Assembly (NCBI RefSeq): GCF_001610895.1
Contig: NZ_CP011273.1
Coordinates: 2,976,001-3,040,000 of the forward strand
Direction: 5' to 3'
Source of the DNA: Planctomyces sp. SH-PL62
GTDB lineage: Bacteria; Planctomycetota; Planctomycetia; Isosphaerales; Isosphaeraceae
DNA: 64,000 nucleotides
Part shown: positions 1-64,000 of the stretch, piece after piece
Numbering within the stretch: the first letter of the stretch is position 1
Layout of the letters: each line of letters begins with the position of its first letter
Notes under the pieces: model-generated
What the model was told of the DNA's origin: nothing
Seen by the model: only the letters and a program-made list of their open reading frames with translations
Database searches by the model: none
Made by a program: the position numbers and the translations under genes

Positions 1-1696
1 TCGACCGGCCCGAGATCGCAAGCTTCGACGAATTGGTATACTTTTCCGCGATGAGCCATTCGGCCGCCGCGATGAAGTCGTCGAAGACGTTCTGCTTGGC
101 GAGCTTCGTCCCCCCCTGGTGCCAGCTCTCGCCGTACTCGCCGCCGCCGCGGAGGTTGGCCACGGCGTACAGGCCCCCCATCTCCATCCAGGTCAGGGCG
201 GAGGGGCTGAAGCCCGGCGTCAGCGGGATGTTGAAGCCGCCGTAGCCGTAGAGCAGGGTCGGGTTCGAGCCGTCCTTCCGGATCCCCTTCTTGCCCGTCA
301 GGAACATGGGGATCTTCGTCCCGTCCTTGCTCGGGTAGAAGACCTGGACGGTCTCGTAGGCGTCGGGGTCGAACTTCAGGGCGGGCTTGCGCCAGGGGGT
401 GCTCGCGCCGGTCTCGACGTCGTAGCGGTAGATGGTGGCGGGGGTGGTGTAGGAGGTGAAAGCGTAGAACGTCTCCCCGTCCTTCCGCTTGCCGGAGAAG
501 CCCGACGCGGTGCCGAGGCCCGGCAGGTCGACGTCGCGGAGGTGCTTGCCGGAGAGGTCGAAGACGCGGACGACGGTGTGGGCGTCCTTCAGGTAGCTGG
601 CGATGAAGCGATCGCCGACGACGTCGACGCTTTCCAGGGTCTCCTCGGCCTCGGGGATCAGCTCGACCCACTTCTCGGGCTTCGGGTCGCGGACGTCGAT
701 GGCGACGACCCGCCCGCGCTCGGCGTCCTTGTTGGTCTTGAACCAGAAGACGGGGCCGTCGTTGTCGAGGAAGTCGTACTCGGCCTCGAACTCGCCGACG
801 AGGTGGGTCGGCTTCGCGTCGGTCGCGTCGAGCGGCCGGTAGAGCACGCGGTACTTGGCGTCGGTCCCTTTGTGGAGCGTCAGCACGAGGTACGCGCCGT
901 CGTCGCTGACGGTCGGCGTGGCCTCCCATTCCTTGTGCTCGGGGTCCTCCCAGATCAACGTATCCTGATCCTGGGGCGTGCCGACCCGGTGCAGGTAGAC
1001 CTTCTGGTAGTAGTTCGCCCCCTTGAGGTCCTGACCCGGCTCGGGCGCGGGGAAGCGGCCGTAGAAGAAGCCCTTGTGATCGGGCGTCCAGACGGCCGAG
1101 GAGAACTTGATCCAGCGCAGCTCGTCGTCCAGGTCCTTGCCGGCGGCCACGTCGCGGACCTTCCAGACGTTCCAGTCCGACCCGGCCTCGGCGATCCCGA
1201 AGGCCAGGAGCCGGCCGTCGTCGCTGGCGACGGTCCCGGCCAGGGCGACGGTGCCGTCGGCCGAGAGCGTGTTGGGGTCCAGCAGAGCGCGGGGCTCGGC
1301 GTCGATCGCGTCGAGGACGAACAGGACCCCCTGGTTCTGGAGGCCCGTGTTGTGGGTGTAGAAGTACTTGCCCCCCTTCTTGCCGGGGGGGCTGAACTTC
1401 TCGTAGTCCCAAAGCTCGGTCACGCGGGCGTGGAGGCCCTCGCGCTGGGGGATCGACCCGAGGAACCCATTGGTGATCGCGTTCTCGGCCTCCACCCAGG
1501 CGCGGGTGACGTCCGAGTCGGGGTCCTCCAGCGGCCGATACGGATCGGCGATCTTCACGCCGTGGTAGACGTCGACCGTGTCGGACTTCGGGGCCTCGGG
1601 ATACGGGAACGGCCTGGCGGGTTCTTCGGCTTTCATCGGTCGTGCTGAGGCTCCGAGGAGGACGGCGATCGCGGCGACGCGCGGGAATCGGTTCAT
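1..1696 (-). CDS. Prolyl oligopeptidase (S9A family), 3' end cut by window edge
   Basis: Serine peptidase that cleaves after proline in short peptides, probably exported. The ATG at 1696 opens a hydrophobic signal-like N-terminus (MNRFPRVAAIAVLLGASA), followed by the usual N-terminal segment ending in a VYHGVKIADPYRPLED motif. A long seven-bladed propeller region follows, then the start of the alpha/beta-hydrolase domain with LLYGYGGFNI and a NLRGGGEYGESWH motif. The reading frame runs off the left edge at an ISGRS sequence, immediately before the catalytic serine motif, so the Ser/Asp/His triad cannot be checked. About 565 of the roughly 700 residues usual for the family are visible. A GAAAGGA sequence lies about 12 bases upstream of the start. 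Confidence 0.93.
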   Translation of the reverse strand, partial: MNRFPRVAAIAVLLGASARPMKAEEPARPFPYPEAPKSDTVDVYHGVKIADPYRPLEDPDSDVTRAWVEAENAITNGFLGSIPQREGLHARVTELWDYEKFSPPGKKGGKYFYTHNTGLQNQGVLFVLDAIDAEPRALLDPNTLSADGTVALAGTVASDDGRLLAFGIAEAGSDWNVWKVRDVAAGKDLDDELRWIKFSSAVWTPDHKGFFYGRFPAPEPGQDLKGANYYQKVYLHRVGTPQDQDTLIWEDPEHKEWEATPTVSDDGAYLVLTLHKGTDAKYRVLYRPLDATDAKPTHLVGEFEAEYDFLDNDGPVFWFKTNKDAERGRVVAIDVRDPKPEKWVELIPEAEETLESVDVVGDRFIASYLKDAHTVVRVFDLSGKHLRDVDLPGLGTASGFSGKRKDGETFYAFTSYTTPATIYRYDVETGASTPWRKPALKFDPDAYETVQVFYPSKDGTKIPMFLTGKKGIRKDGSNPTLLYGYGGFNIPLTPGFSPSALTWMEMGGLYAVANLRGGGEYGESWHQGGTKLAKQNVFDDFIAAAEWLIAEKYTNSSKLAISGRS

Positions 1697-1768
1697 GAGC
1701 GGATTCGGTCCTTTCGCGTGGGGCGTCGGATCGGGTTTCTATTTCATGATCGGATGTCGCTGAAATGA

Positions 1769-1794
1769 TCCCTTCCCCGCGAGGGGGGAAGGGA
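1769..1794. repeat. C-rich/G-rich palindromic hairpin
   Basis: A perfect 10-bp stem (TCCCTTCCCC paired with GGGGAAGGGA) closes a 6-base loop. It lies between the prolyl oligopeptidase gene and the gene upstream of it. Near-identical hairpins occur at 6578-6600 and 8099-8120, and a variant at 63723-63744, so this is a dispersed short palindrome that may act as a transcription terminator. Confidence 0.6.
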
Positions 1795-1870
1795 TGATGA
1801 AGCGGGCCATCGCGGGGGGCGATCCCTGACGTCGAGGTCTCGTGGGCTCGTCGTCCCTGCATGGTCGCCC

Positions 1871-2920
1871 TCAGGTCCGGGGGGATCGGCGGAGGACGAG
1901 TCGGCCGGCCTCGACGGCCTCGCGGTCCGGGTCGCGGGCGATGGAGCGGAGGGCCTCGTCGAAGCGTCGGCCGCTCTCGTGGAGGAACAGCTCGGCGACG
2001 GCCTGCTCGTCGGGCCGGGCCGAGGCCGCATCGAGGCGGGCGAGCGTGCAGGCGGAGGCGATGAGCTCGACGGCCGCGAGGGCGACGCGATCGCGGAAGG
2101 ATTCGTCATGGCGATCGCGGGCGCCGATGCGCTCGACGACCCGGCCGAGATGGGAGGTCCGCCGCGACAGGGCCTCGCCGAAGGGCCGGAGCATCGGGGT
2201 CGCCACGGGGACTCGCGGCGGCGAGGCCGAGCGGGCCAGACTCCGGCGGATGTGGGCGGCGAGCGTCGGCCAGAACGGGGCCGAAGGGCCGGCGCCGCCG
2301 GGCGAGGGATCGGCGTCGCCCAGGCCGCCGGCCGCGAGGAGATCCAGGGCCTCGTCGGTCGTTTCGTCGTGGATCGCCGGCGCATCGATCCGGGAGACGA
2401 ACGGTCCCAGGAAGGCCGTGTCGACCGCGTCGGCGACCCCCCGATCGAGCCACGAGGCCGCCGCGACGGTCGAAGCCCTCAGCGCGTACGACCCGGCGGC
2501 GAGCCGGGCGAGGGCGGCCCCGGCGCGGGGGGAGCGGGCGAGGCGCTCGTCGCCCCGGACCTTCGCGACGGCCGCCGCGAGCCGGGCCTGCGCCAGCCCG
2601 AGGCCCCAGGAGGCCGCGAGGACGCGCGCCAGGCCGGGGCGGTCGGCGAACGCGTCGGCCCCCGCGACTCGCTCCGCGACGGTCCGCCAGCCCTCGCCCT
2701 CGGGGTCGAGGCTCCGGAGTTCCATCACTCGACAGAAGCCGACGACCGGGCCGTCGCGCCGCGAGTCCTCGGCGGCGGCGAGATCGACCGGCGCGGGGTG
2801 GGGGAAGAACGCCCAGGCGGGGAATTCGCCGGCGAACAGGGCCCGGACCACTCCTCCATGCGAGTGCGTCGGGCCGGTCGCTCCCGCCTCCGTGTTCCGC
2901 CCGACCGTTTCGATCGCCAT
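1871..2920 (-). CDS. Unrecognised 349-aa protein
   Basis: I do not recognise this family. The ATG at 2920 begins MAIETVGRNTEAG; the protein is soluble-looking, Ala/Arg-rich, mostly helical in appearance, with no signal peptide or membrane segment. An N-terminal stretch with HSHGG and a region rich in aromatic residues (PAWAFFPHPAPVDL) are the most distinctive parts. Third codon positions are strongly GC-biased in this frame, which argues that it, rather than the opposite-strand frames, is coding. An AAGGA lies upstream of the start. It sits between a prolyl oligopeptidase gene and a small membrane protein gene on the same strand, with no informative link to either. Confidence 0.6.
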   Translation of the reverse strand: MAIETVGRNTEAGATGPTHSHGGVVRALFAGEFPAWAFFPHPAPVDLAAAEDSRRDGPVVGFCRVMELRSLDPEGEGWRTVAERVAGADAFADRPGLARVLAASWGLGLAQARLAAAVAKVRGDERLARSPRAGAALARLAAGSYALRASTVAAASWLDRGVADAVDTAFLGPFVSRIDAPAIHDETTDEALDLLAAGGLGDADPSPGGAGPSAPFWPTLAAHIRRSLARSASPPRVPVATPMLRPFGEALSRRTSHLGRVVERIGARDRHDESFRDRVALAAVELIASACTLARLDAASARPDEQAVAELFLHESGRRFDEALRSIARDPDREAVEAGRLVLRRSPRT

Positions 2921-2986
2921 CGACCTGGGTCCTTTTTGTTCGAGGCCGACCCGTCCTCGGGCCGAAACGCAGATTGTCGAGACGGC

Positions 2987-3391
2987 TTATTCAGCCCCGG
3001 GCGCGGCTCGGCGGAATCGATCGCCGCCCGCGTCCCGGCCGAGCCAGTAGGCGAACCCCGCCCCGGCGGCGATCATCAGGATCGTGACGCCCTTCAGGTC
3101 GGGGAGCCTGGTGAGGAAGTGGCGGAAGCTCGGGTCGTCGCGGAAGGGGAAGAACTTCCATTCGACGAACAGGGCCAGGGCGAACGCGGCGGCCGCGCAG
3201 GCGACGCCGCGGGCGTGCGAGGGCCTCCGGCTCGCCAGGCTGCAACCCAGGCCCAGCAGGGCGCCGGGGATCATCATCCCGTAGAATCCCCGGTGGTAGA
3301 GCCACTGGAACGTGTAATATCCTAGGGCCGCGCCGAGCAGGGCCCCCAGCGCGGCCGTCAACTCCTCGGTGATCCGGCTTGGCGCGGTCAT
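2987..3391 (-). CDS. Small multi-pass membrane protein
   Basis: A 134-residue protein of unknown function starting at ATG 3391 (MTAPSRITEELTAALG). Three or four hydrophobic segments are visible: around residues 10-30, 35-52, 62-78 and 100-118, separated by short charged loops. The open frame extends upstream to 3967, but that part has no membrane character and overlaps the opposite-strand crotonase gene, so the downstream ATG is preferred. It lies 83 bases from the divergent enoyl-CoA hydratase-like gene. Confidence 0.7.
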   Translation of the reverse strand: MTAPSRITEELTAALGALLGAALGYYTFQWLYHRGFYGMMIPGALLGLGCSLASRRPSHARGVACAAAAFALALFVEWKFFPFRDDPSFRHFLTRLPDLKGVTILMIAAGAGFAYWLGRDAGGDRFRRAAPGAE

Positions 3392-3474
3392 TGGTCCGTC
3401 GCTCCTTGTCACGTCGCGGCCCTCTCGGAAAAATCCCCGTCCCACGATCCTAACCATCCCATGAGGCGAAAACC

Positions 3475-4347
3475 ATGACCGACGAAGGGCGCGAGACGGC
3501 CTGGCGATGGGACCGCGACGGCGACGGCGTCTGGACCCTGTGGTTCGAGCAGCCGGGCCGTGATCTGAACATCCTGGACCGGCCGGCGCTCGACGAACTG
3601 GATGAGCGGCTCGCGGAGGTCGAGGAGGACTCCTCGGTCCAGGGGGTCTTGATCCGTAGCGCCAAGCCGGCCGGCTTCTGCGGGGGGACCGATCTGCGGC
3701 TGATCCACGACGCCCCCTCGGGGGCGGAGGTCGAGGCCCTGATGCGGCGAGGGACCGAGGTGCTGGACCGCCTGATGCGGCTGGGGCCGGCGACCACGGC
3801 GGTCCTCCACGGGGCCTGCCTCGGCGGCGGCCTGGAGCTGGCCCTGGCCTGCCGCCACCGCGTGGCCCTTGCGACGAGCGTGCCGCTGCAACTCGGGCTG
3901 CCCCAGGTCCGCCTGGGCCTGATCCCCGGTTGGGGCGCGATCGAGCACCTCCCCCGTCTGCTCGCACCCAAGGACGCGCTGGAGTTGCTCCTGTTCGGCG
4001 TCCCGATCGGCTTCCTCCAGGCGCGATCGCAGGGGGTCGTCTCGCGGCTGATCTCGGCCGAGGAGCCGGAACGGCTGGTCGAGACCCTCTCCGCCGAGGC
4101 TCCCGCCGAGCGCCCCTTCACGGTCGACGCCTGGGCCGAGGAGCTGGACTTCGCGCGGGCCAAGCTCGATCGACACTCCATCGACTTCCCCGAGGCCCCG
4201 GCCGCGATCCTCGAGGTGATCGAGATCGACCTCGCCCGAGGCCCCGAAGCCGCCCGCGAAGCCGCCATCGCCAGGTACGTCGGGCTCGCCCGGGACGAGG
4301 CCGTCCGGGAGGCCCTCGAGGACTTCCTCGCCCGGCCGAGCGCCTGA
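3475..4347 (+). CDS. Enoyl-CoA hydratase/isomerase family protein
   Basis: Crotonase-fold protein of 290 residues, expected to hydrate or isomerise an acyl-CoA thioester in the cytoplasm. The oxyanion-hole segments of the family are visible: AKPAGFCGGTDLRLI (around residue 60) and AVLHGACLGGGLELALACRHRVA (around 107-130), followed by LGLPQVRLGLIPGWGAIEHLPRL. This pattern resembles the N-terminal half of the fatty-acid oxidation multienzyme FadB/FadJ, although no dehydrogenase half follows. No other beta-oxidation gene is adjacent, so the substrate cannot be assigned. Confidence 0.88.
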   Translation: MTDEGRETAWRWDRDGDGVWTLWFEQPGRDLNILDRPALDELDERLAEVEEDSSVQGVLIRSAKPAGFCGGTDLRLIHDAPSGAEVEALMRRGTEVLDRLMRLGPATTAVLHGACLGGGLELALACRHRVALATSVPLQLGLPQVRLGLIPGWGAIEHLPRLLAPKDALELLLFGVPIGFLQARSQGVVSRLISAEEPERLVETLSAEAPAERPFTVDAWAEELDFARAKLDRHSIDFPEAPAAILEVIEIDLARGPEAAREAAIARYVGLARDEAVREALEDFLARPSA

Positions 4348-4373
4348 GGCGAGCCGAACCCCACGGTCGCCGA

Positions 4374-6500
4374 TCAGATGTAGACCCGCCGATTGTAGAC
4401 GTACCATTCGACGACCAGGACGCCGAGGGCGGCGAGCGCGGCGAGCTTCCACCAGTCGCGGCGGGCGTCGGGAACGGTGCCGGCGCCCTCGACGGGGGTG
4501 TAGCCGATCTTGATCTTGTACGCCTCGACGCGGGATTCGGGGGCGCCGGCGGGGACGAGGCCGCGGGTGGCGAGATCGCTCTCGCGGGGGTCGAACAGGT
4601 TGACGGCGAACGGCGACGCGCCGCCGGTCCACCGGGCCTCGTACAGGCCGGTCGTCGCGACGGCGTCGTCGACGAAGGCGCCCTGGGTGTTCCGCTCGAT
4701 CGTCCTGGGCGCGGAGCCGTCCGGCGGGGCGACCCGGATCGTCCGCTCGGCCGTCTCGGCGCGGACGACCACCGGCCGGTTCGGGCTCGCGAGCGCGGCG
4801 GCCTCGCCCCCCTGGGTCCCGCCCAGGGTTTGCACCGCGTTGAACAAAAACAGGGGGAAGCTGATGTAGCGGAACCAGGTGGTGTTCGGCGTCTGGCCGT
4901 CGATGAGGGGGAAGGCGATCACGGCGTCGAGGAACCCTCCACGCGGGACGACGAAGGCCAGGGCGCCGGCGTCCCCCTCGATCAAGGGGACGGCCGAAGG
5001 GGGGAGGGGGTCGACCACGCGGGCCCTGGCGACGTACACCAGCGAAAGGTCGCGGACGTACTGCATCAGGGGGTGGCTCACGTCCCAGTCGAGGATCGCC
5101 GGGTTCTCGACGGGCTTCGCACCCTCGTAGGCGGGGCCGGGGGGGAAGACGCCGAAGTACAGGGCGTTGGATTCCGGGGGCTCGTCGGGCCGCCAGCCGT
5201 CGAAGACGACGAGGTCGTACCGCCCCCCCTTGAGGTCGCGGACGACGGCCTCTCCCTTCGCTTCCTCGGGCGTGAGGATCGTCGCCTCGGTCTTCTCGAC
5301 GAGGGTCGGCGTGTTGAAGGCGTCGATCAGGTAGCGGTCGTTCGCCGAGACGACGAGGACGCGGGCCTTGCGAGCGTCGCCGACGACCACGAACGCCCGG
5401 TCGTCGACCGCCAGGGCGTCCTTCCCCGTCAACCGGACCTCGAACGCCGCGACGCCCGGCTCGGGGACGTCGAACTGGAACGCCTGCTCGCCCCGCGCGG
5501 GGATCTCCAGCGCCACGGCGTCGACCAGGCCCCCGTCGTCGCCGGGCTTGTCGAGCCGCTTGCGGACGAGCTGGGCCTCGGTCGTCACGGGCTCGGCGCG
5601 GTAGTTGCGCACCCTGCCGAAGACCTGGTGGAGGTCGGCCTTCTCCTCGATCGGGCGGGACTGCAAGGCGACGATCGCGACATTGTCCGAAGGGTCGCCG
5701 TTCGCGCCGGCCCCGGCCCGATCGGCCGGGGGGGAATCGTCGGCGGGGGGCGAGTAGGGCGGGGGAGGGGGGCCGACGACGACGACCTCGGGCTCCAGGT
5801 TCCCCAGGCTGAAGCCCTCGACGTCCGGGAAGCCGCCGTCGGTGTAGATGAACAGCTTGGGGGTGGTCTGGGACGTGGCGACCACGCCCTCGCCGATCTG
5901 CTTCGACGGGTTCGCCAGCCCGGCCGCGACCTGGAGCGCCTCGCGGAGCGACGTGGTCCCCTGCGTCGGCGCGACGGCGTCGATCCGTTGCAGGAGGAGC
6001 CGCTTGTCGCCGCTGTAGTTGGAGACGACGCGGGCCGAGTCGGCGAATGAGACGACCATCGCCAGGTCGTCCCCTTGCATGTCGCGGACGACCTTGCGGG
6101 CCTCGTCCTTCGCCTTGTCGAGCCGGCTGGGACCGTCGGCGTCGTCGACGGCCGACATGCTGGCCGAGGCATCGATCAGGAGCACGAACCGCCGGCCCTG
6201 GCCGCCGGCCCCCTTCATCTGCGGGCCCGTCAGCGCGAGCATCGCCAGGGCCGCGACCAGGAGTTGCAGGAACAGGAGCAGGTTGCGCCGGAGCCGCTGA
6301 AACAGGCTGTTGACGTGCAGATCCTCGAGGCTCTTGCGCCAGAGCAAGGTGCTGGCGACCGGCACCGACCGCCGCCTCAGTTTGAGGAAGTAGAGCGCGA
6401 TGATCCCGAGCGGGACCAGGGCGAGCGCCCCCCACGCCGGCCATCCCAGCGGCGGGCTGAACTGGAGCGACCCCAGGCGGCTGAACAGGTTCCCCGGCAT
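4374..6500 (-). CDS. BatA-like membrane protein with VWA domain
   Basis: A 708-residue membrane protein and last gene of the MoxR operon. The N-terminus has the BatA/aerotolerance arrangement: a membrane segment near residues 17-40, then a short RRRSVPVASTLLWRKS stretch and a second membrane segment near 70-92. A von Willebrand A domain follows with a MIDAS motif (LLIDASASM). The large middle region is extracytoplasmic and beta-rich, and a C-terminal membrane segment (residues about 683-703) ends in a short basic tail. VWA proteins of this type act with MoxR AAA ATPases. The gene is separated from the preceding 45-aa gene by about 110 bases that hold a strong hairpin, so it may be partly uncoupled from the operon. 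Confidence 0.85.
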   Translation of the reverse strand: MPGNLFSRLGSLQFSPPLGWPAWGALALVPLGIIALYFLKLRRRSVPVASTLLWRKSLEDLHVNSLFQRLRRNLLLFLQLLVAALAMLALTGPQMKGAGGQGRRFVLLIDASASMSAVDDADGPSRLDKAKDEARKVVRDMQGDDLAMVVSFADSARVVSNYSGDKRLLLQRIDAVAPTQGTTSLREALQVAAGLANPSKQIGEGVVATSQTTPKLFIYTDGGFPDVEGFSLGNLEPEVVVVGPPPPPYSPPADDSPPADRAGAGANGDPSDNVAIVALQSRPIEEKADLHQVFGRVRNYRAEPVTTEAQLVRKRLDKPGDDGGLVDAVALEIPARGEQAFQFDVPEPGVAAFEVRLTGKDALAVDDRAFVVVGDARKARVLVVSANDRYLIDAFNTPTLVEKTEATILTPEEAKGEAVVRDLKGGRYDLVVFDGWRPDEPPESNALYFGVFPPGPAYEGAKPVENPAILDWDVSHPLMQYVRDLSLVYVARARVVDPLPPSAVPLIEGDAGALAFVVPRGGFLDAVIAFPLIDGQTPNTTWFRYISFPLFLFNAVQTLGGTQGGEAAALASPNRPVVVRAETAERTIRVAPPDGSAPRTIERNTQGAFVDDAVATTGLYEARWTGGASPFAVNLFDPRESDLATRGLVPAGAPESRVEAYKIKIGYTPVEGAGTVPDARRDWWKLAALAALGVLVVEWYVYNRRVYI

Positions 6501-6577
6501 CCCGCGGCCTCCTTGGAAGTCGTGGTGGGCCCCCTCGCATCGGTCGTCGGGGGGGAAGCTGATGGATCGAAGGTCGT

Positions 6578-6600
6578 CCTTCCCCCCTCGCGGGGGAAGG
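6578..6600. repeat. C-rich/G-rich palindromic hairpin
   Basis: A perfect 9-bp stem CCTTCCCCC / GGGGGAAGG with a 5-base loop, located between the 45-aa membrane protein gene and the BatA-like gene of the same operon. It is the second copy of the palindrome seen at 1769-1794 and could attenuate transcription into the last gene. Confidence 0.6.
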
Positions 6601-6609
6601 GCTTTAGGG

Positions 6610-6747
6610 TTACAACTCCGGTTCGCGTCCCGCGTGGCCGGGGCGTTCTCCCTTGCGCCGGACGATCATGGTGTAGAGGACGTAGGCGACGAGCAGGCCG
6701 CCGAGCGAGTAGAAAACCAGGGGGTTCGTGATCCAGAAGCGATTCAT
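6610..6747 (-). CDS. 45-aa single-pass membrane protein
   Basis: A very short gene (46 codons with stop) encoding MNRFWITNPLVFYSLGGLLV and a further membrane-spanning stretch, then a basic tail (IVRRKGERPGHAGREPEL). The ATG overlaps the stop codon of the upstream DUF58 gene by four bases (ATGA), the arrangement expected for translational coupling, which is the main argument that it is translated. One transmembrane helix is predicted around residues 9-28. Its position between DUF58 and BatA-like genes suggests a small membrane partner of that complex; this is inference. Confidence 0.65.
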   Translation of the reverse strand: MNRFWITNPLVFYSLGGLLVAYVLYTMIVRRKGERPGHAGREPEL

Positions 6748-7655
6748 TTGAGGAGTCCGCGCTCGCGCAGATAGTTCAGCACGAGTTTCTCGAAGGGGTA
6801 CTGGTTGGTGGTGAAGACGTAGGTGATCCCGCGTTTGGTGCAGTAGTCGCGGAGGCCTCCGACGAAGGCGTCGAGGTTCTCCTTGTACCGCTTCAGGAGC
6901 GGGGCGCTGATGGTGACGTCGGCCTCCTCGTCGTCCTCGCAGTCGACGAGTCGGAGGTCGCCCACCAGCTCGGGCTCGACTTCCTCCCGGCTCAGGACGT
7001 GGATGACGAAGACGTCCATCCTCCGCGCCAGCAGGTATCGCAGGGCATCCTCATATCCCCGCTTGTCGAGGAAGTCGGAGATGACGACGACGACCCCCTT
7101 GCCCCCCTGCTTGATGGCGAAGTCGCGGGCGGCGGCGGTGAGGTCGCTCTCGCCGGAGGGCTCCAGCCGCTCCAGGTACTGGACGATCCGCCACATCTGG
7201 GACCGCCCCCGGACGTTGGGGACGCCCGCCTGGAGCCGCGAGGCGAAGGTCTCCAGGATGATCCGATCGTTGTTCACCAGGCCGATGAACGCCAGGGCCG
7301 CGGCCACCTGCTTGGCGTAGTGCAGCTTGGTCGGCTCGCCGAAGCCCATCGACAGGCTGGAGTCGACGAGCGTGTGGACGTGTAGGTCCTCTTCCTCCAG
7401 GAACAGCTTGAGGAACAGGCGGTCGAGCCGGCCGAAGGCGTTCCAGTCGATGTGCCGGAGGTCGTCGCCGGGGGCGTACTGGCGGTGCTCGGCGAACTCC
7501 ACCGAGGTCCCTTTCCGCCGGCTCTTGCGCTCCCCCTTGAGCCGCCCGACGATGATCTTGCGGCTGACCAGCTCGAGTTGCTCCAGCTTGTGGAGGAACT
7601 CCGGGTCCAGGAGCGGCGTCCGGGCGGTCGAGGTCGAGCCGGAATCGGCGGGCAT
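6744..7655 (-). CDS. DUF58 domain protein
   Basis: A 303-residue cytoplasmic protein with the DUF58 signature: EFAEHRQYAPGDDLRHIDW near residues 52-70, followed by a VWA-like fold with VDSSLSMGFG. DUF58 proteins are regular partners of MoxR ATPases and VWA proteins in membrane-associated complexes. The ATG at 7655 is chosen because GGGAGG lies about nine bases upstream; an in-frame GTG at 7694 would add 13 residues but has no such site. It overlaps the downstream 45-aa gene by four bases and follows the 123-aa membrane protein gene closely. Confidence 0.9.
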   Translation of the reverse strand: MPADSGSTSTARTPLLDPEFLHKLEQLELVSRKIIVGRLKGERKSRRKGTSVEFAEHRQYAPGDDLRHIDWNAFGRLDRLFLKLFLEEEDLHVHTLVDSSLSMGFGEPTKLHYAKQVAAALAFIGLVNNDRIILETFASRLQAGVPNVRGRSQMWRIVQYLERLEPSGESDLTAAARDFAIKQGGKGVVVVISDFLDKRGYEDALRYLLARRMDVFVIHVLSREEVEPELVGDLRLVDCEDDEEADVTISAPLLKRYKENLDAFVGGLRDYCTKRGITYVFTTNQYPFEKLVLNYLRERGLLK

Positions 7656-7695
7656 GGGCGGGGCCTCCCGGTCCCTCGCGGGTCGGATCGTCACG

Positions 7696-8067
7696 TTAGA
7701 GCGGCAGGAAGCGATCCGAAATCCAGAACAGGGCCAGCAGGAACCCGACGGCCGCGGCCACGCCCACGATCCAGGGGAGGATCGCGGCCAGGAAGACCGT
7801 CCAGCGAGCCTTCAGGCCCAGCGGCGGGCTGCGGTGGAAGAACGCCAGCGCCGTGAGCCAGCTTTCCATCACCACCAGCGAACCCGCCCCCGCCGCGAGC
7901 AAGGCCAGGATCGGCTCGCTCCGCCAGAAGAACGCCCCCGCGACGAACAAGGCCGCGCAGAGCGAAACCAAGCAGACGACGTCCCCCCGCGAGACGATCA
8001 ACGGCTCGCGCCCGGGCTCCTCCCAGTCGATCTCCGGCATCGTCGGCGGGTCGTAAACGTCGTGCAT
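7696..8067 (-). CDS. Small membrane protein of the MoxR operon
   Basis: A 123-residue protein with an acidic N-terminus (MHDVYDPPTMPEIDWEEPGR) and about three membrane segments: residues 27-48, 52-76 and 90-115. It lies between the MoxR and DUF58 genes on the same strand, with a C-rich hairpin separating it from MoxR. No family was recognised; co-location suggests it belongs to the membrane part of the MoxR/VWA complex. Confidence 0.75.
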   Translation of the reverse strand: MHDVYDPPTMPEIDWEEPGREPLIVSRGDVVCLVSLCAALFVAGAFFWRSEPILALLAAGAGSLVVMESWLTALAFFHRSPPLGLKARWTVFLAAILPWIVGVAAAVGFLLALFWISDRFLPL

Positions 8068-8098
8068 GGCGGCGGCTCGATGAGTTCGTCCTGGTCTC

Positions 8099-8120
8099 TC
8101 CTTCCCCCACCGGGGGGAAG
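8099..8120. repeat. C-rich/G-rich palindromic hairpin
   Basis: Third copy of the dispersed palindrome: TCCTTCCCCC paired with GGGGGAAGGA, 10 bp, short loop. It occupies the gap between the MoxR gene and the small membrane protein gene inside the operon. Confidence 0.6.
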
Positions 8121-8123
8121 GAT

Positions 8124-9147
<1,024 letters not shown>

Positions 9148-9155
<8 letters not shown>

Positions 9156-9759
9156 CGGCGGGGCTCCTTTCGTCGTTACCCTGAGAATCCAGGCGTTCGC
9201 TCGGCAAGCTCATGAGTCCGTCTCGATCCCGCGTCTCCTCGACGTCGGCGCCGTGATCCTCATCCGGCCTCGTCGCCGCCAGGCTTTCCTGGAAGTCGGG
9301 GTCGGAATGGAGGCCGCCGCTCAGCGCCAGATCGACCAGCTCGTCGGCGCCCAAGCCGCGCCTCCGGCCCCAGAGGCAGAGGTGGTTGACCTCATAGCCC
9401 TTGAGGTTCTCGCTCATCAGGTAGAACTGATCGGCGTTGAGCTGAGTCATCCAGCCGTTGTAGCTTTCCATGTTGGCCTGCACGAGCTTGATCAGCTCCT
9501 CGCGCGGGATGAGGCGTCGTTGGTAGGACAGCCCGAAGTCCACGATCTCCTCCGCCGTCGGGGACTCCTTGCCGAAGCCCGGCACGTCGTCGGGCCAGAA
9601 CAGGAGGTCCGAGGGGGCGGGGTGCTCGAAGTGCTCGTTGAGGATCTCCAGGCGCGCGTCCTGCTCAGCCTCGGAGGTTTCCTCCCCAGCCAGGAGCCTC
9701 TGGACGATCGCGATCAGCTCTTCCCTCGTCAATTTCTGGCTTCCGTTCGTCGGTGACAT
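9148..9759 (-). CDS. Tandem Im9-like (colicin E9 immunity/pyocin-immunity fold) protein
   Basis: A 203-residue protein with two diverged copies of a fold resembling DNase-colicin immunity proteins. Copy 1 (residues about 10-80) has TREELIAIVQ, then EHPAPSDLLFWPDD, matching the HPSGSDLIYYP core that in Im9 contacts the nuclease, and ends TAEEIVDFGLSYQ. Copy 2 (about 85-148) repeats REELIKLVQ and ADELVDLAL but has lost the HPxxSDL core (EVNHLCLW instead). A charged, low-complexity tail of about 55 residues follows. The ATG at 9759 is preferred over an in-frame TTG at 9774. No nuclease toxin gene is visible anywhere in the window. The stop overlaps the MoxR start by eight bases, so it is probably co-expressed with MoxR. 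Confidence 0.72.
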
Positions 9760-9819
9760 CGGGCGGTTCCGCAATCAACCCGATCCTCTTCGTTACGAGG
9801 AAGAGAATCGCTTTCAAGT

Positions 9820-10434
9820 TCACGTCTTTTGGTCTGAATTCTTGCTGTCTTCCTGCTTCCGGTCCTCGCGCGTGAGCAACTCGACGTCATGAGCTTCGAC
9901 GGCCTCCGCGAGATGCGATCTGGCCTCGTCGTGCAGGGAAGCGTCTTCAAGCCTCGTGAGCAACCTGACGCGACCCGAGATCAAGGCGGCCGTGTTTTGG
10001 AAGGGTGCAATATCGTCGAGGATGATCAGGGCCTTCTGCCGCACCTCCCAGACGTCGTCGTGCGTGAATTCGAGGATGTCGTCGTAGTCGTCGTTGCAGT
10101 TCAGATTCATCAGGGCGTACATGAGACTGCCCCGCGAGCCTCTGGTCCTGACATCCTTCATGAGTTCCAGCAGCCGAGGTTTGGCCTCCTGGACGTGCAG
10201 TTCTCCCAGGGCGTAGGCGAGGGCGCCCATCGTGGCGAGGTCTCCCGCGGCAAACATCTGAAGCAGGCGAGGCACGGCTTCAAGGCACCCCGAGTCGGCC
10301 AGGTCTAATGCGGCCTGGCGGATGATTTTCGGATCGCCCGAATCGAGCCCCTGCACCAGCGATTCGCATCCCGCCATCCGGGGGTCTTGGCTTCCTACGT
10401 CGCGCGTGGTGGGCCGGGTCACATTAGGTGTCAT
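9820..10434 (-). CDS. HEAT-repeat protein
   Basis: A 204-residue helical-repeat protein with about four HEAT-like units, visible as IIRQAALDLADSGCLEAVPRL, GALAYALGELHVQEAKPRLLEL, a third unit around SLMYALMNLNCNDDYDDIL, and DVWEVRQKALIILDDIA. The longer open frame upstream is antisense to nothing real and lacks this pattern; the ATG at 10434 overlaps the stop of the VWA gene by four bases (ATGA). The segment looks less GC-rich than its neighbours. HEAT-repeat proteins are often scaffold or immunity proteins; the role here is unknown. Confidence 0.78.
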   Translation of the reverse strand: MTPNVTRPTTRDVGSQDPRMAGCESLVQGLDSGDPKIIRQAALDLADSGCLEAVPRLLQMFAAGDLATMGALAYALGELHVQEAKPRLLELMKDVRTRGSRGSLMYALMNLNCNDDYDDILEFTHDDVWEVRQKALIILDDIAPFQNTAALISGRVRLLTRLEDASLHDEARSHLAEAVEAHDVELLTREDRKQEDSKNSDQKT

Positions 10435-13400
10435 TTCTTGCCCCCTTGATCCTTGTCGTCGTCCTTCTCCCGCTCCTCCCAGACCTTTTTCTTGGCCTTG
10501 AGGAGCCGGCTGGTGTAGCCGGCCTCCTCGGGCTTGGGGGCCTCGGGGGCGAGGCCGGGGTCGGATGGGCTCGCGGCGGGGCGGTCGGGACGGGGGCGGT
10601 CGGCGGCGGGGCTGGAAGCGGGCGGGGCGGCGGCGCCCTCGGCGGGCGGGGGCGCTTCGGAGTCCTGGAACTGGTTGGCGAAGCGGGAGCGATCGAGCTG
10701 TTCGGCGACCTCGGCCTTGCGGCTCCTGAGCTGGTCGAGGTAGTCGGTGCGGGCCTCGGGCTCCTCGCCGCGGAGCTTCCGCCAGCCCTCGGCCAGCTTG
10801 CGGCGGACGCGGCCGACGTCGACGGCGATCCGCCGCACGGCCACGTCGCCCAGGAAGAGCAGGGCGGCGGACCAGAGCAGCACGGGCCAGAGCGGGCGGA
10901 AGGCCCGGGGGATCACCAGGCCCGGATCGCGTCGGAAGTGGTCGACGCCGTCGAGGGTGCGGGCCAGGTCGATGCGGCCGTCGGGGGCGGTCTTCCACGT
11001 CACCTCGCGGCCGTCGGTCAGGCTGGCGGCGGTCTGGAGGGTCGTCGGATTGGAGCGCAGCTCGCGGTACTCGTCGGAGTAGGGGACGGAGACGCCGCTG
11101 GAGATGACCCCCTGGGTCTTGTTCGCGCCCCGGTAGCCGAGATTCACGAAGTAGTTGCCGCGTCGGTCGGCGTTTTCGATGGTCGCCTCGTACCGGCCGG
11201 GGGCGGTCTGGCTGAGGGTGAGCGGCGCCGCCTTGAGGTCGGGGTCGACGATGTTCCCCTGGATCTGGAGGAAGTTGAGGAACTGGTCGTCCTTGTCGAG
11301 CGCGTCGACGACGACCTTGATCCGGCCTTCCTCGCGGCGGACGGTCATGGTCAACTCGCCTTGCTCGGCGGGCCGCATGGCCCAGCGGACGACCTGCGAC
11401 CAGAACGCGGCGTAGTTCTCCCAGTCGGGCCAGGCCTTGGCCCATCGGCGGCCGGCGTCGGAGGTGAACGCCACGGATCGGCCCAGGCCGTAGGTCCAGT
11501 GGGCGAGCACCGGATTGACCTGCCCGCCGGGCAGCGGCGAGAGGATCGGGGCCTCGACCAGCTCGTTCTCCTTCAGGCTCGTCAGCACCAGGCCCGTGAT
11601 CGGCGGGACGGCGTCCAGGCCCATGACGGGCTCGGTGATCGGGCTCTGGAGCCGGGGGAGCCAGGGGGCCTCCTGCTCGAAGATCAAGGGCCGCGAGATC
11701 GTCCGGGCTTCCTTCTGGTAGATCTGGGGCAGGGCCCTGGGGTTGGTGACGTTGTAGAACCGCCCCTTGGTGCGTCGGGCGATGTTCTGCATGACCGACT
11801 GCGCCCCCGGGTCGGCGCCGTGGGCGGCGGTCAGGACCGAGGTCACCGTGATCTTGCTCTGGGCGAGCCGGTTCAGCACGCCCGGCGTGGGAGGGGTGGG
11901 GTCGCCGTCGCTGATGATGACGATGTGCTTGGACATGGCGTCGCGGACGGCGTTCAGGCCGTTCATCGCCTTGACGAGCGAGGGGTCGAAGTCGGGCATG
12001 TCGCCGGGGGTCATGCGGTCGATGGCGCGGAGCATGCTCGACCGGCCGGGGCCGATCGCCCGCAGCGAGAAGAGCCAGGCCTCCTGGCCCTCCCAGTGGA
12101 GCATGCCGGCGTAATCATAGGTGGAAAGCGCGTTGATGGCCGCCTTGGCGACGACCTTCTGCCAGTAGTTCCCCTCGGGGATCTCGCTGGCGTGCATGAT
12201 CAGGACCATCGCGCCGAGGCCCTGGACCTTGAGCGCCTTGATCTGCATGTCGACCGGCAGGGCCTTCTCGACGGGCGTGTTCATCCAGCCGCCGGCGCCG
12301 AAGCTGTCGCGGCCCCCCAGCATGATCAGCCCCGCGCCCAGGTCGTGGCAGTTGGAGGCCAGGAGCTGGTGCTGGCTCTCCGTGAACGCCTCCTTGGGGA
12401 CGTTGGCGAGGATCACGCAGTCGAACGGCCGGAGCTGGGCGACGTCGGTCGGCAGCGGGTCGCCGCCGACGCCGCCGGAGCCGTCGATCCGGGGGGCGGT
12501 CAGCGTCCGGACCTCGATCTCCTTCTCGCGCAGGGCCTGCACCAGCTCGACGTGCTCGCCCGCGGTCCCCTCGATCAGGAGGACCTGGGCCTTGCCGCGG
12601 GCGTGGGTGAAGCCCTCGGCCACGTTGTTGATCGCCCGGCGGTCGCCGCCGCCGGCGTCGGGGGTGAACTCGGCGACGAACGTGTAGAAATTCGGTTCCG
12701 TGATCAACTGTTTGAGCGTGAAGACGTTGATCCCGCGCTTGAGCTCCACGCGCGTGGGCTTCTCGTTGCCGACGGCGACGCCGGTGTGGCCGTCGGCCTT
12801 CTGGAAGACCTGGAGCGAGCCGGCGGCGGGCTCGCTGGCGCGGACGACGACGTTGATGTTGACCGTCTCCCCCTTCTTCACGTCGGGGGGGATCGAAACC
12901 TTCTCGACGAGCACCTCGCGATCGTATCTGTACTCGATCGGGACCACATCCACCTGGACGCCCAGCGCTTTGGCGGCCAGGGCCTGCTCCAGCAGGGAAC
13001 CGCGGTTCTCATTGCCGTCGGAGAGGATCACCACCCGCCGCGCCGTGTCCTCCGGGAACGAGGCCAGCGCCAGCTTGAGCGCGGCGGCGACGTCCGTGTT
13101 CTCGGCGTCGATCGACGACTCGATCCCCAGCAGGTTCAGCTCGCTGGGGGCGGGGGGGACCTCGACGCGCGGGCTCGCACCGAAGACCACGACCCCCGCC
13201 AGGTCGTCCTTCCGGCGCGCCCGGGACGCCTCGGCCGCGTACTCCAGGGCGGCCTTCTCCTGCTCGCGGGGGATGCTCTGCGAGGCGTCGATCAGGAACA
13301 TGGTCGTCAGCCGGTCCGACCGCCGCACCGACTGCAGCTCGGCCAGGGCCAGGACGATCAGCGTCACGACCCCCGCGCGGAGCAGGATCGCCAGCGCCCG

Positions 13401-13520
13401 ACGGCCCCGGCCCATGCCCGACAGGCCGCCGCGGCCCATCGCGATCAGGGGGACCAGGATCAGCGGGATGAGGACCAGCCACAAGGGTCGGCCGAAGCTG
13501 ATCGAGAGGTTGCCCAGCAT
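10431..13520 (-). CDS. VWA and glutamine-amidotransferase-like membrane protein
   Basis: A 1029-residue membrane protein, first gene of the MoxR operon. Two N-terminal membrane segments (around residues 10-28 and 43-62) are followed by a VWA domain with MIDAS motif FLIDASQSI. A central class-I glutamine-amidotransferase-like region (around 330-450, VLLIEGTAGEH to LIMLGGRDSFGAGGW) follows, then a second VWA-like portion with HIVIISDGDPTPP. Near residues 890-912 is a C-terminal membrane helix, then a charged region and a Pro/Ala-rich tail. The amidotransferase catalytic Cys is not evident, so that domain is probably structural. Such proteins accompany MoxR and BatA-like proteins in planctomycetes and other phyla. 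Confidence 0.88.
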   Translation of the reverse strand: MLGNLSISFGRPLWLVLIPLILVPLIAMGRGGLSGMGRGRRALAILLRAGVVTLIVLALAELQSVRRSDRLTTMFLIDASQSIPREQEKAALEYAAEASRARRKDDLAGVVVFGASPRVEVPPAPSELNLLGIESSIDAENTDVAAALKLALASFPEDTARRVVILSDGNENRGSLLEQALAAKALGVQVDVVPIEYRYDREVLVEKVSIPPDVKKGETVNINVVVRASEPAAGSLQVFQKADGHTGVAVGNEKPTRVELKRGINVFTLKQLITEPNFYTFVAEFTPDAGGGDRRAINNVAEGFTHARGKAQVLLIEGTAGEHVELVQALREKEIEVRTLTAPRIDGSGGVGGDPLPTDVAQLRPFDCVILANVPKEAFTESQHQLLASNCHDLGAGLIMLGGRDSFGAGGWMNTPVEKALPVDMQIKALKVQGLGAMVLIMHASEIPEGNYWQKVVAKAAINALSTYDYAGMLHWEGQEAWLFSLRAIGPGRSSMLRAIDRMTPGDMPDFDPSLVKAMNGLNAVRDAMSKHIVIISDGDPTPPTPGVLNRLAQSKITVTSVLTAAHGADPGAQSVMQNIARRTKGRFYNVTNPRALPQIYQKEARTISRPLIFEQEAPWLPRLQSPITEPVMGLDAVPPITGLVLTSLKENELVEAPILSPLPGGQVNPVLAHWTYGLGRSVAFTSDAGRRWAKAWPDWENYAAFWSQVVRWAMRPAEQGELTMTVRREEGRIKVVVDALDKDDQFLNFLQIQGNIVDPDLKAAPLTLSQTAPGRYEATIENADRRGNYFVNLGYRGANKTQGVISSGVSVPYSDEYRELRSNPTTLQTAASLTDGREVTWKTAPDGRIDLARTLDGVDHFRRDPGLVIPRAFRPLWPVLLWSAALLFLGDVAVRRIAVDVGRVRRKLAEGWRKLRGEEPEARTDYLDQLRSRKAEVAEQLDRSRFANQFQDSEAPPPAEGAAAPPASSPAADRPRPDRPAASPSDPGLAPEAPKPEEAGYTSRLLKAKKKVWEEREKDDDKDQGGKK

Positions 13521-13580
13521 CCTCCGCGCGCCCTCCGTTCGAGTTTCGAGGCGCCCCGCGATCGGCGGACGCCCCGTCGT

Positions 13581-14567
13581 TCACATCCTGAACCGTTGCA
13601 CGCGATGATTGTTCGAGTCGATCACCGAGACGCCGCCGCGGGAGTCGACCGCCAGCGCCCAGGGGTTGTACAACTCGCCGGGCCCCCGGCCGGGCCGGCC
13701 CCAGGTCGCCAGCGCCCGCCCGTCGCGGGTGAACTTCTGGACGCGGCTGTTGCCGTACTCGCAGACGATCAGGGCGCCGTCGGGGGCCAGCGACAGGTCG
13801 TAAGGATAGCTCATCTGGCCGAGCCCCTCGCCCCGCGTCCCCCACGCCTTCAGGAGCTTCCCCTCGACGTCGAAGACCTGGATGCGGTGGTTGCAGCTGT
13901 CGGCCACGTAGATCCGGTCGTCCTCGTCGATCGCCAGGGCGCGGGGGCGGAGGAACTCGCCGGGCTCGTAGCCGTGCCCCCCCCACTGCCGCAGCCACTT
14001 CCCCTCGGGAGAGAAGACCTGGATGCGGTCGTTCTCGCCGTACTCCGAGATGTAGAAGTTCCCCGCCTTGTCGATCACCACGTCGGTCGGGTAACCGAAC
14101 CGGCCGGGGGTCGTCCCCTGCACGCCGTCGCCGATCTGGAACAGCAATTCGCCCTGCGCGTCGTACACCAGGACTCGGTAGAAGTGGGTGTCGGCCACGA
14201 GCAGCCGGCCGTGGCGGTCGACGGTCAGTCCGCTGGGGCCGTCGACGTTCAGGTCGGGCGTGCGCCAGCCCCGCAGGTAGTTGCCGTCGCGGTCGAAGAC
14301 CTGGATCCGGTCGGTGAGGTCGGCGAGGTAGAGGTGGTCCTCGGCGTCGAAGGCCGCGACCCGGGGCTTGTGCAGCCAGCCGGGCTTCGTGCCGTGGACG
14401 CCCCAGACCAAGTCCGGCGTCGACGTCTCGCCGCCGCCGCAGCCGGCCGCCGCGCACGCCAGCGCGACCGCCGCACAGGCCAGCCGCAGGCCCCGCCCTC
14501 GTTTCGCCCCCGCCGCACGCTCCACGCGCCCGTCCTTCCTCGTCGATCCCAGCCGTCGCCGACGCAC
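13581..14567 (-). CDS. NHL-repeat lipoprotein
   Basis: A 328-residue predicted lipoprotein forming an NHL beta-propeller. A basic N-terminus leads into a hydrophobic stretch ending ACAAAGCGGG, a plausible lipobox with Cys near residue 43. Five to six NHL units follow, each with a pattern like DRIYVADSCNHRIQVFD or NFYISEYGENDRIQVFS, ending SVIDSNNHRVQRFRM. NHL propellers are protein- or ligand-binding platforms outside the membrane. A shorter start nearer the signal peptide is possible. It lies 60 bases downstream of nothing else on its strand and just upstream of the MoxR operon, so it could be co-regulated. Confidence 0.86.
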   Translation of the reverse strand: MRRRRLGSTRKDGRVERAAGAKRGRGLRLACAAVALACAAAGCGGGETSTPDLVWGVHGTKPGWLHKPRVAAFDAEDHLYLADLTDRIQVFDRDGNYLRGWRTPDLNVDGPSGLTVDRHGRLLVADTHFYRVLVYDAQGELLFQIGDGVQGTTPGRFGYPTDVVIDKAGNFYISEYGENDRIQVFSPEGKWLRQWGGHGYEPGEFLRPRALAIDEDDRIYVADSCNHRIQVFDVEGKLLKAWGTRGEGLGQMSYPYDLSLAPDGALIVCEYGNSRVQKFTRDGRALATWGRPGRGPGELYNPWALAVDSRGGVSVIDSNNHRVQRFRM

Positions 14568-14654
14568 GCTTGCTAGAATCTAATGGCCGCGCGACCTCGG
14601 ACGCAAGTCCTAGGATTCGGCGGGGGGTGGATTCGTGGGGGGAGGATCGCGGCG

Positions 14655-14969
14655 ATGGGCGAGTGGCGTTATCTGTGTCGGGTCGACGAGGTCCCCGAAG
14701 GCCGAGGCCGGACGGTCGACGCCGCGGGCGCGCGGCTGGCGGTCGTCCGCGACGGCGAGATCGTCGCGGTCTTCTTCGACCGGTGCCCCCACGCCGGCGG
14801 CTCGCTCGGATCGGGCTGGATCGAGGAGGGCGAACTCCTCTGCCCCCTCCACCGCTGGCGCTTCCGCCTCCGCGACGGCCGCTGCACCACCATGCCGGGA
14901 TCCTCCGCGAACCTCGTCGAGAGCCGCGTGGAAGGGGGCGAGGTGTGGGGACGGATCGGGGAGGGCTGA
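14655..14969 (+). CDS. Rieske [2Fe-2S] domain protein
   Basis: A 104-residue single-domain Rieske ferredoxin-like protein. The two iron-sulfur ligand motifs are CPHAGGSL (CxH, near residue 45) and CPLHRW (CxxH, near residue 64), separated by 17 residues as in nitrite-reductase small-subunit/ferredoxin-type Rieske proteins. The ATG at 14655 has GGGGAGG about nine bases upstream and is preferred over an ATG at 14583. No partner oxygenase or reductase is adjacent; the cupin gene follows at a short distance on the same strand. Confidence 0.9.
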   Translation: MGEWRYLCRVDEVPEGRGRTVDAAGARLAVVRDGEIVAVFFDRCPHAGGSLGSGWIEEGELLCPLHRWRFRLRDGRCTTMPGSSANLVESRVEGGEVWGRIGEG

Positions 14970-15115
14970 GTCGGTTCCTGACGGCAGATCCACACGCCGG
15001 CGCGTCCGGTTAGGTTGCAGCGGTGGATTTCCGATCTGTACGCGGAACGAGAGACGGGGCTGGACTTACGGCGTTGGAGCCGGAGGCCGCTCGCTCGACG
15101 ACGGGGGGATGGGAT

Positions 15116-15583
15116 ATGGGGACGTCAAGCGAATCCGCTGCGAATCCGGTCTATTCGGTGGTCGGCGACCGTTATGTCTTCCTGACCACCGGGGAGGAGA
15201 CGGCGGGGGCGTGCTGCGTGGTCGAAGTCCGGGTGCCGCCGGGGGGCGGGCCGCCGCCGCACGTCCACCGTCGCGAGGACGAGCTGTTCTACGTCGTCGA
15301 GGGGGAGTTCGAGTTCCTGGTCGCCGGCGAGTCGGTGAGGCTTTCGGCCGGGGGGTCGCTGTTCGGCCGTCGCGAAGTGCCGCACACCTTCAAGAACGTC
15401 GGGCCGGGGCCGGGGAAGCTGATCATCGCCGTCACCCCGGCCGGGCTGGAGCGATTCTTCATGGAGGTCGGGACCCGGCTCGACGGCCCTGAGGCCGACC
15501 CGATCCCACCCACGCCCAACGACTTCGAGCGGCTGCTCCGGGCCGCCCCGGCGTACGGGCTGGAGATACCGGCCGGCGGTTGA
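15116..15583 (+). CDS. Cupin domain protein
   Basis: A 155-residue single-domain cupin. Motif 1 is PPHVHRREDELFYVVEGEFEF (near residues 48-68), supplying two His and a Glu as metal ligands; motif 2 is FGRREVPHTFKNVGPGPGKL with the last His. The family includes metal-dependent isomerases, dioxygenases and sugar- or antibiotic-modifying proteins, and sequence alone does not choose among them. The start is the ATG preceded by a G-rich Shine-Dalgarno sequence; an upstream ATG at 15023 lies outside the conserved fold. Confidence 0.88.
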   Translation: MGTSSESAANPVYSVVGDRYVFLTTGEETAGACCVVEVRVPPGGGPPPHVHRREDELFYVVEGEFEFLVAGESVRLSAGGSLFGRREVPHTFKNVGPGPGKLIIAVTPAGLERFFMEVGTRLDGPEADPIPPTPNDFERLLRAAPAYGLEIPAGG

Positions 15584-15975
15584 TCGGCCCAAAGGCAAGG
15601 CTCTGGGAACCTCTCGTGTGGACGCCAGGTCCTCCGCCCAGCTAAAATTCGGCCTCGCTCGCATCCATTCAGGGGGCGAAGGTCGCGCCCCCCACGTCGA
15701 GACACGTGGGGAGGCCTTTGGCGCTTTCCGCGGCCAGACGCTGCCATTGCGACCCGATCAGAAGGACGAACGTCGTCGATGGGACCACGCACCTGGACGT
15801 TCTGCAACGGGGCGATGCTCGCCCTGGGGGCGGGCTGCCAGCCGTCACGGCCGACGCCTCTTGATCGGACCGATCAGAACTACCCTCGATCGAAGGAATC
15901 CCACGAATCGATCACGGCCCCGGTCGGGCGCCCCGCGAGGGACCCCCGCCGGGGCCGGGACGATGGGCGGACCGG
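15584..15975. other. Intergenic region with a doubtful short lipoprotein frame
   Basis: The 392 bases between the cupin and metallophosphatase genes contain one candidate frame on the plus strand, 15779-15979. It encodes 66 residues with a short hydrophobic stretch ending ALGAGCQPS, and its stop overlaps the next ATG by four bases. The overlap is suggestive, but no Shine-Dalgarno sequence is visible and the C-terminal half is low in coding character. Nothing else was recognised here. Confidence 0.3.
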
Positions 15976-16800
15976 ATGAATCTCCCCGACGACCTCGACT
16001 ACCCGATCATCGCCGTCGGCGACCTCCACGGCCGCCTCGACCACCTGCAACGGCTCGTCGAGGCGCTCGAACGACGGGACGTGTGGCCGGACTGCGCCCT
16101 CGTCTTCCTGGGGGACTTCGTGGACCGGGGGCCCGACTCCCGGGGGACGATCGACCTCGTCCTGGAATTGCTCCGACGCCCGGCCGGGGGCTCGGCCGTC
16201 ATGGGCAATCACGACCTGGCCCTGATCCGATCCGCGAGGCTGGACGACGGCCCGCCGTCTTCGTACTGGCCCTCGCGCTATCGGGACCTCTACGACGGCG
16301 GGCCGACCTTCGAATCCTATCTGGGCCGCCCGGCGCAAAACACCGACGGCGGCTTCCAAGACGATCTCGACGCCCTTCGGCCGGCGATGCCGGACGAGCA
16401 TCGAGCGTTCCTGACCGGCCTGCGCTGGGCCGTCGAGGCGCCCGGGCACCTCTTCCTGCATTGCGGCCTCTCGCCCGAGCTGGGGGCCGGTCCCGAGGAG
16501 CAGGTCGCGGCCCTGCGAGCCAGGCGATGGGACAGGACGACGCTGAGGCCCACGCCCGACACGAACACGGATCGGTACTGGGAGGACGAATACCCCGTCT
16601 GGCTGGGGGCCGATCGGACCCTCTCGACGAGGCCGCTCCCCTATCCGGGCAAGGTGCAGGTCACCGGCCACGACCGCGTCCGCCGGCCCGAGGTCGACGC
16701 GGTGCGGATCCGGCTGGACACCAGCGGCGGCTTCGACAGGCCGACCGCCTGCCTGCTCCGGTCCCCCGACGCCGAGCCGGTGTTCATCCAGGGTCGTTGA
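15976..16800 (+). CDS. Metallophosphoesterase (PPP/ApaH-like)
   Basis: A 274-residue calcineurin-like phosphatase with the three signature motifs of the PPP family: GDLHGRLDHL (residues 14-23), FLGDFVDRGPDS (about 43-55) and VMGNHDLAL (about 75-83), plus a later HCGLSP and a GHDRV motif near residue 231. These bind two divalent metals. The pattern fits bacterial protein phosphatases and diadenosine-tetraphosphatase-like enzymes; the natural substrate is undecided. It is convergent with a transposase remnant ten bases downstream. Confidence 0.92.
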   Translation: MNLPDDLDYPIIAVGDLHGRLDHLQRLVEALERRDVWPDCALVFLGDFVDRGPDSRGTIDLVLELLRRPAGGSAVMGNHDLALIRSARLDDGPPSSYWPSRYRDLYDGGPTFESYLGRPAQNTDGGFQDDLDALRPAMPDEHRAFLTGLRWAVEAPGHLFLHCGLSPELGAGPEEQVAALRARRWDRTTLRPTPDTNTDRYWEDEYPVWLGADRTLSTRPLPYPGKVQVTGHDRVRRPEVDAVRIRLDTSGGFDRPTACLLRSPDAEPVFIQGR

Positions 16801-16809
16801 CCCGAGCCG

Positions 16810-17157
16810 TCAGGCCACGCGCCGGCGCGATCCGCGGGCGCCGAACCAGGAGAGGACCGGCGCGTCGGTCGCCATGAGCCGCCGGGCCGCCTTCTGGATC
16901 GTGGAGTGGTCGGGGACCTTGCGGAGGCCGAGGACTTCGCGGAGCTCGGACCACTCGCGGAGGAGGACCTCCAGGCCGCGGTAGTCGAGCTTGAGGAACC
17001 GCCGGACGGCCAGCATCGCGAACAACTGGTGCTGGGTGAAGTCCTTGCGGGAGAACTTGGACGAGTACGCCGGGAGCGTCTCGCCCGCGACGGTCAGGGC
17101 CGCCCGGGCCAGCGCCACGGGCGATTTGGTGGTCGGTCGTTCGATGGTGGTTGTCAT
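16810..17157 (-). pseudogene. Truncated IS4/IS5-group transposase N-terminus
   Basis: A 115-codon frame whose first ~100 residues resemble the N-terminal DNA-binding region of DDE transposases (KFSRKDFTQHQLFAMLAV, LDYRGLEVLLREW, VPDHSTIQKAARRLM). The frame then passes into an unrelated basic tail and stops at 16810. The catalytic DDE domain, normally several hundred residues more, is missing, so this is a remnant of an insertion sequence. No terminal inverted repeats or target duplications were recognised. It sits at the end of the metallophosphatase gene. Confidence 0.75.
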
Positions 17158-17272
17158 AAGAATAATACGATCCCGGAAGCCCGAAGGTTCTCCACGGATC
17201 GCAAGAAAATCGGCCGCGAAGTCGTTTCAGGTCGACGACTTGCGCGCGATCGGCGAGGGCGGGGCGCAAACG

Positions 17273-17308
17273 AAAAAGGCCCGCGCCCTCGGATGAGGGA
17301 CGCGGGCC
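17273..17308 (-). terminator. Rho-independent terminator
   Basis: GGCCCGCGCCCTC pairs with GAGGG-A-CGCGGGCC (13 bp with one bulged A) around a GGAT loop. On the minus strand the stem is followed by TTTTT. It lies directly downstream of the minus-strand gene at 17342-17878. A second small hairpin (AGGCGCC/GGCGCCT, 17324-17342) overlaps that gene's stop codon. Confidence 0.8.
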
Positions 17309-17341
17309 GTTGGGTTTGAGGCGAGGCGCCGTCGGGGCGCC

Positions 17342-17878
17342 TTATCGGGGTGCGGCTTGCGGCGAAGCCCGGCTGATCGGAGGGGGCGGCGGGCCCGCGC
17401 CGGATCGTTCGAGCTGGTCTAGCCGCGAGCCCAGGGCTTCGAGCTGGGGGAGCCAGTCGGGCCGGGGCTGGGGCTGCGGCTGCGGGCGATCCGGCGTCGG
17501 CTCCGGCCTGGGGTCGACGGGGGCGATCGGCTGGGGGGCGTTCGGGCTGATCCAGGCGGCGAGCTTCGGGAGCGTCCAGGCCCCCAGCCCGGCCCCGGCC
17601 AGGGTCATGAGGACGTAGAACGCGATCGAGGGGGGGGCCGTACTGGCCGGACGTTCCGCCGGCGTCCGGGGGCTCGGCGAGTCGGCCGGGTGCCTGATCA
17701 CGGCCAGGTCGGCGAGGTTGGTGGGCTGCGAGGGGAGCCGCCAGAACGCGGCGCCCTGGACCACCAGCACCCGGTCGACGCCCGGGATCGAATACTCTCC
17801 GGGAGGGATCTCCAGGATGTTGGGATCGGCGGCCATGGAGGTGCCTTTCGTCGGGAGAGGGGCCGCGGCGGTCGTCAC
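17342..17878 (-). CDS. Membrane protein with Pro/Gln-rich C-terminal region
   Basis: A 178-residue protein if it starts at GTG 17878, which overlaps the upstream gene's stop by four bases (GTGA), or 164 residues from the ATG at 17836 (MAADPNILEIPPGEY). The N-terminal part looks like a small soluble domain (EYSIPGVDRVLVVQGAAFWRL). A single membrane segment lies near residues 85-104, followed by a Pro/Arg/Gln-rich linker (PRPEPTPDRPQPQPQPRPDW) and a short helix. No family was recognised. Its upstream neighbour is a small coiled-coil gene; a strong terminator follows. Confidence 0.6.
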   Translation of the reverse strand: MTTAAAPLPTKGTSMAADPNILEIPPGEYSIPGVDRVLVVQGAAFWRLPSQPTNLADLAVIRHPADSPSPRTPAERPASTAPPSIAFYVLMTLAGAGLGAWTLPKLAAWISPNAPQPIAPVDPRPEPTPDRPQPQPQPRPDWLPQLEALGSRLDQLERSGAGPPPPPISRASPQAAPR

Positions 17879-18072
17879 GCCGCGAGGATCCTCAGGCGTT
17901 CGATGGCCTGATCGAACGCCGCTTCCTGGTCGGGGGACAACTCCCCCAGGCCGGCCCCGACTCCGGCGAGCTGCGCCCTGAGCGCATCGTGTTCGGCGTT
18001 GAGGCGATCGATCTTCGCCTCGACGTGCGCCGTCGCCTCGGACACCTGCTGCATCTTCTCTTCGAGCTTCAT
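17875..18072 (-). CDS. Small coiled-coil protein
   Basis: A 65-residue protein beginning MKLEEKMQQVSEATAHVEAK with regular heptad spacing of Val/Ile/Leu over residues 5-40, suggesting a coiled coil. A short C-terminal helix follows (SPDQEAAFDQAIERL). It has the look of phage-derived or accessory small genes, but no family was recognised. It overlaps the next gene by four bases, which suggests co-translation. Confidence 0.6.
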   Translation of the reverse strand: MKLEEKMQQVSEATAHVEAKIDRLNAEHDALRAQLAGVGAGLGELSPDQEAAFDQAIERLRILAA

Positions 18073-18198
18073 CGGTCCGCTCCTGGTGAACGGCCCGGCC
18101 GCGCGAACGGCGCGGCCGGCGCCCTTCCTAGAGTATGGACCGGGTTCGACGTGCGGAGAGCGAGCGAAACTTGCGCGGGCGCCCGCCCTGGGACGCGG

Positions 18199-18375
18199 TC
18201 AGGTCTCGTCGACGAAGGCGGCGTCGACCGCGTTCTGCTTGATGGATTCGATCATGGCCGCGCAATCAGTCTTGTTCTTGTAGCCCTCGCCGCTGTCGGC
18301 GAGGATCCGGCCGTTGGAAGCGACCAGGCGCCATCGGAACTCGCCGGCTATATCGCGATACAAAACGAATTTCAT
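18199..18375 (-). CDS. YegP-like DUF1508 protein
   Basis: A 58-residue protein, MKFVLYRDIAGEFRWRLVAS followed by NGRILADSGEGYKNK and a helix with DCAAMIESIKQNA. This is one complete unit of the DUF1508/YegP fold (beta-beta-beta-alpha), which many proteins carry as two tandem copies; here there is a single copy. The pattern FxWRLxAxNGxxxAxSxExYxxKxxCxxxIxxxK is conserved in full. The function of the family is unknown. The gene lies between the coiled-coil gene and the tRNA on the same strand. Confidence 0.85.
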   Translation of the reverse strand: MKFVLYRDIAGEFRWRLVASNGRILADSGEGYKNKTDCAAMIESIKQNAVDAAFVDET

Positions 18376-18532
18376 CGCCGATGCCTCCGGTGGAGAACGG
18401 GACGTGGATCGGGATCATCCCTAGCTTAGCGCGAAGGCGATCGCGCCACAACCTTCTGGGAGGCGTGAAGGCGAGCGTCGGAGGGCGGCAGATCCGCCGT
18501 TGGGCTTCGGAGGACCGAAGAAAGAGGGGGGA

Positions 18533-18605
18533 AGCCACCTCAGGGACTCGAACCCTGGACTTCAGCTTTACGAAAGCTGCGCTCTACCAACTGAGCTAAG
18601 GTGGC
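18533..18605 (-). tRNA. tRNA-Thr (anticodon CGT)
   Basis: A 73-nt cloverleaf on the minus strand. The acceptor stem GCCACCT pairs with AGGTGGC and the discriminator base is T. The D-stem is GCTC/GAGC, the anticodon stem CAGCT/AGCTG encloses the loop TTCGTAA giving anticodon CGT, and the T-arm is CAGGG-TTCGAGT-CCCTG. It decodes ACG. The terminal CCA is not encoded. Confidence 0.96.
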
Positions 18606-18675
18606 GACGGCGTACGGCGTCCGGATGGAGGCGTCGCACGCGGGAAGATCGATTATAAGAGGACGGGCCGCTCTG

Positions 18676-19842
18676 TCAAGATCCCCGGCGGGGACCGAGC
18701 TCGATGGCGCGGCGATAGACGTCCAGGTAGCGGTCGACGTTGCGGTCCATGCCGAAGTATTCCTCGGCGACGGGCCGGCCGGCGGCGGCGAGGCGGGCGG
18801 CGAGCTCGGGGTCGTTCAGGACCTGGAGGATGCCGTCGGCCAGGGGGCCGGGCGCGACCTCGGTGAGCACGCCGGCGCCGGTATCGCCCAGCAGGCGCCG
18901 GTAGTCGCCGAAGTCGGTCGCCACGATCGGGCGGCCGGCGGCGAGGTAGACGGCGAGCTTGCTCTGGACCGAGTAGTTCTCGCGGCAGGCCAACCGGGGG
19001 TGGACCAGGACGTCGGCGCGTCGGCTGAGGGCGACGACCTGTTCGGGGGTGGTCCCGGTGATGACGACCAGCCGGTCGCCGTATTCGCCCAGCTTCCGGC
19101 GGTATTCCTCGCCCGCCTCGGCCGGGCCGCCGACCAGCACGCAGCGGGCGTCGGGGCGGCCCGCGAAGATCCGGGGCAGGGCGTCGATCAGGATCGGCAC
19201 CCCCTGGTTCGGGTGCACGATGCTGCCGATGTACATGACGACCTTGTGTTCCGGCCCCACGCCCGGGATGGGCGTGTCGGGGACGGGACGCTCGTACTCG
19301 CCCAGGTCGATCCCCGGATAGATGACGCTCACGCGGTCGGCCGGGACCCTCTTCTCGCGGACGACGACGTCCTTGACCGGCTCGCCCAGGGCGATGACCC
19401 AGGCGGCGCGATCCACCACCTTGCGCTCCAGCGCCTGGTAGGTCCGGAAGACGACGCCCCGGCCCAGGCGGTCGCGCTCGACTTCGTCGCCGAGGAGCGA
19501 GTGGATCTCGTAGACCATGGGCCAGCCGTTGCGTCGGCAGGCGAACGAGGCCCGGGTGGCCCCGCCGTAGTGCTGGGCGTGCACCACGTCGAACGGGAAT
19601 TCGCGGGCGATCTTCTCCAGTCCCCGGCCCGCCAGCCAGGCGGCCGGCGGCACGGTGAAGACCGGAGTCCCCTCGAAATCAGCCCGCGTGGCGGCCAGCC
19701 CTCCGGCGGGCCGCAGCCGCAGGTGGGCCACGACGACGTCGACCCCTCGCGGCTTGAGGGCCCTGAGGATCTTGATCGGCAGCATCGCCGTGCCGTCGTA
19801 TTCGCCCGGGATTGGGAACGAGGTCACCATCAGAACGCGCAT
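18676..19842 (-). CDS. Glycosyltransferase family 4 protein
   Basis: A 388-residue GT-B fold glycosyltransferase. The N-terminal domain begins MRVLMVTSFPIPGEYDG and contains FPFDVVHAQHYGG. The linker VSVIYPGIDLGEY leads to the C-terminal nucleotide-sugar-binding domain with VVMYIGSI, ARCVLVGGPAEAG and the GT4 retaining motif around ENYSVQSKLAVYLAAGRPIVATD, where the family Glu-x7-Glu region lies. It probably adds a sugar to a surface glycan or lipid. It is close to a tRNA gene and is followed upstream by unknown and lipoprotein genes, so its pathway is unclear. Confidence 0.9.
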   Translation of the reverse strand: MRVLMVTSFPIPGEYDGTAMLPIKILRALKPRGVDVVVAHLRLRPAGGLAATRADFEGTPVFTVPPAAWLAGRGLEKIAREFPFDVVHAQHYGGATRASFACRRNGWPMVYEIHSLLGDEVERDRLGRGVVFRTYQALERKVVDRAAWVIALGEPVKDVVVREKRVPADRVSVIYPGIDLGEYERPVPDTPIPGVGPEHKVVMYIGSIVHPNQGVPILIDALPRIFAGRPDARCVLVGGPAEAGEEYRRKLGEYGDRLVVITGTTPEQVVALSRRADVLVHPRLACRENYSVQSKLAVYLAAGRPIVATDFGDYRRLLGDTGAGVLTEVAPGPLADGILQVLNDPELAARLAAAGRPVAEEYFGMDRNVDRYLDVYRRAIELGPRRGS

Positions 19843-19941
19843 CGAAGCAGCTCCTCCTTGACCCGGTCTTCCTGTCCCGGGGGCCTCAAGGATAAGGGCT
19901 GGCGATGCGGGCGCGAACCCGGTAGTCCCGCGACGACCGGC

Positions 19942-20751
19942 TCAGGTGGCGTCGCCCGGCGGGGAGACCAGCCGGGTGGGCTCGCGGCGGTGGCGTTTAT
20001 CCTGGCAGAGGACGCCCCCGGTGCGGCGGTCGAGGGCCTCGATCGCCGCGTCCAGCACGCCCCGGGCGGTGTCCAGGTGGCGGGGGCGGAGCGCGTAGGG
20101 ATCGCGCGGGAGGCCCGTGCGGGGGAACGTCAAGGATTCGGCCCGGACGGCCCGGCGAAGGGGCTCGGGGACCTGATGGGGCTGCATCGGCTCATAGTCG
20201 CCGTCGCGCCGGGAGGACCGATAGTAGGCGCGTCGGGTCGACGGGGGGCCGGGGTAGACCCATGAGGTTTCGAGCATCAGCAGCTCGGCGAACTGCGGCC
20301 AGGGGGGAGCCTCGGGGTTGAACGACGACGTGGGGACGCCGGGCTCGGCCACGATCGCGGGGAGGAGCCGCCAGGCCTCGGCCAGGGGGAGGGGGCGGCT
20401 CGGGTCGGCGAGCAGGCCGCGAAGCTCGGGACGGCCCAGCTCGACCGCCGCCTGCCGGACCAGGGCCTCGGCCGACGCGATGTACAGCATCAAGGCCGCG
20501 CGGGCCAGCCGGGACGCCTCGGCCTCGGAGTAAGCCAGGCGGCTCTGGGTGTGGAAGTGGAGCGCGTCCTGGTAGAGGCAGTGGAACGGGCTGAACACCG
20601 TTTCCACGACCCAGCCGGGATCGTCCCCCTCGGCGCCGCCGCGCGACGCCAGGGTGACGCCGGCGTCCGGCGTCCGATGGTCCAAGGGACGCCCTCCGGG
20701 CCGTGACGATCCGTTGGTGGGCGAGCCGGGCTGGGCGAGGTCGTCCGACAT
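19942..20751 (-). CDS. Unrecognised 269-aa protein
   Basis: A soluble-looking protein with a disordered, Pro/Gly-rich N-terminus (about 45 residues) and a helical core (VFSPFHCLYQDALHFHTQSR, then ARAALMLYIASAEALVRQAAVELG), which resembles a HEPN-like or four-helix arrangement. The C-terminal part is basic. I do not recognise the family. Codon usage and GC-rich third positions support coding. It is on the same strand as the glycosyltransferase and the transglutaminase/TPR lipoprotein. Confidence 0.6.
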   Translation of the reverse strand: MSDDLAQPGSPTNGSSRPGGRPLDHRTPDAGVTLASRGGAEGDDPGWVVETVFSPFHCLYQDALHFHTQSRLAYSEAEASRLARAALMLYIASAEALVRQAAVELGRPELRGLLADPSRPLPLAEAWRLLPAIVAEPGVPTSSFNPEAPPWPQFAELLMLETSWVYPGPPSTRRAYYRSSRRDGDYEPMQPHQVPEPLRRAVRAESLTFPRTGLPRDPYALRPRHLDTARGVLDAAIEALDRRTGGVLCQDKRHRREPTRLVSPPGDAT

Positions 20752-20817
20752 GGGCCTCTCGATGCGACGGTCTTGATGGGCGTGGACAAGGCTACCGCGA
20801 GGCTCGACTTCCGTTCC

Positions 20818-22773
20818 TCATTCTACCACACCCGCCCCCCCCGGCGGGGTCGAAGCGGGGGGCGGCTCGGAATTCCCGTCGGCGGGCGGCGAGGCCGCTT
20901 CGGGCTGGGGGGCTTCGCCTTCGGCCTTGGGAGCTTCGGCCGCTTCGGGCTTGGGAGCTTCGGCGGCCTCGGGCTGGTGGGCTTCGCCTTCGGCCTTGGG
21001 AGCCTCGGGCTTGGGGGCCGGGGCGTTGATGCGGGCGAAGGCCTGGGGCGCCGGCGGGAGCGGGTCGGGGGCGTCCTGGGTCGGGTCTTCCAGGACGAGG
21101 GAGCGGGCCCGGAGGAGGTTGCCGTGGTACTGCATCGTGGGATCCATCGCGGTGTAGTGCGCGATGGCGCGTCGGGAATCGCCCTGGGATTCGTAGATGC
21201 GTCCGAGGTTGGCGTGGGCGCCCCAGCGGAACATGTAGTAGGGCGGGTCGTTCGAGGTCGGTTCGGGGAGCATCTCCAGGACCTTGCGGAACATCAGCTC
21301 GGCCTGGTCGAGGCTCTTCCGCTCCAGGTGGGCGAGGGCCAGGTAGTAGCTCGCGTAGACGTCCAGGCCCTCCTGGATCGCGCCCGGGATGACCTGGTTC
21401 TTGTTGGTGACGAAGGTCGCGTTCTCGGAGAACCGGAACGAGACGTAGTCGGAGACGGCCTCGGCGAGTTCACCGCGGAGGTGCTTGATGCGGGCGTAGA
21501 GCAGGGGCATCTCGCCCCGGAAGAACAGGAGCGACTGTTGGGTCGCGGCGACGAAGTTGGGGTCGGTGAAGAGCCGGGTCTCGACCTCCAGGGGGAGCGT
21601 CCAGAGGGCGACGGCGCCCAGGCGGTCCCCCAGGACCTCGGCGAAATGGGCCTCGACGGCGGCCGGGTCGTGGTGGAGGATCGTCCGGTTCGAGCCCGCG
21701 AGCTCGTTCTGGAGCAGCTTCATCTTGGGCGTGTAGTAGCCCTGGCTGGAGTCGATCAGGACGCCGATCCGGGTCGGGCTGGCGAGGAGGGTGGCCCGGC
21801 TGGTCTCGTACGGGGAGAGGCCGGGGAGGTTCATGGCCTCGAGGATCGAGGGATCGGCCAGGGCCTGCCGCAGGGTGGCGACCCCCTCGCCGCCGGGGCC
21901 GGGGACGGGGAGCCCGACGCGGGCGTCGAACAGATAGGCCTCGCCGTCGATCAGGGCGGCGCAGATCCAGACGATCGGCTGGCGTTCGCCGCGGGGCGGT
22001 CCGAAGGGGGAGAGGAAGTCGCCCGTCTTGGGGATCGGGGATTCGACGGTGTTCCCCTTGGAGTAGGTCAGGAGGCCCACGTCCACGCCGAGCTGGCGGC
22101 AGAGCGCCATGAACATCCAGGCGCGCTCGGCCCAGAAGCCCTGGGATTCGGTCCCCATCCCGCGCAGGAGGAGGTCGTACGGCCGTGCGTAGACCTGGGG
22201 GAGCTGGGGCGTCCCCATGCTGCCGGCGGGGACGAGCTGGACCTGTTCGACGGTCCAGTCGAAGACGCGGCGGACCCGCGCCAGGTCGTCGCCCGTACCG
22301 CCGACTCGACTGGCGATGTCGTGGTACATCATGCAGTCTTCGATGTGCCGGGCGTCGCGGCTCTCCGACCACTGGTGGGCTTGCAGATCCTCCATCATCT
22401 TGGAGGGGAGCTGGCGCGAGAGGAAGCGGAGGACGTCGGTCTTGACCAGGTATTCGACCGGGGGTGTCCCCTCGAAGAACTGGTTGAGCTTCTGGGTGGC
22501 CAGCCGGAAGTTGTCGCCGCCGGGCTTCAGGGCGGCACTCTTGATGAGCTGGATCGAGCTTTCCAGGATCGCCGCCCGCTCCACGGAGTCGCGGCGGCTG
22601 GACGCGCCCGCCTTCGCCGTGGACTTGGTGGCGGTGGCCCCCGGCCGGAACGTGCCGGCGGCGGTCGTGGTGCGGTTCGGCGGCGTGTAATTGCAGCCCG
22701 AGAGGACGGCCGCGGACGTGAACCCGAGCAGGACGGCCCGGACGGCGCCTGCGCAACGATTGGACCCCATCAA
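20818..22773 (-). CDS. Lipoprotein with transglutaminase-like and TPR regions
   Basis: A 651-residue predicted lipoprotein: the signal ends AAVLSGC, a clear lipobox, with Cys near residue 27. Residues about 165-300 look like a transglutaminase-type fold (VRRVFDWTVEQVQLVP, then AERAWMFMALCRQLGVDVGLL with a candidate catalytic Cys). Residues 420-570 contain TPR-like helices (YYLALAHLERKSLDQAELMF, GRIYESQGDSRRAIAHY). The last 80 residues are a low-complexity tail of repeated KPEAPKAEGEA/QPEAAEA units. It probably acts in the periplasm as a scaffold or peptide-modifying protein. No partner is obvious. Confidence 0.8.
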   Translation of the reverse strand: MMGSNRCAGAVRAVLLGFTSAAVLSGCNYTPPNRTTTAAGTFRPGATATKSTAKAGASSRRDSVERAAILESSIQLIKSAALKPGGDNFRLATQKLNQFFEGTPPVEYLVKTDVLRFLSRQLPSKMMEDLQAHQWSESRDARHIEDCMMYHDIASRVGGTGDDLARVRRVFDWTVEQVQLVPAGSMGTPQLPQVYARPYDLLLRGMGTESQGFWAERAWMFMALCRQLGVDVGLLTYSKGNTVESPIPKTGDFLSPFGPPRGERQPIVWICAALIDGEAYLFDARVGLPVPGPGGEGVATLRQALADPSILEAMNLPGLSPYETSRATLLASPTRIGVLIDSSQGYYTPKMKLLQNELAGSNRTILHHDPAAVEAHFAEVLGDRLGAVALWTLPLEVETRLFTDPNFVAATQQSLLFFRGEMPLLYARIKHLRGELAEAVSDYVSFRFSENATFVTNKNQVIPGAIQEGLDVYASYYLALAHLERKSLDQAELMFRKVLEMLPEPTSNDPPYYMFRWGAHANLGRIYESQGDSRRAIAHYTAMDPTMQYHGNLLRARSLVLEDPTQDAPDPLPPAPQAFARINAPAPKPEAPKAEGEAHQPEAAEAPKPEAAEAPKAEGEAPQPEAASPPADGNSEPPPASTPPGGAGVVE

Positions 22774-23083
22774 AGTCGGTCGCTCCTGGTGAGATGCTCG
22801 GGCCGCGTCCCGGGGGGATCGATGTCGGAATTCGTCTTCGGGTCCGGACGCGGGCGGGATGCGGTCGGTCGCCGACGGGACGTCTCGGTTCGCCCCCCCG
22901 CGCCGACCCGGCGCGGGCCGAAGGTCGGCGTGGCGGAGGCGAGGTCGGCCCTCGGTCCAACGTCTTGTCTTATTGTGTCGATGGGTGGCGAGGCTCGCGA
23001 GACCTTTCCGGGAATCCCCCCCGGGAAATTACGTCGGCGGGGGCGTCCCGGTTCGGCCGGGTCGGCGGGAATCGCGCGACGGC
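22774..23083. other. Gene-free stretch
   Basis: About 310 bases upstream of the lipoprotein gene and downstream of kdsA. I see no convincing coding frame, RNA or repeat here; it probably holds the promoter of the lipoprotein gene. Confidence 0.5.
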
Positions 23084-23920
23084 TCAGCCGGCGATCGCCT
23101 CTCGGACCCGCAGGAGGACCCGGAGGAGGTCCGGAAGCTCGTCGAGCCGCAGGGAGTTAGGGCCGTCGGAGAGGGCCTTGTCGGGGTCGGGGTGGACTTC
23201 CAGGAAGAGGGCGTCGCAGCCGGCGGCGACGGCCGCCTTCGCCAGCGTGGGGATCATCTCGCGCTGGCCGGCGGTCGTCTTGCCCCCTTCGCCGCCGCCG
23301 GGGAGCTGGACGGAGTGGGTGGCGTCGAAGACGACCGGCGCGCCGGTCTCCTGCATCTGGGGGATGGCCCGCATGTCGTTGACGAGCCGGCCGTAGCCGA
23401 AGGTCGTCCCGCGCTCGGTGAGCAGGGTCCCGGCCGCGCCGAAGTCCTGGAGCTTGGCCACGACGTTCTTCATGTCCCAGGGGGCCATGAACTGCCCCTT
23501 CTTGACGTTGACCGCCCGGCCGGTCGCCGCGACGGCTTCCAGCAGGTCGGTCTGGCGGGCCAGGAAGGCCGGGACCTGGAGCAGGTCGACGACCTCGGCG
23601 ATCGGCGCGGCCTGGATCGTCTCGTGGACGTCGGTCGTCACGGCCAACCCGGTCTCGGCCTTGACCTTGCGGAAGACGTCCAGGCCCGCTTGCAGGCCAG
23701 GGCCCCGGTAGCTGGAGCCCGAGGTGCGGTTGGCCTTGTCGAACGACGCCTTGAAGATCAGGGGGACGCCCAGCTCACCGCAGATTTCCACGAGCCGCCC
23801 GGCGATCCGGAGCGTGAGATCGCCTGGCTCCATCACGCAGGGGCCGGCGATCAAGGCGAGAGGCTGTCCATTCCCGATCTGCACCGGGCCGACCGTCACC
23901 GGATTGGGGACGACGTTCAC
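23084..23920 (-). CDS. kdsA: 3-deoxy-8-phosphooctulonate synthase
   Basis: A 278-residue enzyme that condenses phosphoenolpyruvate with arabinose-5-phosphate to Kdo-8-phosphate, the first committed step of Kdo synthesis for lipopolysaccharide. Signature segments are all present: [65 protein letters not shown] and [14 protein letters not shown]. Residue 28 in AGPCVMEP is Cys, the ligand of the metal-dependent class (as in Aquifex), rather than the Asn of the E. coli enzyme. It implies a Kdo-containing envelope. Its neighbours on the same strand are not LPS genes. Confidence 0.96.
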
Positions 23921-23990
23921 CGTGTTCGACTCCTGAGATTGCGAAAGCTGTCCGAAACCCCGACCTTGGGGGCCGTCGCCCGCCCGGATC

Positions 23991-25043
23991 TTAGCGGAAC
24001 AGCCGACCCCCGGCGAGGGCGGTCCGACGGGCCGTGGGGGACCAGGCCGGGTCGACGAGGACCTGGAGGGCTTTCGGCAGGATCTCGATGGTCCAGAGAT
24101 CGCGGACGGGGCCGTCGGCCTCCGACGTCGCGAGAGACGCCGGTGCGAGCTGGCCGGCGGGGTCGCCGTCGATCTGGACGGGGACGGTCCCCGGCGACGA
24201 GAGCGACACCTTCCGCACCCGGCGATGGTGGACGCCGGAGAGCTTCAGGTGCGTCCCCAGGACGACCCGCCAGAGGTAATAGAGCGCCTGGAACGGGCCG
24301 GGGTCGCGGAAGACGACGAGGTCGAGCAGGCCGTCGTCCTGGCAGGCGGAGGGGGCGAACGGGAGGTTCAGGGCGTACCGGGGGATGTTGAAGACGAAGA
24401 CCGTGGTGCCGATCAGGGTCTCCTCCGCGCCGGGGTCCTCGATGTGGACGGCGATCCGGGGGAAGTCGTAACTGAAGCTGGCGCGGAGGATCGGCTCGAC
24501 GTAGGCGACGCGATGGGTCGTCCGGACCACGCCGGCGGCCGTCCTGGTCTGGTGGTGGCGGGTGACGACGTCGCCGTCGAAGCCGAAGCCGGCCATCAGC
24601 AGGAAGCGACGGCCGTCGGCGAGGCCGACGTCGACCGGCACGACCTTGCCCGTCGCGATCGTGCGGGCCACCCAGTCGGCGTCGGGACGGAGCTGGAAGT
24701 GCTGGGCCGCGAGGTTCTCGGTCCCGGTGCGGAGGACGGTGATCGGGGTGCGGGGCTTCTCGTTGATCAGGGCCGAGACCGTGCCGTCGCCGCCGACGGC
24801 GACCAGGCAGCGGCAGGTCGGGTCGGCGTCGGCCCTGGCGACCAGGGCCGCGCGCTCGGCCGGAGTCCAGGCGGCCTCGGCGTCCAGGTCACGCCCTCGG
24901 AGCGCGGCCACGAGCCGTTCCGCCTGGCGGCGGCTGGCCCCCGCGCCCGATCCGGGGTTCGCGACGACGCCCACCCAGCCGCCGGAGGGCCTCCGGCCTG
25001 GTGACGATCCATGATCCAGGGGCGCGTCGTCGGGGGTCGTCAT
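23991..25043 (-). CDS. Diacylglycerol/sphingosine kinase-family lipid kinase
   Basis: A 350-residue protein with the DAGK catalytic fold: [12 protein letters not shown] near residue 24, the nucleotide-binding [13 protein letters not shown] near residue 83, and [14 protein letters not shown], corresponding to the family PxGTxNxxA motif. The C-terminal beta-sandwich carries [14 protein letters not shown]. It probably phosphorylates a membrane diacylglycerol or related lipid, as YegS and DgkB do. It is 70 bases upstream of kdsA on the same strand, which could mean co-transcription of envelope genes. Confidence 0.9.
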
Positions 25044-25090
25044 GAAGGCCAGCCCAGGGGGCCGAACGGCTCGATTTCGCTCGGCTCGGC

Positions 25091-25621
25091 TCAGCGGGTG
25101 GAGCCGGCCATCTTGGAGACGTTCTCGTCGAACGCCTTCTTGAACTCGTCGCGGAGGGTGGCCAACCGTTCGGTCAGCTCGGCGTCCCTGTCCCGGAGAT
25201 CCTGCACGTCGGCGCGGGCGGCGGCCAGGAGCTTGGTCTCCGCTTCCTTCTCCTGCTTGCGGATTTCCAGGTCGTGCTGGGCGTGCTCTACGGTGTTCTG
25301 CACCGTTTCAAGCTGGTGCTGCATGTTGTTCAGCACCCCCTTGAGCTGCGAGCCGGCGGCTTCCACGCCGGTGACGCGGGCGCGGATGACGGCGACCTGG
25401 GTGTTCATGTTGGCCTGGAACTGGGACGTGTCGTCCTTGATCTTCACCAGGTCGACCTGCGCCTGGTGGAGCCCTTCCTCGGCCTTCGCGAGGTCGGCCT
25501 GGAGCTTGGCCAGGGCCGCGTTGCCGTTGCGATTCAACTGCGCGACGCCCGCTCCCAGGAAAATCCAGACCCCGGCGGCCAAGAGGATCAATACGACGAG
25601 CACCTTGCCCGCGGTCGACAT
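25091..25621 (-). CDS. Membrane-anchored coiled-coil protein
   Basis: A 176-residue protein with one N-terminal membrane segment (residues 5-25, GKVLVVLILLAAGVWIFLGAG) and a long coiled coil covering most of the rest (LAKLQADLAKAEEGLHQAQV through RDELTERLATLRDEFKKAFDE). The topology suggests a periplasmic helical rod or spacer. No family was recognised. It lies just upstream of the lipid kinase gene on the same strand. Confidence 0.78.
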   Translation of the reverse strand: MSTAGKVLVVLILLAAGVWIFLGAGVAQLNRNGNAALAKLQADLAKAEEGLHQAQVDLVKIKDDTSQFQANMNTQVAVIRARVTGVEAAGSQLKGVLNNMQHQLETVQNTVEHAQHDLEIRKQEKEAETKLLAAARADVQDLRDRDAELTERLATLRDEFKKAFDENVSKMAGSTR

Positions 25622-25818
25622 CGGACGTCTCCTGCCACTAGGCCCTTATGGGAAAACCGCCGACGAAGCCCCGGCGGTGGACCGCCCAAGGCGCACGCGG
25701 GGATGGGAAGTCGATGGCACTCTTCAATATACCCCCCGATCCCCGCCCCCGCCAATCGCCGGCGAACTTTCTCCCCCGAAACCTCCGCGCGACCCGCCCG
25801 GTCGACCGCCCGGTCAAG

Positions 25819-26841
25819 TCAATAGGAGTCGCTGCTGATCACCTCGCCGCCCCGGAGGGAGCCCAGGGCTCGCCAGGCGTCGCCGTTGATGGAGTCCTTG
25901 ATGAACCGGACCGAGCCGTCGGCCAGCAGGACGTTGACCCCGCCGGGGTGGTAGCTCCGCGACGTGACCGCCGCGAACGTGGGGCCCCCCTGGCTCTCGC
26001 GACTGCCGATGAGGTCGAGCGCCTGGCTCTGGTCGCCTCCCGTGCGGACGATCCGCCGGTTGGGCGTCCAGGCGGTTGTGAAGCCCGACTCGTGGACCGC
26101 CCCGTCGACCCATTCCGTGTGCCCGGTCGTCGCCAGGGTGCAGCCCGCGTTGTATTCCGGGGCGACCGTGTACGGGTCGGCGGCGGGGGAGGGCTGCGCG
26201 TTCGGATTGTTGACGTTGGCCAGGCCGCCGCAGTTCCCCAGGTTCGGCTGGTATGTCTTCACCTCGGCCGCGACCACGGTGTTGCTCAGGCCGTCGGAGA
26301 ACGCGGCGAGGGTGCGGCTCTGGTTGACCTGGAACGGGGCCCCGTTGGCGGCTCCCGCGAACCCGCCCCAGACGTACCAGTCGCCCATGTTCCAGCCGTA
26401 GTTGTTCACGCCGTATCGGGCGAGCGTCGTGGCCCGGGGCTGGGTGTTCACCTCGCTCGGGCAGAGGAACGCCGCGATCACCATCGCCCCGATCGTCGTG
26501 TTCTCCGGGACGCTGTAACGAAGCGTGAAATTGATCGAGTTGAACGCCGACCCCTGCTCCAGGAACGGCAGGAGCCGACCGTGGACGCTCCAGCCGTTGC
26601 TCCAGGTGATCGTCGTCCCGCTCCCCTTCATGCACATCGACGGGGGCAAGGCCCCGGCCACCCCCTCGTAATTATGAAGCCCCAGCCCGAGCTGCTTCAG
26701 GTTGTTCGTGCACTGGATGCGCCTGGCCGCCTCGCGCGCCGCCTGCACGGCCGGGAGCAGCAGGGCGATCAGGACCGCGATGATCGCGATCACCACCAGG
26801 AGTTCGATCAGCGTGAAGCCGCGTGTCTTCGAACGGGACAT
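25819..26841 (-). CDS. DUF1559 pseudopilin-like protein (1 of 6)
   Basis: A 340-residue protein with a type IV pilin/type II secretion N-terminus: a short basic leader, then the cleavage/methylation motif [20 protein letters not shown] and [20 protein letters not shown]. The middle region is variable and the C-terminus has the DUF1559 [20 protein letters not shown] motif ending SSDSY. These proteins are greatly expanded in planctomycetes and presumed to form or decorate pseudopili. ATG 26841 is chosen next to the leader; the frame extends to a TTG at 26928 without signal character. A perfect inverted repeat (TTGAGA-5-TCTCAA, 26912-26928) lies upstream. Confidence 0.92.
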   Translation of the reverse strand: MSRSKTRGFTLIELLVVIAIIAVLIALLLPAVQAAREAARRIQCTNNLKQLGLGLHNYEGVAGALPPSMCMKGSGTTITWSNGWSVHGRLLPFLEQGSAFNSINFTLRYSVPENTTIGAMVIAAFLCPSEVNTQPRATTLARYGVNNYGWNMGDWYVWGGFAGAANGAPFQVNQSRTLAAFSDGLSNTVVAAEVKTYQPNLGNCGGLANVNNPNAQPSPAADPYTVAPEYNAGCTLATTGHTEWVDGAVHESGFTTAWTPNRRIVRTGGDQSQALDLIGSRESQGGPTFAAVTSRSYHPGGVNVLLADGSVRFIKDSINGDAWRALGSLRGGEVISSDSY

Positions 26842-26911
26842 GGGGGGGATGAGCCTCTCGATTGAGGGCGGCGTCGGGAGCCGCGACTCTCGGCGTCGAT
26901 GTTGATTTAAA

Positions 26912-26928
26912 TTGAGATCCAGTCTCAA
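26912..26928. promoter_or_regulatory. Short inverted repeat upstream of a DUF1559 gene
   Basis: TTGAGA and TCTCAA are perfectly inverted around a 5-base spacer in an AT-rich patch about 70 bases upstream of the DUF1559 start. It could be an operator; no regulator is known and chance is possible. Confidence 0.3.
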
Positions 26929-27057
26929 CTGGCGGCGTTTCAGTATGGAGACGCGTTGTCATCCATGTCAACGTCGGATCCGAGAAATCCCGATGGGTCG
27001 CGGCGATCCGCGTCATCGTCAGGGCGGGTTGGGAGCGCGGCCCGCTGGGAACGAGAA

Positions 27058-27081
27058 CGCCCCGGTCGGGGGGCCGGGGCG
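27058..27081 (-). terminator. Hairpin after the small lipoprotein gene
   Basis: CGCCCCGG pairs perfectly with CCGGGGCG around an 8-base loop, 48 bases downstream of the minus-strand lipoprotein stop. On that strand it is followed by TTCTCGTTCC, only weakly T-rich, so termination is likely but not certain. Confidence 0.5.
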
Positions 27082-27128
27082 GGCGGAACGGTTCCGAGGT
27101 TCGGCGGATAGGGAGGGGAGTCGGGAGA

Positions 27129-27335
27129 TCAATCGGCGCTGAGGGTCGTCGAGGGCAGGCGTGAGGTGGCGGCCTTGGGGATGGCCCGGCGTCCCTTCTG
27201 CTTGGAGGCGTTCTTGAGGCCGGCGGCGACCTCTTCCTCGGGGGCGGGGGCGATGGACGCGCCTCCCCCCTGGTCGCAGCCGATCAGGCCGGACAGGGTC
27301 AGGAGCACGATCGCGGCGTTTCGGAGACGGGACAT
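27129..27335 (-). CDS. Small lipoprotein, DUF1559 companion
   Basis: A 68-residue lipoprotein: the signal MSRLRNAAIVLLTLSGLIGC ends in a good lipobox (LIGC). The mature part is short, charged and probably unstructured (EEEVAAGLKNASKQKGRRA). It lies 65 bases downstream of one DUF1559 gene and upstream of another, and three similar small lipoprotein genes accompany other DUF1559 genes in this window. It may be a pilotin-like or stabilising partner of the pseudopilin; this is inference. Confidence 0.8.
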   Translation of the reverse strand: MSRLRNAAIVLLTLSGLIGCDQGGGASIAPAPEEEVAAGLKNASKQKGRRAIPKAATSRLPSTTLSAD

Positions 27336-27400
27336 GGATCCTCCCGAGGGGGTCGGTCGAGGGTGCGGCGGATGGAGGGGCCCGGCGTCGTCCCCGAGGG

Positions 27401-28417
27401 TCAGTAGCCGTCGGCCGAGATCACCTCGCCGCGATTTCGGGTGCCGAGGCCGTTCAGGACGGCGAGGTTGGTCGATTCCTTCAGGAACCGCACCGAGCCG
27501 TCGCCGAACAGGGCGTTCGCCCCGCCGGAGTGCTGGCTGTGGAATCCGAACTGGCCGTAGGTCTGCACCTGGGGGATCTTGTACCAGTTCGCGAGGTCGT
27601 CGCTGCTGGCCGGGTTGTAGTAGCTGGAGCCGAGGAGCGGGAACTGCTGCGCGGGGGCGTTGATCTTGGTGGCGGTGGTCGCCCAGCCGACGGGCCGGGT
27701 GTCGTTCATCCAGGCGGGCTGGTAGAGGATCCCCGCGAAGGGGTAGGCCGGGATGTAATTCGGGGTCCCGGAAGGCGTGGCTTCGGGCTCGCCCCGGAAT
27801 CGGGAGGACTCACCGATGAAGATCGTCCCGCTGAGGCCGTCGGTGACGCTGTTGACGCCGAAGCAGTAGCCCGCGCCGAACATGCCGTCGGGCTCGACCA
27901 GGCCGCACATGGCCGGGGAGTTCAGCGAGTAGTTCTGGGAGTCCGCCAGCCCCGCGCAGAAGGCGTAACTGAGCTGAGGATTGGGGATGTTGCCGGTGGA
28001 GACGTCCAGCGGGGTGTTCGGCAGGTCCGACGGGCAGAGGTAGGTGGCGATCCGGGTGTTGTATCCCGTCGTGTTGAACACCGAGCGATATCCCGACGCG
28101 CTCAGGAAGTTCAGGGCGTTGTACGGGGCCGACTGCTCGATGAACGGGAGGATCATCACGAACACGTTATAGTAGGGCTGATAGACGCGGGCGCAGTTGT
28201 TCGTGTCCTTGAAGATCGTCCCGATCGGGTACTTCCCGATCGCGCTTTCGTAGTTGGCCAGTCCCAGCCCGATCTGTTTCAGGTTGTTGACGCACTGGGA
28301 GCGGCGGGCCGCCTCGCGCGCCGCCTGGACGGCGGGCAGGAGCAGGGCGATCAGGACGGCGATGATCGCGATCACCACCAGCAGCTCGATCAGTGTGAAA
28401 CCCCGATGGCGGGACAT
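27401..28417 (-). CDS. DUF1559 pseudopilin-like protein (2 of 6)
   Basis: A 338-residue protein with N-terminus [18 protein letters not shown] and [21 protein letters not shown], a variable middle with paired Cys residues, and C-terminal [18 protein letters not shown] ending ISADGY. The ATG at 28417 is used; five residues further upstream an alternative start (28432) adds no leader function. It is followed by the small lipoprotein gene on the same strand, probably one transcript. An AT-rich leader region lies upstream. Confidence 0.92.
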
Positions 28418-29260
28418 TGAGTGGACTCCCAACGAAGGCGGAAGGGGAACTCGGCCGATCGCTCGTCGTCCCGGGCGCGGAACCGGACCTTGATCTGAAT
28501 TTCAGAAGCTCTGCACGGTGTGTCGGCTCGGCGGGCGAGCAAGCTCCACTGCATCGAGGCGTCGCCCGGACGGGTCGGTCATTTCATCCGATGGATTCGT
28601 TATTTAAGGACCGCCAGGCGCCTTGCTCCACGTTTGTCACCAATTTCGAAGGAAATCCAGGGACGCAGACGGGTCGACCGGACGGTCGGAGAGCTTCGAT
28701 CGGGAGGGAGCGGCAAGACAAGATGTTTAATTATATCCGCTGAAGCATGGGTCGCCAAGGGTTCTGGAGAAACGTGCGGGTCGGGCACCTTGTGACGGGG
28801 TGGGCTGGAAATCCGTCCCGGAAGGAACCTGACGGATCGGACGAGGCCCTTTCCCCCTCGCCGAACCCGCAGCGCCGGAACAAGGGGAGGCACGGCACGA
28901 GGGCCGCCGGCGTCACATCCGGCCGGCCTGCGAAATCCAACAGCGTCCGACCGCCCCGCCCGCCCCCGGCCCCTTTAACAGAATATTCGGTTCGAGCTTT
29001 AGAAACGATCGGGCGTCGCCTCGGCTTTCGCGCCTGGACCTGGCGCGGGCGATACGCCTCGGACCGTGCTCAGCTTTCGACACTCTTCATTCAACTCCAC
29101 CGAGTTCCGGCGGAAAGCCTTCGGGTGCCAAGGGTTCCGCGAACCCGTGGATCGGCGTCGGGCCGGTCACGAGCCGTCGTCCGACTCCCCGGCCGGTCCA
29201 CGGGTTCAGAGAACCCGTGGCACCCGATCGCCGTCTCCCTACCCCCTTGAGCTGGTGGTG
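28418..29260. other. Gene-free stretch of about 840 bases
   Basis: No frame here shows convincing coding character; the longest candidates are Arg/Pro-rich shadow frames. It includes AT-rich patches near 28595-28610 and 28720-28740, which are likely promoter regions of the DUF1559 gene, and the inverted repeat at 29123-29225. A weakly similar, degenerate version of that repeat's arm may lie near 28749-28780. Confidence 0.6.
29123..29225. repeat. Inverted repeat with nested palindromes
   Basis: Two 28-base arms at 29123-29150 and 29198-29225 are inverted copies with 24 of 28 positions matching. Each arm is itself a near-palindrome (GGGTTC...GAACCC flanked by CCACG or GGTGCC). Some 47 bases separate them. 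It could form a large cruciform or stem and looks like a small non-autonomous mobile element or dispersed repeat, positioned just past the end of the TolC-like gene. Confidence 0.6.
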
Positions 29261-30916
29261 CTAAGTGAGGAGTCTGCAATTTTCTCCAACGGCCGGGACG
29301 GTCGCCGCTCCCGGTTTGGAGTTGGGGCCGGTGAGCACGAGAGCAGCCGGGTCGCGAGCGGGTGGGCGGATGGCTGCACTTTCGCCAGGCGCTTCGTTCC
29401 CATCGGGTGCCGGCTCGTCCGCGGCCGGCTCGAACGGGCCCGGCTCGTCCGCGGCGGGGGGCGGCGGGGCCAGGTCGGGCACGGTCGCGGCCGAAGCGGG
29501 CGAGGGGGGATGTTCGTTGAGTTGACACCCCACGACTCGCTCGAGTTGGGCCAGGGCCCGGCCAAGCTCGGATTCGAAGCGGGCGATCTGGAGTTCGACC
29601 TGGAGCAGCTCTCGCCAGGCGGTGACGAGGGTGAGGAAGTCCAGGTTCCCGGCGCGGTAGTCGCTCGCCGCGATCTCCAGGGCCTGGCGGCTCCGGGGCA
29701 GGTAGCCCGAGCGGAACAGGTCGATGACGTCGCGGCGGGACGTCGCCTCGGCGAGCAGCGACTTCACCGCCTCGTACGTCTCGTCTCGCAGGTTGTCGTA
29801 GCGGCGCGAGTTCGCGACGGCCCGCGCCTCCGCCTCGCGCACCCCGGCCGCGAGCTTGCCGCGGTAGACCGGCAGGTTGAAGCCGACCGTGAGGCCGACC
29901 ATGTCCCGGCCGTCGGCCGTCGGGGACATGGCGTTGTCGCGGGTCAACGTCATGTAATTCAGGCCGACGTCGATGTTCGGGTAATACTTCTTGCGGGCGA
30001 GCTCGACCTCGCGGGTGTCGCGGACGACGGCGGCGAGTCGCCCCTGGAGTTCGGGACGGGCGACGACCGCGAGGCGGTAGAGCCGATCGACCTGGGCGGG
30101 GACGTCGGCGGTGGGGACCGTGGGCAGGGTGCGGAAAGCCGTCTCGGGGCTCACGTGGAGCTGACGAGCCAGGGCGGCGCGGGCCTCGGCGATCCCCTGG
30201 CGCGCCGTCACCAGCTCGCTCTCGACGTCGGTCACGACGTTCTCGGCCCGGAGCACGTCCTGCTGGCTGGTGTTCCCGGTCGTGAAGCGGACGCGGGCGA
30301 TCTCGACGAAGTCGACCGCGAGCTTGCGGTTCTCGGCCAGGATCTGCTCGGATCGCTGGGCGAAGTAGAGGTCGTAGTAGGCCCGCTTCACCTCGGCGAC
30401 CACCTCGAGCTGGGCCGCGGCGAGTTCCATCAGGGCGACCTTGACCTCCTGCTCGGCCGCCTCCCCGCGGAGCCGGAGCGTCCCGAACCAGGGGAACTGC
30501 TGGCTGATTATCATCTGATAGGGGTTGTAGCCCATCAGCGAGTACTGGGGGCCGTTCATCGGGAAGGGCCAGATGGTGTTCTCGACCATCGGGTCTTCCA
30601 GCGCGGTCACCTGCGGGATGCGCTCCTTCATCGCGAGCACGTTGAAGCGGGCGGCCTGCACGCCGCGGTTCTCGGCCAGGGCCCGGCGGATGAAGGCGTC
30701 GACCGGCTGCTCGCCGGCGAATTCCGGCGGGGCGGGGACCGGGTCGAGCGCCACGGCCATCGGCTCGTCGGGGTGAATTGGGCCGGGAGGATGCTTGACG
30801 GCGCTCTGGAGGTTCCGTTCGACCTCGACGTACGCCGGGAGCGGCCCGACCTGGGCGCAGCCGAGCATGCCGAGCACGAAGGGAGTCATCGTCCTTAAGG
30901 TCCAGCGTCGTGTCAT
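29261..30916 (-). CDS. TolC/CusC-like outer membrane efflux protein
   Basis: A 551-residue outer-membrane channel of a tripartite metal efflux system. A short signal (MTRRWTLRTMTPFVLGMLGC) ends in a lipobox-like Cys. Two repeats of the OEP fold follow, each with long helices: NRGVQAARFNVLAMKERI and ARPELQGRLAAVVRDTREVELARKKYYP, with the conserved LYFAQRSEQILAENRKLAVD region. The last ~75 residues are Pro/Ala/Glu-rich and probably disordered. ATG 30916 is chosen because AAGGA lies six bases upstream; ATG 30922 would put that site immediately at the start. It is divergent from the CusB/CusA genes. Confidence 0.9.
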   Translation of the reverse strand: MTRRWTLRTMTPFVLGMLGCAQVGPLPAYVEVERNLQSAVKHPPGPIHPDEPMAVALDPVPAPPEFAGEQPVDAFIRRALAENRGVQAARFNVLAMKERIPQVTALEDPMVENTIWPFPMNGPQYSLMGYNPYQMIISQQFPWFGTLRLRGEAAEQEVKVALMELAAAQLEVVAEVKRAYYDLYFAQRSEQILAENRKLAVDFVEIARVRFTTGNTSQQDVLRAENVVTDVESELVTARQGIAEARAALARQLHVSPETAFRTLPTVPTADVPAQVDRLYRLAVVARPELQGRLAAVVRDTREVELARKKYYPNIDVGLNYMTLTRDNAMSPTADGRDMVGLTVGFNLPVYRGKLAAGVREAEARAVANSRRYDNLRDETYEAVKSLLAEATSRRDVIDLFRSGYLPRSRQALEIAASDYRAGNLDFLTLVTAWRELLQVELQIARFESELGRALAQLERVVGCQLNEHPPSPASAATVPDLAPPPPAADEPGPFEPAADEPAPDGNEAPGESAAIRPPARDPAALVLTGPNSKPGAATVPAVGENCRLLT

Positions 30917-31243
30917 CGCCATTCCTTCGCGAGACGCCGCAGTGCGCACCGTCGGCGCAGTCGGCAATTGCCGGTTCGATGAGCCCGAAGCTAACATCGG
31001 CGCCGACCACGGTTCGGATTCGGCGAAACAGTTTCGTCGTAGCGATTTTCCGGAGGGCCCGTCGCTCGCCTCGGGTCAGGCACCTCCCCCCCGTCGATGC
31101 GAACCGAAGCCCTCCCGGCGTCGTGGCCGTGCCGGTCGGCATCCCGCTCCGGCCCCTTTGTCTCTGTTCCGAGCTAGCCGAAGGGAGGCCCGCGAGGTAT
31201 AATTTGGGGTGTCGTTAGGAAACGTTCATTTCGATATGCTGGT
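30917..31243. other. Divergent promoter region of the efflux locus
   Basis: About 330 bases separating the minus-strand TolC-like gene from the plus-strand Cys-rich protein gene. It must hold promoters for both, probably metal-responsive, but I could not identify a CueR- or CopY-type dyad. Confidence 0.5.
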
Positions 31244-31711
31244 GTGATGATGCCCACGACCCGTCGACAACTCCGTCCCTTCCTGGTCGCCCTGCTGGCG
31301 ATCGCGGGGATGGTGTCGGCGTCGGCCTGCACGACAAAGCCCGCATCGGCCTCCCGCACCTGCTGCGCGAGTCGGCCGTCGTCCGAGTGCGACTGCTGCG
31401 CCCCGGGCGAGATGCGGCCTTCTTCGGGTGTTGCGTCCCGCGCCGATGCGGCGATCGTCACCCCTGCCGCCCGCGCGATCGACCAGGCCCCTTCGGCCTC
31501 GTGCGAATGCCGGGCGAGCGAGCCCGCCGCTCCCTCCGAGCGTCCGGCCCAGCGGACCTCCCCCAACCACTCCGAGATCCAGGACCTCGGCCTTTCGGTC
31601 GCCGTCGCCCCGGCGCTCAAGTCCTCGCCCTCGCTCGCACGTCTGCTCTTACCGAACGAGAGCCCGCCCGGGTCACCGCTCTATCTCCGCACCTCCCGCC
31701 TGCTGATTTGA
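31244..31711 (+). CDS. Small Cys-rich secreted protein leading the efflux operon
   Basis: A 155-residue protein with a signal peptide (PFLVALLAIAGMVSASAC, Cys possibly a lipidation site). Clustered Cys residues follow: TCCASRPSSECDCCAPGE and later CECRAS. The rest is Ser/Ala/Pro-rich and the C-terminus ends LYLRTSRLLI. Clustered Cys outside the membrane would suit binding of soft metals such as copper or silver. Three ATG codons occur in a row at the start. Its position immediately upstream of the CusB-like gene supports a role in metal handling; no family name is assigned. Confidence 0.6.
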   Translation: MMMPTTRRQLRPFLVALLAIAGMVSASACTTKPASASRTCCASRPSSECDCCAPGEMRPSSGVASRADAAIVTPAARAIDQAPSASCECRASEPAAPSERPAQRTSPNHSEIQDLGLSVAVAPALKSSPSLARLLLPNESPPGSPLYLRTSRLLI

Positions 31712-31874
31712 CTCCTCTCTCGCGCGTCACGGCTTCGCCCTGCGCCCATGCTGCGTCCCCGCCGCGGGCTCGCTCGACGGAAGCCGCTCCGTAACCACGC
31801 CCTATCGTGCTTTACGAACGCAAGAGACCTGCGCCTTCGGGCCGTGAGCCCGAGTTGCGCGAGGAGTCCCTACC

Positions 31875-33596
31875 ATGTCCGTCCATGGACCTTCCCGTCC
31901 CTCCGATCCGGGTGCGCCCGAGCCTGCCGTCACTCCTGCGCCCGTCCCGGCCGGAGGGACGCCGCCGACCCGCTGGCAGAGGTTCCGCATGGTGGTGAAG
32001 GTCGTCGAGCTGAGGCTCCGCTTCGTCGCCCTGATGGCCGCCACCGGCCTCGTGTTCGCTTACTGGGACACGCTCTGGAATCACTACGAGAAGTGGACGC
32101 GCCCGCCGGGCGAGATCCACGCGGCGGCGTCGGACACCGAGCACTTCTGCCCGATGCACCCGACGGTCGTCCAGTCGGAGCCGGGCTCGTGCCCGATCTG
32201 CGGGATGCCGCTCTCGAAGCGGAAGAAGGGGGAGGCCGAGGGGCTCCCCGAGGGGGTGCTCTCGCGAGTCACCCTGGAACCGTACCGGGTGGCCCAGGCC
32301 GGGGTGCGGACGAGCGAGGTGGGCTACGCCCCGCTCTCGGAGACGGTCACGACCGTCGGCTCGGTCGAGGTGGACGAGCGGCAGTTGAAGCGCATCTCCT
32401 CGAAGACCAAGGGCATGTCCCGGGTCGAGAAGCTGTTCGTGAACTACACGGGCACGAAGGTGGAGGCCGGAGAACCGCTCGCCGAACTCTACAGTCCCGA
32501 GCTCTACCAGGCGATCCAGGAGCTGCTCCTCGCCCAGCGGTCGACTCGCGAGCGGCCTCGGGCCCAGACCGCGCTGGGCCGCTCGGTCCTGGGCGACCCG
32601 GACGAACTGGTCGCCCTGTCCCGGGAGAAGCTCCGGCTCTGGGGCGTCGCCCCGGCGCAGATCGAGCAGATCCTCCGCGAGGGGAAGGCCGAATTCAAGC
32701 TGCCGATCCTTTCCCCGATCGGCGGGGTGCTCATCCGGAAGGGCGTGGTCGAGGGGGATTACGTCGCCGAGGGCCAGGCGATGTTCGAGGTCGCCGACCT
32801 GACGCACGTCTGGGTCAAGGCGCAGGTCTATGAGAACCAGTTCGCGCTGGTGCGGGTGGGCCAGGCGGTGGAGGCGACCGTCGAGGCGTACCCCGGCGAG
32901 GTCTTCTCGGGGAAGGTCGCCTTCGTCGACCCGGTCTTGAATCCGGCGACCCGCACCGTCACCGTCCGCTACGACCTTGAGAACGCGGACCTCCGCCTCC
33001 GTCCGGGGATGTTCGCGACGGTGACGCTCAAGACCCCGGTCGCGGACACCCCGGCCTTCCTCGCCCGGCGGACGTCGATCCCGGCCGCGGGCGCGGCCCG
33101 CACGGCGAGCCTCACCGTCGAGCAGCAGAAGCTCTGCCTCGTGACGCACGCCAAGCTCGGCTCGATGGGCGAGCCGGTCCCGATCGAGGTCGAGGGGCGG
33201 AAGCTCTGGATGTGCTGCGTGGGCTGCGAGCCGAAGCTCAAGGGGGAGCCCGCGAAGTACCTCGCCCGGCTCGCGCCGGCCCCGAAGGACGAGGTCCTCA
33301 CCGTGCCCGAATCGGCGGTCATCGACACCGGGACCAGGAAAGTCGTCTACGTCGAGGCGGAGCCCGGCGTCTTCGAGGGTCGCGAGGTCGTCCTCGGGCC
33401 CGTCTCCGGCGACCGCTACCCGGTGCTCGACGGCCTCTCCCCCGGGGAGACGGTGGCGGCCCAGGGCTCGTTCCTGATCGACGCCGAGAACCGGCTGAAT
33501 CCGAAGGCGGCGGGCTCGCAAGGCGACTCGCCCCGGCCCGACGCCGAAGCCACCCGGTCGGCCGCGGCGCACGCCGCGGCCGGCCACCGGCATTGA
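31875..33596 (+). CDS. cusB: CusB-like RND adaptor with two metal-binding inserts
   Basis: A 573-residue periplasmic adaptor of a heavy-metal RND pump. One N-terminal membrane segment lies near residues 50-66. A heavy-metal-binding domain follows near residues 90-112 (FCPMHPTVVQSEPGSCPICGMPL). Then come the barrel-sandwich and hairpin regions of the HlyD/CusB family (VGSVEVDERQLKRISSKTKGM, LPILSPIGGVLIRKGVVEGDYV, DLTHVWVKAQVYENQ). Near residues 418-465 a YHS-like insertion carries KLCLVTHAKLG and WMCCVGCEPK. The C-terminus ends in a His-rich AAAGHRH. The gene stops 13 bases before cusA. The symbol is by homology of architecture. Confidence 0.92.
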   Translation: MSVHGPSRPSDPGAPEPAVTPAPVPAGGTPPTRWQRFRMVVKVVELRLRFVALMAATGLVFAYWDTLWNHYEKWTRPPGEIHAAASDTEHFCPMHPTVVQSEPGSCPICGMPLSKRKKGEAEGLPEGVLSRVTLEPYRVAQAGVRTSEVGYAPLSETVTTVGSVEVDERQLKRISSKTKGMSRVEKLFVNYTGTKVEAGEPLAELYSPELYQAIQELLLAQRSTRERPRAQTALGRSVLGDPDELVALSREKLRLWGVAPAQIEQILREGKAEFKLPILSPIGGVLIRKGVVEGDYVAEGQAMFEVADLTHVWVKAQVYENQFALVRVGQAVEATVEAYPGEVFSGKVAFVDPVLNPATRTVTVRYDLENADLRLRPGMFATVTLKTPVADTPAFLARRTSIPAAGAARTASLTVEQQKLCLVTHAKLGSMGEPVPIEVEGRKLWMCCVGCEPKLKGEPAKYLARLAPAPKDEVLTVPESAVIDTGTRKVVYVEAEPGVFEGREVVLGPVSGDRYPVLDGLSPGETVAAQGSFLIDAENRLNPKAAGSQGDSPRPDAEATRSAAAHAAAGHRH

Positions 33597-33609
33597 GGGG
33601 GCCGGAGCC

Positions 33610-36600
33610 ATGATCGAGAACATCGTCGAGTGGTCGATCCGGAACCGCTTCCTCGTCATCCTCGCCTCCATCGCGGTCGGGATCGCGGGCTTCCGCGCGC
33701 TGATGACCATGCCCGTGGACGCCATCCCGGACCAGTCCGAGAACCAGGTGATCGTCTTCACCGACTGGATGGGCCGGAGCCCCCAGGAGATCGAGGACCA
33801 GGTCACCTACCCGCTGACGACGAAGCTCCAGGGCCTGGCGGGGGTCAAGGTGGTCCGCTCGTCGAGCGAGTTCAACTTCTCGATGGTCAACGTCATCTTC
33901 GACGACTCGACCGACTACTACTTCGCCCGCCAGCGCGTGCTCGAACGGCTCGCGACCGTCGCCCCCGAACTCCCCCAGGGCGTGACCCCGTACATGGCGC
34001 CCGACGCCACGGCCGTGGGCCAGATCTTCTGGTACACCGTCGAGGGGGAGGGGACCGACCTCGGCGAGCTACGCGCCATCCAGGACTGGTACGTCCGCTA
34101 CCAGCTCAACTCCGTCCCCGGCGTGGCCGAAGTCGCGTCGGTGGGGGGCGCCCCGCGCGAGTACCAGATCGACCTCGACCCCAACAAGCTCCGCTCCTAC
34201 GGGATCAGCCTGGGCGAGGTCTACTCGGCCGTCCAGCGCTCGAACTCCGCCGTCGGCGGCCGGGTCGTCCACAAGGGGAACGCCGAGTACCTCATCCGCT
34301 CCGTCGGCTGGATCCAGAACCTCGACGACCTGAAGGACACCGTCGTCGCCCAGCGCGGCGGCGTCCCCATAGACCTGAAGACGATCGCCGCCGTCCAGAT
34401 GGGCCCGGGGTTCAAGCGGAGCGTCCTGGAGAAGGACGGCCGGGAAGTCGTCGGCGGCGTGGTGATGATGCGCTTCGGCGAGAACCCGCTCGAAGTGACG
34501 CGGAAGGTGAAGGAGAAGGTCACGACGCTCTCGGCCGGGCTCCCCGAGGGGGTGCGGATCGTGCCGTTTTACGACCGCACGCCGCTCATCAACAAGGCGC
34601 TCGAGACGGTCTCCGACACGGTGAAGGAAGAGATCATCATCTCCACGGTGATGATCGTGCTGATCATGGGGCACCTGGGCGGGGCGTTCGTCGTCTCGAT
34701 CACGCTCCCGCTGGCGATCCTCTTCAGCTTCCTCATGATGAAGATCTTCGGCATCCCCTCGAACATCATGAGCCTGGCGGGGATCGCGATCTCGGTCGGC
34801 ATCCTGGAGGACCAGGCGGTGGTGATGACCGAGAACGCGGCGCACCACCTCACGCGCCGGTTCGGGGACCGCCGAGTCACGGGGAACGTGCTGGACGTCA
34901 TCATCCCGGCCTGCCGCACGGTGGGCCGCCCGATCTTCTTCTCGGTGCTCATCACTATCGTCTCGTTCCTGCCGGTGTTCGCGCTCACCGGCCGCTCGGG
35001 GAAGATGTTCCACCCGCTGGCGTGGACCAAGACGTTCGCGCTGATCGGCGTGGCGGTGCTCGCCATCACGCTCGTCCCGGCGCTCATCCCCATCTTCCTC
35101 AGGGGCCGCATCAAGTCCGAGGACGAGAGCTGGCTGGTCAGGACGATGATCACCATCTTCAAGCCGATGCTCTCCTGGCTGATGGACCGCACCACGCTCG
35201 TCTGCTGGCTGTTCGCCTGCATCCTCGGCGTGGGCTATCTCGCCTCGACCCGGCTCGGCAGCGAGTTCATGCCCCCCCTGGACGAGGGCTCGATCCTCGA
35301 CATGCCGACGAGCGTCCCGCGGATGTCGGTCACCCAGGCGACCCAGGACCTGAAGGCGCGGGACGCGGTGCTCCGCGGCTTCCCCGAGGTACTGATGGTG
35401 GTCGGCAAGGCGGGCCGGGCGGAGACCGCGACCGACCCGTCGCCGCTCGACATGGTGGAGACCATCATCAATCTCCATGACCGCGAACTCTGGCCGAAGC
35501 GGAAGCTCGAGTTCAACGACGCCCTGATCCAGACTCAGGCCGCGCTGGCGGCGCTCGAGGCCGGGGGCGTCCTCAAGGCCCCGGCGACGAAGGAGGAGCG
35601 GGAGGCCTTCCTGAACGAGGCGGCGATGGAAGTCGTCGTCTGGGTCGACGCCTCGCTGCGGGAGTTGGCGCTCATGCGGCTCGAGGAGTACCGCCCGACG
35701 CTCGGGGCCGAGCTCGCGGGCGACGCCGTCGACGAGCTGCTGGCGCGCGTCGACCCGGGACTGGTCCGCCGCAAGCCCACCGCGACCGAGCGGGAGGACC
35801 TCGCGAAGGCGCTCGGCGCCGTCCATGGTGCACGCCTGGCGCTCGAGCCCAGGTTCGACGACGTGACCGATGTGGTCAAGGACGCATCGCGGAGGCTGGT
35901 CGCCTTCGGCGTCCTGGAGGAGCGTCCCGACCTGCTCTCGCCGACCCCGAGCACGTGGGAGCGGGCGACCGCCGCCGTGGGCGAGGTGCTGGGCAGGGAG
36001 AAGGCGACGCTCTTCACGCGAGTGACCGAGAGGCTCGTCGCCGCCCACGAGGAGAAGCTGAAGGAGCGGACGAAGTCGCTCAACTGGGAGCTGTTCGACC
36101 GGGCCGTCGGCACCGGCACCTGGGCCGCGATGGAGGAGCTGACGAAGCGGGCCGGCGAGAAGAAGCTCGCGGCCCGCCAGGCGACCCCGGACGAACTCGA
36201 GGCGCTGCGGGCCTCGCTCGAGAAGCCGTTCTCCGACCGCCTCTTCCTCTGGCGGAAGTCGAAGCAGGACCTCGTCGACGAGATGGGCACGGCGCTCCAG
36301 GTCCCCGGCTGGGGGAACATCTTCACCCAGCCGATCATCAACCGCATCGAGATGCTGGCGACCGGCGTGCGCACGCCGGTCGGCGTGAAGGTTTTCGGGG
36401 ACGACCTCCAGGAGATCCAGCGTGTGAGCCTCGAGATCGCCGACGTGCTCCGCGGCGTGCGGGGCGCGAACGGCGTGGTGCCAGACCAGATCGTCGGCAA
36501 GGGCTACGTCGAGGTGGACATCGACCGCAAGAAGGCGGCCCGCTACGGCATCCAGGTCGGCGACATCCAGGACGTGGTCGAGGTCGCCATGGGCGGCAAG

Positions 36601-37602
36601 CCGCTGACGGTGACCGTCGAGGGACGAAGGCGCTTCCCCGTCCGCGTGCGCTACGCACGCGACTTCCGCACCGACGAGGAGGCGCTCAAGAACACCCTCG
36701 TCGCGGCGCGGGGCGCGACGGGCGCCGCCGGGGCGGATGCGGCCGGCGGGATGGGCATGGGCGGCGGCGCCCCCCCCTCGGCGCCGGACGCGCCGCCGGT
36801 CCAGGTGCCGCTGTCCGAGGTCGCGACGGTCCGCGTCGTCGAGGGGCCGTCGATGATCAAGAGCGAGAACGGGCTCCTCCGCGCCTACGTCCAGCTCACG
36901 GTCACAGGCCGCGACGAGGTCGGTTTCGTCGAGGAGGCGAGGCGGGTCGTCGCCGACGAGGTGAAGCTCCCGGCGGGGATGTACGTCGAGTGGGCGGGGC
37001 AATTCGAAAACGAGCTCAAGACGCGCAAGACCTTGCAACTGGTCTTCCCGGCGGTCATCGCGGTGATCGTGCTGATCCTGTACCTGACCTACAAGAGCTG
37101 GATCGACGCGATGCTCATGATGACGGCCGTGCTCGGCGCGCTCGCCGGGGGGGCCATGTTCCAGTGGCTCTTCGGCTTCAATTTCTCGGTCGCGGTCTGG
37201 GTGGGCTACATCGCCTGCTTCGGCATGGCGACCGAGACCGGCATCGTGATGCTCGTGTATCTCCGGGAGGCCATCGCCGAGCGCGGCGGGCTCGAGGGCA
37301 TCGGCTCCGTCGAGGAGCTCAAGGAAGCCATCCTCGAAGGGGCCATCCACCGCCTCCGCCCGAAGCTGCTCACGGAGGGGACGACGATCATCTCGATCGC
37401 TCCCATGCTCTGGGCGAGCGGCGTCGGCTCCGAGGTCATCCGGCCGATGGCCGCGCCGGTGCTCGGCGGGCTGCTGATCGCCGACGAGGTCATCGACATC
37501 TTCCTCCCGGTCCTCTACTTCGCCGTGAAGAAGTGGCAGTGGCGGAAGATCCACCACGTGGGACTTTTCGAGCCGAACAATCGGGTGGCCGTCGCGACCT
37601 GA
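33610..37602 (+). CDS. cusA: CusA/CzcA-family heavy-metal RND pump with a large insertion
   Basis: A 1330-residue inner-membrane proton-driven pump, well above the usual ~1050 residues. The N-terminus (MIENIVEWSIRNRFLVILAS), the periplasmic TDWMGRSPQEIEDQVTYPL and the proton-relay region GILEDQAVVMTENA are typical. Three Met residues equivalent to the CusA copper/silver site are present: M565 (LDMPTS), M615 (LDMVET) and M915 (IEMLATG). About 245 extra residues (roughly 635-878), helical and charged, lie between the second and third. A second short Gly/Ala/Met-rich insert occurs near 1033-1060. The Met pattern favours Cu(I)/Ag(I) over Zn/Co. Confidence 0.95.
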   Translation: MIENIVEWSIRNRFLVILASIAVGIAGFRALMTMPVDAIPDQSENQVIVFTDWMGRSPQEIEDQVTYPLTTKLQGLAGVKVVRSSSEFNFSMVNVIFDDSTDYYFARQRVLERLATVAPELPQGVTPYMAPDATAVGQIFWYTVEGEGTDLGELRAIQDWYVRYQLNSVPGVAEVASVGGAPREYQIDLDPNKLRSYGISLGEVYSAVQRSNSAVGGRVVHKGNAEYLIRSVGWIQNLDDLKDTVVAQRGGVPIDLKTIAAVQMGPGFKRSVLEKDGREVVGGVVMMRFGENPLEVTRKVKEKVTTLSAGLPEGVRIVPFYDRTPLINKALETVSDTVKEEIIISTVMIVLIMGHLGGAFVVSITLPLAILFSFLMMKIFGIPSNIMSLAGIAISVGILEDQAVVMTENAAHHLTRRFGDRRVTGNVLDVIIPACRTVGRPIFFSVLITIVSFLPVFALTGRSGKMFHPLAWTKTFALIGVAVLAITLVPALIPIFLRGRIKSEDESWLVRTMITIFKPMLSWLMDRTTLVCWLFACILGVGYLASTRLGSEFMPPLDEGSILDMPTSVPRMSVTQATQDLKARDAVLRGFPEVLMVVGKAGRAETATDPSPLDMVETIINLHDRELWPKRKLEFNDALIQTQAALAALEAGGVLKAPATKEEREAFLNEAAMEVVVWVDASLRELALMRLEEYRPTLGAELAGDAVDELLARVDPGLVRRKPTATEREDLAKALGAVHGARLALEPRFDDVTDVVKDASRRLVAFGVLEERPDLLSPTPSTWERATAAVGEVLGREKATLFTRVTERLVAAHEEKLKERTKSLNWELFDRAVGTGTWAAMEELTKRAGEKKLAARQATPDELEALRASLEKPFSDRLFLWRKSKQDLVDEMGTALQVPGWGNIFTQPIINRIEMLATGVRTPVGVKVFGDDLQEIQRVSLEIADVLRGVRGANGVVPDQIVGKGYVEVDIDRKKAARYGIQVGDIQDVVEVAMGGKPLTVTVEGRRRFPVRVRYARDFRTDEEALKNTLVAARGATGAAGADAAGGMGMGGGAPPSAPDAPPVQVPLSEVATVRVVEGPSMIKSENGLLRAYVQLTVTGRDEVGFVEEARRVVADEVKLPAGMYVEWAGQFENELKTRKTLQLVFPAVIAVIVLILYLTYKSWIDAMLMMTAVLGALAGGAMFQWLFGFNFSVAVWVGYIACFGMATETGIVMLVYLREAIAERGGLEGIGSVEELKEAILEGAIHRLRPKLLTEGTTIISIAPMLWASGVGSEVIRPMAAPVLGGLLIADEVIDIFLPVLYFAVKKWQWRKIHHVGLFEPNNRVAVAT

Positions 37603-37664
37603 AACCTCACGGCACCGTCGGCCGAGTGACACGCTCCCTCTTTCCTCATTCAGAAAGGTCCGTG

Positions 37665-38816
37665 ATGAATCGAAGCAACTTGCGAGCCGGAATTCTGCTC
37701 GGCGTCCTCGCCTCTCCGTTCGGGCTCCTCTCCGGAGCGACGGCGAGCGAGCCGGTGCGGGTCGCCGCGAGCGACGGGGCCGACCGGGACGCGAAACAGC
37801 CCCAGGTCGCGGTGGATGCGCGTGGGCGAATCTACGTCACCTTCGGCCGGGGGGGCACGGTCCGGCTCGCCGCCTCGACGGACGGCGGGAAGACGTTCGA
37901 CGAGAACACCGTCGGTTCCGTCGGCGCGCTCGCGCTCGGCATGCGTCGCGGGCCGCGCGTCACCGCCACGGACGGCTCGGTCGTCGTCACGGCGATCGGC
38001 GGGAAGGAAGGGAAAGGCCGAGACGGCGACGTGCTCGCCTGGCGCTCGCAGGACGGCGGGAAGACCTGGGCCGGGCCGAGCCGGGTGAATGCGGTCGAAG
38101 GCTCCGCCCGCGAGGGGCTCCACGGCATGGCCGCCGCTCCCGACGGGAAGGTCTTCTGCACCTGGCTCGACCTCCGGAGCGGAAAGATGGAAGTCTACGG
38201 CTCGCTCTCGAAGGACGGCGGAGCGACCTGGGAGCCCGACGCCCTGGTCTACCGCTCGCCGGACGGGAGCGTCTGCGAGTGCTGCCATCCCTCGGCGGCC
38301 TTCGGCCCCGACGGCACGCTCCACGTCATGTGGCGAAACTCGTTGAAGGGGGCGCGCGATCTCTACATCACCAACTCCTCCGACGGCGGAAAGTCCTTCG
38401 GTCCGGCGGAGAAACTCGGTCGGGGGAGCTGGCCGCTCAACGCTTGCCCGATGGACGGCGGGGCGGTCGCCGCGGGACCCGAGGGCCGGGTCGAGACGGT
38501 GTGGATGCGGGCCGGGGCGATGTTCGCGGCGAGGCCGGGCGAAGCCGAGCGGTCGCTCGGTCGCGGGGTCCAGGGCTGGGCCGCGTTCGGCGCCGACGGG
38601 CCGTACTCGGTCTGGCTCGAGGAGCGGCCGGGCAAGCTCCTCGCACTCACGCCCGCTGCGGACTCGCCGCTGATCCTCGCCGAACGAGCGAACGATCCGG
38701 TGGTCGCCGCCGCGCCGAACGGCCGCGGTCCCGTCGTCGTCGCCTGGGAAGACAAGGCGGACGGCGGCATCCTCGCCCACGTGTTCACGCCGAAAGCGGA
38801 GGAGGCCCCTCGCTGA
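37665..38816 (+). CDS. Exported BNR/sialidase-like propeller protein with CxCC motif
   Basis: A 383-residue secreted protein with a cleavable-looking signal (LRAGILLGVLASPFGLLSGATA). It contains several BNR/Asp-box repeats (STDGGKTF, SQDGGKTW, SKDGGATW, SSDGGKSF) that build a beta-propeller as in sialidases. Sialidase catalytic residues are not recognisable. A CECCHPSAAFGPDG segment near residue 203 and a later ACPMDGG supply Cys/His residues that could bind metal. AAAGG lies six bases before the ATG. Being the last gene after cusA suggests a metal-related periplasmic role. Confidence 0.85.
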   Translation: MNRSNLRAGILLGVLASPFGLLSGATASEPVRVAASDGADRDAKQPQVAVDARGRIYVTFGRGGTVRLAASTDGGKTFDENTVGSVGALALGMRRGPRVTATDGSVVVTAIGGKEGKGRDGDVLAWRSQDGGKTWAGPSRVNAVEGSAREGLHGMAAAPDGKVFCTWLDLRSGKMEVYGSLSKDGGATWEPDALVYRSPDGSVCECCHPSAAFGPDGTLHVMWRNSLKGARDLYITNSSDGGKSFGPAEKLGRGSWPLNACPMDGGAVAAGPEGRVETVWMRAGAMFAARPGEAERSLGRGVQGWAAFGADGPYSVWLEERPGKLLALTPAADSPLILAERANDPVVAAAPNGRGPVVVAWEDKADGGILAHVFTPKAEEAPR

Positions 38817-39110
38817 CCGGATCGCGCCCCCGCGCGAGCGTCGTCTGGACGCGGCGCGGGGAGATCCGGGAGGTGCCGAACGGCGGCCGTCGTCCCGGGA
38901 GGGGAGGCTCGCCAGGTGTGATCCTCCGGGCCGGGCTCCGGTGCGGCCCACCGTCCCGGCCTCCTGGATCGAGGCCGCGAGAGAGGTCCTCGTTGCGTAA
39001 TTGAGCCCCGCACGAGGATGCTCGCCGCGGCCGAGTTCGAGGAGGTCGGGCGGTGGGTCGCACCCGGGCCCGTCCGGATGTCCCCAACTGAGAGTGAGAG
39101 CGGATTCGAC

Positions 39111-40586
39111 ATGACGCTGCGATACAAGTTCGTCCTGCCGGTCAACGTCATCCTGGTGCTGGTCCTCGGCGCCTCGCTCGCCTGGGAGTGGCGGCGCCAG
39201 GAGGCGACGGGGCTGCTGCTCCTCCGCTCTCGGCTCGACGAAGAGGCCCGCTTCGTGCATGCGGCGCACGTCACGTTCGGGGCGTCGCCGCGCTTCCAGG
39301 CGTTCCTCGCCCGGTTCTGCCACGCATTCGACCCCTCCGCATCGCCCGAACACCAGGTGGCGCTGCTCGACGAGGACGGCCGGGTGGCGGCCGAAGCCGC
39401 CGAGCATGCACGCCGGCCGATGGACGTCCGCCGGCTCGCCGCCGCCGGAGACGGGTTCCAGACGCGCGAGCATGACGGCGACACGTTCCTCGTCCGGATC
39501 TCGGACGTCGGCAAGGAGCGGGTGGTCGTCGCCGAGTCGACGCGTGCGGTGCGTGAGCACGTGAGGGCGAACCTCCGGCGGCAGGCGGTCTGGTTCCTCG
39601 GGGCCGGGGTCCTCCTCCTGGGCGCGGTGAACGTCGTCATGCGCCGTGCGGTGCTCCGCCCGATCCGGCGCATCTCCCGGGCCGTGCGACAACTCGAACG
39701 CGGGCGGCTCGGGGTCGAGGTCGCCTCGCCGAACGGAGATGAGCTGGGGGCGCTCGCCCGGCAGTTCAACGCCATGTCCCGCACCCTCGCGGACCGGGCG
39801 GAGGACGATCGGCGTGAGATGGAGACGGCCCGCCGGGTCCAGGCGCATCTCCTGCCGCCGCAGAAGCTCCGGCTCGGCTGCGTGGAGGCCGCCGGGCGTT
39901 GCCTCCCCACGGGTCCGGTGGGGGGCGATCTCTACGACGTCCAACTGCTTCCCGACGGTCGCGTCGGCGTGCTCGTCGTCGACATGTCCGGCCACAACGT
40001 CGCCGCGGCGCTCCATACGGCGATGGTGCGGTCGATCGTCTGGCGCGAGGCTGCAGATGCCGACGGGCCCGGCGAGATCCTCGCCCGGCTCAACGAGCGG
40101 CTCTGTCGCGACCTCCCGGAGGAGCACTTCGCCACCGCGTTCTACGCCTCGTTCGACCCGTGGACCGGGTGCCTCCGCTACGCGAACGCCGGACACCCGC
40201 CGGCCCTGCTGCGGCACCCGGCGGGGCCTATCCGCGAGCTGGGGCCGACGATGCCGCTCCTCGGCATCCTCCCCGACACGCCCCCGACCGACGAGACCGT
40301 GGACCTCGAGCCCGGCTCGCGCCTCCTCGCCTATTCGGACGGCCTCGTCGAGGTCGCCGACTCGTCGGGTCGGATTTGGGGCGGGGCGGAGCTGGAGGCG
40401 ATCCTCTCGGCGCATGAGGACGCGACGCTCGACGACCTGGTCGCACGCCTCTTCAAACGCCGGGAGGAGGTCGCCGCCTGGAACTCGCCCCAGGACGATG
40501 TGACCGTGGTCTTCATCGAGTACCAGCCGTCGGCGTCGGGACACCACACCGCGACGGCCGAGGCCCAATCCGGGTGGAACCGGTGA
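39111..40586 (+). CDS. Membrane SpoIIE-type protein phosphatase with HAMP domain
   Basis: A 491-residue sensor phosphatase. A membrane segment at residues 7-27 and another near 158-178 enclose an extracytoplasmic sensing region of about 130 residues. A HAMP domain follows (RPIRRISRAVRQLERGRLGVEV, then ELGALARQFNAMSRTLADRA). The C-terminal PP2C/SpoIIE domain (about 240-475) has VGGDLYDVQLLPDGRVGVLVVD, a metal-binding DMSGHNVAAAL and YSDGLVEVADSSG. Such enzymes dephosphorylate anti-anti-sigma factors; none is encoded nearby. The start at 39111 is preferred over ATGs at 39018 and 39078, which add residues without membrane or domain character. Confidence 0.9.
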   Translation: MTLRYKFVLPVNVILVLVLGASLAWEWRRQEATGLLLLRSRLDEEARFVHAAHVTFGASPRFQAFLARFCHAFDPSASPEHQVALLDEDGRVAAEAAEHARRPMDVRRLAAAGDGFQTREHDGDTFLVRISDVGKERVVVAESTRAVREHVRANLRRQAVWFLGAGVLLLGAVNVVMRRAVLRPIRRISRAVRQLERGRLGVEVASPNGDELGALARQFNAMSRTLADRAEDDRREMETARRVQAHLLPPQKLRLGCVEAAGRCLPTGPVGGDLYDVQLLPDGRVGVLVVDMSGHNVAAALHTAMVRSIVWREAADADGPGEILARLNERLCRDLPEEHFATAFYASFDPWTGCLRYANAGHPPALLRHPAGPIRELGPTMPLLGILPDTPPTDETVDLEPGSRLLAYSDGLVEVADSSGRIWGGAELEAILSAHEDATLDDLVARLFKRREEVAAWNSPQDDVTVVFIEYQPSASGHHTATAEAQSGWNR

Positions 40587-41098
40587 TGAGCATTCTCAGC
40601 CTGGCTTCGACCTCGACCTGGGTACGGCCGCACCGGATCGGAGCGGGGACTGGTCCGGATCAGCCGGTCGCACGCCGCATCGGCCGTCGAGGTGATTCGG
40701 GCCAGGATCCTTCCGGCCGTCGCCCGCTTCAAAGTCGAGGGCGCCGACGCATCGACGCCCCGCCACGGCGGCCGCCTCGCCCATCGCCATCGTCACGACC
40801 GCCCCCGCGCCCGCGAGTGCTCGAAACACGTCTCGCCGCCTCGGAATGGGTCGCCTCGATGGATGCAGGGGAAGGCTGGGCCGTTCGCGATCGGGTCGTC
40901 CTCGTCCCTCGTCCTCGGAGGATAGTGCCGAAGCGGTCGTCGCGAAATGGGAGAAGGGGGCGCGGGCCGCGTCCTAAAATAAAAGAATGCGTGGAATTGA
41001 AATCTCTTGATTTAAAGAGTGTGCTTGGGCATCATGTGAAGTCGACGTCCGATCCCCGCCGACGGTGACCGACCGCGACCTACGAGGAGGAATTCGCC
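40587..41098. other. Gene-free stretch with a possible eroded coding remnant
   Basis: No convincing intact gene. On the minus strand, 40596-40829 and the bases just beyond it read as a Tat-like signal (RRRDVFRALAGAGAVVTMAM) followed by a short degenerate frame, possibly the remains of an exported protein. The last 120 bases are AT-rich, with a small CTCTT/AAGAG hairpin at 41004-41019, and probably contain the promoter of the PEP-CTERM pair. Confidence 0.4.
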
Positions 41099-41725
41099 AT
41101 GAGTCGCATCCAACGCCATTGGGTCCCCTCGGTCCTGGGGGCGCTTTTGCTGGGGTGGTCGTGCTGGACGCCCACGGCGTCGGCGGGGCCCGTCAACTAC
41201 ACCTTCACGGAGAGCACGAAGCAGTTCACCTACACCATTACGGGGGGGGACTTCGATTCGGACGAAACCCATGCGGACGCCAGGGGCGTCGACTGGTCGA
41301 TCACGACGAACGTCACGGAGGACGCCGGGTTCGTCAACGACGTCCTGTCGATCAACTGGACCGCGCAGCACCTGATCCCGCCCGACGGCGAGGGGCCCAA
41401 CGTCAACATCTTCTCGGACGGCTTCATCGTCGATGCGGACGACTTCACGCCGGGCGTGCACACGGTGACGAAGGGGATCAACCAGCCTATCGACCTGCCC
41501 CACGTCGGGAACGGCTTCAAGCACGTCGACCGGTTCACGGCGAAGCTCACGTTCACGGTCGAAACGACCCTGAACTTCGACGACATCACGGGGTACACCT
41601 TCGTCCTCACCGGGCAACATCTCGCGGTCCCCGAGCCCGGAACCCTCGCGATGGGCCTCGTCGGACTCGGAGCGGTCGCGGGCTACGGCTGGCGGACCAG
41701 CCGGTCCGCGAGGAGGGGGCGATGA
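41099..41725 (+). CDS. PEP-CTERM sorting-domain protein (first of a pair)
   Basis: A 208-residue exported protein: a signal peptide (VLGALLLGWSCWTPTASA), a beta-rich extracytoplasmic body (NYTFTESTKQFTYTITGGDF onward), and a C-terminal PEP-CTERM tail with VPEPGTLAMGLVGLGAVAGY then a basic RTSRSARRGR. That tail is recognised by exosortase for surface sorting. The start is supported by a strong AGGAGGAATTCGCC leader. The stop overlaps the next PEP-CTERM gene by four bases, so the two are probably co-translated. Confidence 0.92.
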   Translation: MSRIQRHWVPSVLGALLLGWSCWTPTASAGPVNYTFTESTKQFTYTITGGDFDSDETHADARGVDWSITTNVTEDAGFVNDVLSINWTAQHLIPPDGEGPNVNIFSDGFIVDADDFTPGVHTVTKGINQPIDLPHVGNGFKHVDRFTAKLTFTVETTLNFDDITGYTFVLTGQHLAVPEPGTLAMGLVGLGAVAGYGWRTSRSARRGR

Positions 41726-42672
41726 ACGTGGGATTCCCGACGCGACGCGCGCCGGCCCCGGAGGCCGTCCGGGGGCCCGGCGTCGGCTCGCGGCGCGGAG
41801 CTTCCCGGTGGCTTCTCCCGGCGACGGCGATCCTGATCGGCACGTCGGGCGCGGCCCTGGCGGGGGAGGTGGTCCCGGGTAAGATCACCGAGACGACCTT
41901 CTGCCTCCCGGACGGATCGAAATTCACCAGGACGACGACGACGGACGGAAGCATCCGGATCACCGACGCCGAGATCACCGCGCTGGTGAAGATCCTCGAG
42001 CTGGTCATCCGGGTGGCCGCCTTGATCCCGAAGTTCGACGCGGGAGTCTCGGCCGCGGTGACGCCGCTTTTCTTCGACGTTCAGCCGCCGGCGGGGTGGA
42101 CCTACGAGATCCGGGACGGAGGCCAGGCTCTGGCCTTCCTGCCGCCCGATCCCATCGACCGGGTGATGGACGTGGGCGCCTATGCGTTCACGAGCCCCAT
42201 CCCGGCCGGTTTCGGGTTTCTTGAACTCGCCGTCGTGGGGGAGGCTGGCACGGAGGTTATTCCCTACACCCAGCCGTTCCCCGTCGCGAATCCGCATCCC
42301 GACGCGCTCTTCTCGGTCGTGCCGACCGGGGATGCCGGCCTCGACCGGTTCCTGGTCTACAACGACGGCGACGCCGCGCTCACGGGGGCGAGCATCACCT
42401 ATTTGGAAGCCGGGATCTCCAAGACGCTGAGCTTGCCCGACCTGGGGGTCGGCGAGTCGTTCCAGTCCGACGGCTTCGCGTCCGGCCTGGTCACGTCGGC
42501 GATCCTGACCGCGGATCAGATCGGCCCGGCGACGCTCTCCGACGCAGGCGGCATCCAGACGTGGTCGTGCGCCTGTCCGGTGCCCGAGCCCGCCTCGATG
42601 CTGATTGCGACGATCGGCGTCGTGCTCTTCCCCGTCCTGGCCAGGCTCCTCCCCCGGCCGACGGGCGGCTGA
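41722..42672 (+). CDS. PEP-CTERM sorting-domain protein (second of a pair)
   Basis: A 316-residue exported protein. A long N-terminal leader of about 30 residues precedes the hydrophobic signal (WLLPATAILIGTSGAALA). The body is beta-rich, with FFDVQPPAGWTYEIRDGGQALAF and a later SCACPVPEPASMLIATIGVV, the PEP-CTERM motif, ending in a basic RLLPRPTGG. AGGAGG lies just upstream of the ATG at 41722, which overlaps the first gene's stop by four bases. The function of the body is unknown. Confidence 0.88.
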   Translation: MNVGFPTRRAPAPEAVRGPGVGSRRGASRWLLPATAILIGTSGAALAGEVVPGKITETTFCLPDGSKFTRTTTTDGSIRITDAEITALVKILELVIRVAALIPKFDAGVSAAVTPLFFDVQPPAGWTYEIRDGGQALAFLPPDPIDRVMDVGAYAFTSPIPAGFGFLELAVVGEAGTEVIPYTQPFPVANPHPDALFSVVPTGDAGLDRFLVYNDGDAALTGASITYLEAGISKTLSLPDLGVGESFQSDGFASGLVTSAILTADQIGPATLSDAGGIQTWSCACPVPEPASMLIATIGVVLFPVLARLLPRPTGG

Positions 42673-43185
42673 CGAAAGCCCCCCCGCGCCCCGCGAGCCC
42701 AGGGACGGATCTCGAGGGGCGTAGCCCGCCAGGATCGCGTCGACGAGGGAGGGGGGCGTGACGAACGCGACCCGCCCTCCCAAAAGACGCGCGCGGCGTT
42801 CCGTATCGCCCCCCGGAGTCCAGGCGAGGAGGGCGTCACCGGGGACGAGGCGGGCGACCTCGGCGGCCGCGTCGAGGGCGACGAACACGCCGTCAGATGT
42901 GGCGTTCAGGTCGCCCGAATCGGTCCGCTTCGTCCCGACCTGTCCGACTCGCTCGGTCGTGGCGAGCATCGAGCCGAACGACGTGACGCGGTTCCACCCG
43001 GGCATGTCCGGGGCCCTCCGTCTTGGGGAGGTCTCGAAGAGGCTCGTGTCGGATCACCCAGGGGCGGCGGCCGACGGCCACTGTCGATGAGGGACCTGGC
43101 GAGAGTATCCTGATAAGCCAGGCGAGCGTCAGGTTCGCTTCCGCCACCATCCCCTGGCCCGGTCTCAGCGACCGAGGGATCGCCC
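42673..43185. other. Region between PEP-CTERM and BSP-like genes
   Basis: Apart from the doubtful minus-strand remnant at 42683-43005 I see no gene. The last 180 bases contain no clear hairpin or repeat and presumably hold the promoter of the BSP-like gene. Confidence 0.4.
42683..43005 (-). pseudogene. Possible coding remnant on the minus strand
   Basis: From the ATG at 43005 about 95 codons have the GC-rich third positions of real genes (VFVALDAAAEVARLVPGDAL, then GGRVAFVTPPSLVDAILAGY). After that the frame loses coding character and runs antisense through the PEP-CTERM gene without a stop until 41683. It could be a decayed gene whose 3' end was replaced by the PEP-CTERM gene, or a chance frame. 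No family was recognised. Confidence 0.3.
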
Positions 43186-44238
43186 ATGCTCCGCGCTGGA
43201 TTCGTGCACTCTGTATTCGTCGTCGGCCTGGCATCGTTCTCGCAAGCCGCCGAGGCCCCGGTGGGGGCGAGGGTCGAATCGACGCTCGCCACGGCTGGCG
43301 AGCGGATCCGCCAGGACGCGTTCGACGGCGACGACGCGACCTCTTACGCGACCGAGCCGGCGACCGCCGGAGACCACGCGGTCGCCCTGGTCTTCGACGA
43401 GCCGGTGCTGGTCAAGTCGATCGAGGTCCGCACCGGGGGCGACGATGGCGCGGGGCGGGTCGACGGCGGGACGCTCGAAGGATCGGCGGACGGCCGGGCG
43501 TTCGAGAAGCTGGCGGACTTCCACGAGGGGGTCGCGAAGGCCGACCCGAAGCGCAAGCTCAAGGCCGTCCGGGTCGTCCCGGAAAAGGGGTCGGGGGGGC
43601 CGCTGGCGATCCGCGAGTTCGTCGTGGACTCGGACCCGGCGGTGCGGCGGTTCGCTTTCCCGGTCGAGGTCGTCGTCGACGAACTGGACGCGCCCGGGAT
43701 GCGGGGCTGGGCCGAAAAGGCGGCCCGTGAATGCGAGCGGTTTTACGACCGCATCAACGAGGCCCTGCGCAGCGATGGATACAAGCCGCCCCGCGTCATC
43801 CGGATGTCGCTCAAGGACGGGATCGACGTCCCGGCCTATGCCGGCGGAGATCGGGTCACGGGCTCCGTCAAGTGGTTCAAGGACCATCCGGACGACGTCG
43901 GCGCCATGATCCACGAGACGACCCACATCGTCCAGAACTATCGGGGTCGGCGCAACCCCGGCTGGCTGGTCGAGGGGGTCGCCGACTACGTCCGCTTCGT
44001 CCTGTATGAGCCGGAGAACATCGGCGGCCTCAATCCCCAGCGGGCCAAGTACGACGACAGCTACCGCGTCACCGCCCGCTACCTCGATTACATCGTCCGC
44101 AAATACGACGAGGACTTCGTCCTCAAGCTGAACAAGACCATGCGAGAGGGGAAGTACTCCGACGGCCTCTTCAAGGAGGCGACCGGCAAGACGAAGGAAG
44201 AACTGGGCGCCGAGTGGAAAGCGTCGCTCGTCAAGTGA
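43186..44238 (+). CDS. Exported basic-secretory-protein (BSP)-like putative zinc peptidase
   Basis: A 350-residue secreted protein with a short signal (VHSVFVVGLASFSQAAEA). Residues about 25-150 form a discoidin-like beta domain (RIRQDAFDGDDATSYATEPA, HAVALVFDEPVLVKSIEVRT). Residues about 160-345 resemble the plant basic secretory protein family, with the metalloprotease-like HETTH motif (MIHETTHIVQNY near residue 243) and GWLVEGVADYVRFV supplying the downstream acidic ligand. It is probably a zinc-dependent peptidase outside the cell. A strong minus-strand terminator hairpin follows. Confidence 0.86.
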   Translation: MLRAGFVHSVFVVGLASFSQAAEAPVGARVESTLATAGERIRQDAFDGDDATSYATEPATAGDHAVALVFDEPVLVKSIEVRTGGDDGAGRVDGGTLEGSADGRAFEKLADFHEGVAKADPKRKLKAVRVVPEKGSGGPLAIREFVVDSDPAVRRFAFPVEVVVDELDAPGMRGWAEKAARECERFYDRINEALRSDGYKPPRVIRMSLKDGIDVPAYAGGDRVTGSVKWFKDHPDDVGAMIHETTHIVQNYRGRRNPGWLVEGVADYVRFVLYEPENIGGLNPQRAKYDDSYRVTARYLDYIVRKYDEDFVLKLNKTMREGKYSDGLFKEATGKTKEELGAEWKASLVK

Positions 44239-44247
44239 GCCGATGCG

Positions 44248-44279
44248 AAAAGGGGCCGCCCCGGCGTCGCGGCGGCCCC
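44248..44279 (-). terminator. Terminator of a DUF1559 gene
   Basis: GGGGCCGCC pairs perfectly with GGCGGCCCC (9 bp, 10-base loop), followed on the minus strand by TTTT. It lies between the convergent BSP-like gene and the DUF1559 gene at 44311-45339 and may stop transcription from both sides. Confidence 0.8.
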
Positions 44280-44310
44280 CCTCCCGAGGTTGGTGATGGA
44301 TCGTCGCGGG

Positions 44311-45339
44311 TCAGAGGCTGTCGCTGCTGACGACCTCGCCGCCGTCGCGGGTGCCTAGGGCCGACCAGGCCTGGTAGTTGATCGAGTCCTTGATGAACTT
44401 GACCGAGCCGTCGAGCATCAGCACGTTCACGCCCCCGGAGTGGTTCGACGACGGGGCGATGATCGAGTCCGCATTGCGGTTGGGCCCGGTGTTGCCGTCG
44501 AGGGCGCACGACTTCTGGTTCGGCGTGGCGATGTGGTGGTAGCCGCCGCCCCGGGCGGCGTCGCCCAGGATCCAGCGCTCGCCCTTGTAGTCCCAGATGC
44601 GGACGGTGCCCTGGTTGCGGCAGGCCTGGAAGAGCTTGAAGTTGGCGTCGACCTCGCCCGCGAAGTTGCGGATGCCCAGGCCGGGCGCCTGGTAGAGCAT
44701 GTGGCGGCCGTCCTTGCTGCCGGAGCCGATCCCCTTGCCGGTCCCCTTGAGGACCTCGCTGAAGATGGCCGTGTTGCTCGTGCCGTCGACGATCTTGGCG
44801 AGCGTGACCATCTTGTTCAGGCCGCCGTCGGTCCCCAACCACCACGAGGGGCCGTCCGACGCCCAGTCGTTGTAATAGCGGTTCCGCCCCAGGTTGTTCG
44901 CGTAGCTCGCCGCGACCTGGTCGTCCCAGCCGTCGTTCGAATCCGAGGGGCAGAGGAGGGCCGCCACCCGGGTGTGGCCGACCGTCCAGTTCTCCATCCG
45001 GTTCGCATCGACGTAGGCGGACAGGTTCGTGTTGCACGCGCTGAAGAGGGCCTGCTGCTCCAGGAACGGCAGGATCCGGAGCTTCATCGAGAAGTGCGAG
45101 TCGCGGATGTCCGACCCGGGCCAGGGGCTGAGGCCGGTGGGGGGCAGGGCGGCGTTGGTGCTCTCATAGTTCAGGACGGCCAGGCCGATCTGCTTCAGGT
45201 TGTTGACGCACTGGGAACGGCGGGCGGCCTCGCGGGCCGACTGCACCGCCGGGAGCAGCAGGGCGATCAGCACCGCGATGATCGCGATCACCACCAAAAG
45301 TTCGATCAGCGTGAAGCCGCGTCGTATTTTGCAGGACAT
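44311..45339 (-). CDS. DUF1559 pseudopilin-like protein (3 of 6)
   Basis: A 342-residue pseudopilin-like protein with [40 protein letters not shown], a [12 protein letters not shown] segment in the variable region and C-terminal [18 protein letters not shown] ending SSDSL. The gene starts about 100 bases downstream of a small lipoprotein gene, the reverse of the order at 27129-28417. A strong hairpin terminates it. Confidence 0.92.
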
Positions 45340-45439
45340 GAGTCGAGGTTCCTTGTGTCGCTGGATGGATGAGGAAAGTGGAGTCCCCCGCTTGCGGGAC
45401 TTAGGGGGCCGCTCCGAGGCCGGACGGCGGCGGACGGGG

Positions 45440-45658
45440 TCACTTTTTCGAGGACTTCCGGAAGGCCGCCTCCTGCTCCATCTGCTGCTTGCGCATCTCC
45501 TCCTGCGTCTGGGGGGCGTCCGGGGCGTTCACGCCCGCCGCGCCGATCCCCGCCGCGGCGTCGCCCGTCTTGTCGGCGTCGTAGTCCGCGCAGCCGATCG
45601 GGATCGCGACCGCCGCCAAAGCCGCGGCGCACGCAAGGACGAATCGTTTAATGAACAT
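45440..45658 (-). CDS. Small lipoprotein, DUF1559 companion
   Basis: A 72-residue lipoprotein with signal [20 protein letters not shown] and lipobox IGC, then an acidic/Gln-rich helix ([20 protein letters not shown]). It is upstream of a DUF1559 gene on the same strand. The open frame extends upstream to 45985 but without coding character; the ATG at 45658 is used because it starts the signal. Confidence 0.82.
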
Positions 45659-46125
45659 GATTTTCAATAGCTCCCTGGGTGGCTCGAAGCGTCGAAGCCG
45701 CCGTCCGCACGCCGGTCCGGCGTCCGATTCGCGCACCAGGGGACGGGCCCCCTCGGCGTCCGAAGCCGGAGCCGGGAGGGGGGCGGGGCTGGAATCGAGG
45801 CGATCCCAGCCCGAGTCCGAGGGTAGGGGCGGGCACGACCTGTGAGCCGCATCGCTTTGGTCGGTCTTTACGGAAATAACCGACGTAACAGACTTGAGTA
45901 TCGCTTTTGTCGCGGCGATGTCAAGGGGGCTCCCGGGCGGGGGTTGCGAAGACCCCGAACGAAGCCGTCGAGGTCGAGAAACCAACAGATATGTCGACCT
46001 AATCAGACGCTTGGCGCGCGGCCGCTTCCGCGGGCGAGATTGACTCCCCGGCGCGGGCGGCTATCGTTGGGGCGAGCGATCGAGATCGGACGGGCCGCAA
46101 GCTCGACGTCGGGAGGGATTCGCCG
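45659..46125. other. Gene-free stretch between the lipoprotein and NERD genes
   Basis: About 470 bases with no convincing coding frame. It contains a GC-rich half and an AT-richer patch near 45865-45920, the likely promoter of the minus-strand lipoprotein/DUF1559 pair. The plus-strand NERD gene's Shine-Dalgarno (GGGAGGG) is at the right end. Confidence 0.5.
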
Positions 46126-47118
46126 TTGAGCACGCTTTTCAGCCGTCTCCGCGAGTGGCGCGCGATCGCCGCGACCGCTCCCGTCTTCCAGGACCCCCAG
46201 GCGGCGGGGGGGTGGGAAGCCGAGCGTTTTCTCAAGGACCTGGTGGAGTCGCACGCCAATTTCAAGGGTGCGGGCCTGTACCCGAACAAGAGGGTGCCCG
46301 CCGGCCGTCGCCGTCGCGAGATCGACCTGATCGTGGTGACCGCCAAGCGGATCCACGTCATCGAGGTGAAGAACTGGTCGGGGAGTCTCCGCGTCGGCCC
46401 CGGCGGCTGGATCCAGACCAATCGCGACGGCCGCGAGATCCAGCACCCCGACCTGGTGGCCGACCATCAGGCCAAGAACCTGGCCTTGATCGAGTATCTC
46501 CAGGGGAAGGGGATCGCGCTCGACGCCGGAGCGATGGGGAAATACATGACGAACAAGGTCGTCTTCATAAATCGGCGGCTGGCGGTCGAGGATCGGGCCA
46601 TCGGCGATAATCCGGGGGTGCTGCTGCCGGATCGGCTCGAGGCCTATCTCGGCGGCCAACGGCGGTCGGGCCTCGGCGAGCGGGTCCTCGGCTCGGTGGT
46701 CCAGTGGTGCTTCGACACCGAGTCCGCCGACGCCGTGATGGACGACCGATTCGGCAGCCTGACGTCGGACAAGGTCCGGGCGATCCAGGCCGCGGTGGAT
46801 CGCCTGGCCACCTGGGACACGTTGCGGTTCCACGGCTCCCGGACCGAGACCGGCGACCTCCTCAGCGTCTCGATCGGCGATGAGGTCGTGCCGCGCGATC
46901 GGATCGGCGGCCGGGGCGAAGTCGCCGTTCGCTGGACGCGGAACCGGGCCTGGGGGCTCTTGAAGGCGATCACCGGGTTCGGGTCGCTGGGAAAGCTGAG
47001 GTCGTCGACCGGGACGCGGCCGATCTCCGTCCACGACTTCGTCCTGTTCCATCGCGCCGGGGAGCCCTCCCCGAGCCGGATCCCGCTGGTGTCGCTGGAC
47101 GGGGTCTCGCTCGGATAG
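46126..47118 (+). CDS. NERD (nuclease-related) domain protein
   Basis: A 330-residue protein with an N-terminal NERD domain: GGWEAERFLKDLVESH, the catalytic-like REIDLIVVTAKRIHVIEVKNWSG (D-x(n)-E-x-K arrangement of the endonuclease fold, residues about 65-87) and HPDLVADHQAKNLALIEYL. NERD domains are predicted nucleases found in DNA-handling and phage-defence contexts. The C-terminal half is unassigned and ends near a basic patch. The start is TTG at 46126 with GGGAGGG nine bases upstream. No defence partner gene is adjacent. Confidence 0.85.
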   Translation: MSTLFSRLREWRAIAATAPVFQDPQAAGGWEAERFLKDLVESHANFKGAGLYPNKRVPAGRRRREIDLIVVTAKRIHVIEVKNWSGSLRVGPGGWIQTNRDGREIQHPDLVADHQAKNLALIEYLQGKGIALDAGAMGKYMTNKVVFINRRLAVEDRAIGDNPGVLLPDRLEAYLGGQRRSGLGERVLGSVVQWCFDTESADAVMDDRFGSLTSDKVRAIQAAVDRLATWDTLRFHGSRTETGDLLSVSIGDEVVPRDRIGGRGEVAVRWTRNRAWGLLKAITGFGSLGKLRSSTGTRPISVHDFVLFHRAGEPSPSRIPLVSLDGVSLG

Positions 47119-47272
47119 TCCCCCTCCATCGCGAGTCGGTCCCGTCGGCGGCTGGTCGCTCGACTCGACTTCCGGGCTGTGTTAGCTTCGGAAGGCGCGA
47201 GGACGAAGGGGGTCGCGGGGCGTCGCCTCGGCCTCGCTTTCCGGGGTCGTGCGAGCGGCCGGAGGCGACGTG

Positions 47273-48151
47273 ATGTTCAAGATCCTGGCCGTCGGCGAGG
47301 TGCTCTGGGACCTGTTGCCCGGCGGAAAGCAACTCGGCGGCGCGCCGGCGAATTTCGCCTACCACGCCCGGGCGTTCGGGGCCGACGCGCGGATCGTCAC
47401 CCGGGTAGGCGACGACGACCTGGGCCGCGAGGTCCTGGAACGCTTCCGCGCCCTGGGCCTGCCGACCGACACGGTCGAGGTCGATGCCGAGGCCCCGACC
47501 GGCACGGTCTCGGTCGACGTCGACGCGGCGGGCCAGCCGCGGTACACGATCCATGAAGACGTCGCCTGGGACCGGATCGAGGCCGGGCCGACGGCGATGG
47601 CGCACGCCGCCGAGGCCGACGCGGTCTGCTTCGGCAGCCTCGCCCAGCGGTCGGCGAAATCGCGAGAGGCGATCGCGCGGATCGTCGCCGCGACGCGGCC
47701 CGACGCCCTTCGCATCCTCGACGTCAACCTCCGGCCGCCGTTCGTGGACCGCGAGGTGGTCGAGCGGTCGCTGGGGATGGCGAACGTGCTCAAGCTCAAC
47801 GACGAGGAACTGGGCGTGCTGGCCGGGATGTTCGGCCTCGCCGGGTCGCCTCGGGAGATCGTCGAGGCGCTCGCGGGACGGTTCGGCCTCCGCCTGGTCG
47901 CCGTCACGCGGGGGACGGCCGGCAGTTTGCTGTTCGCCGAGGGACGGTGGTCCGATCGGCCGGGGACGCCCGTCGAGGTGGTCGACACGATCGGCGCCGG
48001 CGACGCGTTCACCGCGGCGATGACGATGGGGCTCCTGGCGGGGCGGCCGCTCGACGAGATCAACCGGCGGGCCGACGCCGTCGCCGCCTTCGTGTGCACA
48101 CGACCGGGGGGGACGCCCGCGCTCCCCGAGTCGCTCCGCAGCGGGTTCTGA
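47273..48151 (+). CDS. PfkB-family sugar kinase (fructokinase-like)
   Basis: A 292-residue ribokinase-fold kinase that phosphorylates a sugar with ATP. Motifs: VGEVLWDLLPGG and LGGAPANFAYHARAFG near the N-terminus (substrate binding), VTRGTAGSLLF, and the PfkB signature VDTIGAGDAFTAA near residue 243 with the catalytic Asp. The pattern is closest to fructokinases. GGAGG lies seven bases before the ATG at 47273. The MFS sugar transporter gene follows after 12 bases, suggesting import and phosphorylation in one operon. Confidence 0.93.
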   Translation: MFKILAVGEVLWDLLPGGKQLGGAPANFAYHARAFGADARIVTRVGDDDLGREVLERFRALGLPTDTVEVDAEAPTGTVSVDVDAAGQPRYTIHEDVAWDRIEAGPTAMAHAAEADAVCFGSLAQRSAKSREAIARIVAATRPDALRILDVNLRPPFVDREVVERSLGMANVLKLNDEELGVLAGMFGLAGSPREIVEALAGRFGLRLVAVTRGTAGSLLFAEGRWSDRPGTPVEVVDTIGAGDAFTAAMTMGLLAGRPLDEINRRADAVAAFVCTRPGGTPALPESLRSGF

Positions 48152-48163
48152 ATCGGTCGCGTC

Positions 48164-49579
48164 GTGGAGGTTCGCTTGGACGTTTCCTTCGATCGTTCGT
48201 CAGCCGACGACTCGGCCGCGTCCGGGGCGCGGTCGCTCTCGGGCCCGTTGATTTTCGCCACGTTCGTCGCCAGCCTCGGGGGGCTGCTGTTCGGATTCGA
48301 CGTGGCCATCATGTCGGGGACGACCGACGCGCTCACCCGGGTTTTCGGCCTGACCGGGATGACGCTGGGCTTCACGATCGCGAGCGGCCCGCTGGGGACG
48401 GTGCTCGGCTCGCTGATCGCGGGCAAGCCGGCCGACGTCTGGGGCCGACGGCCCTTGCTGTCGGTGCTGGCGATCGCCTATCTCGTCTCGGCCCTGGGCT
48501 GCGCGTTGGCGTGGGACTGGTGGTCGCTGCTGGTCTTCCGCATCCTCGGCGGGGTGGCGGTCGGCGCGGCGTCGGTGATCGCGCCCCTGTACATCGCCGA
48601 GATCGCCCCGGCCCGGTATCGCGGGCGGCTGGTGGCCACCGTCCAGTTCAACATCGTGCTGGGCATCCAGCTCGCCTTTTTGTCCAACTACGTCATCGCG
48701 CAGCTGGGGCTGGGCGAGGACGACTGGCGTTGGATGCTGGGCGTGCAGGCGATCCCCTCGGCCCTGTTCTTCGTCCTGGCCCTGATGATCCCGGAAAGCC
48801 CGCGCTGGCTGGTGGGGCAAGGTCGGGTCGAGGAGGCCCGCCGCGTGCTGACGTCGATCGGGGCCGACGAGGCGGTCGACGCCGAGATCGCCGAGATCGA
48901 AGAGTCGCTGCGGGGCACGGGCCTGGCCGACGACGACGCCCTGTTCCAGCGCGCCTACCTCAAGCCGATCCTGCTGGCCGTGGCGATCGCGGCGTTCAAC
49001 CAGCTCTCGGGGATCAACGCGGTCCTCTTCTACGCCCCCACGGTCTTCGCGATGACCGGCGCGGGGAAGGACGCGGCGCTGTTGCAGGCGGTGCTCGTCG
49101 GCGGCACGAACCTGATCTTCACGATGCTGGCGATGACGGTCATCGACCGCTTCGGCCGCCGCGTGCTGATGCTCGTCGGGTCGATCGGCTACATCCTGAG
49201 CCTGTCGGCGACGGCCTGGGCCTTCTACACCTACGGCACGGAGTTCACGGGCTTCGGCGGCTGGGTCGTCCTGATCAGCCTCCTGGTGTTCATCGCCTCG
49301 CACGCGTTCGGCCAGGGGGCGGTGATCTGGGTTTATATCAGCGAGGTCTTCCCCAACCGCGTCCGGGCCAAGGGGCAGGCGTTGGGGAGCGTCGTCCACT
49401 GGATCGGCGCCCTGGCCATCACCCAGACGTTCCCCATGATCGCCGAGCGGTCGGGCGGGCACGCCTTCGCCTTCTACGCGGCGATGATGGTCCTGCAGCT
49501 AGTCTGGGTCCTCACCTCCATGCCGGAGACCAAGGGCGTGCCGCTCGAACGGCTCCAGAAGGAACTGGGCCTTTCCTGA
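48164..49579 (+). CDS. Sugar-porter MFS transporter
   Basis: A 471-residue transporter with twelve membrane segments and sugar-porter signatures: GGLLFGFDVAIMSGTT in TM1, GKPADVWGRRPLLS between TM2 and TM3, PESPRWLVGQGR after TM6, DRFGRRVLM after TM8 and the final PETKGVPLE. It imports a hexose or pentose by proton symport. A GTG at 48164 gives the full frame; an in-frame TTG at 48176 with GGAGG five bases upstream is a serious alternative. It lies between the kinase and arabinofuranosidase genes, consistent with pentose or hexose uptake. Confidence 0.94.
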   Translation: MEVRLDVSFDRSSADDSAASGARSLSGPLIFATFVASLGGLLFGFDVAIMSGTTDALTRVFGLTGMTLGFTIASGPLGTVLGSLIAGKPADVWGRRPLLSVLAIAYLVSALGCALAWDWWSLLVFRILGGVAVGAASVIAPLYIAEIAPARYRGRLVATVQFNIVLGIQLAFLSNYVIAQLGLGEDDWRWMLGVQAIPSALFFVLALMIPESPRWLVGQGRVEEARRVLTSIGADEAVDAEIAEIEESLRGTGLADDDALFQRAYLKPILLAVAIAAFNQLSGINAVLFYAPTVFAMTGAGKDAALLQAVLVGGTNLIFTMLAMTVIDRFGRRVLMLVGSIGYILSLSATAWAFYTYGTEFTGFGGWVVLISLLVFIASHAFGQGAVIWVYISEVFPNRVRAKGQALGSVVHWIGALAITQTFPMIAERSGGHAFAFYAAMMVLQLVWVLTSMPETKGVPLERLQKELGLS

Positions 49580-49599
49580 AGAAGTCGGAGAGTGCGATC

Positions 49600-51171
49600 A
49601 TGATCAACCGTCGAGGGTTTCTGGGGGCGGCGGGCGCCGGCGCGGTCGCGCTGGGCGGCCTGGGAGCCTCGCGCGCGGCGGGCGGCGCGACCGTGGACGT
49701 CTTGCTGGACGAGCCGATCGGCACGATCCGCCCCGAGATCTACAGCCACTTCACCGAGCACATCGGCGGCGTGATCTACGACGGCATCTGGGTCGGGCCC
49801 GACTCGAAGGTCGCGAACATCGGCGGCGTCCGCAAGCAGCTGGTCGACCACATGAAGCGGCTGGGCGAGGTCGTCGTCCGCTGGCCCGGCGGCTGTTTCG
49901 CCGACGCCTACCACTGGCGCGACGGGATCGGGCCGGCGGCGAAGCGCCCCCGCCGCTTCGGCCGCTGGAAGGAGGTCACGGAGCCGAACGCGTTCGGCAC
50001 CCACGAGTTCATGCGGTTCTGCCGGCTCTGCGGCGACGCCCCGTACTTCGCCGCCAACGTCGGGATGGGCTCGCCCTCGGAGTTCCAGGACTGGGTCGAG
50101 TACTGCAACGCCCCCGCCGGCGCGACCACGCTGGCCGACGAGCGCGTCGCCAACGGCGACCGGGACCCGTTCGGGGTCGCCTACTGGGGGGTGGGCAACG
50201 AAAGCTGGGGGTGCGGCGGCAAGTTCACCCCCGAGGACTACTGCCGCGAGTACCGGCGGTTCACCGAGTGGGTCCCCGAATACGGCGTGAAGCCCTACCT
50301 CATCGCCGCCGGCCCGAACGGCAACGACATGGACTGGACCCGTCGCTTCTTCGCCAAGTGGGTCGACGGCGCTCGCGCCCCGCTCGCGGCCTTCGCCGCG
50401 CACTACTACTGCGGGACCACCGGCCACGCGCTGGAGTTCAGCGTCGACCAGTGGTACGAGATGCTCCACAAGGCGAACTTCATGGAGACCCTGATCCGCG
50501 AGCAATGGGCGGCGATGGGCGAGTTCGACCCCGAGCGCCGGGTGAAGCTGATCATCGACGAGTGGGGATGCTGGCACCCGCCGGGGACCGAGATCAACCC
50601 CAGGCACCTATACGAGCAGATGGGCTGCCTCCGCGACGCCCTGGTCGCCGCGCTGACGCTCGACGTCTTCAACCGCCACGCCGACAAGGTGGACATGGCG
50701 AACGTCGCGCAGCTCATCAACAACATCCATTCGCTGTTCCTCGCCGACGGCGACAAATTCGTCTGCACGCCGACTTTCCACGTCTTTGAGATGTACCGCC
50801 CCCACCACGGCGCGACCAGCGTGCGCGTCGAGGCGCAGTCCCCCGAGGTCCCGTTCAAGATCGGCAACCGCGACGCGAAGCTCTTCCGAGTGGCCGGCTC
50901 GGCCTCGCGGGCCGGCGCGAAGGCGGTCACGATCACCCTCGTCCATTCGCACGCGACCGAGCCCGTCGAGGCCGAGGTCCGCCTCAAGGGCGCCGAGGCG
51001 GCTTCGGTCCGCAAGACCGTCCTCAGCCACGCCGAGCTGAACGCCCACAACACCTTCGAGACGCCCGACGCGGTCGCGCCGATGTCGGCCGACGCCGACC
51101 TCCGGGGGGGCTCGCTCCGCGTCGTCCTCGATCCGGCGTCGGTGACGCGGTTCGACGTGATCCTGTCGTGA
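49600..51171 (+). CDS. Tat-exported GH51 alpha-L-arabinofuranosidase
   Basis: A 523-residue enzyme that releases arabinose from arabinan or arabinoxylan. The N-terminus has a twin-arginine signal (RRGFLGAAGAGAVALGGLGASRA). GH51 features: IYSHFTEHIGGVIYDGIWVG, VVRWPGGCFADAYHW, the acid/base motif YWGVGNESWGCGG (Glu near residue 203) and the nucleophile motif LIIDEWGCWHPPG (Glu near 323). A C-terminal beta-sandwich follows. Release of arabinose outside the cytoplasm fits the adjacent sugar importer and kinase. The start is 21 bases after the transporter stop. Confidence 0.94.
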   Translation: MINRRGFLGAAGAGAVALGGLGASRAAGGATVDVLLDEPIGTIRPEIYSHFTEHIGGVIYDGIWVGPDSKVANIGGVRKQLVDHMKRLGEVVVRWPGGCFADAYHWRDGIGPAAKRPRRFGRWKEVTEPNAFGTHEFMRFCRLCGDAPYFAANVGMGSPSEFQDWVEYCNAPAGATTLADERVANGDRDPFGVAYWGVGNESWGCGGKFTPEDYCREYRRFTEWVPEYGVKPYLIAAGPNGNDMDWTRRFFAKWVDGARAPLAAFAAHYYCGTTGHALEFSVDQWYEMLHKANFMETLIREQWAAMGEFDPERRVKLIIDEWGCWHPPGTEINPRHLYEQMGCLRDALVAALTLDVFNRHADKVDMANVAQLINNIHSLFLADGDKFVCTPTFHVFEMYRPHHGATSVRVEAQSPEVPFKIGNRDAKLFRVAGSASRAGAKAVTITLVHSHATEPVEAEVRLKGAEAASVRKTVLSHAELNAHNTFETPDAVAPMSADADLRGGSLRVVLDPASVTRFDVILS

Positions 51172-51313
51172 AGGATCGGCCGATTTCGACCCTCGTCATG
51201 GAAGCAGCGTCGGGGCTCCCGGCATGACTGTTGCTTGCGCGATGAGGTCGGAGTTCGAACATCGAACGAGCGACACTCTTGCGACCGGCCGAGGCCGGCG
51301 GATCGGGGGCCAG

Positions 51314-51553
51314 ATGCGGTTCATCCAGGCGATCTTGCTGCTGATTTTTCTCGGGGCCGTCGGGCTCTTCGCGGTCCAGAACACCGACCCGATCACGGTC
51401 TCGTTCTGGAACTGGAAGACCACCGGGCCGGTGGCCCTGATGGCGATCGTCGCGTACCTGCTGGGGATGCTCAGCGGTTGGACGGTCGTCTCGTTCTTCT
51501 CTCGCTCGCTGCGCCGGGTGTCGGAACAGCCGACCGCGCGCGTCATCGACTGA
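51314..51553 (+). CDS. LapA-domain membrane protein
   Basis: A 79-residue protein with two membrane segments (FIQAILLLIFLGAVGLFAVQ and VALMAIVAYLLGMLSGWTVV) bracketing a short QNTDPITVSFWNWKT loop, the typical LapA/DUF1049 pattern. Related proteins help assemble lipopolysaccharide. The ATG at 51314 is preferred because the upstream ATG at 51224 adds an unconserved, hydrophilic stretch. The next gene begins nine bases downstream, so the two may be co-expressed. Confidence 0.85.
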   Translation: MRFIQAILLLIFLGAVGLFAVQNTDPITVSFWNWKTTGPVALMAIVAYLLGMLSGWTVVSFFSRSLRRVSEQPTARVID

Positions 51554-51561
51554 GGAACTCC

Positions 51562-52308
51562 ATGAGTCGAACGGATCTCGAACTTTACAACGAGGCGGGG
51601 GGCTTCATGATCGGCTCCGCGAGCCTCCACGGCGGGGCCTTCGCCGGCGTGGAGGAGGGCGACGCCGGGTGGCTCGCGGGGATCGAGGCCGGGGCCTTCC
51701 TGCCGTTCCGGCTCGTCCAGGACGACGGCTTCCTCATCCGTGTCATGGTCGACGAGCCGCTCGCGGCGCGGGAACGGGACGAGTGGGTCGGCCGCACGCG
51801 CCACAGGCTGATCATCCCGGCCGGCCGGCTCGTCGTCGTCGGGGGCTGTTGGGAGTACCTGGCGGGCGAGGAGATGGACGAGTTCACCGCCTCGCTCGAC
51901 GTCCCCCCCGGCGACGACCTGGCCGAGGTCTACACCTATTACCACGGCGTCAACGGCGAATCCTGCCTGAGGGAGGCCGGGCCCGATGAACCGATCGGCG
52001 CCTACTTCCGCCGCACCAGGTCGGGCGAGCCATGGCCTCCCTGGCTGCGACGTCATTGCGCGGAAGACCCTCGCGACGACCCCGGCCACGAGGACGAATG
52101 GCGTGACGTCGATCCCGACTACGGCGCGGAAGGGCCCTCCTGCATCGGGACCCTCCTCCGCCTGTCCTCCCTCGTCGGGGAGGCGCCGCCGCCCGTCGCG
52201 ATGGATCGCGGTTGGATCGCGATCGGGCAGGGGGCCAGGCGTCCGGACGCCTGCCCGCTGGGCGTGGTCGCCGACCGCCTCGCCCGCGCCGAGGCCGGTG
52301 ACGAGTAG
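51562..52308 (+). CDS. Unrecognised 248-aa acidic protein
   Basis: An acidic soluble protein, MSRTDLELYNEAGGFMIGSA onward, with a beta-rich N-terminal half (GRLVVVGGCWEYLAGEEMDEF) and a DEWRDVDPDYGAEGP stretch. I do not recognise the family. GAGGAA precedes the ATG, and GC-rich third codon positions support coding. It is convergent with a DUF1559 gene across a strong hairpin. Confidence 0.72.
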   Translation: MSRTDLELYNEAGGFMIGSASLHGGAFAGVEEGDAGWLAGIEAGAFLPFRLVQDDGFLIRVMVDEPLAARERDEWVGRTRHRLIIPAGRLVVVGGCWEYLAGEEMDEFTASLDVPPGDDLAEVYTYYHGVNGESCLREAGPDEPIGAYFRRTRSGEPWPPWLRRHCAEDPRDDPGHEDEWRDVDPDYGAEGPSCIGTLLRLSSLVGEAPPPVAMDRGWIAIGQGARRPDACPLGVVADRLARAEAGDE

Positions 52309-52325
52309 GCCCGCCCGGCGACGGG

Positions 52326-52366
52326 CCACGCCCGGCGGCCGCGAGCCCCGCGACGGCCGGGCGTGG
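52326..52366. terminator. Hairpin between convergent genes
   Basis: CCACGCCCGGC pairs with GCCGGGCGTGG (11 bp) around a GC-rich loop, midway between the plus-strand acidic protein gene and the minus-strand DUF1559 gene. Neither side has a T-run, but the stem is strong enough to serve both. Confidence 0.6.
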
Positions 52367-52389
52367 ATGGGGCTTCCGGTCGAACGGCC

Positions 52390-53424
52390 TCAGTAGCTGT
52401 CCGACGAGACGACCTCTTCACCGTCGCGCGAGCCCAGGGACATCCAGGTGTTCTGGTTGATCGAGTCCTTCACGAAGCGGACGGAGCCGTCCAGGAAGAG
52501 GACGTTGACGCCGCCGGGGTGGGCGCTCGACGGGATGTGGATGTGGCCGAAGTCGGTCCCGCAGCCGGCGGAGCAGTCCCAACGGCAGGACGAGAAGGCG
52601 TACTGGGTGGAGTTGGGCGGGAAGATGATCGAGGCGAGCGTCGCCCCCGGCGAGCCGGTCGCCCAGCTGACCCCGCGATTCGAGTTCGTGCCGGGGGTGG
52701 TGATGATCGCCTGCATGCAGTTCTGGGCGTACTGGATCACCTGCGGCATGATGGTCCGCGCGTCGCGGACGAGCATCTCCCCCGGGACGGAGCCGGGGAC
52801 GCCGGAGACGTACTGCCGCCACTTGCGCCGGGTGTTGTTGTAGTCGCCCACCAGGGCCTCGGTGTGCGAGATGGTGTTCGACGTGCCGTCGGTGATGTCG
52901 GCGACCGAATAGGCCCGCTGCCGGGGGGCGAAGGCGCCGTTGGTGTTGGTCGACCAGGGGTCGGTGCCGGTCCCGTACGAGCCGTGGTAATTGTTCAGGT
53001 TGTCACGCCCGGCCTGGCCGTCGGAGGGGCAGAGGAAGGCCGCGACGCGGGAGTTCCACGCGGTCCGGTTCAGCTCGGCGCCCGTCCCCCACCAGATGGT
53101 CCAGTTGAAGTTGCAGGAATTGTAGAGCGGCGTCTGCTCCAGGTACGGCAGCATCATCGCGTGGGCGCTGAAGGTGCCCCAGTCGGTCTGCTCTCCCACG
53201 TTGGCGTAGGCGATGGCGTTCCCCATGGGGAACGAGCCCACCGCCGAGTGGTAGTTGTGCATCCCCAACCCTATCTGCTTGAGGTTGTTCGTGCATTGCG
53301 CCCGTCGCGCCGCCTCTCGCGCCGATTGCACGGCCGGGAGCAGCAGGGCGATCAGGACGGCGATGATCGCGATCACCACCAGCAGCTCGATCAGCGTGAA
53401 GCCCCTGCGTCGAATGATCTTCAT
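52390..53424 (-). CDS. DUF1559 pseudopilin-like protein (4 of 6)
   Basis: A 344-residue pseudopilin-like protein starting [20 protein letters not shown], with [20 protein letters not shown], a [15 protein letters not shown] segment, paired Cys residues in RWDCSAGCG and the C-terminal [20 protein letters not shown] ending SSDSY. The small lipoprotein gene lies 85 bases upstream on the same strand. The ATG at 53424 begins the basic leader directly; the frame extends upstream without signal features. Confidence 0.93.
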
Positions 53425-53509
53425 AAAAGTAACAGTCCTGTCGGTGGATGTCCTGGAAAGGTTTCTCCGAGGAACTTCCCCGGAGCGAGTGCCACGCTCC
53501 GACGTTCGT

Positions 53510-53773
53510 TCACTCCGCCTTGGGGGCGTCCGCATCCCCACCCCCATCCTCCGGCTTGGCTTCCTTGGCGGGAGCCGCCTTGGGCGCCTTGGCCTTGCTT
53601 CCCCCCTTCTTGGATTGCATGTATTCCCTCATCGCGTCTTGGCCTCGGTTGTCGGCCTTGACGAATTCGGCCGTGCGGTCGACTCCCCCCGTCTCGGCCG
53701 ATTCCCCGCAACCGGCCAGGACAGCCGCGGCCAGGATGAACGGGACGGGCGCAAAACGAAATCCCCGATTCAT
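53510..53773 (-). CDS. Small lipoprotein, DUF1559 companion
   Basis: An 87-residue lipoprotein, signal [16 protein letters not shown] with a clear lipobox. The mature part ends in a Lys/Ala/Pro-rich, probably disordered tail ([20 protein letters not shown]). It is 85 bases upstream of a DUF1559 gene, in the same arrangement as 45440-45658. Confidence 0.82.
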
Positions 53774-54224
53774 CGATCGGTCCCCCCTTCGCTGGGCATG
53801 TGTTGGGTTTGCGACAAGAGCTGGTCGGCCTTGGACCGCAGCCGAGGATGCGATTTCAGGCGATAGTGGGTCGAGCCAGACACTACTCGACGAATCTTCT
53901 CACGAAAAATATAAGAGATATCGATTCATCGAATTTCCGGACCCGGGCATGGGGGGGCCGGCGGCGCGTGACGGGCCGATCGTCGGCGGGGCCCGGTTCG
54001 GCGGGCGGGGATGAGGCGTGGGGAGGTGGGGCCGTCGAGTCAGAGAACCGACGGCCGCTCGACGTTTCGCCCCTCGCGGGGGAAGCCGGCACGGACGGGT
54101 CAAATGAGGGGAAGGACCGGCGCAGAGGGTGCCGGCGTGAGATCAAGCCGGCCTGGGAATACTCAGGGTTTCCATGCTCGTCCCCCTCGTTCGACCCCGT
54201 CCTTCGATCTGGGAGGGTGGACGC
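53774..54224. other. Gene-free stretch upstream of the lipoprotein gene
   Basis: About 450 bases with no convincing gene. An AT-rich patch at 53895-53935 is probably the promoter of the minus-strand lipoprotein/DUF1559 pair. Near 54065-54085 is a degraded form of the C-rich/G-rich palindrome (CCCCTCGCGGGGGAAG). Confidence 0.5.
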
Positions 54225-56096
54225 TCAGCCGTCCTGGCCGGCGGCGAGCCCTTCGAGACGCGCGCGCATCCGATCCAGGAGGGGGGCGGACTCGGGGGAG
54301 GGGGCCAGGTCGCGGAGCTGCTTGGGATCGGCGAGGACGTCGTAAAGTTCCTCGCGGCCGTCGGCGTTGCGGATGTACGACAGGCCCTCGGCGACGACGC
54401 CGGACATGGGCCCGCGCCAGGCGGGGGGGCGGGCGGGATTGGTGGAGATTTCCTCCTTGATCCGCACTTCGGTGAGGACCGGCGATTCGTCCGAGGGGCG
54501 GGCGGCGAGCGAGGAGCCCGGGAACGCGGAGGCGTCGACGCCCAGTACGTCGAGGACCGTCGCGGGGAGGTCGCGGAGGGTCACGGCCTCGCCGACCGTC
54601 TCGCCGCCGCGCGCGCCGTGGGGGAGCAACATCAGGAGCGGCACGCGCGTCTCCTGGTCGTACAGGCTTCGGCCGTGGCCGATCAGGTCGTGTTCGCCGA
54701 GGCCCTCGCCGTGGTCCGAGGTCAGGATCACCAGCGTGTCGTCGAGGACCCCCCGGCGCTCCAACTCGTCGAACAGCCGGCCGATCTGATCGTCGAGGTA
54801 CGCGAGGCAGTCGTCGTAGGCGTCGCGGGCCAGGCCGAGCTGCTCGTCGGTCAGCCCGGCGCGCGAGCGGACGTCCCAGTCGCGGATCAGGGCTTCCTCT
54901 TCGGGCGTCGCGGGGGGGCGGCCGAAGGGGCGCTTCGCCCCCTCGGGGGGGGTGAACGGGCCGTGGGCGTCGAAGTAATTGAGGAAGGCGAAGAACGGCT
55001 GGTCGTCCTTCGCCTTTTCCTCGCGGTCGAGCCACGACAGGAACGCCGCGTTGATCCGGCCGGCGTCCTTGCGACGACGCTCGACGCCGCCGAAGGGGTC
55101 GGAGAGCATTTGCACCGCCAGCCGGCCCAGCGAGGAGCAGCGGAGGGCCTCCTCCAGCGAGACGGCCGTCTGCTCCTCGTAGAAGTCGTCGTAGTGCTGG
55201 AATCCGCGGCCCAGGCCGAACCAGGCGTTGCAGAAGAAGGTGTTGGCGATGAACCCGGCCGTCGCGTAGCCGTGGGTCGAGAGCGCCTCGGCGAGCGTCG
55301 GGTAGGTCCGGTCCAGGGGCTGGTGCTCCCCCACGCCCAGTTCATGAGGCCATCGACCCGTGAACATGCTGGCGTGCGAGGGGAGCGTCCACGGCGCCGT
55401 CGAGCGGGCCTGATCGAAGCGGATCGCGCGGGCCGCCAGGCGGTTCAGGTTGGGCGTGGTGTCGCGGTCGTACCCGTACAGCCCGAGGCTCTCGGCGCGC
55501 ACGGTGTCGAGCACGAGCAGCAGGACGTTGGGCGCGTCGCCCTCGACGGGCGACGCCGGCGCCGGGAGGGGGCGTCGATCGAGCAGCACGGCGTGGGTGC
55601 GGTCCCAGCCCTGGAGGCTGATCGCGACCGCCCCCAGCGCCAGGGGGGCGACCAGCAGCGCGCGGCGGAGCTTCGCCGGGTGCGCCGAGCCGTGCCGGGC
55701 GGTGATCGCTCCCAGGCCCGCCGCCAGCGCGACCGCCGCGAACGCGTAGAGCCCCGGGACCGTCAGCAGCAGGGCCAGCCCGCAGAGGAACCCCATCGCC
55801 CAGAGCGTCAGCCGCCCCGCCCATCGCGGACCGAGCCAGGCGGCCAGCCCCAGCACCGCCCCGGAGACCCCGAAGATCGCCAGGTTCGACGCCGGGATCA
55901 TCCAGAAGAAATGCCGGGACATCTGGAACGTCCCCAGCGACACCCCGCCCGACACCGCGTTCCGCAGGAGCCATTGCGTCAGCTCCAGCGCCCCCGTCAA
56001 GAGCCCGAACAGGAGCGCCAATCGCGCGACCGCCAGCGGCGTCGCCGCCCGTTCGGCCGTCGGACTCGTCTCTCCCCGAGTCAGCGGGTCGTCCAT
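54225..56096 (-). CDS. Membrane sulfatase-like hydrolase (alkaline phosphatase superfamily)
   Basis: A 623-residue protein with four to five N-terminal membrane segments (residues about 20-190), then an extracytoplasmic sulfatase-fold domain beginning NVLLLVLDTVRAESLGLYG. Metal-binding elements include LVLDTVR, the TSDHGEGLGEHDLIGHGRS region and NYFDAHGPFTPP. At the nucleophile position the sequence is APWTLPSHASMFTG, with Thr rather than the Cys of formylglycine sulfatases, as in phosphoglycerol- or phosphoethanolamine-transferase-like members. GGAGG lies about nine bases upstream of ATG 56096. A typical sulfatase is therefore unlikely. Confidence 0.88.
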   Translation of the reverse strand: MDDPLTRGETSPTAERAATPLAVARLALLFGLLTGALELTQWLLRNAVSGGVSLGTFQMSRHFFWMIPASNLAIFGVSGAVLGLAAWLGPRWAGRLTLWAMGFLCGLALLLTVPGLYAFAAVALAAGLGAITARHGSAHPAKLRRALLVAPLALGAVAISLQGWDRTHAVLLDRRPLPAPASPVEGDAPNVLLLVLDTVRAESLGLYGYDRDTTPNLNRLAARAIRFDQARSTAPWTLPSHASMFTGRWPHELGVGEHQPLDRTYPTLAEALSTHGYATAGFIANTFFCNAWFGLGRGFQHYDDFYEEQTAVSLEEALRCSSLGRLAVQMLSDPFGGVERRRKDAGRINAAFLSWLDREEKAKDDQPFFAFLNYFDAHGPFTPPEGAKRPFGRPPATPEEEALIRDWDVRSRAGLTDEQLGLARDAYDDCLAYLDDQIGRLFDELERRGVLDDTLVILTSDHGEGLGEHDLIGHGRSLYDQETRVPLLMLLPHGARGGETVGEAVTLRDLPATVLDVLGVDASAFPGSSLAARPSDESPVLTEVRIKEEISTNPARPPAWRGPMSGVVAEGLSYIRNADGREELYDVLADPKQLRDLAPSPESAPLLDRMRARLEGLAAGQDG

Positions 56097-56179
56097 CCTG
56101 AAACGCCTCCATGCGTGTCCTTGGCGATCGAAACCCGGCCCACGAATACCCCGGATCGCCCATTTGGGCAACGCCGGAT

Positions 56180-57142
56180 TCAGGCCGGGGCCGATCCGGC
56201 CGGGGTCGGCCCCGGCCGTTCGCTCTGGACGATCGCGCGGCGGACGGCCTCGGCGACGCCGAGGGGATGGATGCCGGGGAACAGCTTGCGGGCCTCGTCG
56301 CCCCGGACGACGGTGGGGTTCTTGAGGCCCTCGATCAGGTGGCGGCCGACGCCGAACTTGGTCGGCGTGACGAGCGCGAGCCAGAGGCCGGAGAGCCACG
56401 GGGTCAGCACCGGGACCGAGATCAAGGTCCGGTGGAGCCCCTTCTGGCGGGCATACTCCTCGATCAGGTCGCGATACTTCACCACGTCGGCGCCGCCGAT
56501 CTCGACGATCCGCCCGGGGCCCGGCGGCAGGTCCAGGGCCTCGACCAGATAGTCCACCACGTCCTCGACGGCGATCGGCTGAGTGGGGGTGGAGAGCCAC
56601 TTCGGGCAGATCATCACGGGGAGGCGGTCGGTCAGGGATTTGACCAGGTCGTACGACAGGCTCCCGGGACCGAGGATCGCCGAGGCGCGGAACTCGATCG
56701 TCTCGACTCCCGAACGCCGGAGGACCTCGCCGACCTCGTGGCGGCTCTTGAGGTGGGGGGAGAGGCCGGGGTCGTCGTCGTCGCCCAGGCCGCCGAGATA
56801 GATGATCCGCCGGACCCCCGCGGCCCTGGCGGCGTCGCCGAAGTCGGCCGCCGCCCGACGGTCCTTCTCCGCGAAGTCCTCGGAGTTCGACATCATGTGG
56901 ACGAGATAGTACGCCGTCTCGACGCCGGCCAGGGCCGCATCGAGCGACTTGCGGTCGAGGACGTCCCCGGCGACGATTTCGACCCCCTCGCCGAACCGTT
57001 CCCGCAGGGCGTCGGGCTTGCGGGCCAGGCATCGCACGCGCTCGCTACGACGTTCCAGTGCCGGGATCAGACGGCCGCCGATGTAGCCGCTGGCCCCGAC
57101 GACGAGGATCCGCGGCGTCGTTGGGGGATTTACGTGCTGCAT
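56180..57142 (-). CDS. NAD(P)-binding SDR/NmrA-like protein
   Basis: A 320-residue Rossmann-fold protein with the nucleotide-binding motif ILVVGASGYIGGRLIPALE at the N-terminus and GVRRIIYLGGLGDD further on. The fold and the RASAILGPGSLSYDLVKSLTDRLP region resemble NAD(P)H-binding atypical SDRs related to NmrA and the NDUFA9 subunit. It is probably a reductase or regulator, cytoplasmic. It is divergent from the DUF1990 gene with a gap of only about 35 bases, so the two probably share a regulatory region. Confidence 0.88.
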   Translation of the reverse strand: MQHVNPPTTPRILVVGASGYIGGRLIPALERRSERVRCLARKPDALRERFGEGVEIVAGDVLDRKSLDAALAGVETAYYLVHMMSNSEDFAEKDRRAAADFGDAARAAGVRRIIYLGGLGDDDDPGLSPHLKSRHEVGEVLRRSGVETIEFRASAILGPGSLSYDLVKSLTDRLPVMICPKWLSTPTQPIAVEDVVDYLVEALDLPPGPGRIVEIGGADVVKYRDLIEEYARQKGLHRTLISVPVLTPWLSGLWLALVTPTKFGVGRHLIEGLKNPTVVRGDEARKLFPGIHPLGVAEAVRRAIVQSERPGPTPAGSAPA

Positions 57143-57177
57143 AGAATGTCGTGAACCTCTTCGGATCGCGGCCTTTC

Positions 57178-57798
57178 ATGGTGTCGTTGATGATATTCTT
57201 ACGCAAACCGTCTGCCGAAACCGTACGGAAGTTCCTCGACGATCAGGCGCGGCTTGATTTCACCTACAGCCCGGTCGGCGCGACCGCCGGCGCGGCGCCG
57301 CCCGGCTATCGGCTGAACCACACCCGCGAGCGGCTCGGCACCGGCCGCGCGACGTTCGAACGCGCCAGGGCCGCGCTGGACCGCTGGGACCAGTTCCGCA
57401 TCGGTTGGGCCGAGGTCCAGCCGGTCGACCAGCCGATCCAGCCCGGAGCCGTGGTGGCGATCGTCGCCCATCGGCTCGGCCTCTGGTGGCTCAACGCCTG
57501 CCGGGTCGTCTACGTCGTCGATGAGGACGACCCCGAGGCCCCCACGGCCCGCGTCGGCTTCGCCTACGGCACGCTCCCGGACCACGTCGGCGCCGGCGAG
57601 GAACGGTTCCTCATCGAATGGGACCGCGAGACCGACGAGGTCTGGTACGACGTGGCCGCCTTCTCGCAGCCCCACCTGCTCCTCACCCGCCTGGGATATC
57701 CCTACATGCGTCGGGCCCAGCGACGATTCGGCCTCGAATCCGCCGCGGCGATGGTCCGCGCCATGGCCGAACCGGAGGCCGCGACCGCGCCGGGATGA
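57178..57798 (+). CDS. DUF1990 family protein
   Basis: A 206-residue protein with the DUF1990 pattern: LDFTYSPVGATAG, then HTRERLGTGRATFERARAALDRW, VVAIVAHRLGLWWLNACRVVYVVDE, and the C-terminal WYDVAAFSQPHLLLTRLGYPYMRRAQRRFG. The function is not known, but the family is often adjacent to oxidoreductase genes, as here. Start choice is uncertain: ATG 57178 is used; ATG 57190 (MIFLRKPSAE) and GTG 57151 are alternatives. Confidence 0.86.
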   Translation: MVSLMIFLRKPSAETVRKFLDDQARLDFTYSPVGATAGAAPPGYRLNHTRERLGTGRATFERARAALDRWDQFRIGWAEVQPVDQPIQPGAVVAIVAHRLGLWWLNACRVVYVVDEDDPEAPTARVGFAYGTLPDHVGAGEERFLIEWDRETDEVWYDVAAFSQPHLLLTRLGYPYMRRAQRRFGLESAAAMVRAMAEPEAATAPG

Positions 57799-57947
57799 GG
57801 CGACGTCGCCCGGCCCGTTACATTCCGTTACGCGAATCGGCCGCGAATTCCCTTCAACGCCGGGCTTCGTATCCCTACCCTTGAAGTAGCCGCGCGTCGC
57901 GGCGTCGCGATCCGAACACGTCCCGACGGCCCTCAAGGAGCCTCGCC

Positions 57948-58661
57948 ATGTCCTCCCCGATCCGGCCGACCGACCGCCGGGCCTTCCTGGGCGCCCTCTC
58001 GCTGGGGGCGGCCTTCTTCACGACCCCCGGCCTGTTCGCCGAGGAACTGGCCCGCACCCCCGCCTGCACCGAGGGGCCGTTCTATCCCGACCACCTCCCG
58101 CTCGACGCGGACAACGACCTGATCGTCCTGGGCGACTCGCTCACGCCGGCCGTCGGCGAGATCACCCAGCTCCACGGCCGGATTCTCGACCTCGGCGGCA
58201 GCCCGATCAAGGACGCCGTCATCGAGATCTGGCAGTGCGACGCCAACGGCGTCTACCTCCACTCGGCCGACAGCGGCCGGGACCCCGCGAAGCAGGACAA
58301 GAACTTCCAGGGCTTCGGCCGCTTCACCACCGGGACGACGGGCGAATACCGATTCCGCACGATCAAGCCGGTCGTCTATTCCGGACGCCCCGCCCCCCAC
58401 ATCCACTTCAAGATCAAGAAGGGGGACCGAACGCTCCTGACCTCGCAGATCTTCATCGACGGCCATCCCGGAAACCAGAAGGACGGGGTGCTCCGGGGGG
58501 GCCTTGCAGAAGCCGATCGCAAGCTGCTGATGACCACTTTCAAGCCGATCCCGGATTCCAAGACCGGCGAGCTGGCGGCGACCTTCGACGTGATCCTCGG
58601 CCGCACGCTCGACGACCGGGCCCTGCACGCGATCCGCGACCGCATGCGGCGCGACGCCTGA
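57948..58661 (+). CDS. Tat-exported intradiol ring-cleavage dioxygenase-like protein
   Basis: A 237-residue protein of the protocatechuate 3,4-dioxygenase/catechol 1,2-dioxygenase superfamily. The N-terminus has a Tat-type leader (DRRAFLGALSLGAAFF). Family segments are ACTEGPFYPDHLPLD, GEITQLHGRILDLGG, AVIEIWQCDANGVYLH (Tyr ligand), YRFRTIKPVVYSGR and PHIHFKIK (His ligands). Export of such an enzyme is frequent in planctomycetes. The start is the ATG at 57948, with AAGGAG about ten bases upstream. No aromatic-degradation genes are adjacent. Confidence 0.9.
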   Translation: MSSPIRPTDRRAFLGALSLGAAFFTTPGLFAEELARTPACTEGPFYPDHLPLDADNDLIVLGDSLTPAVGEITQLHGRILDLGGSPIKDAVIEIWQCDANGVYLHSADSGRDPAKQDKNFQGFGRFTTGTTGEYRFRTIKPVVYSGRPAPHIHFKIKKGDRTLLTSQIFIDGHPGNQKDGVLRGGLAEADRKLLMTTFKPIPDSKTGELAATFDVILGRTLDDRALHAIRDRMRRDA

Positions 58662-58682
58662 GTTCGGCCCGTCGGCGTCGAT

Positions 58683-58711
58683 CCCGGCGCGACGATCGAC
58701 GTCGCGCCGGG
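58683..58711. terminator. Strong hairpin between convergent genes
   Basis: CCCGGCGCGAC pairs perfectly with GTCGCGCCGGG (11 bp) around GATCGAC, in the 57-base gap between the dioxygenase (+) and deaminase (-) genes. There is no T-run, but it probably terminates both. Confidence 0.65.
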
Positions 58712-58718
58712 CGGTTCG

Positions 58719-59396
58719 TCAATAGGCGACGTTGTCCTTCAACGCCGCGTATTCCTTCCAGACGTCGACGGCCTCGTCGCGCAGCAGGTTCAGCTCGGGG
58801 ATCTTCCGTTCGGCGATCGGCGTGGCGAACTGCTCGTAGATGAAGTCGTCGTCGAAGCCGCCGTAGGCCTTCGAGTCCGCGACGGTCGCGCCGTAGACGA
58901 TGCCGTCCAGGCCGGCCCAGTAGGCCGTCGCCAGGCACATCGGGCAGGGCTCCGACGAGGTGTAGAGGACGCAGCCGTCGAGCTTCAGCACCTTGAGCTT
59001 GCCGCAGGCGTTGCGGATCGCTTCCATCTCGCCGTGCCAGGTCGGGTCGTGGTTGGCGACCACGTGGTTCGAGCCTTCGCCCACGATCTCGCCGCTACCG
59101 TCCACGATCACGGCGCCGAAGGCCCCGCCGGTCCGCTTCTCGACCCCCGCCTTCCGCGAGTTGGCGATGGCCCGCCGCATGAAACCGTGCGACTGCTCGG
59201 GCGTGAAGCGATCGCGAAGCTCGTCGGCCGTCACCCAGACCTTGTCCGAGACCGCCCGGTCCTTCGACGGCGCGTCGGCCCCGCCGGCCCGGCTCGGCTG
59301 CACCGCCCAGGCCCCCAGGCCGACCCCCGCCAGGCCGGCCGCCACCGTGGCCAGCACCAGCCGTCTCCCGCCCCGCCAGTCTCGAATCCAAGCCAT
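58719..59396 (-). CDS. Membrane-anchored nucleoside/guanine deaminase (first of tandem pair)
   Basis: A 225-residue zinc-dependent deaminase. A membrane segment or uncleaved signal is present at residues 12-34 (RLVLATVAAGLAGVGLGAWAV). The deaminase domain has WHGEMEAIRNAC (His ligand and catalytic Glu) and SSEPCPMCLATAYWAG (two Cys ligands), and ends in the guanine-deaminase-like DDFIYEQF. Export is unusual for this family, which is cytoplasmic. GGGAGG lies eight bases before the ATG at 59396. The next gene on this strand is a close paralogue. Confidence 0.9.
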   Translation of the reverse strand: MAWIRDWRGGRRLVLATVAAGLAGVGLGAWAVQPSRAGGADAPSKDRAVSDKVWVTADELRDRFTPEQSHGFMRRAIANSRKAGVEKRTGGAFGAVIVDGSGEIVGEGSNHVVANHDPTWHGEMEAIRNACGKLKVLKLDGCVLYTSSEPCPMCLATAYWAGLDGIVYGATVADSKAYGGFDDDFIYEQFATPIAERKIPELNLLRDEAVDVWKEYAALKDNVAY

Positions 59397-59500
59397 CGCG
59401 ATGCCTCCCCGCCGAAACTCGTGGTCTCGCCCGAATCCCACGTCGAAGCAAGACTAGTTCACGTTCCTCGCGGGGGGGGGCGCGATTCCTCGATTCTCCT

Positions 59501-60184
59501 TCAGGGAGACTCGCCCGGCTGGGACTGGTACTCCCGCAGCACGGCGACGGCCTCGTCGCGGAGCAGGTCGACCACGGGGAGCTCGCGCGCGGCGGGGGGC
59601 GCGGCGATCTCGCTGTAGAGGAAGGCGTCGCCGAAGCCGTTGATTGCGGCGGCGTCGTCCGCGAGGGCCCCGAAAACGATCCCGTCGATTCCCGACCAGT
59701 AGGCCGCGGCCAGGCACATCGGGCAGGGCTCCGACGAGCTGTAGAGGATGCAGCCTTCGAGGTTGATCGTCTTCAGCGCGGCGCATGCGGCGCGTATCGC
59801 CTGCACCTCCCCATGGGCTGTCGGGTCGTGGTTCGCGAAGACGTGGTTCGAGCCGTCGCCCACGATCTCGCCGTCGCGGTCCACGATCACGGCGCCGAAC
59901 GGCCAGCCCGTCCGCTCCTCGATCCCGGCCTTGCGGGCGTTCGCGATGGCCCGCCGCATGAACCCGCGCGACGCCTCGTCGGAGAATCGGCCCTGGATCT
60001 CCTCGGCCGTCGCCCAGGCCCGCCGCGACGCCGCGCGCTCCGGTGATCCGGTGTTCGCGATCGTCCGGGGCCTCGGACGCCGTCGGGCCGCCCAGAGGCC
60101 CAGGCCGAAGCCGGCGATCGCCGTGACGATCGGGGCCACCAGGGAAGGCCCCCGATCCTCGCGATAAGGATTCCTGTCGACCAT
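59501..60184 (-). CDS. Membrane-anchored nucleoside/guanine deaminase (second of tandem pair)
   Basis: A 227-residue paralogue of the neighbouring deaminase with a membrane segment at residues 18-36 (SLVAPIVTAIAGFGLGLWAA). It has the same zinc motifs, AHGEVQAIRAAC and SSEPCPMCLAAAYWSG, and the shared block FMRRAIANARKAGIEERTG. Long stretches are near identical in sequence to the first copy, indicating tandem duplication. GGAGG lies nine bases before the ATG at 60184. Both keep all zinc and catalytic residues. Confidence 0.9.
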   Translation of the reverse strand: MVDRNPYREDRGPSLVAPIVTAIAGFGLGLWAARRRPRPRTIANTGSPERAASRRAWATAEEIQGRFSDEASRGFMRRAIANARKAGIEERTGWPFGAVIVDRDGEIVGDGSNHVFANHDPTAHGEVQAIRAACAALKTINLEGCILYSSSEPCPMCLAAAYWSGIDGIVFGALADDAAAINGFGDAFLYSEIAAPPAARELPVVDLLRDEAVAVLREYQSQPGESP

Positions 60185-60323
60185 CTTCCGATCCTCCCCG
60201 CCCGGCGAAGCCCCATGCACAGCGCCCACAGGGAGTCCAGCCTAGCAGGTCGAGCGGCGAAGTGGAGTGGGCGGGACTCCGGTTCACCCCGGAGAGGGGC
60301 GGGGCGTCCCGGCCGGGTCGGAA

Positions 60324-60524
60324 TTACCGGGGGCGGGGGGCCTTGGCCTTGCCCTTGAGCTGGTCGCGATGCGACTCCATCTGCTTCTGGAGGTCGGGGG
60401 GAGGGCCGGGGGGCTGGGGATTGGCGGGCATGCCTTCCTGCACGCCGTCGCAGCCGGTCAGGCCGAACACGAAGACGGCGAGGCCGCACCAGAGGATTGA
60501 ACGCTTCACCGGAGGTATCTCCAT
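60324..60524 (-). CDS. Small lipoprotein, DUF1559 companion
   Basis: A 66-residue lipoprotein with signal ILWCGLAVFVFGLTGC ending in a lipobox. The mature part is Pro/Lys/Gln-rich (PPDLQKQMESHRDQLKGKAK). It lies 100 bases downstream of a DUF1559 gene on the same strand, the order also seen at 27129-28417. The start is either ATG 60524 or an in-frame GTG five codons later. Confidence 0.78.
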   Translation of the reverse strand: MEIPPVKRSILWCGLAVFVFGLTGCDGVQEGMPANPQPPGPPPDLQKQMESHRDQLKGKAKAPRPR

Positions 60525-60624
60525 GAACCTGGGATCGACGAAGGGCGTCGCGACCGAGCGGGGGCGATGCCGGAGTCGGGGACGAATCCCCGGCCCCGGC
60601 TGAATCCCGTCCGGTCGCGTCGGA

Positions 60625-61683
60625 TCAATAGGCGTCGGAGCTGACGATCTCACCGCCCGCGCGGGAGCCGAGGGCCCACCACGCCTGGCTGTTGATCGAA
60701 TCCTTGATGAACCGGACCGAGCCGTCCGCGAAGGCGACGTTCACGCCCCCTGGATGGTTGCTGGTCGCGGAGGCCCCGCTCAGGCCGCCGACGAGCAGGA
60801 ACGAGGGCTCCAGCGAGGTCGGGTTCTTGCACGACGCCGCGTTGGGCGGCAGATAGTGGGTGTAGCTGGAGAGCGAGAGGTGGCCCGGGTAGCCGATGAA
60901 CTGGAACTGGCCGACCACGTTGCCGTTGACCGGCTGGGCCGACTCCATGGCCGCGCGGCACTGCTGGACGAACGACAGGGCGCCGACCTCGCCCGAGCCG
61001 GGCGCCGCCCCCGACGAGGTCAGCGTGTAGATGCCCCGCTTGGATTCGGGCGAGCCGGGACGGATCGGGACGTTCCCAGGAACGCCGACGAGCCGCTCGC
61101 TGAAGGCCCCCGTGTTCGAGGTGCCGTCCGTGATGGAAGCGATCCGGATCGGCCCCGGCTTGCTCAGATACGGCCCCAGCTCGGTCGAGACGTTGACCGA
61201 CGGGATCATCAGGCCGGAGTTCGGCGAGATGCAGCCGGGCCCGCCGTAGTTCGCGACGTAATTGGCGATGGAGTAGCTGCCGTAGATCCGCTCGGTCCGG
61301 CTCTCGGACGGGCACAGCCAGAGCGCCAGCTGGGTGTAAGCGGCCGTCGTGTTGTCCGCCGACCACGGGTCGACCCAGTAGTTCACCGTGTTGTAGACGG
61401 TCTGCTGCTCCATCTGCGGCAGCAGCGCCGAGTACCAGTTGAAGCCCCAGTTGTCCTGCCCCGACGGCACCGTCCACGTGGACTGGGCCGGCATCGCTTC
61501 GTTGCTCGACACGTAGTTGTGGAGCGCCAAGCCCATCTGCTTCAGGTTGTTGACGCACTGGGCGCGCCTGGCCGCCTCGCGGGCCGCCTGGACGGCCGGC
61601 AGCAGCAGGGCAATCAGGACGGCGATGATCGCGATCACCACCAGCAGCTCGATCAGCGTGAAGCCGCTGCGTACTTTCCGCAT
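60625..61683 (-). CDS. DUF1559 pseudopilin-like protein (5 of 6)
   Basis: A 352-residue pseudopilin-like protein with [56 protein letters not shown] and C-terminal [20 protein letters not shown] ending SSDAY. It is followed by the lipoprotein gene on the same strand. The DNA encoding the leader helix is nearly identical to that of the other DUF1559 genes. Confidence 0.93.
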
Positions 61684-62245
61684 CGTCGTGTAACCTCCGC
61701 CTGGCTCGGGTCGCGGAGGCTCGCGCCCGGCCTTCGAAATCGCTCACTGCACCGTGAGGATTCGTCGAATCCGGGGGTCGAAGAACCGCGACCCAGGATG
61801 TTGATCAATGAGAGCCTTACGAATTTCCGAAGGGCAGCGCGGCTGGGGAGGACCCGCATCGTTTGCCCGGAGGCTCGAGGCGGGGGGGAGGGACCGTCGC
61901 ATCGCGTGTCGTCGCGAGCCCCGGGAGATCGATGCAAGGAGGACGCTTCGGCCCCCCTTCATCGATTCTTAGTTTATTCGGACTCGCGCCGGCCCCGCAA
62001 GCCTCCCCGGAACGAATTCTTGCGTCGCGATCCGGCCGACGATCCCGATCGCGCCGCCGGCCGATCGTCGGCACGGCCTCAGGGCGGCGTCGGAAATCAA
62101 TCTCGATAAAACCTGTAGGAATTGTCGATATTGGTCTTGCTCGGTCGAGGCGAGTCTTGCATAATCCGACCGACAGATGCGGTGTATGCCGTCGTCGACG
62201 TCCGGGACGTCGACCCGCGGCCAGGGAATGTCCCGGGAGGTGATC
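61684..62245. other. Region upstream of DUF1559 (minus) and YezD-like (plus) genes
   Basis: About 560 bases with no convincing gene. The left half is a GC-rich divergent promoter region of the DUF1559 gene, with an AT-rich patch near 61960-61985. The right part holds the promoter at 62137-62165 and the leader of the YezD-like gene. Confidence 0.5.
62137..62165 (+). promoter_or_regulatory. Sigma70-like promoter upstream of the YezD-like gene
   Basis: TTGCTC (62137-62142) and CATAAT (62160-62165) are separated by 17 bases, the best housekeeping-type promoter match I noticed in the window. Transcription would begin near 62172 and give a leader of about 75 bases. Confidence 0.5.
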
Positions 62246-62431
62246 ATGGCAGAGCGTAGGCTTCCCGTCGGGAACGGCGAGCGTTCGAGACTCCCGATCG
62301 CGACGAGCGAACTCGACCTCGATCGGGTCCGCGCCGCGGTGCGGGACATCCGCTACGGCGAGGTCCGCGTGATCATCCAGGACGGCCTGATCGTGCAGAT
62401 CGAGCGTCTGGAGAAGCAACGGCTCCGCTGA
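62246..62431 (+). CDS. YezD-like DUF2292 protein
   Basis: A 61-residue protein, MAERRLPVGNGERS followed by LDLDRVRAAVRDIRYGEVRV and IIQDGLIVQIERLEKQRL, matching the YezD/DUF2292 pattern. In other bacteria this family sits with sulfur-assimilation genes and is tied to cysteine metabolism; no such gene is adjacent here. The ATG at 62246 has a strong GGGAGGTGATC leader. The DUF1559 gene follows 117 bases downstream. Confidence 0.85.
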   Translation: MAERRLPVGNGERSRLPIATSELDLDRVRAAVRDIRYGEVRVIIQDGLIVQIERLEKQRLR

Positions 62432-62548
62432 CGGCGTCCCCGCCCCAATCCCGCCGACTCGACCACGAGAGGCGTGTCGAATCTTCCCTTTGACGCGGGC
62501 CGTCCACCGGAACGACCGGAGACGCCCCGCACGAATCTGGAGGATGGC

Positions 62549-63706
62549 ATGTCTCATTCCCGACGCCAGGGCCGGCGCGTCCCGACCCCGGCATCCCGCC
62601 GCGCGATCCGCGGGTTCACGCTGATCGAGCTGCTGGTGGTGATCGCGATCATCGCGGTCCTGATCGCCCTGCTCCTGCCCGCCGTCCAGGCCGCCCGCGA
62701 GGCCGCCAGGCGGATCTCCTGCACGAACAACCTCAAGCAGATCGGCCTGGGGCTGCTCAATTACGAGAGCTCCAACGGCTCGTTCCCGCCCGGGGCGCTG
62801 GCCTACTTCCAGAACGGGGACGTCTCCTCGTCGACGTTCTACAACAACCACGGGCCCAGCGTGCACGCCCGGATCCTCAACCACGTCGAGCAATCGGCGC
62901 TGCACAACGCGCTGAATTTCTCGGTGAGCATCTTCAACGCCCCCGACGAGGACGCGATGAACCTGACGGTCACCCGGACCGTCGTGGCGACTTACGTCTG
63001 CCCCTCCAGCACGCCGCCGAGCTGGAATTTCCAGGGGACCAACGGTCCGCTCCTGAGCGTCAAGGCGCCGGGCAACAGCTACTTCGCCTCGACGGGCTCG
63101 TCGCTGGAGTTCGCCGGGCAGCAGACGGGGGGGCCGCCGAACGGCCCGTTCCAGTATGTGGGGACGAAGGGCAAGGTCACGACGATCGGGGGCGTCACCG
63201 ACGGCCTGAGCAACACCCTGGCCTTCGGCGAGTGGCGCATCGGGACCGGGAACGCGAACCAGCCGGCGATCCAGGACGTCGTCTTCGTCGGCTCCTTCCC
63301 CGCCGGGACCAGGCGGAACGACGGCTCCCTCAACATGGCGCACCCCGCGCTGGTGGCGGGCTTCCAGACCTGGCTCAACGAATGCACGAGCCTCTGGGAG
63401 GGCGGCGGCGGACGCAAGGGCAAGACCTCGACGCTGGGGGAGGCCTGGCCGCTGGGCCTCACCGGCTACACCCTGGGCAACGTCCTGATCGCCCCCAACT
63501 CCAGGCACCCCAACTGCAACGTCAACGGCAACGGGACCATCATGAGCCCCGGCGTCTTCGGCCTCAGCTCGTTCCACCCGGGCGGCGCCAACATCCTGCT
63601 GCTCGACGGCTCCGTCCGCTTCCTGAAAGACTCCGTCTCCAACCCGACGGTCTGGGCCCTCGGCTCCATCGCCCAGGGAGAGATCGTCACCTCCGACAGC
63701 TACTGA
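62549..63706 (+). CDS. DUF1559 pseudopilin-like protein (6 of 6)
   Basis: A 385-residue pseudopilin-like protein, the only one on the plus strand. The leader is longer than in the others ([20 protein letters not shown] before [14 protein letters not shown]). [20 protein letters not shown] and C-terminal [20 protein letters not shown] ending SDSY are typical. GGAGG precedes the ATG. The next gene is the cytochrome-domain gene at the right edge rather than a small lipoprotein gene. Confidence 0.92.
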
Positions 63707-63722
63707 TCCAGAGGCCGACAGG

Positions 63723-63744
63723 CTCCCCCCGCCGAGGGGGGGAG
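63723..63744. repeat. C-rich/G-rich palindromic hairpin, variant
   Basis: CTCCCCCC and GGGGGGGAG pair around a 5-base loop (GCCGA), between the DUF1559 and cytochrome-domain genes. It is a variant of the palindromes at 1769-1794, 6578-6600 and 8099-8120. Confidence 0.5.
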
Positions 63745-63798
63745 TCGCGAATCAAGGGCGCCCCGAGGCGGGCGCACAGATCAGAAGGATAAGCTCTC

Positions 63799-64000
63799 AT
63801 GTCGACGCGTTTGCTCCTAATCTCCGCCGCCGTCCTGGCGCCGTTGGGCGCGGGGGCGGCCTTGGGCGGCGACCCCCCGCCGGCTTCCTCGCCGGACGCG
63901 GCGAAGGTCGAGTTCTTCGAGAAGAAGATCCGGCCCCTGCTGGTCGCCGAGTGCTACAACTGCCACTCCGCGAACACCAAGGCGGCGAGCGGCCTCCGGG
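63799..64000 (+). CDS. Exported planctomycete cytochrome C-domain protein (PSD1-like), 5' end only
   Basis: The first 67 residues: a signal (LLLISAAVLAPLGAGAALG), then KVEFFEKKIRPLLVAECYNC, the c-type heme CxxCH motif (CYNCH), and SANTKAASGLR. This is the N-terminal planctomycete cytochrome domain that usually precedes DUF1549 and DUF1553 in large proteins of about 900-1000 residues. The rest lies beyond the window. AAGGA lies about ten bases before the ATG. Confidence 0.88.
   Translation, partial: MSTRLLLISAAVLAPLGAGAALGGDPPPASSPDAAKVEFFEKKIRPLLVAECYNCHSANTKAASGLR

Follow-up and report, generated by a model that had tools for sequence, protein, structure and literature searches.

What does a helical insertion of about 250 residues, set in the porter domain of a CusA-type metal pump, do for the export of copper? 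The question is raised by a cusA-like gene in the window, the whole 64,000-nucleotide stretch of Planctomyces sp. SH-PL62 DNA that was analysed here (features in Table 1). How periplasmic copper is handed over from an adaptor or chaperone to an RND pump is, to our knowledge, an open question, and the lineage of pumps with this helical stalk, many of whose adaptors have additional Cys-rich modules, provides a natural experiment on this step.

Table 1. Positions in the window of the pump gene, its partner genes and the segments discussed in the text.
Feature	Position	Strand	Description and basis
cusA-like gene	33610..37602	+	Cu(I)/Ag(I)-type HME-RND permease, 1330 aa, one unbroken frame
M565 (= E. 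coli M573)	35302..35304	+	alignment
M615 (= E. coli M623)	35452..35454	+	alignment; E617 pairs with E625
M915 (= E. coli M672)	36352..36354	+	alignment
Insert, residues 630-886	35497..36267	+	helical stalk domain; alignments and AF2 model
Long stalk helix A, residues 661-713	35590..35748	+	AF2 models
Tip module, residues 703-815	35716..36054	+	alignment
Long stalk helix B, residues 801-850	36010..36159	+	carries LNWELFD motif; AF2 models, alignment
Gly/Met-rich loop, residues 1029-1064 (36 residues)	36694..36801	+	alignment, AF2
cusB-like adaptor gene	31875..33596	+	HlyD_D23 E 6.5e-75, HMBD, CusB_dom_1; 13 bases before cusA
HMBD motif of adaptor, residues 92-113	32148..32213	+	PF19335 E 6.1e-9
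Adaptor junction, residues 402-473	33078..33293	+	four Cys; between HlyD_D23 match and CusB_dom_1
cusC-like outer-membrane factor	29261..30997	-	divergent, upstream of pump; PF02321 E 4.5e-41

The cusA-like product scores 1000.1 bits against the CusA/CzcA family model TIGR00914, above its curated cut-off of 701.45, and also matches PF00873; its best match among PDB sequences is E. coli CusA (E 1.9e-234), and in a structure comparison the core fold of the predicted model matches CusA 3k07 with a TM score of 0.83, by target length. The Met triad that the initial annotation had listed as kept does align with that of E. coli CusA, whose roles, with that of E625, are described in the available text of PMC8092243; the same text names D405, E939 and K984 as the proton relay, and these have equivalents in D401, E1209 and K1252 (all equivalences, including that of N651 below, were counted along pairwise alignments with E. 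coli CusA). Fold, triad, the acidic residue near the metal, the D/E/K relay and nearby genes for an adaptor and an outer-membrane factor (OMF) are features in common with E. coli CusA, and both the family model and the residues make the window pump a predicted CusA-type exporter of Cu(I)/Ag(I). A search with the insert alone recovered insert-bearing CusA proteins: it matched 24 places, from which 20 regions were taken, and in the alignment of 19 of these with the window, Met stands at all three triad positions in 20 of 20 rows.

Residues 1–629, 887–1028 and 1064–1311 of the window pump align to E. coli CusA. When residues 556–947 are used as query, window residues 630–885 face just five residues of the E. 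coli chain, so about 250 residues are extra, in place of a 5–6-residue loop (about 256 residues at the site vs. about five). The initial annotation was therefore right that a helical block foreign to E. coli CusA is present in the periplasmic porter region, although its bounds of 635–878 were slightly narrow (∼630–886); the block sits in PC1, between strand b3 (615–622) and helix a2 (885–895). A frameshift or misassembly is excluded by the continuous frame, by same-place inserts in many species, among them 29 other rows of the stalk clade, and by an insert dN/dS below 1; in alignment with related CusA proteins the insert stays extra, in the same place in 30 rows. The separation of N651 and R705 is a marker of cleft opening in E. 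coli CusA (PMC8092243, available text), and N651 comes 8 residues past the insertion point, counted along the alignment; from that structure paper we infer that the stalk root would be the start of the helix bearing the PC1 cleft-opening marker. A post-b3 insertion point is absent from the list in the available text of a broad 2021 review, beyond whose points the stalk adds one. SecDF, an RND relative, also has an unusual insertion point in a PD fold, in its case between a2 and b4 (PMC8277102, available text).

The predicted shape of the insert is an antiparallel helical stalk, with helices of 53 and 50 residues, plus a helical tip (AF2; pLDDT 93.8 and pTM 0.85 for residues 618–897, 84.8 and 0.79 for residues 1–1200). 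The insert is apparently well folded, and this shape is a confident prediction. The insert appears to consist of two halves that arose by an ancient duplication within it, a reading that leans mainly on comparisons other than the ungapped self-comparison, which is barely significant (best score 7.3 vs. a maximum of 6.8 in 100 shuffles). Capture of a known domain was dismissed, as no convincing match emerged from Pfam (none up to E 10), from PDB sequences (best E 0.34 with the single sequence and 0.017 with a profile, the latter to part of a MarR regulator), from Foldseek on the insert model (best E 0.16, ClyA, TM 0.16) or from VIA on the same model (best Z 5.7, TRPM3, rmsd 7.3 over 133 aligned residues, a score that the tool deems common for helical models); a new fold is not thereby proven. 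A tblastn search of a plasmid collection with the insert gave no match, and titles and abstract openings in the open-licence PMC literature, among the matches listed, gave no description of it.

The closest parallels are other RND proteins with helical porter insertions. MmpL4, MmpL5 and other cluster I MmpLs of mycobacteria carry a hairpin-like helical insertion of ∼200 residues in the second periplasmic domain; in MmpL5 it comprises 196 residues, is predicted to form a tube as an antiparallel coiled coil, and is needed for function, which is abolished by its deletion (PMC12501195, available text). The three stalks of a window-pump trimer might likewise join as a helical tube that carries substrate onward, and the similar length and kind of the two insertions speak for this; it is nonetheless improbable. 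The cluster I insertion lies between b2 and b3 (PMC8277102, available text) and the substrate class differs, whereas in the AF2 model of the window pump 12 residues link b2 (594–602) to b3 (615–622), and the insert comes after b3. The root would lie at the peripheral cleft, judging from E. coli. Stalk helix A has 11 conserved hydrophobic positions out of 42 and stalk helix B has 9 out of 35, which would suffice for the core of one hairpin but appear meagre for a six-helix barrel. With the adaptor gene before the pump and a divergent OMF gene upstream, a conduit probably exists already. NCBIfam matches up to E 0.001 comprise 12 families, none named MmpL, and there is a weak match to the HAE3 model (E 8.4e-4). 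The hopanoid transporter HpnN (HAE-3) resembles the window pump in having helical inserts without known relatives within porter-domain folds, but each half of HpnN has its insert between b2 and b3 and the substrate is a lipid (PMC8277102, available text), whereas the window pump has a single insert after b3 of the C-terminal half; its residues 1–629 show no large insert against E. coli CusA, and an HpnN-type double insert is not found.

The history of the insert was traced in 80 loci, 78 of which entered the pump alignment (L076 has a split frame and L090 a pump fragment); truncated pumps (L060, L072, L085, and L114) were left out of the tree. In the tree, a branch with SH-aLRT support of 100 separates the 30 stalk rows from the rest, a single change of state; pumps of this stalk clade occur mainly in planctomycetes. 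In the window's phylum-level group, at least 23 of the 392 genomes sampled match the insert profile. The tip, in contrast to the stalk, changes state at least 5 times, being 106–126 residues long in 23 of the 30 rows and 0–16 in the remaining 7, and tall and short forms coexist in several genomes, side by side as ready-made comparisons. Mean pairwise identity is 29–40% in four stalk stretches, 64% in the short N-terminal base (628–634) and 24% in the tip; parts of the C-terminal base are no higher than the tip (19% at 851–859, 25% at 860–877). Evolution is faster in the insert than in the core (dN/dS 0.17–0.60 vs. 0.045–0.28 in the 4 measurable pairs of 7), and its length ranges from 132 to 364 residues among the 29 other rows, as might be expected of a tolerated decoration with little function, retained since its removal would unfold PC1. 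Such a decoration is unlikely, given that the ratio is still below 1, that the stalk arose by one change of state and no row of the clade is without it (30/30), and that the fold is regular and confidently predicted.

The initial annotation had suggested a docking or a metal-collecting module. The window insert (257 residues) holds 0 Cys, 2 His and 3 Met, and because it is so poor in metal ligands the second proposal is unsupported for the window pump, while docking is plausible; across the 29 insert rows the counts are Cys 0–2, His 0–12 and Met 0–10. His-rich loops do occur within the insert in a side branch (L068, L077, L079, L091, more weakly L073), and a Met-rich loop lies elsewhere in the pump (Met 6.7% vs. 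2.8% in the rest), but collection of metal by the insert seems very unlikely overall.

The partner genes bear on the possible docking function. The window adaptor, at 116.5 bits, is under the cut-off of 390 bits of the NCBIfam CusB model NF007303, and its gene and the OMF gene lie alongside the pump as in CusA systems, the latter on the opposite strand. An adaptor junction with at least 3 Cys occurs at 15 of 31 stalk loci (the window included), at 2 of 2 sister loci and at none of 39 insert-free loci; this count leaves out L072, L076, L085, and L090 and includes as a stalk locus L114, whose insert is cut at 182 residues. The adaptor of L053 has two Cys-bearing junction units, where the TRASH model matches. 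At each locus the best-matching protein, adjacent to the pump or not, was counted as the adaptor (some rows are partial; L060 has no adaptor match), and at six insert-free loci (L084, L096, L097, L104, L106, L119) the best match is downstream of the pump. Pairing of stalk and Cys-rich junction is not obligatory, since 16 of the 31 stalk loci have none, and as both traits fall in one lineage their association is not independent evidence. The adaptor hairpin has a median length of 55 residues at the 31 stalk loci vs. 67 at 45 others (four of unclear pump status; partial rows included). Tip presence and adaptor type, compared by eye, bear no clear relation.

We tentatively favor the stalk as a docking arm for a metal-loaded adaptor, a reading a little short of an even chance. 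On this view the CusA-type pump has acquired a helical stalk in its periplasmic PC1 subdomain, and the stalk may act as a rigid arm that grips a periplasmic partner, foremost the operon's own CusB with its metal-binding motifs. Cu(I) is reported to pass from CusF to CusB to CusA (PMC8277102, available text); here adaptor-bound Cu(I) could be passed directly into the cleft, and cleft opening might be coupled to contact with the adaptor. The stalk would make the main contact, the tip being an optional extension. In favor of this reading are the intact metal-site and relay residues, the single change of state and the constancy of the stalk across all 30 rows while the tip varies, the higher identity of the stalk stretches and N-terminal base than of the tip, the confident fold, the Cys-rich adaptor junctions and the closeness of N651 to the insertion point; the low identity in parts of the C-terminal base counts against it. 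An arm beside the metal-entry mouth makes the feeding of that mouth testable. The same arm could instead attach to the envelope, at peptidoglycan or elsewhere, or act as a spacer for the pump in the periplasm, with no role in metal transfer; the presence of insert-profile matches in 39 of the 45 genomes from the window's family, the lower conservation of the tip than of the stalk and the scarcity of metal ligands would all suit such an anchor or spacer. We consider it doubtful, as the stalk root would lie beside the cleft and, in the window genome, the insert is confined to the Met-triad pump: there is one profile match, and the five closest other RND pumps have neither triad nor insert (one has 25 residues there). 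More tentatively still than the docking arm itself, these pumps may form a distinct Cu(I)/Ag(I) RND class, in which a self-contained, internally duplicated stalk at a previously unlisted porter site would grip the metal modules of the adaptor beside the cleft and so feed or gate metal entry.

The smaller Gly/Met-rich insert that had been noted near residue 1045 is also borne out; E. coli CusA has about eight residues at this site and most insert-free relatives have 9. The loop is largely predicted to be disordered (pLDDT < 50 for residues 1036–1060). It reaches at least 20 residues in 24 of the 30 stalk rows and also in 7 insert-free rows, and is a trait separate from the stalk.

The CusA-like pump of the window carries an insert, here termed the stalk (residues ~630–886), which proves to be a real, clade-wide feature under constraint, set in the porter subdomain PC1 of Cu(I)/Ag(I)-type pumps that are normal in other respects. 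The pump scores 1000 bits against TIGR00914 (cut-off 701), and its closest solved structure is E. coli CusA. Alignment with the latter places M565, M615, and M915 opposite the copper/silver triad M573/M623/M672, as the initial annotation had claimed, E617 opposite E625, and D401, E1209, and K1252 opposite the proton-relay residues D405, E939, and K984 (roles in E. coli described in parts of PMC8092243); since all of these residues align, the exporter core looks intact as judged from sequence. Rows found by searching with the insert alone, which are unbiased for the triad, unlike contig-scan loci, have MMM in 20 of 20 cases, window included. Among loci retained from a scan of genome contigs (best 80 of 589 matches), all three Met are present in 75 of 78, the other three ending before the third position, a count biased because one of the two scan patterns includes M615.

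The E. coli CusA alignment runs to window residue 629 and resumes at 886/887, leaving ~250 residues without counterpart and bearing out the earlier description of an extra block. Elsewhere in the same genome, the five RND pumps most similar to this one (~33–36% identity) have 6, 25, 6, 6, and 6 residues at this site, and the Met triad is absent from all five. Among 392 genomes of the window's phylum-level group, the insert alone matched 20 genomes and a profile of 29 inserts matched 23 (own genome included in both; G137 and G154 among the 23 are weak partial matches); both counts are lower bounds because only 5–6 candidate places per genome were scored. The profile matched 39 of 45 genomes of the window's family, own included, and 5 of 39 in the phylum-level group around a Wallbacteria MAG, two of the five being the genomes of loci L069 and L071, which led to that group. 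The nearest named relatives among the matches listed are Isosphaeraceae and other planctomycete MAGs. Tall forms and forms without the tip (residues 703–815) occur together in several family genomes (e.g., G440, G446, and G452), seen as full-length matches plus paired matches at profile positions ~1–85 and 195–300. The genome of L053 (G395) has three stalk pumps, one tip-less, and a second CusA-like pump without a large insert adjoins the stalk pump at L061:10585–13383 and L066:3–2303.

In an alignment of 78 of the best 80 loci, the window, and five paralogs, the insert site holds 6 residues in Acidobacteria, Verrucomicrobia, Bacteroidota, Gallionella, and others, and in three planctomycete loci (L101, L107, and L127); 33 in L089 (Brocadia; pump at 3405–6620, loop largely hydrophobic) and L093; 132–146 in four rows (L063, L069, L071, and L074); 187–214 in four (L065, L077, L079, and L091); 255–302 in 22, window included; and 364 in L086. 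A core-only tree of 80 rows, excluding insert and loop columns, places the 30 rows with at least 100 insert residues on one side of a single branch (SH-aLRT 100, one state change), with L089/L093 as sister (support 99); it is a quick, simple-model tree without bootstrap, with a warning of meeting long branches that include L089 and its neighbor. The stalk appears to have a single origin. The tip is 106–126 residues long in 23 of the 30 rows; the other seven have 0–16 residues there, a distribution requiring at least five state changes. On the rival reading of the stalk as tolerated decoration bears dN/dS (simple Nei-Gojobori; insert vs. core residues 1–628): 0.19 vs. 0.045 for L069/L071, 0.60 vs. 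0.28 for window/L053, 0.17 vs. 0.10 for L077/L079, and 0.24 vs. 0.115 for L061/L086; of the seven pairs tried, two showed saturation over the insert (L078/L080 and L058/L059) and L082/L087 had only 6 insert codons.

Features of the window pump (ORF in window positions; all others in pump residues)
Feature	Position	Strand	Remark
cusA-like ORF	33610–37602	+	single frame, 1330 residues
b2	594–602		AlphaFold2 model of residues 1–1200; label assigned here
b3	615–622		as b2
a2	885–895		as b2
base helix	635–651		both AlphaFold2 models
long helix A	661–713		both AlphaFold2 models
tip helices	725–745, 749–765, 782–793		both AlphaFold2 models
long helix B	801–850		both AlphaFold2 models
second base helix	860–877		both AlphaFold2 models

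AlphaFold2 models of residues 618–897 (pLDDT 93.8, pTM 0.85) and 1–1200 (pLDDT 84.8, pTM 0.79; core vs. CusA 3k07, TM 0.83 by target length) predict a stalk plus tip; Foldseek with the predicted insert returned no match of E < 0.16. The two halves of the insert (window 628–722 vs. 742–856), compared by profile, align over 95 columns at 18% identity (HHalign probability 88, score 38.1). Because this score exceeds those of the reversed half (11.2) and the best of 40 block-shuffles (23.5) and 60 column-shuffles (13.9), an old internal duplication is likely, with the proviso that helical periodicity may raise the score; an ungapped self-comparison barely exceeds its shuffles.

Porter domains have the standard order b1-a1-b2-b3-a-b4, PC1 of AcrB and CusA is termed a continuous fold, and insertion points are limited, mostly b2/b3 (parts of PMC8277102). 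By the placement of strands and helix in the model, the insert sits between b3 and a2, a site absent from the insertion points given in sections 48–50 of that review and different from that of SecDF, whose own extra insertion lies between a2 and b4. In simulations, N651–R705 separation marks cleft opening in E. coli CusA (PMC8092243, in part); N651 is 8 residues past the insertion point, counted on the alignment, and would lie ~12 Å from it along the helix, so that the stalk would stand beside the cleft mouth. There it could serve, we propose, as a docking arm for a metal-loaded adaptor (the cusB-like product). One rival to this proposal is an envelope anchor, and another an MmpL5-like tube: MmpL5 provides a case of an RND pump with an essential helical insert (PMC12501195), but the insertion points differ, which makes MmpL5 an analog rather than family.

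A further rival is a metal-collecting module, but the window insert is poor in metal ligands (0 Cys, 2 His, and 3 Met); His-rich loops lie within the inserts of L068, L077, L079, and L091, and a weaker one in L073. Loops of at least 20 residues at 1029–1064 are richer in Met (6.7 vs. 2.8%) and Gly (17.8 vs. 7.7%) than the rest of the same proteins (32 rows, four residues trimmed per end). This Gly/Met-rich loop is a trait separate from the stalk: 24 of the 30 stalk rows have it, and 7 insert-free rows have it as well.

The adaptor proposed to dock there is encoded 13 bases from cusA; it contains an HMBD motif and, ahead of CusB_dom_1, a junction with four Cys. Counting the window, 15 of 31 stalk loci have a junction with at least three Cys, as do both sister loci (L089 and L093) and none of 39 insert-free loci; an HMBD-like motif anywhere in the adaptor occurs at 25 of 31, 2 of 2, and 10 of 39, respectively. 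These counts exclude four loci of unknown pump status and take the best match to the window adaptor at each locus, some rows being partial and six insert-free loci having the match downstream of the pump, perhaps not as its partner. Given the apparently single origin of the stalk, its association with Cys junctions represents one lineage, not repeated evidence. The L053 adaptor (4005–5990) has two tandem TRASH/YHS-like Cys units at the junction vs. one in the window, and that of L089 (870–2981), a Brocadia-type sister locus, five HMBD stretches.

Between cusC and cusB lies a small Cys-rich ORF (31244–31711, +) with a hydrophobic N-terminus and motifs CC, CDCC, and CEC; Pfam gave nothing up to E 0.01, and the product is possibly a periplasmic copper-binding protein. 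Its relatives are L053:3343–3888 (41%, just upstream of the adaptor) and L090:3379–4086 (37%). Downstream of cusA are genes for a BNR-repeat protein (37650–38816, +) and a HAMP-SpoIIE phosphatase (39018–40586, +).
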